Below, in pieces: positions 1-64,000 of a stretch of DNA of 64,000 bases. The translations under genes and the position numbers were made by a program. The DNA comes from Paracyclopina nana (lineage: Eukaryota > Arthropoda > Copepoda > Cyclopoida > Cyclopettidae). Location of the stretch: the NCBI GenBank assembly GCA_019096065.1, contig JAGUCH010000003.1:11284001-11348000 (forward strand). Reading direction: 5' to 3'. Under the pieces are notes generated by a model. It did not search any database. It saw only the letters and a program-made list of their open reading frames with translations, and had not been told where the DNA came from. The number at the start of each line of letters is the position of its first letter. Position 1 is the first letter of the stretch.

Positions 1-2765
1 CGAGGAGATGACTAGTAGTACAAGTGTGTACAAACGACAACACCGAAGCTAACCTAGATAAATTGCCCAAGTGCTCAGCTGGGAAAAAATCATGTTTATC
101 GGTGCATTTGACCATGTCATAAATATAAAAAAAACATCAGGAGCAAGGCCTACTCGTATTAATTGGGAGGAGAAGGACGACGACGCGCATTGAGTTGGAG
201 AAAAGTTTCCCCAAGTCATTTGCTTGAGGAGAGATAACAAGTTGAGAAGTTCTTGCGAGGCTTAACAAAAGGGGCATGGCGGAGCCAAGTTTATAAGAGA
301 AGTGTGTACACACACGCAGCTGATGTGGCCGTTTAGCTTAGCTCTATTTGATGCTATTCAAAGGGCATGTAATTACATATTGCAAAGCATCACACTTAGG
401 CTCCTCCAATTTTAAAAAGCCCCGTTTTACTAGCCAGCGCTAGGTAAAAATAAATATTTTAGATAAACTAAAACTCATGCACGATGCTCATCTTGCTGAG
501 CGAGTGTGATGCAGTGAAAGCACGTGATGCGAATTTCGGTGGTGAGCGGACCACTGTGGAGGAAATCAGCCCAAAAAAATATATATATGGGCTCTGACGA
601 TTTGTCAGCCAGCTTAGGATGGATTTGGCATCTGTTGTTTTCAGCATGAAAGCTACCATATATAGTATTTTTTCCCTCCTGAGCCCAATCCTCACCCCTT
701 TCCACTTTTCCTACTATACCTAACCACAACAATAAACTTTGGCCTGGAAAGAAACCAGATTCTACTTTTCAAGGTAGTACTCCATATAGCAGCAGAGTGG
801 ATCAGAGAGCTTGCTGCTTTCTCTTTGCAAATTGACTGGCCAGTTCGATGGATGTGCATGCAACTTGGTCTGATTGATGTTCTTCATCCTTCCGTCGTCG
901 TTCTCTCTATAAACTATCCATATAGAAGAGCAGTTCTCTATCAAAGTTCCGCTGCCGACAAACATCAGCCAGCACGATGATGACGATGAGCATCCATATA
1001 CGCCCTTAAAAGCACTTAGAAAGCCAATAATTGAAACGGATCCAAACTAAAGGCCTTTCTCGTTTTGAAATCTGAGCATGCTTGCATGAATGCCACAAAT
1101 TACTTCCAGGTCATTGGCTAGTCATGGCTGGGTTTCCTGGTAAGCTCTCTGAGCTTCCCCACGTTTTTTAGCCATTTTCCGAGTGAATTCGGGCTATTTG
1201 CTTGAAGACATCTACAGCAGCAGAAGAGATGGGGCTCTGGTCTATCACTAAGTATCAACAAACGAGCTGGCCTATATACAGCAGGGTCTTAAAGATTTAT
1301 GGTATGCATCTAGAGGCAACAGAACAATAACAAATAAATTGCCATTCTTTTTTCATTCGGCAAGGAAGAAAATGGAACGAGAGACTTTTTTGCTACAAAT
1401 TGCTGCACAATATGAAAAAAAAGAAAGGAGCTGCTGCTGCCCTAGGGGGAAGTTGATCGATATCATCATCCAAACGTGATTGGATAGGCATAAAAGTGGC
1501 ACTTTTATGGGAAAAGAAGAGGTCGCCCGATCGCTGGTGATGCATTTACCTCGCGAAAATCTTCACTCAACCAGATAACAAGCCATGAAATAGATCTTGC
1601 ATAATGTACTACTACTACTGCGTGGTGTGCGAAAAAAGTCGCGAAATCAACCGCAGTCAATGATTTATGGGCCATTTAAAAACCCTATGAAAAATCTACT
1701 GGGTCACCTGTCAAATTGTCAGGGTACACTGGCTTCTTCCACTTACATAAGCCAGGATATGTATTGCATCTCTGACAGGTGCATTTCTTCTAGGAGTAGT
1801 AAATACATTTAATAATAAGCTTGGCTCAGTGCTGAAATGTGGTGGGCCATTCGGGGGTGGACATAGCTGCATCATGGATTCCAAGAGGCTTGCTTTGTAC
1901 AAGATTTTATGAGGACGCCAGAAAGCATCAGCTTTGATTATAGAGCTCACTTTACGATCGTGTGTGCGCATGATGCTGTGTAGTAGAACACTGTGTAGCA
2001 GCATCCTGAGGCTAATCCGATTTATTTGCTCGTATCTCTTTGAACCAAGAAAATGGAAGTTTCACAAGGACTCCAGCAAAGTCATAATTTACACCTTTGC
2101 ACATATCGCGCGCGCACTTTCCCATTTATTGGTTAAATTGAGGCGGAATTTCCCCGAAGAGCCATAACTTGGCATGAAATCTGTCGAAGAAGAAAAGTTG
2201 TGCTACTTTCTAAATAAAAATATTACACGAGCCCATGTCAGGAAATTGAAAGAAAGTGAAGAAGTTTTGGCTTTTCTTGGCCCTTCTAAGGCTCCAGACG
2301 ACAAAGACAACGTGTCTCGTCGCATTGCAACATATGGACACAAGCATGCAAGTGTGCCAAGAGCTTAGAGAAATGGCACACATTTTTCCAGAAGAGTTAC
2401 GTAATTGGCATTGACGGAAGCTAGTTAGCTCGCGAGATAAATGCATCACCAATTGACCTTCTATTCTTGACAGCTGAAAAGGTGCCACTTCAACATCCTT
2501 TCACATGGCCAACTCAGATAAAGTCAGTCTGCAAGCTACCAAAATGTAGGCTGTCTTCTTTTTGGTAGTACTTTGGCAGGTACTTCCGCCAACTCAACAA
2601 TTTTCACTTATTTTATTGCCATCAACAAGGACAGTAGGCTACGTTTCCTTGCTGATCATGATGTGCAACAGGAAGATTGAAAAACATTCGCAAATTCGAT
2701 GATGCACACGAAATGTATCCGAATACATACGAAATGTATCCGGATACATTTGCATATTTTTTTAC
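1..2765. other. Noncoding stretch, no gene recognised
   Basis: AT-rich DNA with only short chance reading frames. I saw no conserved protein motif, RNA gene or long repeat. If the putative signal-peptide exon at 2853-2766 (- strand) is real, later exons of that gene should lie here. I examined minus-strand frames around 2210-2488, 1711-2004 and 762-1000 and recognised none of them. Confidence 0.5.
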
Positions 2766-2853
2766 CTGATGATCCCGGCTCACTATGCGTGACACTTGCT
2801 AACAGGCCAACACTCAAGGCCACTGACACAATGAGCCTAGTTGGGGCCTTCAT
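2766..2853 (-). CDS. Possible first coding exon with a signal peptide (secreted or membrane protein, unknown)
   Basis: An ATG at 2853 (A at -3) opens a 29-codon stretch ending at a GT donor (2765-2764). The peptide has a basic start (MKAPTR), a hydrophobic core (LIVSVALSVGLLASV) and a small-residue region ending near THSEPGSS, the usual layout of a cleaved signal peptide. The exon would end in phase 1. DNA just upstream in the transcription direction (about 2990-3160) is richer in CpG than its surroundings, which would suit a promoter. No following exon was identified, so the gene is incomplete and its function is unknown. A chance hydrophobic frame is a real alternative. Confidence 0.25.
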
Positions 2854-5800
2854 TTTGGCCTTTGCAGCCTTTCTGTTGCAAACACTGTAGTTCCTTAGCA
2901 GCAGTTGGAACGCCTGAACAACATTGAGATTGTAGCAGAAGAACGACACTTTTCCCCCACCATAATACAACTGACTCGGCGGCCATTCATTCGACAACTG
3001 TTGTGTGTTTCACGGCGTCCTCGGATCAGAGGCCGCCGCTTCGGAAGCCCAAAAAGGCTTTCCCACCCTCCCACCTCCATAGGCGAAGATTCGAGGCTGT
3101 TAAGTGAATAGAAAGAGCTCGCGCGCGCCTCCCGCTCAGACCTCGCGCATTTTCGCCACCACTGAAGCTTCAATTGACTACTCTATCTTTCTCTCACCCG
3201 CCTTTCCACTTTTGCGGCAGATATACACCATATATCGCGAGGTTTCTGCAAATACCTATCGGCCTTTGAGGCCTTTTTTCCCCGACCAAATCAGGCGATA
3301 TCAGCAACAGCTCAGGATGCTCGCGAGTGCACTTCAACGTGGTTATATGGCTACATCCTATGAAGTGCAATCCTCGTATCCGAAGTTATGTGCTAAAGTG
3401 GGCTTATACAGCCTCGAACCTCCATTTCTGCTTGAGTAGTCTCGAGACAACCGCCATGATTTGGCCAGTTATACGTTGTACTGGCCTTAAAGTACTGAGT
3501 CTATACTACATTATGTATTCTGAAGAATTCCACATGCTGGCCTTTCCTCTACCGCAGTTGCCAAGTTGGGAGAAGTTGGGCCTCGTTGCGACCTTTGAAT
3601 TGTCTTATGTCAGATCAATTAGTTTACATACTAGTATATTCAAGAGAGAGCCAGCAGCTGCTTTCACATTTCTCTAGGTTGAATATCATGAATAGATAAT
3701 TACGTGTATGGCAAATAATGAGGCTGGAATCTCAGCCTGGCCTGTGAAAAGGCTTCTTCCCTGATGTCAGGAATATGGATCTGATTCAGGAAGAAGTGAA
3801 GCGTGAGGAAGAAGAGAGTGGAATAAAAGCCGAAAATCCGGCGAGCATGAAGAGCTTTCTGGAATATTGGTTAGGAAGGAAGGATGCACAAACGCATGAC
3901 ACCAAGCCATATATGCTCTCATTGTTTGGCCTTTACTCGGCCTCTGCAGCCACAGAAGAAGGCCACTAATATCTTCGTTGGCCATGTAGTACACAAATGT
4001 ATCATCACTCTCGCACGGCCTTGACGCGCGCATTACTCCATTCTTTCTGCTAAAGAACATGCACCAACTTCCAAGGCAACTACTGTACTAGCTGTAAGAT
4101 ACACTACATTGTAGTTGCAGTCAGTGCGAAGCTGCCGCAAAATTGCTCCTGCTTCAGTAGCTGTATTTACTGACTGCTAAGTGAAAAAAGCAGTTTTTCC
4201 TTAATTACCTTTTTTCCAGCAGTCACAAACAGAAACACGAGAGGAGGGGCAGATCTTTGAGTTAATTAAAGGCTCAGACTGACAACTTGGAAATTCTCGT
4301 TGTCTTGTCTCAATTCCAAGTTTTAGCATGTTTTTAGCCAGGCTAAAGACGAGCTGCTCTGCCCATTATTGTGAGAGCTTTGCTCCTAGTAGCTAGCTTT
4401 GGTATATAGTGTAGTAGTACAAATGAACTCTGCACAAAGTTTTGTAATTTCCCGCCTACTGCCCAATTGACTTTAATTCCGCGAATAGCAGTGTGGCAGA
4501 AATGCACCCTTCAAATAAAGTAGCGCACTGGGCTTCAAGTTTGCTGCTCCGGCTGAAATTACACGCACATTGAATCGAAGTAGCCAAAAAGTTTGCCTTT
4601 TCTTCCAACTTTTGAGTGTGATTGAAAAGTTGGACGCGGATACAGCTGGAGGAGAATCCGGTGTGGATATTGTATCTATGAACGACTTGAAATGTTGTAT
4701 ATACAGGGTGCAGCGCCGAAAATGCAACCGTGCTACAGCCAATTCGGCCGGTTTATTTACTACTTCAGAGCAGCCCGCTGTGTGCAGTTTCGGAGCCTCA
4801 TACTGTACTTTGTACGATGCACAAAAGTAAATTGACCAGCAGACTATCAGATGCTTTTTTTCACTTAAAAGTTTCAAATATCTGGAACTTGTCAAGTGTA
4901 TTCACGTCTTCAGGCAGAGCTCATGGAAATGTATTGCTGTACTATGAATACATTTATAGGAGCATACAGAGCTAGTAAGACAAATGATAGCACTTTTGAA
5001 TAAATAGTCGTCGTCGAATCAATTATGAGAATGACTTGATGTATAATGAACATTGTAGCATAGTTGCACAAACATAGTAGTAGTACTATGGCTGCAGGCT
5101 AAATATAGTGCTGTACACTCTATATACCACAATCTTTCGTTCTTAGTAATGACCATTGTGTGTATAGCTGTGCATTATTATAAGGAATGAGGCTGAAAAC
5201 ACTCAGCTTACCTGCAATGTAGTAAAAAAAGGAAAATCAAGAGAATCGGCCTAATCATTCAGGATACCGTCGGCCTTGAAGGCTTATGCAATAATTTTTC
5301 TCCCTTAGAGTGGCCACCACATGCTCAAACTGCAAATGTTTGCTTTCAAGCTTTTTGTATAATCGAGTAGAGAGAGAGAGAGAAGGAGCAAAAAAGCGAT
5401 CAATGTAATTAAAACTGGCCATGTGCCTAATTTACAGCCTTTTATGGCCAGCCTCTGGTATTTATTAGTGCTTTTACCTAATTCAGCACATGTTGGATCT
5501 GGCGCCATGATATTTTAGCGAGTTTCGCAAAAAAGTGTCTGGTAACTCTTTTGTTACACAATAACAACAACAGCTAACCTAATTGCAATCTCGCATTTTC
5601 ATTTCCTGAACACCAAATAAACTATTGATGCCTTTGAAATATTAAGGCCCTAATGTCCTGTTCATGTACGCCCCAAACTCCTTGAGAAAATGCACGAAAA
5701 ACACCTCAAGGAAAGGAGAAAAATTGTCTTATGACAAGGGCCAGCTGATGCTAAAAAAATCAGATCGACTTTAAGCCAACTTGAAAGTTAACAAATCTCA

Positions 5801-6552
5801 TTTTGGCTATTAAGTGCTCCACATTTTAGTCCTTTTGAGCAAAATCTGTTGTTAATTTTCATCTTTTATCAAAGAAACGCGATGAAAGATAGTTTGTTTT
5901 GAAATATGCTGAAAACGATGTGACAAAATAGCAAAAATTGCCTTTCAAAACGCTGCTCGGCCCCAAGCTGAACTCGTAGAGTAGCAGTAAACAACAGATT
6001 CACTTTTCCTTATGACAATTTTTTCCATACCTTAAGGCATTCTTAATACATGAACAGGGTATAAAAACCTCAATACTAATGTATTTCAAGGCAGCTGGCA
6101 GGCAGACAAAAGTGCATTATTGAAGGCGAACCTTTTAGAAGGCAACATATAAGGCTATATAGAGGCTGCCACTTTTGATGCTGAATCATTTATTATTAAT
6201 TGACTCAACCTCTTCCACTCGCTGCCAGTTTTCTCTCGAGCCAAAGATTTATTTTTCATATGGCTTTCTTTTCCTAAAATTTTTTAAGCTCCTTTTTTGC
6301 AGTGTTTTCATAGTAAATATATGCATACTAGTTTTCTGCCCACAATTTCGTCACATCACCGCATGAATATCATCCATGAACATTTACCTAAACGCTTATG
6401 CAAAAGTCCCGCGATAAAGTTGCGGTCATTTATGCCAATTACACAATAATAATCAGCCTGATTGTTCTATAGTGCAGTTCTAGTAAAGCAGCAGCTCGCT
6501 TTAAATAAAGGCTGCTTTATTATAAGTCGTAGCTTATTTTCTGGCCCCAAGA
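2854..6552. other. Intergenic stretch upstream of the ABCC gene
   Basis: No convincing coding exon was seen. The stretch holds a locally CpG-rich patch (about 2990-3160), a short AG-dinucleotide run near 5370-5384 and MITE copy 1 (5653-6061). No clear TATA box precedes the ABCC start at 6553. Confidence 0.5.
5653..6061 (+). mobile_element. TA-MITE copy 1
   Basis: First of five copies of a ~410-bp nonautonomous element. It begins ATGTCCTGTTCATGTA and ends with the near reverse complement TACATGAACAGGGTA, giving terminal inverted repeats of about 16 bp. It is flanked by TA at 5651-5652 and 6062-6063, the target duplication expected of Tc1/mariner-type transposition. It has no coding capacity. 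It lies about 490 bp upstream of the ABCC start codon. Confidence 0.85.
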
Positions 6553-14658
<8,106 letters not shown>

Positions 14659-17600
14659 AACATGTGCTATACCGCGTATATACATCCTAAACTGTGGTAT
14701 AGTAGTATCTTCTGTTACGTAATGGCTTTCACTTCTGCAAATACAAGCCAGCTGTATTATACTACACTTATTTTTCTTAATACAGTACTAGTACAGTACG
14801 AAATGGGCTCGCGTGTGCAGATCTTAAGCATATGTATTACAACGTCTTCCTCAAGAAACACACGAGCTGTACTATGATAATACAGCAGCTTATGCCTGCG
14901 ATGTTGATGATAAGAGGGAGAAGAAACTTGTGAGTGAGCCGCTGCTGAACTTGGGAAGACAAATTGGAAAAAGTCTGGATGAAAAGCATGCTCGTGTCAT
15001 AAATAGTTGCTGCTAAAATTAATGAAGGCCTCTTGGTGATGCTGCTGTCAGTCTAATCTGGACAATTTTTCTCCAGCTTTGTTGTTGTGCCCTACTACTA
15101 AGATAACAGCTAATTCACCAGAAGATACAGTATATGTATTCGATACAGTTGTTGTCCAGACATTGGCAGCTAGGCCGGGGCAGAGTTCATCACAATCAGA
15201 GCCTTTCCCGCAAATGAGGTCTGAATGTGTGCCAAGAAAACTTTGGATTTTCCCAAGCTACCAGCTCAGCCCAGCTCAGAGCAGATCATCATCATTTATT
15301 GGAGCGAAATTATCCTCTTAATTAGCAATAGGAGCCCAAGAAAGTAGGTCTCTTCCTCCAACGTGCGAGCAAGCTGCCAAGGTCATAATGAAGTCCAATT
15401 CCACACTCAATTATGAAGCGCGAGTTGGTGGCCTAATTTACACTATATAGTATACACAGCTATATTATATAGGAGGGGAGCCTTTAGACTCCCTTCTTAA
15501 TAAGGCTGGCCTCTTGTTAAAGCTAGTGGGACATAGATACAATCTGGGTCGCATATAAGCAAATTAGAAAGCCAAGACCTAAATGTAAGGTTAGCAAAGA
15601 CAGCTTTTTAAAAGAGGGAAAAAGACAGTTATATGACAGGTAAACTATGAAAAAAAGATAGTCATTTTCCTCTTCTTTTATTTGATGCAAGGCTTTTCCA
15701 GAATGTACTATGCTATAAGTTTGTCAAATTGATGTGGTATATGTAAAGACAACAAGCCCTTATGTAATGCTATTGCATTTATGGATACATCATCGGATGC
15801 GATGAAAGACGAATCACAGAATGTTTTGTGAGGCTTTGGTGCATGAGAGAAGAACCACATAAAATGGAATCCAGTGCATGCAGGCCCGCAAAAAATGAGC
15901 TATGCTTTTCCCCCTAGAGGAAATTTTCTTCTTAAAAAATGGGGCCTTTCTGGCAGTAGAGCTGTAAAAGAAGTTTTTTCCCCAACAAGCGTTTCGCAAC
16001 AGCTAAAAGTACTAAGAAGAGAAGCTTGGAATAAGTGATGAAGTTCTCGAGATTTTAATTTTGAAGAATGAGACATATGAGATATCTTGTGCCAAAAGTT
16101 AGGCCTTGGGTGCAAGGCAGCAATATATTATGCCCTTGAATATCACTTTTTTGGGGGGCTTTAATATTATCCCGTGTATACAGTCTGCCTCTGCATACAC
16201 AGCCACAACTTTTGGCCAGAAATAAAAGTCTCCTAATCCAACTTTATGCAAGCATTTCTGTAATAAAAGCACAGTCAAGGGGCATAAAATATCATGAATA
16301 CAGCTATTACGGCGGCTTACACATTCAAGTACTTTATACCACTATATGAATACAGACCGAACAAAAGAAGAGATTGCACGACTGTAAAATACACGTGCGA
16401 AATACATGTAATAAACGAGAACGCACCTTAATCAAGTGCAAATAAGGAAAACTTCCGTTCAGCGTTGCCGCTTCATTTCCCTCTTTTATTTGGTAGTAAT
16501 TTGGATGGGAGCCATATACTACATAGAGTACATATAGAATAGTGGGGACACACGCCAATTGAAAGAGACAAGACAAATGAGATGATTTGCAATTCAAAGT
16601 GACGCCCAGTGTGGAACTCAACCACAAAAAGGGACTTTTAGCTTTTGGCCTCAACATTTATTCACACACTGGCCTCCTCAGCTGTATCCAGCCTAAAGTT
16701 GGTAGCCATGAAACTTTTAGGAGCTTTCACATGCATTAAAGAATTTCAACTATCTTCTTCCCAATGTGTGTGTGAGTGGCACCACAGCAGATTCTCCATC
16801 TTCCAAACTATCTTGGACGTTTGTTTGCACCACATATAAATGATTAAAACAAAGCATGAGCTAAACATTCTTCTTCGAATTTTTGCCTCAGCTCTTTTAA
16901 ATAGCATACATCTTTTCGTGAGCTCATCGGTTTTTCCTTGGAATTCCTTTCCGTTTGAGAGGATTATGCATTTTGAGGTGCGGCTTGCAAAAAATATATA
17001 TAGCTGCAGCAGAAGCATTTTCTGCAAGGGAGAATTATCTTCTGCGCTAAAATATACCCCTTTTCCTTTTTTGAAAGAGGAAAATTGTGCAAAAAAATTG
17101 CCCCCTTAAAAGTGGGAAATTGCAAAGCAGTGTGCTTGGAGCAGAAGGATCGGCAGAGCTTTTATTGGATATAGCCAATCCAGAGTGGAAATAATGTCAT
17201 TTCTTGGCAAATGTCTTTTCTGACAAATTTCTTGGCTTCTTTCTGGACAGGAAACTTTCAGCTGATTTCATCATTCAATAATTGACTTTGGAGGCCGAGA
17301 AGCTGTTTTTCATACCGCCATGCATAACTAGCTCCATCAATTTTCTTCACATCTTCCTATCAAAACATTTCAAGTTTTCTGCCATGTCTTGAGGGAAATA
17401 TTGCATAATTTTGAATGTACGCACAAAATACCTCGATTGGCATGATTGATTGGCAGGCATTTAAATACGTGGCTTTCACATTTCCATATCTGCATAAATT
17501 GAATTTTCTCCAATATTTGCATTTTAGACTTGTTTTGCTAAACGCAAAGTTTTACTCTGAAATCACACAACCTCTCCACGCTTTTTTGCTTCTCGAGGCT

Positions 17601-17752
17601 TTCTAATTGCAAAAAAATGATTGAAAAAAGGATACACGATTCAAATTGTCTGGTAGTTTGTATTTGATGATTCTGTACGAAAATGACATTCTTATCTGGT
17701 TGTACACGAGCAGTTTCCATTAAGCAAATTGAATCAGGTAGTGACTTTTTTC
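14659..17752. other. Intergenic stretch between the convergent ABCC and Sidestep-like genes
   Basis: The 3' ends of the two genes face each other here. No coding exon, RNA gene or organised repeat was recognised. A minus-strand AATAAA (17166-17161) is a possible poly(A) signal for the Sidestep-like gene, about 590 bases past its stop. No clear AATAAA was seen close after the ABCC stop. Confidence 0.5.
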
Positions 17753-20700
17753 CTAGACAAGTCGGGCTGGCCATCCGGAAGCTCCAGAAGAAGACGTAGT
17801 GGATGATGATGAAGCTACCATTGTCGCACTCACTCCCATTAATCCTGAGGAAGAAGTGGAGAGCTGCACGAATTTTTTGTCTTCCGGATCATCATCACTC
17901 CTCCGGGATGGCCAAGTCGGATTGATAGCCAACATGTTGGGACCCATTCGGATAGTCTGTAAAAGGAGAAACAAACATCATCATCATTTATTTTCCTTTT
18001 GCAATTTCTGGAGAGTATACCACTGGTATATACAGCTTGGTACCGCCTTTTCTGGAAAAAACCTCCGGCGGAGTAGAAAAGGGTGCACACAATTTCTCTT
18101 GTTTTCACAGCTATACTTCTATTATTTCCTATAGAGTAGCCAGTGACAAATGATAGCTGGTCTCTTATTATTATATGTAGTTGATATATCACAACTCTTT
18201 TTTCACATTTTTTGCCAAACATTTTTTCAGCTCAGCTATTGAAGCTAGGAGCTGATCTCCATCATACGTACGTACCGCAGCCATAGGGCGAACATCCAGA
18301 TGATCATCCGAAGCATCTTGAATCACTTGAGAGTCCAAAGGCTCTGGTGGCCTTGAGTAGTAATTGTATTGCCTATGCTGATGCAATGAGGGCGGTGGAG
18401 GCCGATCTTCGAGGCCAGTCTGATTGAATAGTCTCGAGTCGTCATTGGAAGCTGCAATGAAATACATAAGAAAAGTGATTATGCAAGCCGTCTGGGAACT
18501 TCAAAAGGCTGCTTTTCAAAAACTGAATCTAATGATTAATTCAGCTTTATTAGCAAGTTTGTTTTCAGGGCAGATAGGCCTCTCATACACACGAGCTCGT
18601 ATATCTTTGGAGTACAAGTTGGCTTTTCTCTCGACTGGATCGCATCATGGGAGTCTGGCACAACGTTTCGATATCTATTCAAGGATTCTCTAAATGGCCT
18701 CAGGATAGCAGTACGTTGTGCTCAGCAAAATTCAGAGCATTTCACGAGCAATGTGGAAATGCTACGAAAAAAATAAAAGAGGCAAGTTTCCACATGAAGG
18801 AGCTTTTACGAATCAGAAAGCCCTATATATGGCTCGCAGGCAAAATAGTATAATTTGGTATACTGAATATACATACCTAAACGAATTTTCTGCAGAGGAA
18901 TGAGGTCTGGGTCATCTGACCCAGGGGAGGAAGATGATGTGTGGAATGGCCCTTTACGACCCGCATTGTTGAGCCTTTGAGACCCAGAGGTCAGTTGTTG
19001 GCTATTGCCCATTGACGAAGAAGAAGTTGGCGCTGCCACAACTGCAGAAGTGGTCGTGGCAGTGGTATCGAAAGTGCCAGTTGGTGGCTGCCTCTTCGCG
19101 TGCACCTTGATGAGGACCACAATGAGGAGGGCCAGAATCACGAGAGTGGACAAGAGGCCAACCATGATGCCAATCAAGAAGTGAGGACTCCCTTGGGACG
19201 CCTTGGACGAGGTCTCTGCAATCATTGAAACACATGAAAATCACCAAGGTTAGGATTCTTGCTACGAGATGCATTACCAACTTGCAGTTCTGCCACCTTG
19301 GAAGGAGCTGTCTCCAAGTGAACCTGGCTGATGCTCCTCCCATGGGAGTTGGAGGAGTAGATGCCAAGGCTGACGCCTTTGCTCGTTTTGAATTCCCTGA
19401 AAAGAGCAAAAGTTGCCAATAAATCTACCAGGAAGAACTAGCGCAGGTTATGCTGCTGCTGCTGATGTAGTGGAAGGGCCAATTTCTCTTTAGTGAAGTT
19501 TGCCAGCATCCACAGCCTACTTTGCGAAATAAGAGTGCTTTCATCGTTCTCATCGACTGAACTGAAAGCTTTCCTATTCATCTGCATTGAGAAGCAAGAT
19601 GGGAGCAATTAGAAATTCTGAAGGTTCCGGAAAATGGTACGTACTACGACTATTGGCTGGTTCTTTATGCAACCTTTCGATCGTTACTTGGTAACGGTGT
19701 TTAAATACCCTGGCAGGTGCTTTATGCAACCTTTTGATCGTTACCAGGCAACGACGGTATTTAAATACCCTTATGTAGTGAAAAGCCAGGTGTTTAAATA
19801 CCTTTCCACTACATAAGGGTATTTAAATACCGTTACCTGGTAACGATCAAAAGGTTGCATAAAGAATCAGCCGGGCCCTTGCAGTGAAAAGCCAGGTGTT
19901 TAAATAGGTACCTTTCCACATCATAAGGGTATTTAAATACCGTTACCTGGTAACTGTGTTTAAATACCCTATGTAGTGAAAAGCCAGGTGTTTAAATACC
20001 TTTCGACAACATAACGATATTTAAATACCGTTACCTGGTAATGATCAAAAGGTTGCATAAAGAACCAGCCGGGCCCTTGCTTGCAGTGAAAAGCCAGGTG
20101 TTTAGATACCTTTCGACTACTTGAGGGTATTTAATACCGTTACCTGGTAACGATCAAAAGGTTGCATAAAGAAACAACCGTGCCCTTGCAGTGAAAAGCC
20201 AGGCGTTTAAATACCTTTCCACAACATAAGGGTATTTAAATACCGTTACCTGGTTTAAATAACCTTATGTAGTGAAATGCCAGGTGTTTAAATACCTTTT
20301 CACTACATAAGGGTATTTAAATACCGTTACCTGGTAACTGTGTTTAAATACCCTATGTAGTGAAAAGCCAGGTGTTAAAATACCTTTCCACTATGTAAGG
20401 GTATTTAAATACCTGGTAACGATTAAAAGGTTGCATAAAGAACCAGCCTACATAGTATAGTGAGTAAATACCGCACATTTTTGAGTAACAAGTTTCCTAC
20501 TTCTGCCACAACAAGTTTAGTACACCAAGGATTACAAACTTGGAGGCCCCAGCCTAATTTCTTTCCCCCCTTTATTTACGTTTTTTCCCTTTGAAGTAGT
20601 AGTATATAGCTGGCAGGAACACTTACCCAACAGTGAAAATTGGGTCGTGGTTGGACATGTTTTGCAACAAGTGCCCAGTATCTCGATCTCTCACTTCCAT

Positions 20701-23700
20701 GTGAAAGGTCTGCTCAAGGCCACCGCCAAATCCCCGAGAACAAGTGACCGACAAGCCTTGAGTCGTATGGTTATGAACATCGCAATTTTGAGGAGGATCT
20801 GGAGGACCTGAAATCATCAAATGGCATCAAAATATCAATTCCTCTGCTCGGGTCTCTTTTCCTTGCAAAAATCCAATTATTGAGAATTATTGGAGTGAGT
20901 ATATGTACAAGCTTGTGGTGCGTAGCAGCACTGACTGCCAAAATTCAATCTCACGCTCCAATTTTATGGCCTCAGAATGAAGACGTCGAAAAGGAGGCTT
21001 TCTTTGGAAAGCAAGCTCTCCAGCTACTTAGGCTAACCACTCCTCTAAATTACATGGTATACTATACAGAAAAGTGGGCAAAAACTGGAGGAAAATCATG
21101 AAGGAGAAAAGGGCTTTTTTTTCGAGGAAACTGCAGCCTTTTTTTCAGCAAGGCCATCAAGGCTACTGACTTTTTCCATGTTCATATTGATTATTGGATT
21201 GGTTGAGTTTACCTGCTGGAATGAGGGTAAATATGCATGGCTTCTGAGTCATGCCCAGCCTGTTTTCGGCCCAGCACTGGACCACGCCAAAGTCTTTCTC
21301 GGACTCTGCCCTGTAGTTGAGTCTGGACACCGAGCCGTTGAAGCTGAATTTGTTGCTGGGAACCTCATTAGCCTCGTAGCTGTTGTTAAATGTCCAACGG
21401 AAGTTGGTGGGCACAGGCAAGCCTCGTACACCACACAGGACCTGAAAAATGGCACACTTGGATTTTGGCACAGTTCAAAACGAAAACTCATTTGAAAGTC
21501 TTTGCAAAGTTCCAGCTCCTCTCCTAATTGAAGGCTCAAGAACCTTTTTGAGGAGGAGCTCAGCCTTTTTTCCGGTTTTGTCATGTAAATTGGGAAAAGT
21601 GAAAGCAGCAGTATTTAGTAGTACATATAGTAGCTGTACTAGTACATGTAAGGCATAGAGGGGGGCCTCAGTTGGGTCCCAAGGGAGGATAATCATCCTT
21701 AATAGTCCCACCAAGAAACCTGGGGGAGTCATTGAGTTGATGGCAATCCTCTGAATAAAAAATGGCCCGTTGACATTGGAGAATGGCAAAAATGCAGCTC
21801 AGCAAGGCCAGAACGACACTCATGAGATGAGTGGCCCAGATTAGAGGTCAAATCTTCACTTTATGGCCCATGCCAGCCCCACTGCTTTCACTATTGCTAA
21901 AAAAGGGCGTCTACTCATGGCTTTTTTTCCAGCCTCAGCTTGTCTGCAACAGATAAGCGTGGGAGACGACATAACGCTTTTCCGGTGCTTTTTGTACTAC
22001 TACAGTAGACATCTAACCCCATTTTGCCTAGAAATAACCTAAAAAACTTGCTGTCTGAAATGAGGAGATGAGATACTGCTGTGCTTTCGAATTTCCTACA
22101 TTTGATCAGATCCCAAGTTTTCCCAGAAATCTGATGACGAACACAGAATTTCCTTTGAGGATCACAGTTTACTTTTTAATTCAACTTCAAATATGCATAT
22201 GATAATGCACGACACAGCTGCATAATGCATGCCTAGGGCTTTTCTTTGTGGTGTATTACTGCTTACTACACAAAAGGAGCCTTTTTGAAGGCCTAGTGTA
22301 ATACTATGACTCGTCTCCTTCACCTTTATTGCCTGAATATCATAGTACTTTTTATTGCCAGCATGCAATATGGCTCGCTTGAAAAAGTGACATGTACAGC
22401 CTGATCCAGAGAATTTGGAACTCTTTGGCATCAACTTTCAGCTTACACCTTCATAACTTTTTGAATCAGCCTTTTTAAAAGCCAATATCTACGAATACAT
22501 ACATGCTGTATGTAGCCTTACGTAAGGTATGACATGTAAGCTTAATTTTTTGTGATGATGAATTTGGATAAATGGCTGCCATTTGAAGCTGGCTGGCTGA
22601 CAATTGTCAGGGAAAGGGAAAAAGGGAGGAAACCAGGCATGATGTCTGAACTTAAGAAGTACTCAAGTTGTAGTAGTACAAAAGAGTCCAGTCAGATGTA
22701 TTTCCCCCCTTTCCCTTCAAATGGTTGAAAAACGTATTGGTTTTCCAACTCAACCATGCGTTGGAAGTTCAAACAGTTTCCCTACCTCAGCATCCCTTTT
22801 TGGTACGACTCCGAGGGTGACTGGCCCATCGTGGACACACTCGGGCTTAACTGAAAAAAGAAGAAAGCAAATTCAAAACTTATGCAATATGCATAGCCCC
22901 AAAATTCCAACTTTGTCCTATTACTGCTACTACGCCCTTTTGTGGCCGTCAATTCTTGTTCCCCTCAAATTCTATGGCATAACAGCTGATGCTACCATCT
23001 TTCTCGTAAGTAGCTCCAATAAGTTTCGACAAGTTTGGAAAAAAGAAAGCAACCCGCCACATTGAATGGGGATAGCTACCCCTTTTTCGTCTGGAAAGTT
23101 TCCATGCAAAGTTTATTCCGAGTAATAATTCAGATTAATAAATGCTTCATCATCGTCATCTTCAAAAGCCAGCATAATTTGACAGACAGATTTCATTTCC
23201 CGAATTCAAAGCTGTTTTTCAGTGCGAATACGCTTGAAAAATGAGCGAAAGTATTTAGCTTGATGGACGCCATATTTTGGTTGACTGGGAAAAAATACGC
23301 AATTGTTACGTAAATGTGCGCAGCATTTTGGCACACATGTGAGTAATGAACGAAGTCAGCACACATACGTGCATATAATGTATACTATATGGTAGCCTAC
23401 ATGAATTTTAATATTTATAGCGCCATTCTTTGTGTGTAAGCATATGTATCCACCATTCGCATTCCGAAGGGACGATCAAATTCCTGCTTTCTTCGGCTAC
23501 AAAAGAAAAGCAGTGCAAGCTTTTCATTCTTGTACTATATACGTTATTCGGAAACATTCCCCAGTGGCCAGGGGAGGATATGATGCTCGTAGTATTGCAT
23601 GCATTTTTCCTTTATCTGCTGTTTACATTTCCAGGGATTTTTTTTTTATTATCATTTTGGTTGCTGAGGAAACACAACTTCAAAGGATCGGTTTCCTGAT

Positions 23701-26700
23701 TCTTTCTAATAGCCACTACTAAAAAACTGCTGATCTTAATTTTCTTTTAGCCTGGTCAAAAGAAGAGGCAGAAATCTTCTTTTCCCCTTTTCACCACTCT
23801 TTTTCTTTGAAGTTGTACGTAGTAGGAGTGTGGCAGGCTCCCAGCAGCAAGAAGACCGTCCATAAATACTGCTACCACTACTAATGAACCCAGTCACGCT
23901 AAATGTAGCAAAAATGTCTGAGCTCCTATACGCTAGCAGAGCACACTGTATTTGTGTTGAGAAAGACCAATGTATCAGTCGATGACATCTAGCAAACAAA
24001 AATATTGCAGCACGCAGCTGGCTGCAATTTATGCCTTTTGTTGAATATACGTAATAAGCGAGTGGAGGGACAAACTTTTTCGTTAGATGGCGCTTTTTGA
24101 GCAAGTTTTTTGGGAAAAACTGTCGCGCGTGAAACTTGTCACGTGATTACGAGCGGCCATTTGATTGGCTGATCAGCGGAGCCAGGCTGGAAAAGTTCAG
24201 TTTCAACAATGAAAAGAATAACAATTTGCATACGTTGCATATGGTTTTATGTCCTGTTCATGTACGCCCCGAACTCCTTAGGAAAATGCACGAAAAACAC
24301 CTTGAGGAGAGGAGAAAAATTGTCTTAAGACAAGCGCACTAGATGATACAAAAAATCAGATCGACTTTAAGCCAACTTGAAAGTAAACAAATCTCATTTT
24401 GACTTTTAAAAGCTCCGCATTTTAGTCATTTTGAGCAAAATCAATCATTGAATTTCCTCTTTTATCAAAGAAACGTTAAGAAGGCTAGTTTGTTTTGAAA
24501 AAAAGCTGAAAAACATGAGACGAAATAGCAAAAATTGCCATTAAAAACGCTGCTCGGCCACCAGCTGAACTCTTAGAGTGGCAGTCAGCAACAGATTCAC
24601 TTTACCTTAAGAAAAGATTTTCCATACCTCAAGGTATTTTTAATACATGAACAAGGCATTAAGGCTTGATAGGGTGCCATTTAATCTTAAGATTAAGCCA
24701 TATTAATCATTTTTTTGGCGTAAGTACTCCAAAAGCCGAACGATTGCCAATTATCATTCAGCTATGTCGCGCAGCCATGCCAAATGTACTAGCTCAAGTA
24801 TCCGTGCTAGATGGCGCTACTAAGCTAGCAACTTTACGCCTTTGACTTATAGTAGGGCTGCGTTTCTGCAAATAAGCGAATGAGATACTACTGCACAAAA
24901 CTTGGATTCTTTGAAGCAGGCCTAATTGAGTTTAGATTGGCAACAACACCATATTGTGGCAAAATTGGGAAAGCAAGAAGAGTTTGAAATGGCCCTGATC
25001 ATCATCGTCATCTCATCACTTATAGATGCCAAGAAAAGAAGAAAGATCAAAGTTTCCCATCAGAAGTTCCTCCAAGGTCAAGTTTGAGTAAATATGAAAG
25101 CATTCTTCCCTGAAAACTTACACATGACTGAGATTGCCACAGGATTGGAAGTGTCCTCCCCCTCCAAGTTGAAGGCTGTGCAAGAGTAGTTGCCACCGTG
25201 GTGCCTTTGAATGCCCTGCAAAACCAGATTCTTGCCCCCGGCCAAAATGCGAACGCCTGACGAGGGATCTTGCTCCACACGAAGGCCCTATATTGAATTT
25301 AGTACAATATGATGCAACAATTTCGATATGAATAGAAACCTACGTTATGGCTCCATTCCACTTTGTAGGCTCGTGGGTTGGCTCGAATTTCGCAGTCCAT
25401 ATACACATCGTTGCCCTCAGAGATGGCATCAGGGTCAATGCTGGTGCCAAGGCTCAGCCTCGCTTTTGGTGGATCTGGAAAAATGTATTGTTGCTACTCG
25501 ATACAGGCTATAAATTGAGTTGTACTTTAGTTGCACCTTTCGAAGTAAATAACACAAAAATGGCAGACAGACAGGCAGCTGCAACGAAAGCAATATCATC
25601 ATTGCGTTGTCTGTATTACGAGGACCATCTTTATCTACTGCTTTTATTTTGGTAGGAAAAGGTTATTTGTTTCTGAACAGCGGACTCTTTTTTCAGGTGA
25701 GTTCAAGCCTTGCTAGACTATACTTTTATGCTGAAGGATGATACAGCTGCATCTGGGACCTGGGACTAGTCCCAAAAGGGACCACGAACTGGTGTTACGT
25801 GACTTTTGAGAGAAAGAACACCCGAATCGACTGCTAGCTTTTTAAACTTTCGCCGTTCAGCAGCAGCAGCAGCTTTTGCAGCATTTCGAGCATTGCACAA
25901 CAATAATCTGACGTTGACATTGACATCCAGCATTAAAGAACAGGTAGTGAAAGCACTATGTAATTTGCATGAAAGGGGCTTTTGCAGCTTTTCAGGCTTT
26001 ACTCCTACAAGGACTTGCTTGCTGCAATAATAAACCAGCATGATGAGGTCATAAACAACAAGAGAGGGAACACGAGGAGCCATGCCATAATAATCATCAT
26101 TTTGTAACTGTGCAATTTTTTCCAAAAAAAAAGAGAGCTTGCCTGCTACATGCCAGCAAAATCACGATGAATGCTACTATAGGAAATTGTTCAGTGACAG
26201 AAAAGATTTTGCATCACTTAAAGAGTGGACGTTCAATTTTGTGGGTCGAAAAAAGCCAGCCCGTGCTCAGCGATTTTCTGCGCTAATAGCTGTTTTAAGT
26301 GTAGTTGAGTGATAATACCTTATTTGTTCCGCCGAGATGCTGCTGCTTCAGGAAAGGTTTGACTATATGAGCCAAGTAATTTTCTTTTGAAGAACTTAAA
26401 ACAAATATGCGACTAAAATGGTGAAAATGAAAGCTTGTGTTAGGAATTGCCCAACGATGATAATTTTTAATTAAATGCTCCTATTTCATTAACGAAATTA
26501 AGTCATTGTTTTATAAAAAAAACAAGCAATTTTTTGGCCCAAATAAGTTGGCTCGTTTCATCAAAATCAGAATTCCGACCCACGCTAATAAAATTTCAGT
26601 CTCCCCGCTGAGATCGCAAAATAGCTTGTCCACTCTTTAAGTGATGCAAAATCTTTTAGTGACAGCAAGACTGAAGGCATAATTTATTGGACTGCACTGT

Positions 26701-29700
26701 TGCAATCACTTCTTGATTTATGGCCCAATTCTGATGGTATGCATTTTTCTCATGCTTGCAATAGTTTTGCATGGGTCATTATCACTTGTTATTTGCCTCG
26801 TAGTATATCTGGTGCATTAGTAAATTACTATCTCGTGGAAAAGTCAAAGTTATTATTAGGACACCATAATAGGTGCTTGCATGGTATCTCTTTGAAAAAA
26901 CGACACCACAGTCCCAATTATCTACAAGGACGAGCTGCTTCTTGGTCTAGCCGGACTGATTATATCCCTACTAAATTGATCACGAAAACGTCTGGTGAAC
27001 ACGATTCTATTAGCTAAATAATGGGAAAAGGAGTACTACTAGCTGCTGTATCCAAAGTAGATATAATAATGATAATAATAGCTTACAGTGGATCGTGAGT
27101 GTGTAGGATGCTTCGATGGCACTGCTTTGTATGTTGGTGTTTTCAGCCCTGCAAATCACGTCCTTTTCGTGGTCGTTTGGTTTGGGATGGAAAGTTATCC
27201 TGGAAAGTGTGTAGGTCTCCATGCCATCCCGAAGAAACTGCAAAATACATTATGATGAAATACGTATATGTAATGCAAATATTTGGCTTGTGTTTCAGTC
27301 ATCATAACGAGCTTGAATTGGTGATCTTTGCAATGGCTTTCGAGCAGCCGCGTTCTCTGGGGGAAAAAGGGCTTTTGCTTAATGGGCTGTGAGGTCGAAA
27401 TGGCCTCTCTAACCTTCTTGAACTTGTACTTAAATGTAATGCGGCTGCTCCTTCTCCACTACTTCATTGGGAATTCATTGAATAGAACTGGTTCTGCAAT
27501 GTGCAGACCAGCATTAATCAGAGCTTTCTCTTTTTTCAAAGACTTTGCAAAAACCACCTTTCTGGCGTTTCGACTACTGCCACACATCCATTATTGTGTA
27601 CTCGAGAAAACTTGCCTCCTCTGTGGCCTTTCCCATGAATTTCCCCCTCTTCCACCAAGTTATTGTGGCGGGAGGCCTTGAGCCCGAGCTGCGACATTCC
27701 AAAATCGCCGGCCTTGAAACGGAAAAAGGCTCCGGAGGAGTGGATATGGTCACTGTCTGGGGCAGCACTGCAACAAACAAATTGGAAGAAGCCTTTAACA
27801 ATAGCAGTATTATAGCATATCTGTGATCCAGCTTGGTTTAACATTATTCAGCCACCCTAATGAAAAGTCAACAATTCTTGCTGTATTCCTGCTCCATGTG
27901 CCCTTATACTTACACCTTGTTATGCTATATCTTATAGCTTTAGGTGCAGCCAGGAACATCTCCAATAAGAGGAGCACATCCAATAATTCGGAAGATTTAG
28001 GCATAATAGCGCTGTATTGGCCCAGTTTTAATGCTCCTGATGGGCAATAAGAGAGGCCTCATTCACAGGAATGTTAACCTGAGAGCTGTCGCAAAAGTAA
28101 GCCAAGCTCGCGTGTTCGTGAACAAGATACTGCTATATTCAGCCAAAAAAGAGTAGCACTACACCATCTAGTTCTGCTTTGGAGTATACACTGTATACTA
28201 TTATATTAGTAATAGCCTTTCTTCTCCTCGATTACTCTCAATGTGAACAGGAGAAATGTACTAGATATGTCTTATTAATAAGGCACATTGTAGTGAAGAC
28301 TTTGCAATTGACGAGCAACAATTTGTCGTCTTCAGTCCAGATTTTTCATGGGCAACTAGCATTTAACTTGTGAAAGAAAAGCCTAACAAATTAGCCACTG
28401 AGGGCTAATTGTGCAGAAATTTTTTTTCAGCACAGGCAAATTAGTATTGAGGCTTTAATTATGAAAGACACCTTTGCTCTCAGCCAATGGCTGGTGATTA
28501 TTGACCCAAACTAATAAAGCAGAAGCTCGGTCATGGCAAAGTGTCAACTTTCTGCAGTGCAGTCATTCATTTCTGGAGAACTTTTTCTTTTCATAGTGCA
28601 CATAAATCTTGTTACAGGTTTCTAGAGGCAGCAGCAGAAGTTAGGCCTCTTTTTATTAGAAAGCCAGCACAGAAACAACTTTAACAATTGCTGTGCTGTG
28701 GTTTGGGCAAAAAAACAACCACACACCCAGGCTTGAAATCTGAGCATGTGTAGGAGGTTCGTATAGACCCCCCGAGGATGACACGCGCGCCCGCGGGTAG
28801 CGATAGAAGAACTTGCTACTGAAACTAGTCGAGATGTTTACTCGAGTGCGTCCGTTTATTAACTGCTGTACAATTCGTTTCACCGGGACGGGGCGCTCGC
28901 AGGCGCCCACAGAACACACCCGTATACCCGTGTTCCTGCTACAACTTCCCCCTACTGAAGGGTTGTCGTGTCCTCACGACGGGGGCCCACGGTCCGTTGT
29001 CTGGGCGTAGCAGGCCGAACCGGGGAGATCGGTGGGGCCGGTGAAACCGCGACTTCCGGGAACGGCTTGAGCGGAGTGGACGTGGCAGAGGGCACCGTAG
29101 GCACTGTAGCTGCCGGTAGCACGGTCATCAGGTAATTATGCATTGACTCGTTTTGCCGGGCCAGCACGTCCACCTGGGCCTGCAGGTTTTTGTAGACCGA
29201 GTCCTGTTCTTGGGAGAGGGCCTCTCGCAGCCGCTGGCGAAATCCACGTCTAGTGCGGGGCGCGGCCTCATCCTCTTCCACGCCCGCGGCGCCGGCTGCG
29301 GCCGTCGCATACTTGGGCGGTGCGTCCTCCTCGTCGTCGTCGTCGTCGTCGTCGGAGCTGCCCAGGTTGGCCAGGCGGAATGCTTGGGTGGTCCCACCCC
29401 CGGGGTGGCGGCGTCCTCGGCGAGAGGGCCGTTCATCATCGCTGTCGCCCCCGGGGAACAGGATCTGATCCTGCCCTAGGTTGGTCACCATCCTCCACGG
29501 CATCTCCACCATCAGGAACGCCGTGTGCCAGATTGCCAACAACATCCACCATCCGAAGCCGCGTCGTCGGTAGAGGATGATCATACGGAGTAGGGCTCCC
29601 AGGATCAACTTCAGGAGGCCCACGGTGATGAGGAACCCAGTGAAGTACGAGTAGTACTTCCCCACCGAACTGAAGAAGGGAATGATCGCACTCCCCACGT

Positions 29701-32700
29701 GGTCCACCATTTGGTCAATGTCCTCCTGGGACCAGAAGGTGGTAGAGCGGCTACCCGTAATCAGGGAGTTGTGGAGGACGTTGCTGGTGATCGTGTTGAC
29801 CACCGCCTCCCGGCTGCTGAAGAGGTGGAGGTACAAAATGTGGTTGGCCCGTTGCTCCGCAGAGAACACGCCACCACCCAATCCGCGGCTAATGTCGTAC
29901 TGATGGCTGCGCGGAGCGGCGTCGGACATCGGATTGAGCTGGGATGGAGCGATGCAAGCGTGGATCTGGGGCGTGGCGCACATCCATTGATTGTGTATGC
30001 GCCACTTGATGGGCGTGATCGAGTCGCACGGGACCACGCTCGGCCGGTCGGTCAAGATAAACGACAGCGGGTCCGCAAACCGGGTCTCGTTGTTGACCAG
30101 CACGGGGATTTCCTGGGTGCAATTGTCGATGGACCGGGTGACCGCCTGTACAGGGTAGCAGGACGTCACGTAGGCCACGGCCCCCGCCCTCGTGACGAGA
30201 TGGCCGGGTCCGTGGCTGTCCAGGGTGGCGTATGACGATGATCCGGAGGCCATGCTCTGCAACTTGGAGTGTAAGATTGCGCGCTCATTTTTGCAAATCA
30301 GTTCTTGTAAGAATTTAAACCGATCCTGAATGTGCAGCGCATGTTGTGAGTGTACAAACGCGAGCTGCGTCTGGATGTTCGCTCCGTCCATGTCCTCTGG
30401 GTGCAGGTACTTGGCTTGCAGGGGCCCTTCCCCGGGCCCCACCAAGAGGATGGCAAAGTCCCTCAGCTGGGTGGTGAACAGCTTCCGCTGACACATGGAT
30501 TGTACTCCTTTGAGGACGAACCCCGCGAACCTTGACTCCTCCTCATGGGCTAGCAGGAGGAGATCGCCAAGATGTCCAGCTCCTCCCATGAGGCTGGTGG
30601 CGTTCCGGTGAGGATAGAGCACGGCAGGCCCTCGATACACTTCACTAAGCTCGTCCTCGCAGCGAGGTGACTTCCGCTTGGGCCACACAATAGTACCTTC
30701 CGCATCGTCTTGCACGATGAGGTCCTGGAAATTCGCCGTCAAGTGGTTGGAGAACACCACCCGCCCGTTGGCCGTATTCAGCTTCCCGTAAATTGGCTCT
30801 ACCAGCGCATGGATGGTGGTGGTCTCGTATGATTTGTAGAACGTGACACCTCCGCTGGTTAAAGTGGTGGTGGTGCACTTGTGGTCCTTATCCAATCCTC
30901 CTTTGGAGAAATAAGAGAGCGAGGTCGGATTATTGAGAGCTACCTCCACCTTCTTGTTCTCCACTATCAGGTAATGCTTCTCCGCGGCCTCCCGACACGC
31001 TTGTGGGGTTACCAAGTAGGGCCGGTTGACATCAGTCATTTGACTGCCATAACTGATGCTATCGTATCCACATCTTGTCACTTGTCGGGACAAATGCACC
31101 CTGCACCGGAAGGCCTTGATCGAGAGGGTCGACGCGGTCTGGAGCACCTGGACTGTGATATTGACGGGGGCCTGATATGCACTCCGAATGTCCTCGCAGA
31201 GCTCTGGCTGACTCAGGTCGATGGCTTCGTGGATGGCATCGGGGTGCGCGCAGTCGTAGGTGGTGAATGACGTGACCTTTGCGTCCGGGGTGTAAAGATC
31301 AGCGACACGGCTCCGGGGTGACGTCCCCGGGACCACGGCCGCCTGGGCCAGTTCACTGAACAGGATCCAGTAGGCATACACAAAGAAGGCCATCAAGTAC
31401 ATAGAGGGCCAAAGAAAGCAGCTTACTGGCGTCATGATTTGTTGATTTGTGGGTTATGAGTTTGTATGGTCGCAAATTAGATTAGCACTGGTACTCAGAA
31501 CTGGAAGAGAGGAATAGTAAATTATTGAGCTGTCATAATTTTGCGGCCAGAATGCGAAAGTTTTGAAGTTTTACTGTTTTTGCTGTTTTTGCGTGCGCGC
31601 GTGTTGCCACCCCCCCAAACTTTTGTATGAGGGCAGCAATATGCGCATTAATCAAATACATTATCAGAATTCGGTGTTGATATGGTAGAATTTTGCCCTT
31701 GTGATGATGATGATGATGTTTGTGATCGCGACGCTTCTGGGATGGTTGATGGTATTGACGGTCTTATTGGTGGTGGCCGCGGTTCTAGCGGTGGCAGCAG
31801 ATACCTCGTTGTTTCAGGCAGAGCTTGTGCGGTTGGTGCTTGTTGCAGGGGCAGCAGTGCATCGTCGCGACTTGCTTGCTTGTCGCCGCTTCTCGTTCTG
31901 GAGCGCGAGGTCTCTGCGAGCTTGTCTTGGCCTCCTAGTATTTGCTGTGAATATTCCTGCAACATTTCTGCTGCCGTTCTTCTTTTCCTCGGTGGTGGCC
32001 GAGGTGTTGGTGATGGCGGCGGCGAGTTGTGGCCGTAATCATCGGGTGAGATTTGGTCCTGCTGCTCACCTTCATTCGGAGGGGTGTCATTATCGTCCTG
32101 TGACATGTGTTCAAACATGGTGCAGTCATATTCTGGAATGGTTGGATCGTCGTTGAATGGCGGAATAGTGTCATCCTTCGCATGTGGGAATCCATATTCG
32201 CGATCCGTTGGTGCTACTGCATATTCGAACGCATGTGTAGTTTCGCTGGGCTGTTCATCGGAGGCTGGGTCGGGGGCGTGCATATGCTCCGCAGATTCAT
32301 CTCCCGGCATGTCGAAGTCCATGTTTTCCGTGGGAGGCGATGTGATGGTCTCGGCTTGTGGATCTGACGGTTCGATGTACCGTTTCAGTCGGTCCACGGA
32401 GACAACCTGCTTCTTGGTTAGCGGCCATGATGGGTCTGGCGAGATTTCGTACGTGAGCTCGTTGATTCTTTTCTCGATGGTCCAAGGGCCGGTCCAGAAA
32501 GTTTGCAACTTTTTGGATATTGACCGCACGATTCTTGGCGTGAACAGCCACACTTTCTGGCCTGGGGAGAAGGCTTGCTTATCCATATGATAGGCCCGTC
32601 TTTGCCGTTCAATGGATGCAGAAATGTTCTTGCGAGCCCACTCATGCGCGAGTTGTATCCGTTCCCGCAGCTGCTTGGCGAAACGGCCAGCTTCGGTTGC

Positions 32701-35700
32701 CTTATGCACTGCCGGCTGCGGGTCCCCAAAGATGAGATCGAGGTTGGTGGTAGGTTGCCTGCCGAACACCATTTCATAGGGAGCCAGCCCCGTGGATCGA
32801 TTCTTTGTGGTACGCAAGATGAATAATGCAAACGGCACTACTTCGGCCCATTTAGAATAGTGTCCCTTGATCATCTTACGTATGAGCTCGTTAAGGTCAC
32901 GGTGGGCCCGCTCTACTGGGTTGCTCTTTGGGTTGTATGACGGCGTGGTGTTGGCCTTGATGCCTAAAGCCGAGCATACTTCCCTCATGAGGTGTGCTGT
33001 GAAGTGAGTACCTTGGTCGGTGTGCAGGCGCTCCGGCAGTCCAAAACGGGGGATGATTTCCGTCGTGAGGAATCGTACCGCTGTCTCGGCATCATTGGAT
33101 CGGCATGGGAAGGCTTCGATCCACTTACTGAACACACACTTGGCCGTGAATAGGTACCGGTGTTGGTTGGACGTGGGCTTGAACGGGCCCACATAGTCAA
33201 GGCTGAGCACCTGGAACGGAAATCCAGCATGGCGTGGTACCAGGGTGTGCCGCTGATCCGAGGTTGCGGGTTTAGATTTCTGACACAGCAAGCAGGACTT
33301 TACGACCTCATCGGCCACTCTAGCCATGTTTGGGAAGTAGAAGTGTTGAGCTGCCCGATGGATCAGGTTGTCTCGACCCTGGTGTCCCATGGTTTCGTGC
33401 ACGTGCCTCAGACTGGCCTCCTCCCACTTGCGAGGTACGATGAGCCGAGTCGAGGGCCGGCCTTGCGGGTCACGCAGCCGGAGAGCTCCTTGCTGGTCCA
33501 GGCATAGGCTGTTGAATTGTTCCATGAGTACCCGCCCTCGGGCGGAGGCAGCATCGAGGTGGGCTCTGGAGGGAGCTTGCTGGAGTTTGACCAATTGGCG
33601 CAGCGTCACCAGGTCGTCATCCTCCTCCTGAGCTTGGCCCATAACTCCGGTTTGGTGGGAATGAGCTTCAGGCTGGCCACGCGGAAGAAGTCGTCATCGG
33701 AAACTTCAGCGCTAATGTGGTCTCCTGCTTGGTCCAAATGAGGCGCACGACTGAGGGAATCGGCATTGCCGTGCTTGGTGCCTGCCCGATGGACGACCTC
33801 AAGTCGTAGTTGGAGATGGTGTCGAGCCACCTGGCCAACATGCCCGTCGGAGCCTCCATGGAGCGAATCCATAGCAGAGCCCGGTGGTCGGTCCGGAGGA
33901 TGAACCTTCGATGCTGCAAGTAGTATTTGAATTGCTTGATGAAGATAATAACAGCGACCAGCTCTCCCTGGTTGGCGGAATAATTGCTCTGGGCCGAGGT
34001 CAACTTCTTTGCTCCGTACAAGATGACTCGCTCCTTGCCTCTCTGCACCTGGGACAAGACCGCCCCTACTGCCCTGTTCTCTTGGGAGAAGTCGGTGTCC
34101 AAGATGAACGGGTTTGGGGACGCGAAGTCGGGATACGCAAGGACCGGGGCCGACACGAGCCGCCTTTTGATCTCCTCGAAAGCATCACGATACTCCTGCG
34201 ACGGTTCGAAGGTCTGAGTATCAGAAGTCCCATCATCCTTGGATAGCCGGGCAGTCAGTGGCGCGGCGATGTGTTGGTATTTCTCGATGAAGGCCCGGTA
34301 GTAATTGGCCTTGCCCATGAAGATGCGAAGGAGTTTGCGAGTGTTGGGTAGCGGCCACTTGCGAATGAGATCTATGTAAGCTGGCATGACTTCCAGCCCT
34401 TTCGGGTGACAACATGCCCGAGGTAAGTCACCCTGGTCTGGAAGAGGTGGCACTTGGTGGGCTTGAGCAACAGGCCTGCCTTCTGATGGGCCTGGAGGAC
34501 GATCTTGAGGTTTTGCAAGTGCGAATCGAAATCGGGGGAGTGAACCAAGCAGTCGTCCAGGTAGGGCAGGGCCACGTTCCATGGCACGCCCTCTAATACC
34601 AGGCGGTTCAAGCGGCTGTATGTCTTAGGGGCATTCGTGAGCCCGAAAGGCATCTTCAAGAAGGCATACGAGCCATCCCCAGTGGAGAACGTAGTCTTCT
34701 CCACGTCCTCAGCGCGAATCGGCACTACGTTGAAGGCTCCCACCGCGTCCAGGGTGGAGAACACGGTGGAGCGGGCTAGCCGGCTCAGGTTGTCCCTCAC
34801 GTCCCGATGGGGTGGGAATCGACCACCGGGATTTTGTTGATCTCACGATGATCCACTCGCCATCGGAGACTGCCGTTCTTCTTGCGAACGGGGACCACTT
34901 GAGCTCACCGATGGGATGAGATCGGAGTGATGACCTCTTCTTCCAACCACTTATGGATCTGCTCCTTCAAGGAGGACTCCAGGTTGGGGTTGATTGGCCT
35001 CCGCCTAATGTTGATCGGTCGGGCGCCAGGCTTGAGATCTATCACATGCTCCACCAACTTGGTCTGCCCAGTGCGACCATCGAAGGAGAAGGCGCCCAGG
35101 TACGCGGCCAGCAGGGACGCGGCCGCCCTCAGGCGTTCGGGATGCCGGCGAAGGAGGTCGTTTTCTTTCAATCCGAATGCTTGAATCGTGAACTCGATCT
35201 TCTCCTGTGGGCTGGCATCAGGGGGCAGCCCCGGCGGCGGCTCCGCGGCCCGGATAGCTTGGAGGTGTGGTGCGGATGCAGCGAGGGCAGCGGCCTCCAT
35301 GGGCTCGTACTCCCTTAGCACACCGTAAAGAGTGCCCCCCTTTACTTGCAAGGGGTGATCCAGTGGGTTCAGCATTCCCACCAGCAGGTGGCCTCCTGCG
35401 GAGGGTCGCACCACGGCGTTCAGCCAAGGAGCCAGCTGGGTTTCTTCAGCGAACTGCCCTTCAGCCTCCAGGACTGCGGGCTTTGCATCGCCGTGAGGCC
35501 ATAGAACGGCAACGGCCGCGACGAGAGCAGTGCTGCGTGGCGGGACAGTGGCCGGCCGGAGGACACATATTGGGTATTCCCCCGGGGAAGGCTGGCTGGA
35601 GGCCGACAGGGCCCCAACCAGCGGAACACATTGGCCGTGAATTCTCAGGGCACCCCGCGAGTGGAGCTGGTCGATGCGGTGGTGGCTCAAGAAGGGCCCC

Positions 35701-38700
35701 GAGAGGTTGAAGTCCATAGACAAATTGCGCACCACTGCCGGGCGGATGGAGAACACGTGAGGGTGCTCCCCGAACTGCACCCGTAGAGGCTGCTTGAGTT
35801 CCCCCAACACTTGCAGCCGATGGCGGGCGTGGGCCGTGCCCACAGCGGTCATGTCCTCCAGGGGTCGCAACCCGTGGGGGAGGACTCCCAGTCGCTTAGC
35901 GAAGTCCTCAGAGATGCAAGTGCGCCAGCTGTTTCCGCTGTCCACTAAGGCTCGCGTCTTGATGCGGCCGATGTGCACTGGCACTTGGGTTAAAAATTGT
36001 TTATGCTGTGTGATGTGGTCTAATGCGGCCAAGATGAGGGATGCTGGCGTGACCCGGGCGGAGCCCTCTACAACCGGGTCGGGTCGTTTCCCGCCGGCGT
36101 ATTCCCGGAAGCTTCCGACTCGGCCTCAGGGCCGGCCTCACTGATCTCGTTGACCTTGGGCCGCTTGCCGGCGGACTGCTTGCCGCTGGACTGGTTGGAA
36201 TCGGAGGACCGCTTCCGGTCCGAAGGCTGGCCCGACCCCCACTTGCCCGAGGCGGACGAAGAGCGTTGCTGCAGTTGGCTTGCAGCTTTGTGCCACTTGT
36301 TGATCTTGGGGTTGTAACGGTTGTTGCGCTTGTCCCGCTCGAGGGCGCGGCACTCGGCCCGGCGATGGCCTTTCCTCTCGCAGTAGAAACAAGTGATGTC
36401 GGCATCGGCATCCGAGGAATGCAGGGCGGCTACTCGGCCTTTGCTTTGCCCGATCGTCATCCAACACTCGGCTTGGCAAGCGGCCTCCAGGGCATCGGCC
36501 ATGGTGGCGAACTTGTGCCCGGCGAGGCCCATCACTACGTCTTTGCGGTGCATCTTGGTGACGAAGATGCGGATGAGGTCAGGGTAGGTCTCGACCTCCT
36601 TGGCGAGCTCCGGTCTGGCTCGAACAAAGATGCTCCTCAGGCGGGCATGCCATTGCGGAATAGCCTCCTCTGCCTTCTGCTGGGCAGTCTCCAAGGCAAT
36701 ACGGGCCACCTGAGAGGACGTGGCGGTGACGAAGAACCTCTCGTACGCATCCAGCAGGTGCATGAAGGTGAAGGCTTCGTCACCCAGTCGGAGGTCGACC
36801 TCGTTGACCGTCCGGAGCGCCACCCCGACCATGGCGTGCTTGATCTCCATTTTCTTGGTGGCCTCCGAGGCCGTTGAACCCAAGAAGGTGGCCTCTACAT
36901 GCAGGCGGAAGGTGAGCCATTTATCGGCCTCTGTGTCCTCAAACTTCTCAAGTTTCCGCTTGCGACCGGCGCGAGCCGCGGCGGCCTCGGCCTCGAGGCG
37001 CCGGGCTTCCGCCTCCACTTGTCGCAACTCGGCCTCCCTCTGTCTGGTCTCGAGGTCGGCGTTCCGTTGGGCTTCGAACCCGCGAAGGAGTTGGAGCATC
37101 ATGGCTTGCATGTCTCCTGACGCCGGGGGTGCGTTGTTCGGCCCGGCCAATTGGGGCGGCGGAAGCCCGCCAGCGGCGCCGCCGCTTCCCCCTGTGGGCG
37201 TGCCCGATCGTGGGTGGGTCCCGCCCTGGGCCCCAAGTGGATTGCCTCCTTGGGCCCCGCCAACCCCGAGGGGGTTGCCCCCTTGGGCCGCCAACCCCGA
37301 AGGGCGCGAGGACCTCGACCTCCTCCCGGCGCGAGCCGGCGAGGTGGCCAGGATCGGAGAGATTATCGGGGTCTTCGTCAGCGGAAGATGGGCGTTGCTT
37401 TGGTGATCGAAGCATCATGATGTCTACTGTGCTATACAGAAGGAGTTAGCTTAAGCGTACAAGCAATTGAAAGTGTTGCGTTTTACCAGCGGTGAAATGG
37501 TGCAAAGCGAGAAGATTGGGGGTGTAATAGCCTTGGGAGCTTCCAAAGAACTGGGCTCGACCCCCCGATCAGCTCTCTTTTTATTGTCACCAGATCAGCG
37601 CAACGGCCGCTCTCATGGCCAGCAGGGGAATTCTGGCCCCTCTGATAAATTGTTTTAAAACGACTCTCTCTCAAGATTGTTTACAAGATCTGGTTTACGA
37701 CCGGTGATTTAGGCGGCCAATTTTAGCTATTTAGCTATTAGCGAAGCTTCATTAGCAACAGGATGCGAGATTTAGTTTACAACTTCTTGCAGCTGCAACA
37801 GCAGTCGATCTCCCCTGTTACTAGGAGTAACCTTGGGAATGGGGCCATAAAGAGGCCAGCGGCTTGGTCTATTTGCGACCGTATTTGCGCGACACAGTGC
37901 CGGTCTCCGAGTGACCATTTATGGCCATATTTTGTGCCTGATCCAATCTCGAAAGTGACCGTGAGCGGATTAGCGATAAGCGGTTGAGCCGACCCATCTA
38001 CGGGTCAAGGGATTAACTTCCCTATTAATACATTGCTCAGTGATCCTGACTGATCCTCAAGAGCCAAGCCTTTTCCGGCCTTCGCCTGGCGGCCCGCCGC
38101 TGGGGTCCGCCTGACGGCTTCCCGAGGTATACTTCTCGGGGTAATCGATAGTCGTGGCCTGATTTCTTTCTGGCTGCGCGCGCGCGCAGTATTTGGGAGC
38201 GTGTAGTTAGTTGTTGTTTATTGATCTTAATGCAATCATTAACATGAATCGTTCTGACAAATGCGCGTTTTTCTGCAGAGTAACGCGGCCTCCCTGCCAA
38301 GGTTTCGATGGTGGCCTTGTTGCGAGGGCGAGGCTGTGATGGCGACTCAGGTGTCCAGCGATCTTGCTGCCTGAGGGCCCGTGCTCTCCTGGTGATGCCC
38401 GCCATTCTCTGTGGCGCAGCCTCAGCCGAGGACAAGCGAGGTGATTCTAGCGACTCAGGTGTCCAGCGATCTTGCTGCCTGAGGGCCCGTGCTCTCCTGG
38501 TGATGCTCGCCATTCTCTGTGGCGGCCTCAGCCGAGGACAAGCTTGCTCGGCGTACGATAGCCGGCTGACAGCGTATTCGCGATTTTCTGCTATAGTGTC
38601 GCGATGCCTACTGCCACAACACCTCCATGCGATCCGGGCATACGGCCTCAAGGGACGCGCCCGACCTCGGCCTGGGGTGGATGCTGTGCTCTGGTCATTC

Positions 38701-41700
38701 TGGCACGAATGCTTGACTGGCGCAAGGGTGACGACTCGCTGCCGGTGTCACCGGTGTCTTGCTTGGACTGTGGTGTTGGCCTACGGGTGTGGCTCCTTGC
38801 CACGCCCCTTTTGGTCCCATCTGGCTATTTGCTCAGCCATATTGCTGTCCCTTATTTGCGGGTTTGTTGGGGCGAAGGTGTCGATAACTCGGGGAGTTGT
38901 CCTACCGACCGCGCCAACTTGTAGGAGGTTCGTATAGACCCCCCGAGGATGACACGCGCGCCCGCGGGTAGCGATAGAAGAACTTGCTACTGAAACTAGT
39001 CGAGATGTTTACTCGAGTGCGTCCGTTTATTAACTGCTGTACAATTCGTTTCACCGGGACGGGGCGCTCGCAGGCGCCCACAGAACACACCCGTATACCC
39101 GTGTTCCTGCTACACATGACTGAGAAAAAGCCATCTTAACTTGATCCTGGTGTTGAAAAGGAATAAAAATGCAGCAACTTCATTTGCAAAACTGGAATTG
39201 AGTGTAGGCTTAAGGGCTAGCTGTAAAGTTGGCCTCTCAAATAAATGGCTAGAAGCAACATTCTGAACTCTTGTTGGCTCAAGAAGAGTTGACAAGTTGT
39301 GCTATATGTTGCAAGTTGGTATTGAAATTTGCCTGTAAAAGATCTTAATGGAGCTCACAAGCTGACAGCTTGATGTATGCCATTCTGCAGAGGTTGTGCT
39401 AACTAGCAAATTAAAGCCAAAAAGTTTCTTTTTTCATTTTGCAATTACAAAAGCAGCCTTAATTTGGTAGCTTTCCCAGAAGAGCTAGGAGGCAAGCCTA
39501 CTTTCTAATATCTTAATTCTATTGATGTTCTGAAAGAATATTAGATTGCTTTGGTCCATGACATTTCCAAATATGGTTTGCAAAACCAGAAAATATTTAT
39601 GAAAAGGCTGCAGAGAGTGATGATGATCGTGCGCAGCAAACATCATCCATGATTTTAGCATTTTTTCGATCAAAAAGCTGGCTTCTCCCCAAGTTTGCCT
39701 GCTTCCAGAGGAGAAGAAGGAGCGGTTGGTTACACAAAAGCGAGGAGCAAAACTTTTGAAGGGTCCCGGGTTGGCACTGGTGCGGTTGGTGGCTTGTTTT
39801 TGCTCAATTGTGGTATCACACGCGTAAAAGTTGCCATGGAATCTAGATTGATCGCTTAAATATATCCTCGTCAGTTTGTCAAGCAAACTTTCGTCTTTTC
39901 GAGCACTGCAACTGCACACTATTTGGCGTCAAAAAACAGCAAGTTTCTTCTCTTTTTGCAGCGAAGCAAAGCTACAAAAGTTGGTGTCAACTTGGCTGTC
40001 AGCTGAGAGCGAAAAGCAAGTTACTCCATTGCACAATTGTTTTGAAAACTGCACGAGTGCAGCGTTGCCAGACCTAAAAACGCAAAGTGGCTCTTTTTCG
40101 CAAAACTAAGAGTTTTAACGTTGTTCCTGCTTGAAAACTCGAGGAGTTTGGCTACTTTTTCTCTTCTAGTGAATTACTTTCATGCAAAATGCAAAGGGTG
40201 AGCTTCCTCTTTGAGGAAGCTGCTAAATATCTGTCAAGCGCGAGCATGCACGAGTAGCTCCGTTTCTTCTCTGACTGAGCTTGAAAGAAAGTTATTAGGG
40301 TCTATGAATGGGCTCCTTGATGCATTGATGATGCCTCTAATCGTCCTCCCTTTGAGGCTGGGGGAAAAAGTTCAAGACTTACGTCTCATATCGATGGTGA
40401 CATTCGTGGCTGCCGGTCTGGTAACGTTGTTGTTCGAGGCGAAGCAAGTTAGCGTTTTGCCAAAATGGCTCCTGGTCAAGGCGTTGATGTGCAACTTGTT
40501 TTGAGCCTCTTGGTGGGTCTTCTCGAACATGGAATCAACTATGCTCGCCTCGGGCTCGTTTTCTTGCCAAACCAAGTCGGGTAATGGATATCCTAATGGG
40601 ATAGAAACATTGAAGAACTGGCCTCACTTCTTTTGGCATGCCAACACTCTATTCACCTCCTCCTGCTCATTTCCTTCGAGGATATATAAAGTGCTTCATC
40701 ATGTGAAAAAATGGCCATCTTTACATCTTTAGCCCTACCTTAGCACAGTGGGTAAGTAAAATTACTACAGAACAATAATGATGAGGACAAATGAGCTTGA
40801 TGCAGTTTTTCTTTTTTTTTTAAATCAAACCTGGTTTTCTGCTGCTGATTTAGCCCTTTGTGGCAGTTGCCTTACAGCCTTAATATTTCAGCAGCAGCTT
40901 TGGTAGCTATGAATAAAACTGGCCTATTTTTTGTCAGGTGTCACTGCATTTCTCGATTTAGATTTTATGGCCCCTCCACCAAAAGAAAGCATATTTGCAC
41001 ACCTGCAAACGATCCCTTTCAGCTGGCCATGAAAATTATGTATAAAATCCTGTATATAACTTGAAAGCTCAACAGATCGGCAAGGTCAATCTCATCATTT
41101 TGAGCTGCTCAAAAGTACTACCATTAGTGTTTTTTGCTGCCCACTGTGCCAATGCCATTATGGCAGCATAATGTACTTTTTGTCTGGTGGAAGTGGCAAA
41201 CTTGATTGTTTTACCTTTCTTGGAAGACATACAAATGATGGCCAAGGGTTCTCCCTCGTCGTACGGCCCAATAAGTGACCCCAATCTTCGGCCACTTGTG
41301 TCCAATATTTGCGGTGGATCAGGGGGAACTGAAAAATTATACTACTATACTCCCTAGCTATAAATATGGCACAGTTCAAATCTTACCAACGACAGTGAGG
41401 TTGACCAGTGTGTTGATCGTTTGGGACCGCTTGAAATCGACCCTGCACCTGTAAAGGCCATTCTCGTGGGCCTGAATGTTCTCGATGAACATGGTGGCAT
41501 GATGAGGATCGAATGTAGCTCGAGCTCCAAAGCCTCTGGGAGAATCTTCACTCCAAGCAGTCGCGTTTGAAACAGCCTCGCGGGCATCGTATCTGCAACA
41601 CGTCAAACTTCCATTGAGCACTTGTTGTATACCAGGCCGTTCTCATTTGGCAATAAAGCTAAGCAACGTTCAACATGGTAAGCAAAGTTAATGTTGGGCG

Positions 41701-44700
41701 AAATTAGCCAACGCTAACCAGTTATGTCGCTCAGCAGTTGAAAAATGCAGCTGCTTTCCTTTGAATCTTGAGCTTTTTTCTCATATCTTAGCTTAGCTTT
41801 TTCATGTAATATGAGAACGGCCTTATCGTGGTGTATACTATATGCCAAAAAGTGCATTCTTAAAGGGAATCTCAAACGAGAATTCTCTTTTATGCCTGCT
41901 AACTTCCTGGCTTTTTATCCAGGTCCCTTGGGACTGCTGAAGAGAAGCTTAAAATAAAATGACCACTCATATTTACTGCTGATCTTTACTGCGTGACTAT
42001 TTCACACAAGGCCATGTTGCTAATACGTTTTGGTACATAAGGCCTCACTCTTATCTGGGAAATGATGAATTAGAAATGAGCACGCCAGAGTCTATATCCC
42101 TTCTGATTGAGCTAGGCGCGCGTACGTGCATTTGAATTCACGGTAACTGAATTACGAGCAGAATTTGGCTCGGAACTTTGCTCCACTTCCCATGGGATGC
42201 ATTCCTGGGGTGCACTCCACATTTCACCATAAAATGTCAAATGTTGTTAAAACAGCTTGGTACTAGGCCCTCCATTATGCATATGCCATGCATGCTAAGC
42301 AGTAATGGATCTACCTACTTATCTGGATTAACCACGTATATGGTCTCTGGAAGAAATAATGGGTTGGCTACAAGCAGTCCTTTTTGCCACTAATAAACAG
42401 CCTAATTGTAATTAGTGTTCGTTTGGAAGACAGCAGTCCACTACTAGAAGCTATCTGGAGGTTTCACTAAATTAACCACCAGACTTGAGCCATGAATCAG
42501 CCAATAAAGAAAGCAGCTAAAATAGAAATCCTTTGCTGTATATGGCAATGGTTGCTGTTCTTTTCCACCAATTAATTTCAAACTTGTGCCATTTTCTCCA
42601 CTGTTTATGAGCATTGCAGTTGAGCCATTACCCGCACACTACAGCCCTAAATTATACTACGACCACCCTTAATACTGCAATTCTATTACTACCACTAAAG
42701 CTATGTATACTTAAAATATTGCCTCTGATTTTTTTCTACTGAGTTCTGGTTTGGCAGGAATGCACTCTGTAATACATGTGTATCCTGATACGTGTGTATT
42801 CATAGTTTTGCAATATTTGCTTGTTTGCTTTGCAGCACACATAGTATACCACGTTGTAGCAGCAGTAGCAAAGTCCCTTGGGACTTCTGCAGCAGTAGGA
42901 GAAAATTGTGACAAGACGCAATTTCCAAACGTCCCCAAGCTCTCATTAAGTCCAAGCCTGTATGTAGTATCTTGCTCGATCTCGACAAGAATGTGAGTCT
43001 CAATCCTGGAAGACCTTAAACTATCAGCAGCCTCAGTTGGGCCTCAACGTGAAGCGAATGCAAGCTAGGACAAATTCCTGGCCTTTTTCGGGACAGGAAA
43101 CGAAAACGTGATTTCCCTCAAGAAAAAATTGGCCAAATACAAAATGATCGAATGGTCGCTGACATGTGTGCCAAAGTAGATCAATGTGTATTGGATTTTT
43201 CTCATTTCAACCCATACAAACTTGAGTGTAAGGAATTTTAATGTGCACTTTTTGGCGAGAATAGTGAGCTTTCTAAGGTATTTTAATTCTTGGGGTTTTT
43301 GTGTCCAATTCAAGACCAGCTAGATCAGATGGGTAAAAAATGCCTCTCCTTACTGTTTGAAAGTTGGGCTATAAAAAGTCAATGAAAAGTTCTCAACAAC
43401 ACATGTTTCACTCCTAAATTGCCTCTTTCTACCTGTTCAAGTCCCTGTAGTAGTGGAACAATGTGTATGGACAACAAAGTTCCTGTATGTGCACTCTAAA
43501 AACAGCTAGGCCCATGAACTAAAAATTCAGGAGCCTGCAGCTTTGAAATCAGCATTTGCTGGTCCAATTTTCTGCTTGGCTTCACTCTTGTCCTGGATCT
43601 TTCAGGTCTTGAAATACTACTTGGATTTAAAGTTGAGCTGTTGCACATTGAGAGAGAGAGAGAGAAAGCAGAAAAAATCACCTGAGAACCTCCAGCCTTC
43701 AAGTAAGAAAAAATCATGAAATTGAAATTTTACCACACTCAATAGGTGATACTATGTGGATATTTTGGCCTTAATAATATCTCATAAAAAAGAGTTGGTG
43801 TTGACTTTAAATGATGACACATATAAAGGCAGCTGTTGGGTGACAACACCTGCTGGCACAAAAGAGATCTAATATGATGGCATTTCTGATTTCCAAAAGC
43901 CCTTTCCAAAGAAGACTTCTGACACGTGGCTCAAAAACAAATTTCATTACTTTGCTTGGCTTGCCATTTCCCCATACATTACTGAGTATTTTCACCCAAT
44001 ATTTCAGGACAGATTTTGCAGGTGAAGACGTAACGTATATAGTACTACTATGTGGATATAAATTGTTGATAGTACGCGTCCAAATGGATAAAGTATCTCT
44101 TTTTGGAAAGCTCTTGTGCATTGTGTTTGACAGCAACAAGCATCGCGTGGTGGTAAAAAGGGCATTTCTGGCATTTTCGCGCACTGAGAGCAGCCCAAGT
44201 GAAATACTGCCACAAGGTGAAAGCCCCCTGCTTTTCAGGTGTTTTTCCCTGGTGGATCCCTTTTTAAACTCTCGTGAATGGATGAATGAATGGCAAGACA
44301 ATTTATCCCACAGTGCATTGCTTCAGTGAGCCAGAAGGATAAGCCAAATCTGGTGAAAGGCCATCCGGATCAGAAGTGAAGAAGAGGAGCAAAAACCGAT
44401 TTCGCACTACTTCTGCTGCTGCTGTGTCAAGCCCTCGGTTTTTTCGGGCTTCCAGTACAAAGAGTCACATTATATGGTATATTGTAGAAATATTGTATGG
44501 TTTTCAGACAGAGAGAGACCAATCTGCTCTCCACTCACCTTTCACTCCATTTAGACTTGAACAGCATTGACCTTGTATACTTCTACTTTCAAGCACTTCA
44601 AAGGCCACGAGCAGCCTTTACAAAACAACAAAGGCTCCAATCCGACGAACGATTGAACTCCACTTAACTCTACTGTGTAGTAGCTTTCTAAAATCAAACT

Positions 44701-47700
44701 CGTAATGGAAACTCTAAACATGAAAATTTGGAAAAGGCCAAGACAAAGCTCGTGTCATGCAGATTTAGGCCCTGTTCATGTATTAAGAATGCCTTAAGGT
44801 ATGGAAAAAATTGTCATAAGGAATAGTGAATCTGTTGCTGACTGCTACTCTACGAGTTCAGCTTGGGGCCGAGCAGCGTTTTTAATGGCAATGTTTGCTA
44901 TTTTGTCGCATGGCTGTTGGCATTTTTCATAACAAACTAGCTTTCTTAACGTTTCTTTGATAAGAGATGAAATGTAACTAGTGATTTTGCTCAAAATGGC
45001 TAAAATGCGGAGTGCTTAGTTGCCCAAATTAGATTTGTTTACTTTCCAGTTGGCTTAAAGTTGATCCGATTTTTTTTAGCATCAGCTGGCGCTTGTCATA
45101 AGACAATTTTTCTCCTTTCCTTGAGGTGTTTTTCGTGCATTTTCCTTAGGAGTTTGGGGCGTACATGAACAGGACATTATAGCCCTAATTGAGCTAGGTA
45201 GGGTCAGGTGAAAGTTTCACACACACACAGTGGAGTGGCAAAGTTTGACAAGGACAAACGCCTCTCGGCTAAGAAGACAAAAGTGCTTGTCATTTATTTG
45301 AGGACGAAAAAGTTGACTGAGGCCAGCCTCTTCTCCTGCAGCTGAATGCCAACCTGTGCTAACCTGAACTATGATAAGTTTGAAACTAAGCTCACGTGAA
45401 GATGGGCTCTCCTTTGGTCCCTCGATACCACAACACTGTGGCTAATTGTTCTTGAGGGTTTTCCGGACTGGAAGCATGGCAAACGAGTGCAGCCCGACCT
45501 CCAACCAGGACCCAAGCAGCCTCAACATCCACTTTATCTGTGCCTGAAACGAAAAATTGAATTTAGCTCAGAATAGGCCTACCATAGCTAGTAGTATGAT
45601 ATAGGCAAATCCCATCTCCGATTTTTCCCAGTTGTGGAAGAAGGAAGATGAAATTGCCATTAATATAAAAGAGGGAAACTTTTTACTATAGCTCTCCTTT
45701 TTTTTAATAGGTTAAAAGGTTCATGGGTGATTTGGAGTCATGGTGAGTAGCATGATTTGTGACTTTGGCCCCCTATTTGATCCTGCCGATTCGAAGCGAG
45801 CCCTATGCTAAAAGGGCTACTCGGTCGAAATATCAAATCTCACGCCAAAAGATGGCTGGGGTCTTGAACAGCTCAACTTTTTCCTTCTTTGGGTGAAATA
45901 AAATATCTTGGTGCCATTTAAAAGTTTTGCCCCACTAAATTATATGGCAAAATCTTACATAGTTGTACTACATTTGAAATGCAGGAAATTTACTTATATG
46001 TTTACTTTTGCAAAAATGCTCAAAAACTCTATTGAGCCTCTTGTGAACATTTATACTGTTGTTTTTTCAGCTTTAGTACACTTTTTGCTGCTGTACACAA
46101 AGGCTTTCCTCAAATCTTTAATCCAAAGGGGAAGAAAAGGGAGCTTCTTAATCAAATAAGACGCGAATGTGCTAGGTAAAGTTTTCACTTTTTTCTCAAT
46201 ATAACAACATCTCAGTAGTTGTAGCATGGCTGTGTACTAACTTTGTTCGACTGTAGTTGCTTTTGTTCTTGCTAGCTAGCTGCTGATACTGCTATACACG
46301 ATACTTTGCTGGAAACAACTTGTCTCAACCTTGTTGTTTCATTGTAAATTACTACTGCTGCCACTCCATCGACGACAAGTAGCAAGATTTTTTATTGCAC
46401 CTCTTGTCTGTTCGCAGTACAAAATCTACCCACCTGCAAAAAATGTACAAGTAACTATGGCAAAATGTCTAATTACATCATACTGGTAACTTACTAATTA
46501 AGTATTGCTTTCACAGTGCCCTTTATAGCAAATGAAATTATTAGCTTTAAAAGCCTATTTATAAGGATAGCAAAATTACTGGGCAACTTTTCTCCCTAAA
46601 AGGAAGTGAAAAAATTCAAGATACACAATTGTCAGTTTTGTATCATAGTTTTGGTATTCAAATGGATGTATGCAGAATTGTCAATATGATACAAATCATC
46701 AACTTTTGAGCCTTGTTTGGTACAATCCAGCAAATGTAAGCTTGGCAAAATCCCTCTTGAACTAAAAAGGGATGATGATTTGAATAGCCCTGCCCCACAA
46801 AACAAAAAGTATGTAGTAAGTGTGTAGTAAAGCCAGTTTGAAAATCAACCATGTCCAAACTGATTAATTTTGACACACATCAATTCATCTATGTCCATAG
46901 AGTACTCACAAGTTTTTTTTTTCACTCTATCATAATTAGTCTTTGAGATATTCAATTTTAAAATATTCGAAATGGCGACAAATCGACGAACTAGAAGTCT
47001 TAAACATATTTTCATTAATCTTTAATTTTCTAATTGATATGACTTTTATAGCATATAATGAAGTCATTTATCAAAAAAAAATTTTGATAAATCAAAAAAT
47101 CAATGTTCCTATTTTTAGTATATTTATTGCATATTTTAGTTATTTAATCGTAACAAAATTTATACTTATTTTTATCCCAACTCATATGCTTCCATACTAA
47201 TGATAATTGTTTAAATGAAATGTATACTAATGCCAAATAGTTTACTTTTATAAGTATGAATTCAAAGACAACTTCAAAATTATTTCATTAATTATTTTTT
47301 GTATATTTTATCCCTGTTAAATGCCCACTCTCCTAATTTAATAGGTTAGTACTAAATGTAGATTGACTTCATTTCGTTACTCCAAAAAATCCATCTTCTT
47401 AATCGACACTATCTACAGTTATGACTACCCTCCAAGAACCATGCGCTGCTATTTGGCACTGCTATCTGCTAAGTCCGGTGTTAAGGTATATTTCTCAGAC
47501 TTAATAAGTCTGTATTTTATCTGTTTTCTTAAATTGAACTTAGTAAACTGTTCAGAGATGGCTCTGCTTGCAATTCAATAATTTGTGAAATTGTTCTAAT
47601 CAATAACTTTGAATGGTTTTAAGATTTCAAAAATCCTCATTAATAGATGTTGTTTGGAACAACATGAAAAGTGAGTTGGTAAGTATCATGAACCTCAGTT

Positions 47701-50700
47701 TTTATACAAAAACTGAGATTTTTAGAATATTTCAATATTTTTTTACATGTACCACAATCACTTTAGTCCACTCTATTTTTTCCGAATCAGAATTTTCTAT
47801 GTCTAAAGACTTACATATAAAATGGGTCATTAGTGTGGAGAGAGCATACAATTTTCAGGCTCACATTAAAATTCAATACATTTTGTAACATAGTTGTTTT
47901 TCAGGATTTGTATGAATTGTATCTTGTTATTTAGTTGTGAATTAAAATCGGTCTTATATCCCACTTTAATGTATGTAACACCTTAAAAAAGTACATGGAA
48001 ATGTCAACTATGTCTAGATTTATTTTGTTTCAATTTGATTTAATTTACTTGTTAATTTTTTAAAAAGTATAGTACATACCTATAAAACAAGAAAAATTGA
48101 CAATAAATACCTATAAAATAGGCATAGCAGATTCGAAATTTGTCAAAAAAAAATTATTTTTAAATAAGTCTTTTATTAGATGAAAACACTTTTAAAACAG
48201 ATTCAATACTATTAATTTATAAATTAAATTATAAATACTATCTATAATAACTTATGAAACAAAAAAATTCATGTATTATTTTCACACACGCATACCATAG
48301 GATAAAATAAAAATGAAATCAAGTTGAAAGCGATAAGTTTTAGAGATCAGGATTTCGCAAAAATTTTATGAAACGGTTGCGTTACGCTTTTAGGTATATT
48401 CTTGTAGCAAGAATACCGATCAAAAATACGTACTAAATTAGGATCAAATCGGTATGGTTTGCGGATTTGTTTTGTGGGGTGCTCCCTTATAGGCTGTCAA
48501 GTTTGCTTATCTTTTACCTTCAATTCATAAATCTTGTGAAATCTTTGACATCTTCTTTTTCATGGAGGAGAAAACTGGGGAGCAATGTCTAGCTCATGCA
48601 AGATTGCTAGGTCAATGTCCTTGCCATTTCAGACGTAAAATGGCTGCAGACTGTAAGGCATCACACGTTTAGCTTCTTTTATGGATGGTGGTGCGCCCTC
48701 CGCAATTTAAAATAGAATGGCCTACATTTGACAAACAATGGTCCAACATGTGGAAAGCGTACAGCAAAGTACGCAGAATAAGCCTGCTTACAACTGTTTG
48801 CATGCTAACAAACCATCCTGCATCTCTCGGAAAATTCCCTTTTTACCAGGAAAAAAGAAGCAGGAGAAGCATAATAGGATATATGCCAGCTAGCCAGGAA
48901 AATTCCTTTGTGTTCTGCCCCACAATGGAGTCAGTTTTTTGGCTCTATTAGGCAAATTCTTGCTGTCGTATTTTGCTTCTGCAGTACATTCCCCTTTCCA
49001 ATTAGAATCCTCCAGGTTGAACTTGTTTGTTCATTTCTCGCTTTTCTGCTCCCTTTCATCGTATTTTGCCATGTGTTGAATACGCTCCATATATGTAGTA
49101 GCATATAGAGCTGTATCTGCCTTGTGTAGTTGGCCAACTTTGATGTGAAATAGAGTTACAAGCAGGAATGAATTCCCAGCTCTCATCTTGTTTTTTCTTT
49201 TAGATCATTATTTTTGGTGGCTTTTTTGTACTACTTCAAATTACTTGCCATTTTGAAGCCCAAAAAGCTGTACTATTTGCCAACTTGGCTTAAGTGGGCT
49301 TTCACTAAATTACATTGGGATGATTTCATATAACGCCCAAAGCCATTTTCAAACAAAACATGCCATAAATAGTATACGTACTACAGTAAGCTGAATACAT
49401 TCCTAAGTATTTTTTAAAGATGGCAGAACAGTTAATCCTTTATAGTGGGGATTTGCTAAGCTAGGGCAACTTAAACTTAACTGGTCGCAGCGCTACCAGA
49501 TGTTTTTTCGAAAAGATTCCGCACGTTCACTTTAATTAAGCCACTTTCAGTAAGTCGAAAAGCAACGCCATGTTTACCGTGTTTCAAGTAGGAATCTGCT
49601 CGCTTTCATCGTTTTTTGCCATGTGTGGAATGCACTGTATTAATATACCTGCGTCATGAACCAACTTTGATGTGAAACGGAGTTACAAGAAGGAAAAACA
49701 GCCAAAATGAATTCCCCTCTCACTTTCCAGTTTTTACTGAAAAGTGGTTACTCACATGAAATTTTTACTGCATTTAGATGCATGCTACTTGAAGCCATTG
49801 AGCTCATGATGTATTTTCAGGACCCAAAATACAGTGGTGTATTTGCTACATTGGCTAAAGTGTGCTTGCTCTTAATTAGATTGGGACGATTCTGTAAAGA
49901 CTTTCTAACAAAGCATACAAAGTTGCTTAGTGCATGGTAAAATGGCTGGGAAATTGATTCGAGCAACAAGTTTTCGCATAAAGATATCAAAAGGGTGCCA
50001 TAAAGTTGGCTTTTAAAGGTTAGAAAGCCTGGTTAGCTACTGAAGAAGCAGTTGTGTGTGGCTGAGGCAAAAAAGCACTTTGCATGTTTTGCCACAAAAA
50101 TCTCCCTTAAGCACCTCATGCAATCCTGTTATCACAATAACAGATGAGTGGGGGGAAGGCCCAGAAATGCAAAAAAGCCAGGACACAAAGTAGTCTTGCC
50201 CTGCGACGACGAGAACGAAGCACACATAACAACAGTGAAGGAAATTGATTGTGGTCTTGAAAAACCTCGACGTTTATATAGGCAAAAGTTCGGCCTTTGG
50301 TCGCGATTTATATGCAGCAAAATCAATGTCTGCGAAAGCTTGCTAAATAAGCCAGATGTGTATTTTCATGTTTTAGCAATGAAAGTTGAGGAAAATCTGT
50401 GGGAAGTCTTGATGCAATCAAGACCTCTGAAGTGAGCTTTCTAAGCTAAGGAAACACTCAGAGAATTCGAACAATTTCAAAAGTTACTACTACATAAAGG
50501 ACAGGTAACAACAACTCTAGCTTATAAATTCTGTAAAAGCGTAGAAAAGCTGAATACTATACCGAAAGGAGCTGGAGTTGTCGTGGTTGTCGTGGTCGTG
50601 GCCTCCGATTCCATAACGAAAGGGAAGAGTGCACCTTCGAAGTCGCCCATGATCGACGTTGGAACGACAGCTTGGAAGGAAGGTGGTGGGCTCTGCACCA

Positions 50701-50770
50701 CTTGATTGGCTTTCACTTTTGCCGAGAAGGACAAAAGTCCGTGAAACACGAGCAGCAGCAATAACAACAT
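17753..50770 (-). CDS. Sidestep-like immunoglobulin-superfamily receptor
   Basis: Sixteen exons in transcription order: 50770-50563, 45543-45396, 41592-41387, 41328-41215, 40592-40383, 27767-27616, 27237-27087, 25474-25344, 25287-25122, 22850-22786, 21441-21213, 20807-20627, 19396-19278, 19215-18877, 18451-18276, 17956-17753. Phases agree at every junction and the total, 2799 nt, is a multiple of three (932 residues). Layout: signal peptide 1-21; Thr-rich spacer; Ig1 about 73-187 (VLWYRGTKGEPIF then YDAR, a Sidestep hallmark); Ig2 188-295; Ig3 296-396 (ITWWKRG, CRAEN); Ig4 397-495; Ig5 496-593; fibronectin III 594-693; membrane helix about 706-729; a 200-residue cytoplasmic tail with the motif DPDLIP. 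Drosophila Sidestep proteins are muscle or neuronal surface ligands for Beaten path receptors that guide motor axons, and a similar role is inferred here. A possible 5' UTR acceptor lies at 50829. The intron after exon 6 has a GC donor, and intron 5 carries a retrotransposon. Confidence 0.92.
19655..20448. repeat. Minisatellite bounded by inverted ends, rich in TTTAAA palindromes
   Basis: The block opens with GGCTGGTTCTTTATGCAACC and closes with its reverse complement (ending at 20448). Inside, variants of one unit recur: CAGTGAAAAGCCAGGTG, TTTAAATACCTTTCCAC, CATAAGGGTATTTAAATACC, GTTACCTGGTAACGATC. GGTATTTAAATACC and GTTACCTGGTAAC are themselves palindromic or nearly so. Units near the left edge are inverted relative to those on the right. 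It looks like a MITE-like element whose interior expanded as a tandem array. It lies in the intron between exons 12 and 13 of the Sidestep-like gene. Confidence 0.85.
24048..24822. repeat. Dispersed AGATGGCGC repeat, copy A, split by a MITE
   Basis: Two parts (about 24048-24248 and 24661-24822) match the reverse complement of 54088-54505 in the same order, including CACGTGATTACGAGCGGC, TTTGATTGGCTG, TTGCATATGGTTTT and GATTGCCAATTATC-type words. TA-MITE copy 4 separates them. Both outer edges carry AGATGGCGCT. Non-coding. It lies between exons 9 and 10 of the Sidestep-like gene. Confidence 0.75.
24249..24658 (+). mobile_element. TA-MITE copy 4, nested in the dispersed repeat
   Basis: A 410-bp copy with the family ends (ATGTCCTGTTCATGTA, and TACATGAACAAGGCA at the right). 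It is flanked by TT at 24247-24248 and 24659-24660 rather than TA. The uninterrupted 54-kb copy of the host repeat reads GCATATGGTTTTGTG at the matching site, so insertion into the TT-rich word is supported. Confidence 0.85.
26201..26657. mobile_element. hAT-type MITE with perfect ends
   Basis: A 457-bp element whose first 30 and last 30 bases are exact reverse complements (outer word AAAAGATTTTGCATCACTTA). It is flanked by the 8-bp direct repeat AGTGACAG at 26193-26200 and 26658-26665. An 8-bp duplication is the mark of hAT transposases. There is no internal coding capacity. It lies in the Sidestep-like intron between exons 7 and 8. Confidence 0.88.
27614..27615 (-). other. GC donor of a GC-AG intron (Sidestep-like exon 6)
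   Basis: The exon ends ACAGAGGAG and the intron starts GCAAGT, the strong consensus for the minor GC-AG class. The next exon (27237) starts in the matching phase 0. Reading through instead meets a stop before any Ig sequence resumes. Confidence 0.8.
28749..28943 (-). repeat. 3' LTR
   Basis: A 195-bp direct repeat, base-for-base the same as 38920-39114 by my reading. In element orientation it begins TGTAGCAGG and ends CCTCCTACA, so it has TGTAG/CTACA termini. The polypurine tract abuts it. Confidence 0.95.
28944..28955 (-). other. Polypurine tract
   Basis: In element orientation GTAGGGGGAAGT lies immediately 5' of the 3' LTR, the position used to prime plus-strand synthesis. The envelope stop codon TAG (28954-28952) lies inside it, so coding sequence runs to within 8 bases of the LTR. 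Confidence 0.75.
28952..31435 (-). CDS. Envelope-like transmembrane glycoprotein of the LTR element
   Basis: A real ATG at 31435 opens 827 uninterrupted codons. A hydrophobic N terminus (about residues 8-32) could be a signal peptide or anchor. A Cys-rich ectodomain contains the word TRCGYDSISYGS and several N-glycosylation sequons (for example NCT, NET, NAT). A membrane helix is near 596-618, a second hydrophobic patch near 624-640, then a basic (RRGRR) and acidic (Asp/Glu run) tail with a PPKY motif near residue 708. Position after integrase and this layout support an envelope gene. The Cys-rich ectodomain is unlike the usual errantivirus/baculovirus F type as I know it and recalls glycoproteins of arthropod negative-strand RNA viruses (chuvirus type). 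That assignment is an inference from memory. It is likely expressed from a spliced RNA. No break was seen in it. Confidence 0.75.
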   Translation of the reverse strand: MTPVSCFLWPSMYLMAFFVYAYWILFSELAQAAVVPGTSPRSRVADLYTPDAKVTSFTTYDCAHPDAIHEAIDLSQPELCEDIRSAYQAPVNITVQVLQTASTLSIKAFRCRVHLSRQVTRCGYDSISYGSQMTDVNRPYLVTPQACREAAEKHYLIVENKKVEVALNNPTSLSYFSKGGLDKDHKCTTTTLTSGGVTFYKSYETTTIHALVEPIYGKLNTANGRVVFSNHLTANFQDLIVQDDAEGTIVWPKRKSPRCEDELSEVYRGPAVLYPHRNATSLMGGAGHLGDLLLLAHEEESRFAGFVLKGVQSMCQRKLFTTQLRDFAILLVGPGEGPLQAKYLHPEDMDGANIQTQLAFVHSQHALHIQDRFKFLQELICKNERAILHSKLQSMASGSSSYATLDSHGPGHLVTRAGAVAYVTSCYPVQAVTRSIDNCTQEIPVLVNNETRFADPLSFILTDRPSVVPCDSITPIKWRIHNQWMCATPQIHACIAPSQLNPMSDAAPRSHQYDISRGLGGGVFSAEQRANHILYLHLFSSREAVVNTITSNVLHNSLITGSRSTTFWSQEDIDQMVDHVGSAIIPFFSSVGKYYSYFTGFLITVGLLKLILGALLRMIILYRRRGFGWWMLLAIWHTAFLMVEMPWRMVTNLGQDQILFPGGDSDDERPSRRGRRHPGGGTTQAFRLANLGSSDDDDDDDEEDAPPKYATAAAGAAGVEEDEAAPRTRRGFRQRLREALSQEQDSVYKNLQAQVDVLARQNESMHNYLMTVLPAATVPTVPSATSTPLKPFPEVAVSPAPPISPVRPATPRQRTVGPRREDTTTLQ
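31436..31647 (-). other. Spacer between integrase and envelope genes
   Basis: About 210 bases without a coding frame, containing a short alternating GC run (about 31593-31601) and a run of Cs near 31608. A splice acceptor for envelope RNA would be expected here, but I cannot single one out. Confidence 0.4.
31648..33642 (-). CDS. Integrase region of pol, with a long C-terminal tail
   Basis: An open frame of 664 codons. A zinc-binding HHCC module has His82/His87 and Cys117/Cys120. The catalytic core has Asp149 (SLDYVGPF), Asp209 (LHTDQGTHF) and Glu244 (NPVERAHRD). A GPY/F-type module follows (FWTGPWTIEKR, near 400). After about residue 430 comes a low-complexity acidic, Pro- and Ser-rich tail of some 230 residues with no recognised domain. 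The 34-residue gap between the last two acidic residues is one shorter than the usual 35. This frame is one base out of register with the RNase H frame upstream, at a G run near 33638. Confidence 0.88.
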   Translation of the reverse strand: MGQAQEEDDDLVTLRQLVKLQQAPSRAHLDAASARGRVLMEQFNSLCLDQQGALRLRDPQGRPSTRLIVPRKWEEASLRHVHETMGHQGRDNLIHRAAQHFYFPNMARVADEVVKSCLLCQKSKPATSDQRHTLVPRHAGFPFQVLSLDYVGPFKPTSNQHRYLFTAKCVFSKWIEAFPCRSNDAETAVRFLTTEIIPRFGLPERLHTDQGTHFTAHLMREVCSALGIKANTTPSYNPKSNPVERAHRDLNELIRKMIKGHYSKWAEVVPFALFILRTTKNRSTGLAPYEMVFGRQPTTNLDLIFGDPQPAVHKATEAGRFAKQLRERIQLAHEWARKNISASIERQRRAYHMDKQAFSPGQKVWLFTPRIVRSISKKLQTFWTGPWTIEKRINELTYEISPDPSWPLTKKQVVSVDRLKRYIEPSDPQAETITSPPTENMDFDMPGDESAEHMHAPDPASDEQPSETTHAFEYAVAPTDREYGFPHAKDDTIPPFNDDPTIPEYDCTMFEHMSQDDNDTPPNEGEQQDQISPDDYGHNSPPPSPTPRPPPRKRRTAAEMLQEYSQQILGGQDKLAETSRSRTRSGDKQASRDDALLPLQQAPTAQALPETTRYLLPPLEPRPPPIRPSIPSTIPEASRSQTSSSSSQGQNSTISTPNSDNVFD
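33606..34904 (-). pseudogene. Reverse transcriptase and RNase H region of pol, frame-broken
   Basis: All parts of a Gypsy RT-RNase H are present but in several frames: the RT fingers (VRKKNGSLRWRVDHREINKIP) after an in-frame TGA at 34907-34905, palm with FSTLDA and the active-site YLDD (ALPYLDDCL), thumb and connection (MPAYIDLIRKWPLPNTRKL), RNase H with acidic residues in LDTDFSQE, QGELVAV and RTDHRALL, then a tail with HRAGTKHGNADSLSR. Single-base register changes fall near 34800-34806, 34397-34400, 33801-33805 and 33638-33640. As given, no intact polymerase can be made. Decay or base-calling error in homopolymers are both possible. Confidence 0.85.
34905..36085 (-). CDS. Protease and reverse transcriptase N-terminus
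   Basis: This frame is entered by -1 slippage at 36092-36086 and stays open to the TGA at 34907-34905. A retroviral-type aspartic protease has its active-site triad in RALVDSGNSW (Asp codon near 35942). The frame then runs through a linker into the start of RT (HVIDLKPGARPINIRRRPIN, EEEVITPISS). No ATG sits at the head of the frame, which suits expression as a Gag-Pro-Pol fusion. The protease would mature Gag and Pol in the particle. Confidence 0.82.
36051..36092 (-). promoter_or_regulatory. Gag-pro -1 ribosomal frameshift signal
   Basis: In element orientation the heptamer G GGA AAC (36092-36086) is exactly in X XXY YYZ phase with the gag frame, five codons before the gag stop. A 5-base spacer is followed by a 7-bp stem, GACCCGG (36080-36074) with CCGGGTC (36057-36051), closing a 16-base loop. 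Slipping back one base enters the protease frame, which is open from this point. The same heptamer class serves gag-pro in some betaretroviruses. Confidence 0.8.
36068..37418 (-). CDS. Gag polyprotein (one frame break near the N-terminus)
   Basis: The first ATG pair is at 37418-37413 (MMLRSPKQRPSS). That frame and the main gag frame differ by one base, the switch falling in a G/C run near 37286-37292. From there about 408 codons are open to TAG at 36070-36068. Visible parts: a Gly/Pro-rich segment with repeated GGNPLG, a charged coiled-coil-like stretch (RQREAELRQVEAEARRLEAE), a capsid-like helical region (EKFEDTEADKWLTFRLHVEA; YERFFVTATSSQVARIALET), one CCHC zinc knuckle (CFYCERKGHRRAEC) and a basic Ser-rich tail. 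It forms the particle and binds RNA. Confidence 0.85.
38037..38651 (-). CDS. Arginine-rich leader reading frame of the LTR element (doubtful)
   Basis: A 204-codon open frame in the leader, on the coding strand of the element. It starts at TTG rather than ATG, and the first internal ATG comes about 45 codons in, at PPQRMASITRRARAL. The product would be highly basic. Because of the DNA duplication it carries the segment RARALRQQDRWTPES twice. No homology is recognised. It could be an accessory gene, but high GC content alone produces long open frames, so it may not be translated. Confidence 0.2.
   Translation of the reverse strand: MRPYARIAWRCCGSRHRDTIAENREYAVSRLSYAEQACPRLRPPQRMASITRRARALRQQDRWTPESLESPRLSSAEAAPQRMAGITRRARALRQQDRWTPESPSQPRPRNKATIETLAGRPRYSAEKRAFVRTIHVNDCIKINKQQLTTRSQILRARAARKKSGHDYRLPREVYLGKPSGGPQRRAARRRPEKAWLLRISQDH
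38342..38543. repeat. Tandem duplication in the LTR element leader
   Basis: About 96 bases (38342-38437) recur at 38450-38543 with a base change and a 2-base difference. Both copies begin GCGACTCAGGTGTCCAGCG and end GAGGACAAGC. Confidence 0.9.
38899..38916 (-). other. Primer-binding site
   Basis: Three bases inside the 5' LTR, in element orientation, lies TGGCGCGGTCGGTAGGAC, starting with the TGG that pairs with a tRNA 3' CCA. The partner would be a tRNA ending CGACCGCGCCA, perhaps a tRNA-Ser. I cannot confirm which. Confidence 0.7.
38920..39114 (-). repeat. 5' LTR
   Basis: Copy of 28749-28943, with no difference seen over 195 bases. It should hold the element promoter. No clear TATA box was recognised. 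CATG follows at 39115-39118 as the target duplication. Confidence 0.95.
41634..41823. mobile_element. Short foldback element (Sidestep-like intron 2)
   Basis: Begins AGGCCGTTCTCATTTG and ends with the reverse complement ATGAGAACGGCCT. Near the ends it carries GCTAAGCAACG / TTAGCTTAGC-like words resembling the 10509-10957 element. It starts about 40 bases from the exon 3 acceptor. Confidence 0.6.
44768..45177 (-). mobile_element. TA-MITE copy 5 (Sidestep-like intron 2)
   Basis: A 410-bp copy in the opposite orientation. In its own direction it starts ATGTCCTGTTCATGTA and ends TACATGAACAGGGCC, flanked by TA at 44766-44767 and 45178-45179. It lies about 220 bases from exon 2. Confidence 0.85.
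45544..50562 (-). other. Intron 1 of the Sidestep-like gene
   Basis: A 5-kb intron with consensus ends. Apart from the AT-rich segment 46793-48479 I saw only unorganised AT-rich sequence and no exon that fits the phase between exons 1 and 2. Large first introns often hold regulatory elements, but none is identifiable by eye. Confidence 0.55.
46793..48479. mobile_element. AT-rich segment bounded by 14-bp inverted repeats (possible decayed DNA transposon)
   Basis: Perfect inverted copies of CCCCACAAAACAAA at 46793-46806 and 48466-48479 enclose 1.69 kb that is much more AT-rich than its flanks, especially 46910-48330. Within it, open stretches at 46943-47200, 47363-47581 and 47613-47888 (+) encode Lys/Ile/Phe-rich peptides that I do not recognise. 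No target duplication could be assigned. It could be a degraded transposon or another foreign insertion. Confidence 0.45.
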
Positions 50771-53700
50771 GCTGAGGTCACTCAGCCACTACACAGCTTT
50801 GCTTGATGAGGCCCTGATTTGTCATTGCCTGCAACAGAGAACGCAATATTGTACTAAATAGTAATAACAATAATGTCAGAATTTTCCTTATGAGTTTTTG
50901 AATTTATGACACTTTGGTGGCCATCTAAAACTTGTCGTTGTATCTGCTGCTGTATTCCCCACAAATAATTACATATTTATAGGCATTCCTGGCTGCATAT
51001 ATCAGATTCTAGGACGCCACCACAGCACAGATTATTAGGCTGTATATGCCTTATACTAGTAGCAGCCATGTCTACCTCGAATTGCCATAATATGGTGCTA
51101 CTTTTGGTTTTTTAGCTTGTGGTATGTAGTATCTTGCAATTACATTTATTCACTGCATTACTGATTTCGGTACTAGCTCTCTTTGCCAAGGCTCAATTTC
51201 CAATTTTGTTAAGTGCTTCCTTTGGTATGTATCCGTTTCGCTCTTCCCCCTTCAGAAAACAAAAGTTGGTGGTGAATAGGGAGCAATTTTAAGCAGTTGT
51301 GATGACAGACTGACAATGATTAATTGGCTCTTTCACTGCGCCTCATTGTGCTTTTTTGCACGTGGTTCAATACAACATGTGGTTTAGAGAATCACTTTAT
51401 TTTCTCATTTTGAAGCCATGAACCAGCGAAAATTGAAGCTGCTTTGCAAAATAAACAAAGTTTGGAATGGCTAAAATATCGGATTTTTATTTTGCCAGGC
51501 AAAACAGCCAACTCCTGATATTATGATAGTCAGCAGAAAATCAGCACAATTTTTGTGTCATAACAAAAAATAAGGTGACACGATTTGTCAACAAAAATTG
51601 TATAATTGTGCTCAACTTTCCTCCTACCCTTGAAAATTCGTACTTTGCCCGAAAAAAGCATGGTTTTTCTGAGAATTATGCTTAAGGCAAAAGGCTGTAT
51701 AAGAAAAAAGCAAGGAAACCAATTATTACGTAAACAAAGCGCTTTTGCTCTTGCCTTTCACTGCTTTTTCCTCCTTGTGCAAAACCTGGCAAAAGAGATT
51801 ATGAAGCAAATTAGACGTTGCTAATTCTGGAGTTGACGTGCGTATTGACCAAAAATGTGAGATTCTGAATACACTTTGAGGGAGGTCAATTTATGTTGGC
51901 CCTAATCTATGTATTTAGGGCAATTATTGCAATTTCTAGTCAGCTCATGCGTGATGAGGTTTGCGGCCATGATTTCCTTTGATTGCGGTCAATATGTATA
52001 ATTAAAGTGCAAAACTGATCGCTGCTCTGATGGTAAAATCATGTATTGATTTCTTGCCTCGCCCTGAACTAAATAAAAAATACATGTCAACCTCAAGCGT
52101 CCCTTAGTACTTTGGCCAGGAGCTTTTTTTTCAAACAGAAAAACAAAGGTGGAAAAACCTCAGTTGCACTTAAGTTGTATATAGTGTACTAGATACATAT
52201 GGAGGGTAAAATTGAGTTTGAAAACTCTGAGATTGTCCTGATGCGGCAAAAATAGCAACTTCCAACTTTTGAGCAAGCCACTAGCTGTATCCCATAATAC
52301 AGCATTGAAGCAGGCCTTTTTTGGAAAGCCCCTAGAGGTCAAAAGTTGAGTAGCATCACTATACAGCATTTTACAGTATTTTACGTAATACATTCAAAGT
52401 AGGCTGAATACACTTGCAAGATTTACTTTCCAACTTTATCGCATTATGAATGCACTGCGAATTTGCATAATGAATTAGCCATAAGATTCATTGAAATGGA
52501 GCACACATCAAATAATGGAATTCCCACGTGAGCTGCAAAAACTGGATGTAGCTCCAAAATGCAGATGTTGGCTTCAAAAAGAGTCTAGACAATGCAGATG
52601 GATAATGCATGCAAGCTCTAGGCCTTCCAAAAAGACTAATAGTGAAACTACTCCACTTCAAACAGCTCCATTTTAATATAACACCCTACTTTACAAAAAA
52701 AAAATTAAGTGTACCAAGAGGAAAGTCAATGCTGCATTCAAAGATAAGCTGAATGGCTTTATTGTGCTGTAGTAAAATATCTGGCCTAAGCATCAGCAGG
52801 AAAGTGAGCTTGCATGAGATGACAAAAGGCACACAGTAAGGAGATAGATACTTTGGTATACAGCATAATAACAGGGTATCTTATGATGAAAATATGGACC
52901 CTCCTCACTTGGCTCCATCCCCTGAAATCCTGAGGGATCAACCAAGCAGGACTCTTTAGAAGGCTTTGTCAATTCTGCCTCTTGCTCCATGCACACAAGA
53001 TTCTATTGCATGTCATTTTTAGCAGCATAGTCTCCTTAACGATAATTGTAGGACTATTTCCGGCCTTCAGGTATATTACACTGGATACCAGGCCAATCTC
53101 AGTTGCCTGCTGTATTCAGCTGTATTCAGCTGTATTCGGGGGTAGGGAAAAAAGGGGAGGAATGTCGTCATTGCATGGCTGTCCCAAAACAATAAGTATA
53201 AAAGTTTCACCTCCCCTAGCTTACAGCTGCAAAAGATACTAGATGTGTAACTGCCCCTCATCAATTTCTCTTTTGCGGACTACTATTATTATTGCGCAGT
53301 ATTTTCCTAGTGTATCCCAAAAAGTCATTCCAATTTCCAGGGAGAGGATGACCAAAGTTTGGAAGCTCTCGCTTGCTCAGCATCGTTTTGGTGCAGCAAG
53401 AAGAAAGTCACATAAAGTTTAAAGGAAACTTTTGCCTTTTTGTGAGTGACAATTTTTTCAGCGCGGTCTGACCAGAAGCCAGGCTCATTCTCGAGAGTGG
53501 AAAGGCCTGGAATCGTAGCAGTAGCTTATTTCCAATGGGCCCAACTGAAGATCACGTAGATTATTCAAACTGTCGAGCAAATAGGATAGCTTTCTTCAAA
53601 ATGAGGAAACCAGCAGCCTGTTGAAGAAGTGGATATACCAGTGTGTATGCTTTTCATTTGGAATGCAAATGAACACTGAATTCTGAACTTCGTATTGTTG

Positions 53701-54087
53701 CTTGGGAAAAAGGAAGTAAGACAAAATTCGTACTGCCTTGTTTTCTAATCCACTCTCTCCCACAAAGCTTTCTTTTTCTGCTTTTTGCTGGTTGTGGACC
53801 TGCTGAAAAATACAATTTTCAAAGGGCTGTGGCAATTTTGCAATCTTTTTTTCTTCTCCCAGGGAAAGATAGATGTCCTAAGAGGTGCTAGAACCATTAG
53901 CCTTTTGGTTTGTTTCTCTCCTTTTTCCCCATGTGTGTCACGTAGTTCTTCCCTTTTTTCCTTCCTTGCCACTTTTTGCCTCACTTCCATGGCTGCTATA
54001 CGTAAAGCCATTGACAACACTCTACCTTCACCGATGACAAGGTTAAGGGATTTTTACATATACACTCAACAACATACTAGATTCACA

Positions 54088-54505
54088 GCGCCATCTAGCC
54101 TGGCAACTTAAGTACATTTGATATGACTGCACAACAAAGATAACCGATAATTGGCAATATTTTGGCTTTTGGAGCTCTTATTTCCAAAAACTTCATCTGT
54201 ATGACAAAATCTGCAGAATAAATGGCACCCTTTCCCGACACAAAACCATATGCAAATCATGGAAATTTTCATACAGAATGCGGCTCCAAAACTGCACTGA
54301 AAGAAGTAAATAAATCGGCGTTTTCAGAGCCGCATCCTGTTGTTGAAACAAAATATTTAAAACCTGGCTCCGCTGAACAGCCAATCAAATTGCCGCTCGT
54401 AATCACGTGACGAGTTTTGTGGGCGACAGTTTTTCCGAAAATACTTGCTCAAAAAGCGCCATCTGTCGAAGAAAATTGTCTCTCCACTTACTTATTGCAG
54501 TATAG
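54088..54505. repeat. Dispersed AGATGGCGC repeat, copy B (uninterrupted)
   Basis: An inverted copy of 24048-24822 that lacks the MITE. It contains CAATCAAATTGCCGCTCG, AATCACGTGACGAG and CTCAAAAAGCGCCATCTG. It is useful as the empty-site reference for MITE copy 4. Confidence 0.75.
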
Positions 54506-55782
54506 GGAGCCATTCCGAACCGGTCGCAAATTGTGTGACACTTTATTACTTTTGCTTGGGACAAAGGCTTAAAAAATCCCATTGTTCTGCTCGATCTCTC
54601 GCAAAAAGTGGCCAAGTGACCTGCCAATCATGCTTGAAAATCTTCAATCATCATGTCCTCTCAAGCTGGAACTCAATAACTACTTCTTCTACCTTTTGAC
54701 GACAAAATGGAAGTGTGTGGACTCAATCTTGTGCCTCCTTTTTTGCACTCTGAGCAGCTGACGCAAAAAAGTGAGTACCTCAATATTGTTAGAGTTTTTG
54801 CTTCAAGTCTGTAAAATATTACAATGGAATGATCAAGGCCCGTACTGCATAAAAATTTGCAAAGCTAATTAATAAGAATATACGCAAAAAGTTACTTTCA
54901 AAGTCACCATTGAGCCCAAAGCCATAAACTCCATGTCAACTTTTTGTTTAATTAGCTTTGATGGTATATTTTGCGTGTGAATTATAAAATAGGTGTGCTT
55001 CTAAATTAAGGTTATTCGATAAGAAGCTCGCACAATTAAAAAACCAAATTTGGGTTTTCTCACATGTTGTGCTATACCTAGGAAATTGAGCTCTTTGAAA
55101 GTTTTGCGTGCAAACATTATTGCTGTCTATAGGAATATATAGTAAAAGACCAATTGATAACCTGAAAAGTGGGCCAAAGAATCCAGTCTTGAAACAAGAA
55201 TGCAGTAATAGTATACTGGGAAACTCAGCTTTGCATAGAGTAAGTTTCCACCAGACATTTCTGCTTGGCTGGCCAATTTGCATTTCTTCAGTTGAGAATT
55301 TGCAAGTTGGAGATATATAATATAATTTTGTGTAAACACTGGTCCATCTAGCTAATACGTCAACAAGGATCCATCTGGCAATCTTGGCCAAGAAAAGAAC
55401 ATCATTCTGCTACAATTTGACACAAAAGTCCTTTCCTTTCGAATTTGCAATTCTGCCACTGCCATTCAAGAAATGAATTGAGAGTGACAAGTTGCAAAGC
55501 TGAGCCGAAACATTGAGGAAAAGGCCAATCTGCTGTAGTCACGCAACCTCGATTGCATTTAATTTGAAAGCCTCTCGACTTTATTTCCCCTCTTTTCATT
55601 GTGGTCTGGTTGCATTTGAGTAGCAGGAGCATCTTAACGTTATTATTACATAGCGTGGCTTTTTATGCTTTCTCTTATGATTTGATGGCCAGTAAAAGTT
55701 GGAAATGCTTCAGCAGCAGTATTGCCCTCCGAGAACGCGAGCAGCCTCCAAAATCTCCAAAAATGCAGCAAAATAAAAGGTA

Positions 55783-56088
55783 TTTCTGCAGCAAAAAATG
55801 CATCACTTAATTCTGCCAAAAAAGATCAACATTTTGATAATTGTAATACAGCTGCTTTCTAATTAGTACATTATGGGCATTTTTGCAGTTTTTGCCTGTG
55901 AATCCCGAGGCTTTGTGTCAAAGCAAATTATCTGCAGAAAAATTCATCCCTTAATTTTGCCAAAAAAGATCAACATTTTGTTAATAATGGTACTCTACTA
56001 TAATACAGCTGCTTTCTAATTAGTACATTTTGGGCATTTTTGCAGTTTTTGCCTGTGAATTCCGAGGCTCTGTGTCAAAGCAAATTAT
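55783..56088. repeat. Tandem duplication of about 150 bp
   Basis: Two copies (about 55783-55929 and 55931-56088) share GCCAAAAAAGATCAACATTT, ACAGCTGCTTTCTAATTAGT and GCATTTTTGCAGTTTTTGCC in the same order. The second copy has a short insertion near 55984-55998. Non-coding. Confidence 0.85.
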
Positions 56089-59000
56089 TGGTGTGATTGA
56101 TCCCTTTATTGTTGACATTGTCCCTCAAAGGAAAGGTAAGACCACTTTCCACCTTGAGGTCTTCCAAATAAATGTCTGTTATATTGTGCGAGCTTTATTT
56201 GCAATCTGGGAGGAGCACAGTGCGCCACTTTTTGGCTGGTGTACTACTGTAGTATATAAAGGCCGATTTTTTTGCTGCTTTGTTTATGCCACCATGGACA
56301 GAAGAAGAGCTTTTGGCGGAAGTTCTGCCAAACTAGTCCAACCACAGCGCACTGTAACAATTCGACAAGGGACAAATTCGCTTAATAGCCACCGTTAAAT
56401 TAGACACCAATAAAGGTGAAAATGCAGGACGGCATGCTACTCTACTTTAAAAATAGTTAAGGCGTTTTCCACTTGGGCAAAGGAGGCAATTTTAGCTTTT
56501 GCTGGTGAGGTAAAAAGTGGCAACGGTATTTTAGCTTAGTTTTACATCGATTATGAATTTCACACAAAAAATAAATGCACTTTTTGGCATTTGAGTGATC
56601 TTGATATTTACTCGGAATATGGTGGCCTTGCACTGAGTCTTCCTAATCAATATAAATGCTGGTTGATTAGGAAAAGTTCATTTATCCGATCCTGATCCAC
56701 CCAAAAAACTATTAAAAAACACACGTGGGTGCGTTGCGGCCGCACATATGTTATTATCTATAATGAAACTCTTAGCATTTACTACTATGTAGTAGTACAT
56801 TAAGTACTACACACATGGACTTTTTCTTCAGCAGTCTTACAATACAGGCCGCGATGTATTTTGTAAGTATTTATACAAAAACGGTTCTCATCCGCTTTTC
56901 TCCCCAGACTTTTTTCCAATCATGATGACACTCTTGTTTTTAGCCAAGCAGAACTGAGTGAGAATTCGAGTGAAAGCCCATTTCATTCGAGAGTTGTTTG
57001 CCCCTAATCAAACACAATACTACATCAGTCTTGTAGTATCCTGTTTATCTTGTCATTTCAAAGGCCCTAATTTGACATATAGAGCATATTGTAACCTATC
57101 ATTGTTTTACAATAGCTATTACACAACCAACGAAGCATTTATGAAAGCAGTGGTAAAACGGTGCTTACCCTTTAAAATCGAGTTAGGGCCATTTTGGCCC
57201 TGGCTGTATTCTGCATAACAGTGGCACTTTTTCAATTTTCCAAATGATGCCGCAGAAAACTACAGCTTGGCTTTTCTGTAAGAGACAAGTCGTGTGTCTT
57301 CTCGCTGGAATTGCCGCATTCTGGCTTTCACTTTTTGCCACAGTCGAATATTATCACCGTTTCCTTTGAGATCTTGTTGTAGCACTGATGGATGGCTATG
57401 CTTATATTGTACAAGTACTAATAAATATTGGAATTCATTATTAGCTGTAATCGTTGTCTATGTGTTCTCCTGTGTACAAACCACAACTGAAGCTTTCGAG
57501 CGGTGGCCGCGGCGGTTTTCCCAGTACTGCGCTTTCTCCTCGATAGACGGACGGGTTTGTCAGCTCCCAAGGGCTCTTTCTTCTCAGATCTGGTGCTCGC
57601 GATCGAAAAATGTGCCTTTTTCCACTCAAGGATGTGTCATCGCGATCGCGCAAATTCTGGACACCACATTTTGTACATGGTTAAAATTCTTGCAATATTT
57701 GTACTGTATTTGTATCAAGAGATCGAGATGGCGCCACTTTGAATTGGGACCAAAATACCAGAAGTGGATTCATGAGTTATTCATGCTTTCTGGCATTTTT
57801 GGCGGGCGAACGGCGAATATTCGAAAATTGTTCTGTCCTCCAAAAACAAAACAAATCGCAGCTCCATCTAGCGGATTTGTTTACAAGTCTATTTTTGCTG
57901 TAGCTCATATTTGGTAGCATGTATTGATTAACCATTTTATATGAAAATGCTGAGCATTACTTGAACGAGTAGAGCTTTAATAAAACGTATGTACTAATAC
58001 ATAGTATATTGGATATTGGCCCGCTGCAAATGTATCTGCTATTAAAATGCTCATTTTGGCGACACGATGAGTGGACTTTTATGCATCAATTCAAAGTGAG
58101 CACGCATACATCAATTCTGAGAGATGGGCTCTATATATAGACTACCATTCCGAAATTGAGTTTCATAAAAGGCCAGATGCAATTTAATCCCCTGCTTTTA
58201 AGCAATCCACACGTACATAGTAGTGGAATATTAGCCCCCAAAATGCAACAGCTTGGAACTGTGCATTAATTAAAATTTCAGGCCTCTCTATAACCAGGGT
58301 TGAACCTTTTTGCTCAGAGACTTCTTCGTCAAGAACACACCATCAGCATATGTTTTCAAGCCAAGGAAACTCGCGATTGCTCCATGGCATGTTCGAATAT
58401 TGCTACTATGGGAGTACACATCAAAAGGCTGTCAAGCATAGTGTTTTTAGCAAGAAAGCACAAAATTGTGCTTTTATCGGTACATAGCAGTGAAATGGTT
58501 GAAATGGGTCCACTCTTAAAAATTGCAATTTTAACCCTTGTACCAGGTCGTAAGGTGGTATTTATTGGCCGCGGCCAAGGCAAGGAATAAAAATGGCCAA
58601 TTTATGTCCGAGTCTTAAGTTTTACTACAACCGACCCTTTTCATGCTTGCTTTCGCGATCGGAATATCGCCACCTTCAACTCCTTGAGTTTGCCTAAAAA
58701 TAGGAAATATGATCAAGATGAATTAATATTTTTTTTTTTGCTTTGCATGATAATCGCGCAGCACGAAAGAAAGGCCTTAAAGGCCGTCGTCGTACGTCAT
58801 TTGTACTGAGACGTTTTATGCGTATGCTACAAAGCTATATAGCTATGGAAACGTGCGAGCTGTCAGAAACCATTAGGATAAGGCAACTTCTCTTTTTTCG
58901 ATGATAGGAGAAGCTAATATGGATATGAGCTGAAAATCTTCAATTTATTTGTTCTATTACACGTACTACAAGTATAAAAATTCTTTCGTCAAATGGCTTT

Positions 59001-60019
59001 GATTTGGTGAGTTGAGTACATGTGTCATTAATACAATGCAACAACTTTCTCGAAGCAATCCATATTAAATTAATCTTTGTGAGCTCGCTCACATTTCATG
59101 AGTTTCAGAACCGTCGAGAAAATCTTTTTTGCTAAAAAATGGCGAAACTTTTTTTGCGATGTGTCGTGTGATTTTTCAGGTGACCCACATGTCATTTTTG
59201 GTGAAGGAAGCGGGGAAGCCAATTTGTCATGAATTTATTATTTGATGAAAGTGGGACAAGAGGCATTACTCTTGAGGTCAGATAATTCAAAAAAATTCTT
59301 TTTTCTGGCATGGTGTAGTACAAAGTTGCATTGGAATTTTTCAAGTTCAACCGCGTGGCTATTTTGGTGAGCAGCCGGGAATTCGACCGATATATTCTCA
59401 CATAAGCCAAACTTGAGCGACCTTGATTGGCTTTCAAAAATTGGTTGACAAGAAGCCCAATTTGTCTAAAAGAAAGCCTTGCTGCACAACCACTTCTGCC
59501 ACTGCTACAAGTTACTACTACTATGGCTCTTCTCCTCTGATTTATGGCTGCGGTAATTTCAGCCTGCTACTTCTCGCCAACTCTTTACTTATGCCTGCCA
59601 CCTTCTGCTAATTTGCAAATAAATGCTGAAGCACTTGAAAAAAGGGGAATTGCCTTTGGCATTTCGATGCATGGGAAAAATTCCAGACTTTTGATCTCTA
59701 CAAAAGCTCAGTACTTTCCCGAGGTCGGGTTTCATTCACAAAAGAAGCAAATATACTATAATTTATTGAATTACAGCAAGAGGATTCATTGTAATTTCAC
59801 TGCAAATATTTTGAACATGTGAAAGAAAAAGATTACATTCTCTATAAAATAATTCCGCACATTGTACTCCGCACGGAATAATTTCGTTAGAGAAGGTTGC
59901 GCGGCTTCAAATATAAATTCCGCCAAATCGCTCGCAGCAAAAACAAAAACAAAACAAAAGTGGAAAACAGTATCTCTCTTGATGTCCTTATCTTTTGGAT
60001 TGACTTGAGTGGCGAAAAT

Positions 60020-63000
60020 ATGGCCACGAAGAGGTCATTGTCAGAGTCCAGCACCGGAAGTGAGGATGCTACCGAGGACTTTGACACCAAATTCAAAGTT
60101 CCTCGGCTCAACTACCCGCAGTTCGAAAGGCGGGAAAGTCAAGCCTCCACAGCTTCGTCCACGACTTCAGTGTCGGTTTCAAGTGATTTCGATGAAGCAG
60201 ATGTCCAACATTTGGATCGGGCGCTTGACACCAACTCTGAGGATTCCGAGGAAGAGCCGATGGCTTCTTTCGGGCAATCTTTGCCCCAAGCTGACACCAA
60301 AGTGAGATTTCTAATGATTCAATTTTCAACGCAGCTAACTGTTGTTTCCATGAAAATTTTTCAGCCTGCTAACAGCAAAAATGGACAGTACTCGTCAATT
60401 GCCCAAAAACTCATGTCCAAGATGGGATATCAAGCCGGCAAAGGTCTTGGCAAGAAAGGACAGGGCATTGTGGAGCCTGTCTCGGCCTCGACCCAGAGAG
60501 GCCGTCGGGGTCTAGGACACATCCTCAGAGGGCTCGAGGACGAAAAAGTAGACTGGGATCCGTCCAGAGAAGCGGTCGAGGTGGACGAAAAAGTCTACTG
60601 GCTTCCACCTAATTCCGAAGCCTGTCCTTCGATGAGCACGCTAAGGTCATGGTTGGCTGAGGGGCCGAGAAAGGAGACCATCGACGACGAGGATAAATTT
60701 TGCAGCCCTGAGATTCTACAGAGCGTGCTGAAAAGCAAGTCCATTTTTGATCAGCTTGAAGGCCACGAGATGAGAAAGGCGCGAACACGATCGAATCCCT
60801 TTGAAATCATTCGAGGAGTCATGTTCCTCAACAGAGCTGCAATGAAAATGGCCAACATTGACGCGGTCTTCAAATTCATGTTCACAGAGCCACGTATGAA
60901 ATAACCTTTTAATAATGCATTGTTGTCACATTTGCAAGCATTTTTTTTTTTCTCATAGGAGACAAAAATGGCCACCCCATGTTGGAGTCTCCAAATTCTT
61001 TGCTTTACTTTGCTGATGTCTGTGCTGGTCCTGGTGGCTTCAGTGAATATGTCCTGTGGAGGAAAAAGTGGAGAGCTAAAGGATTCGGTTTCACGCTGCG
61101 AGGTCAGAACGATTTCAAACTTGAGGACTTTTACGCTGGAACTCGTACGTACACAGAATTCAGCCATACTTGAATTGATGATGCCTCATTCTTGTAATTT
61201 GTTCCAGCTGAGAGCTTCGAGCCTCATTACGGGGAAGGTGGACGAGATGGTGATGGAGATGTTTTCAAGGAAGCAAATATTAGGGCTTTCACCAAATTTG
61301 TTTTGGAGAACACTGATGGTCTCGGTATGCAGCCGAATAATTTCATTCACCTTCAATTCAAGGAGTCTTTCAGGCGTACATTTCATGATGGCTGACGGAG
61401 GCTTCAGCGTGGAGGGACAGGAGAACATCCAAGAAATACTTTCCAAGCAGCTGTACTTGTGCCAGTGTCTGGTCGCCATGTCCATCGTTCGAGTGGGAGG
61501 CAATTTCGTCTGCAAACTTTTCGACCTTTTCACGCCCTTCAGCATTGGCCTTATGTATCTAATGTATCGTGCCTTCGACCGAGTCTGTATCCACAAGCCA
61601 AACACATCGAGGCCAGCCAACTCTGAACGCTACATCATTTGCCAGGGCAAAAGATCCGATGCCTCAGCCATCAGAGATTACATGTACGAAATTAATTGTC
61701 GGCTCAACGAGTTAGGATTCTCTCAGCTTGGAACCACACAAAGCCAATTTGATGTGGTTGAAATTGTGCCCTTGTCGGTTATTTTTGCCGATACCGAATT
61801 CACCGAGTACATGAGGAACTCAAATGACAGCATTGGAGAGAGGTAATTGGCCCTTTTTTGAATAACTTTGTAAATTGCTAACAAATTGCCAATTTCAGGC
61901 AAATTGTGAGTTTGATCAAAATAAGGGCGTTTCATCAAGACCCAGAGCTACTAGAAACCAGGCAAAGGCAGATCCGCGACGACTGCTTGAAAATGTGGAA
62001 GATTCCGGATCAAGTGAGAAAAGCACCTTCATTCGAGGATCCGCAAGTAAGCAAAGTTCAGCTTATTATCGACTTTTCAACCCTTGATGATTTTTGCCAT
62101 TGCAGCAAAAAGTCCTTGAATGGCTCGGTCCCGCGGCCTCGTCCATAGTGGACTCCACCTCGACTATTTTGACTCCAGTGAACCTAAAAGAGGCCATCAA
62201 GTCCATCTTAGATTGGAAGTGCGTCCTCGTTGGCAGCCAGGAAGCCACTTTTTACATGGGCATGGGGCGCAGCAGAAATTACTTTTTCAACAAATCCGCT
62301 CGAAGGTGGAATCGAGTGCCTGAAACGCTCAAGTTTGACCTGCCTGCTCACACCTTGATCTACGCTGAACCCGTCCAGGAATGCAGAGGCGAGAAGAAAG
62401 GCATGCGAAAGTGCCCTGCGTTCCACATCATCGATGCTGCCATCATAGCAGGCGAAGATATCACGAAATACGACTTGAAAGCTCGCAACGAGATGCTCAG
62501 GACTTTTGTCAAAGCCATGGCCAAGCCCAGTCTGTCCGACTATGTGATCATGCGTGTCAAGGACATTGTTGGCCTGGAGAACCTCAAGGAGCACTTCTTG
62601 TCAAAGCTGGTGCTCAAAGTGATCAAGGGAACGAATGGTCCCCGACTAACCATGGACCTTGACCGCGAGGTCATTTTCACTGCTGATGGAGACGAGCGCG
62701 AGGTGTCGCGATATTTCGTGCCCTCTGGTATCCTCATGTTTCCCATTGTCAAGGAGCCCTACATGATGGCTTTTTCGAAATCGCAGCACCGCAAATATTG
62801 GTACAACTACATGACCAAAAACTCGGTATTTGAATGTCCTTCAGATGCAATCGTGGATTTCAAAACGTCGTTCAACCGAAGGTGAATCACGCTTAAATAA
62901 TGCACCGTGTTTTCTCCAGCCACTGGTTTTTTTCTTTAGAGTTCCTATATGAATAATGCATGCCTTTTTGCAGGCTTCTCTGGAATTGGGACGAAGGTGT

Positions 63001-63094
63001 GCAGATCTATCCTGATCACGACGTTCGAAGGGACGAGAAGAAACTACACGGAGATTCACTGCTTCAATTCTGCTGGGAGAAATCGGCGAAATAA
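60020..63094 (+). CDS. Cap-specific mRNA (nucleoside-2'-O-)methyltransferase 1
   Basis: Exons are 60020-60301, 60365-60893, 60959-61144, 61208-61324, 61374-61842, 61899-62046, 62106-62881 and 62974-63094, all GT-AG and phase-consistent, giving 875 residues (human CMTR1 is about 835). The start is the first in-frame ATG, with A at -3 and G at +4. Domains: Ser/acid-rich N terminus; G-patch about 103-150 ([14 protein letters not shown]); RrmJ/FtsJ methyltransferase with SAM-binding [10 protein letters not shown] (about 289-298) and the catalytic K-D-K-E set at about Lys255 (NRAAMKMAN), Asp379 (MADGGF), Lys419 (FVCKLFD) and Glu456 (SRPANSERY); guanylyltransferase-like domain about 575-780; C-terminal WW-like segment ([18 protein letters not shown]). 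CMTR1 methylates the ribose of the first transcribed nucleotide (cap 1) on nuclear pre-mRNA. Introns are short (49-91 bp). An AATAAA overlaps the stop codon. Confidence 0.95.
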
Positions 63095-63926
63095 ACCGCC
63101 TTCTTTGCGTGATATAGTGGGCTCATTGATTATCAATCTAAGGCAACGATGATGATGCATAGATGTCAAGGTGAAGAGGCTGATTGCAAGCTTGCGTGCA
63201 GTCCAGTTTTGTCGTCGGAGGAGAATTCCTCAAGGATTGCAGCAATTGCATTAACGTCGTTTTCAGAAAGCTGAACTGCGTACCATGCTGAAGGTCACGA
63301 TGCATCGATTTTTGAACTTTTCTATCAAAGGCTACTTAGTCTTGCTACACACGCTAATTTGGCTCGTTAAAGTGGCATTGGATTTTGTACTTCAACTTTA
63401 TTCATGCATTCATGTCCTGTTTAAAAAGTTGGCTTAACATGACTTTTAATTCGCCATATTTTGGGGCTTTAATTTTTGTCGATTTTAAAAAGTGCTTTCT
63501 ACTTTTCCTGCTAACCTTGAAACTTCGTCTCGGTGCACTTGAGATAAGACATGCTTCTCTTAAAAATCTACGATGTTAGCCGAATTCCAGGCAATATTTT
63601 TGATCTTGCTTTAATGATATACGTACGATTGCTCACTAGTTCTTCAGATTTATGCAACATGAATGTGAAACCTTAGCAACGAAACAGCTTAGAATGCTGT
63701 ATGTAGGAAAAGCTTCTCGACAACGCATCACTTTTTAACCAAAAAAAGAGACCTAGAGAAAGCTGGTATACCTCTACTTTTGCTCTCGACGAGCACAGAG
63801 GATTTTCAAGGCCCTAAAAGGCTTCTCAGTATCAGCTCAGCCTCGATTAATATAGCATACTTTCCCAATCAGAATTTGAACTTGATTTTGAAAGCAATAG
63901 TGTGCGAGCCCCTATTTTTCCCACAG
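63095..63926. other. Downstream flank of CMTR1
   Basis: Short 3' flank with no recognised exon or RNA gene. AATAAA occurs at 63090-63095 across the CMTR1 stop codon, so the true poly(A) signal is more likely downstream but was not identified. Confidence 0.4.
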
Positions 63927-64000
63927 TGGTAAGGAGCAGACCAAAAAGTGGATTGAATGCAGACTTGATGAAGCAGTGTCGTCCATCGAGCGTTGGCGGC
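63927..64000 (+). CDS. Possible exon cut by the window end (unknown protein)
   Basis: A pyrimidine-rich tract ending CCACAG precedes an open frame running to the last base. One spare base is followed by 24 codons reading GKEQTKKWIECRLDEAV and on, a hydrophilic, helix-prone sequence. No family is recognised, and the upstream exon would have to end with two bases of a split codon. It could equally be chance. Confidence 0.25.

Follow-up and report, generated by a model that had tools for sequence, protein, structure and literature searches.

The window analysed here is a 64,000-nucleotide stretch of contig JAGUCH010000003.1 from the copepod Paracyclopina nana. At positions 28749-39114 it holds, on the minus strand, a complete Ty3/Gypsy LTR element in which the hallmarks of the Metaviridae (LTRs, a tRNA primer binding site, a polypurine tract and a short target-site duplication) are all present. 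Its features, from the 5' to the 3' end of the element, are:

39115..39118, unstranded: target-site duplication CATG, 5' side, 4 bp
38920..39114, minus strand: 5' LTR (TGTAGC...CCTACA), a 195-nt repeat, one of an identical pair
38899..38916, minus strand: primer binding site; 18/18 of its nucleotides are complementary to host tRNA-Ser(AGA) at the 3' end, CCA included
37419..38898, minus strand: leader from the primer binding site to gag, about 1.5 kb
38328-38416 and 38436-38524: two 89-bp direct repeats within the leader
36068..37414, minus strand: gag frame, PNMA-like capsid and CCHC zinc knuckle, 448 codons stop to stop
36086..36092, minus strand: -1 frameshift heptamer GGGAAAC, in the gag frame at the gag/pro overlap
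34905..36125, minus strand: pol frame piece with protease and the N-terminal part of RT; PF13650 at E 0.0019, under its cut-off
34372..34842, minus strand: RT core piece with the YLDD motif, in a different frame; PF00078 at E 1.2e-20, Ty3 RT 4ol8 at E 2.4e-17
33668..34624, minus strand: RNase H piece, in a different frame; PF17917 at E 7.5e-27
31648..33693, minus strand: integrase piece with H2C2, rve core and an extended C-terminal tail; PF00665 at E 2.5e-17, PF17921 at E 1.7e-13
31501..31517, minus strand: predicted splice acceptor CTATTCCTCTCTTCCAG, 65 nt upstream of the env ATG
28952..31435, minus strand: env, an open frame of 827 codons from ATG to stop, for a chuvirus-like fusion glycoprotein of class III
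28945..28953, minus strand: polypurine tract AGGGGGAAG
28749..28943, minus strand: 3' LTR, 195 nt, 100% identical to the 5' LTR
28745..28748, unstranded: target-site duplication CATG, 3' side, 4 bp

The first-pass annotation had described an LTR retrotransposon in a guidance-receptor intron, with a gag-pro frameshift and a complete third gene made up of a signal-like N terminus, a Cys-rich ectodomain, a membrane helix and a tail. These points are borne out. The two 195-nt LTRs are identical, CATG stands on both sides, the primer binding site is present and the pol domains run PR-RT-RH-IN. The third gene is an open 827-codon frame with an N-terminal helix, a Cys-rich ectodomain, a hydrophobic helix at about residues 596-623 and a long tail, and the gag-pro junction has a real -1 relation with the slip heptamer at the overlap. 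All six genomic matches to the tRNA-end pattern lie inside tRNA-Ser(aga) genes; within the window, an Rfam scan gave no match and ARAGORN found no tRNA. The intron of a guidance receptor is also plausible, as minus-strand exons flank the element on both sides. They include a membrane-spanning exon and weak immunoglobulin-domain matches, mostly below the Pfam cut-offs. When their translations were joined and compared with IgSF chains in the PDB, the best match was Fc receptor-like 5 (E 5e-10), with contactin-2 (8e-9), Robo, and Sidestep VII and Sidestep IV (E 2e-5 and 4e-5) also matched. The surrounding gene is taken to be an IgSF gene, perhaps of the Sidestep type.

Two Pfam families match Gag short of their curated cut-offs, PF14893 at E 1.8e-4 and PF00098 at E 0.0087, and its zinc knuckle matches Ty3 Gag at E 0.0091. 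The heptamer GGGAAAC recurs in 9 of 12 junction pieces fetched from other copies; among the remaining three, two have no match to the window junction and one ends before the slip site. The hairpin 3' of the heptamer does not exceed shuffled sequence in stability (93 of 200 shuffles were as low). RT and integrase are Ty3-like: Ty3 RT is the best RT match, and the integrase piece matches the structure chains of Ty3 (7q5b, E 3.9e-23) and of PFV integrase (E 4.1e-23) in a tie. In the window copy, PR, RT, RNase H and integrase are split among differing frames; with its pol broken in this way, the copy in its assembled form could not act autonomously. Elsewhere in the genome, pol occurs as a single frame of about 1,490 codons, and 15 of 68 scored integrase matches lie in a stop-free frame of at least 1,480 codons. 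A programmed frameshift within pol was considered and rejected, copies with one open pol frame being present in both subfamilies described below. The 664-codon integrase frame, which had been taken as a mark of a distinct lineage, exists as an ORF, but it is a fragment of a broken pol and not a natural gene unit; as an effect of that breakage it says nothing about lineage.

A search of the host genome for further copies, as had been suggested, recovered at least 20 LTR pairs that are 99-100% identical to the window LTR, and two old subfamilies, A and B, each with env after the integrase. A single capture of env before the A/B split is the simplest explanation. In trees, where most entries are unnamed metagenome proteins, the host copies form one clade and their nearest neighbours are such unnamed proteins. 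Many other copies are broken in pol or env. Part of these breaks comes from one-base length differences, which lie mostly in or near short base runs and are possibly assembly errors.

The earlier reading was right that env is complete and that the element does not fit the Drosophila errantiviruses; it missed the identity of Env. The protein matches PF24664 at E 3.2e-75. With the Pfam threshold set as loose as E 1, the only other match was a weak one to Neogenin_C, with none of the baculovirus-F type. In its predicted structure (mean pLDDT 68.9), the ectodomain has the gB/G fold seen in class III viral fusogens. Chu-like glycoproteins match this fold best and herpesvirus gB next, with low TM-scores to gB of 0.18-0.40; the link to gB comes from the fold search only. 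When PDB sequences were searched with a profile of Env, only one chain came up, an unrelated one at E 0.17. Thus, from sequence match and structural model, Env can be identified as a predicted chuvirus-like class III fusogen, unlike the baculovirus-F type of errantiviruses. In the fold search against viral proteins, rows 7-9 carry the labels qin-related, xinmovirus and Drosophila unispina virus, so that the donor need not have been a member of the Chuviridae. The sequence relatives of Env are 16 unnamed metagenome proteins, at 33-45% identity save one at 27%; when proteins were searched again, this time with the Env alignment, 15 came up, all already found, and no new or named relative. For 12 of the 16, the longest contig is 9-12 kb, and none of these contig sizes recurs among the contigs of 100 integrase relatives. 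Since the sizes are not shared, exogenous RNA viruses are a better fit for the Env relatives than Gypsy elements are, though this indication is indirect. Searches for related contigs confirmed no locus, either among viral contigs (with the window Env, the integrase, the Env alignment, P0040 and P0005) or among genome contigs (with the Env alignment). Taken as a whole, the window element is very probably a provirus of recent insertion, and the family to which it belongs a retrovirus-like Ty3/Gypsy family with many copies and a captured chuvirus-like env.

Is Env important to this family? Among 48 pairs of subfamily A copies (dS 0.1-1.4), dN/dS in the Env ectodomain is 0.004-0.031, and it lies below that of the integrase core in all 47 comparable pairs. 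Values this low imply that Env has been needed by the A lineage through most of its past. A retroviral envelope is usually the fastest-changing protein. Here, few parts of the element are as well preserved as Env, and this points to a life by infection of cells. It could instead be held that Env is a passenger without importance and that the family is now an intracellular retrotransposon, which we regard as unlikely. Such a view is favoured by eight fetched subfamily B copies with broken env, seven of which keep an open 1,485-codon pol, by a ninth B copy (L042) whose env frame stops near codon 600, and by several young A copies with broken env. The constraint on the A ectodomain speaks against it, and so does subfamily B itself, where pN/pS over the first 330 env codons is 0.05, unlike a relaxed, old dead gene. 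In codons 342-484, the stretch that contains the frame breaks, pN/pS is 0.64. The breaks are not all common to the broken B copies; this and the value of 0.05 may speak against an env long dead in subfamily B. Because seven of the eight broken-env copies retain open pol, part of the B lineage may be moving without Env.

Whether env is retained while pol decays was considered separately, and this was rejected as unproven. Of 33 full-length env spans in a list ranked by env score, 26 are stop-free. In a hand count of 24 full-length A copies (at least 90%) from an integrase-ranked list, env is open in 14, against about 11 expected from length only, and pol in 6; five of the 10 copies that are not env-open have no env match, and env scoring took 55 of 476 candidates.

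The closest parallel in the literature is Anakin, a mosquito BEL/Pao element with a chuvirus glycoprotein, as far as it is described in the available sections of PMC7642597. Both elements carry a chuvirus-type glycoprotein gene behind the integrase and inside the LTRs, and both have young copies with very similar LTRs. According to the same sections, Anakin has a BEL/Pao pol and an LTR of about 670 bp, whereas the window element has a Ty3/Gypsy-like pol and an LTR of 195 bp. The latter assignment comes from RT and IN matches to the Ty3/Gypsy type. TelKA elements of bdelloid rotifers are likewise LTR elements with a fusogen from negative-strand RNA viruses, but their Env is of the paramyxovirus class I F-type in the part of PMC5408684 drawn on here, whereas that of the window element is class III. 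Env-bearing Ty3/Gypsy elements outside Drosophila are widespread and ancient, as summarized in excerpts of PMC13172572 and PMC12859917, which report Chary and Hayashi, eLife 2025. The glycoproteins of the Chuviridae and related Monjiviricetes share PF24664 with the window Env and give the best predicted-fold matches, with the difference that the window glycoprotein is carried by a reverse-transcribing LTR element. The Env proteins described by Chary and Hayashi reportedly include an F-like and a herpesvirus-gB-like type; in that case, the window element would fall into their gB-like group.

Errantiviruses and insect ERVs (gypsy, ZAM) have the same gag-pol-env Ty3/Gypsy layout, with env behind the integrase and a spliced env expected. 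That the window element is an errantivirus proper, of the Drosophila gypsy type with a drifted env, is very unlikely. The three-gene layout, the 4-bp duplication, the tRNA primer and the acceptor before env are common to both, but the proposal is already contradicted on the env side: this Env matches the Monjiviricetes fusion family and has a predicted gB fold, whereas errantivirus Env is F-type and related to baculovirus F in the available portion of PMC12992720. Hardly credible is a host-adopted Env (an antiviral or cell-fusion gene, with selection acting on the host), for though env is open and pol broken in some copies, the window copy included, and solo chuvirus glycoproteins of mosquitoes are proposed as antiviral in the available text of PMC7642597, strong constraint extends across many copies, most behind an integrase and several newly inserted, and the excess of env-open, pol-broken copies fades among integrase-chosen ones (14/24 against about 11).

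Most likely, then, this is a recently active, retrovirus-like and putatively infectious Gypsy lineage that spread with a captured fusogen. We propose that an ancestor of the family acquired a chuvirus-like glycoprotein gene behind its integrase, most simply once, before the A/B split. tRNA-Ser(AGA), for which the site is seen, would prime reverse transcription, and Gag-Pol would be made by a -1 frameshift at the conserved GGGAAAC. For Env, the message would be a subgenomic mRNA, spliced at the acceptor that lies 65 nt upstream of the env ATG; a pyrimidine tract and CAG stand at the corresponding place in 13 of 14 inspected copies, which are of subfamily B or more diverged. Acting as a class III fusogen, in keeping with its predicted fold, Env may bring particles into other cells, probably of the germ line, by analogy with Drosophila gypsy, or into new hosts. 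We suggest further, and more tentatively, at somewhat below even chances, that a still-spreading lineage took its fusogen independently of Anakin and is now an obligate infectious agent, with Env-mediated passage between cells or hosts as its main survival route, since Env is held more tightly than integrase.

One path from retrotransposon to retrovirus leads through the capture of a fusogen from an RNA virus. In the literature examined, as far as its available text extends, chuvirus-type Env is tied to BEL/Pao only; a later survey by the Anakin group reports, in that text, that it saw no clear sign of a Gypsy or Copia element having made such a capture, and notes a single complete element, unclassified, from Bemisia tabaci (PMC10084718). 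Here, a single 92-Mb genome holds a young many-copy family with two old subfamilies, and with open env alongside env-broken relatives. Such a genome allows tests of the conditions under which Env is retained or lost, and of infection against internal transposition as the driver of spread.

The element at window positions 28749-39114 is a complete young Gypsy provirus with an open chuvirus-like env. It belongs to a family with many copies, two subfamilies (A, with the window copy, and B), and conserved frameshift and acceptor sites. The first-pass annotation had proposed a complete envelope-type gene in a Gypsy element; the gene is open and of the chuvirus-like type. It also credited the element with every landmark of an LTR retrotransposon; LTRs, target duplication, primer site and polypurine tract are present.

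Features at the ends of the element
LTRs: 195 nt, TGTAGC...CCTACA, minus strand, with CATG flanking both sides
Primer site: complementary to the tRNA-Ser(AGA) 3' end, 18 of 18 bases
Polypurine tract: before the 3' LTR

In a repeat search of the window, two 195-nt repeats, 100% identical, delimit 28749-39114. Target duplications of 4 bp were found in all five insertions examined, the window element and four further ones. Over the ten bases that directly follow the LTR, these four copies differ from the window copy by one base, and the window's form is kept in at least two others (genome positions C1:4300460 and C4:9262803). All six genomic matches to the tRNA-end pattern lie within tRNA-Ser(aga) genes. 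The GC content of the element is 0.579, compared with 0.397 in its flanks and 0.514 in host exons. Within its leader, a direct repeat of 89 bp occurs twice at 38328-38524, with 92% likeness between the two copies.

Element and host gene run in one direction, with exon pieces on either side at about 25.4 kb and 40.4 kb. The flanking minus-strand exons have weak immunoglobulin-domain signatures; joined and translated, they match Fc receptor-like 5, contactins, Robo, Sidestep VII and Sidestep IV. Elsewhere in the window are an ABC-transporter gene of several exons (6526-14658, plus strand) with TMD0, membrane regions and two ATPase domains, and a stretch of low GC (46001-48000; 0.306 against about 0.36-0.42 in adjacent 2-kb windows). 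At 59891-62885 (plus strand), G-patch and FtsJ methyltransferase domains occupy neighbouring frames, a combination known from CMTR1-like cap methyltransferases.

The genome searched comprises 91.95 Mb in 10 contigs, and all LTR, env and gag copy counts are lower bounds. The search for further copies suggested by the first-pass annotation returned many. Scoring 40 of 135 LTR candidates gave at least 20 pairs, in 16 of which neither LTR differs from the query. For gag there are at least 104 matches of 364 candidates, and for env at least 59 scored matches of 476 candidates, representing 55 places, four of these split in two. An integrase match lies at most 4.5 kb upstream for at least 44 env matches (44 of the 59 scored); of the remaining 15, three were fetched, all with integrase in broken frames. 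Subfamily B is about 69% identical to A in integrase and mostly about 73-86% in env. The distance from integrase to the env behind it is about 200 nt in subfamily A (197-217 nt in 29 of 44 paired matches) and about 340-360 nt in B (three clear pairs). Trees of Env (25 rows) and of integrase (92 rows, after 16 of 100 integrase relatives were dropped for short overlap) each place the host's copies in a single clade (100/100). The simplest reading is that env would have been captured once, before subfamilies A and B split. Close to the host's clade lie eight Gypsy integrases from metagenomes (P0022, P0026, P0029, P0031, P0033, P0039, P0040 and P0042), which have the tail motif M.GDE.AE in common with it.

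Pfam matches in the gag frame are a weak PNMA-type capsid and a zinc knuckle, both under the cut-offs. A gag-pro frameshift had been annotated, and the protease does overlap gag in a -1 relation, with the heptamer G GGA AAC in the gag frame upstream of the gag stop. Of 12 junction pieces fetched, 9 keep this heptamer, subfamily B copies among them; of the other three, two could not be matched with the junction in the window and one ends short of the site. Among PDB chains, Ty3 matches both RT and integrase, and for integrase PFV does so equally well. In the window copy, pol is spread across several frames. Of the 68 integrase matches scored in this genome, 15 lie in stop-free open frames that span 1,480 codons or more, 6 of them at least 90% identical to the window copy. 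Pol is thus one frame by nature and broken in the window copy.

Broken frames also occur in env. In eight fetched B copies (L029-L035, L037) env is split over several frames, and in seven of them the pol frame is open (1,485 codons); in a ninth copy, L042, the env frame stops near codon 600. The env breaks differ from one B copy to the next. Most breaks are gaps of one base that fall within or close to short base runs, and many are peculiar to a single copy. The window copy's protease-RT gap also occurs in some copies of two A subgroups and is absent from others of both. In the RT junction pieces L075-L085, the length of a short base run varies by one base, and this difference recurs among some copies of two separate A subgroups. 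The pattern may reflect reverse-transcription slippage, trans-mobilisation of defective copies or assembly error. The B copies with open pol and broken env could be env-less spreaders or assembly errors.

Selection on env was assessed by Nei-Gojobori counts over codons 30-660 in the 55 pairs formed by 11 A copies. Where dS is 0.1 or more (48 pairs, maximum 1.39), env dN/dS is 0.004-0.031. For the integrase core (codons 1-425) it is 0.022-0.310, computable in 47 of those pairs and above env in all 47, though the pairs are non-independent and the copies were chosen from a ranking on Env similarity. Integrase dN is raised because several integrase copies in the comparison are broken. Among L010, L018 and L020, all with an open pol frame, env dN/dS is 0.010-0.019 and that of integrase 0.048-0.064. 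These codon counts show strong purifying selection on Env in subfamily A. Eight B or more diverged copies, out of ten fetched by integrase rank, were compared with A at dS near or past saturation. Env dN (0.060-0.272) is below integrase dN (0.138-0.264) in six of the eight; therefore the difference is not uniform, and it is clouded by broken env.

An eLife 2025 survey of env-carrying Gypsy elements reportedly includes gB-like Env proteins. If so, the window element would be a further member of that group and not the first case. The mosquito element Anakin combines BEL/Pao with a chuvirus glycoprotein (PMC7642597), and Gypsy fragments are reported near chuvirus-type glycoproteins, yet with no clear Gypsy capture; Bemisia tabaci has one complete but unclassified element (PMC10084718). 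Within the literature listings and passages searched, including those of these two papers, PMC12282059, PMC9963324 and PMC12440569, we found no description of a chuvirus-type Env within a complete Gypsy element.

Env is preceded by a predicted splice acceptor, CTATTCCTCTCTTCCAG, 65 nt from the ATG. Of 14 copies that belong to B or are more diverged, 13 have a pyrimidine tract and CAG, then TCTGAG, 56-92 nt upstream of the env start; the fourteenth has AAG instead of CAG. This conserved site resembles a splice acceptor for an env mRNA of the kind that retroviruses and errantiviruses produce. We infer that Env functions as a fusogen by which the element spreads from cell to cell or between hosts.
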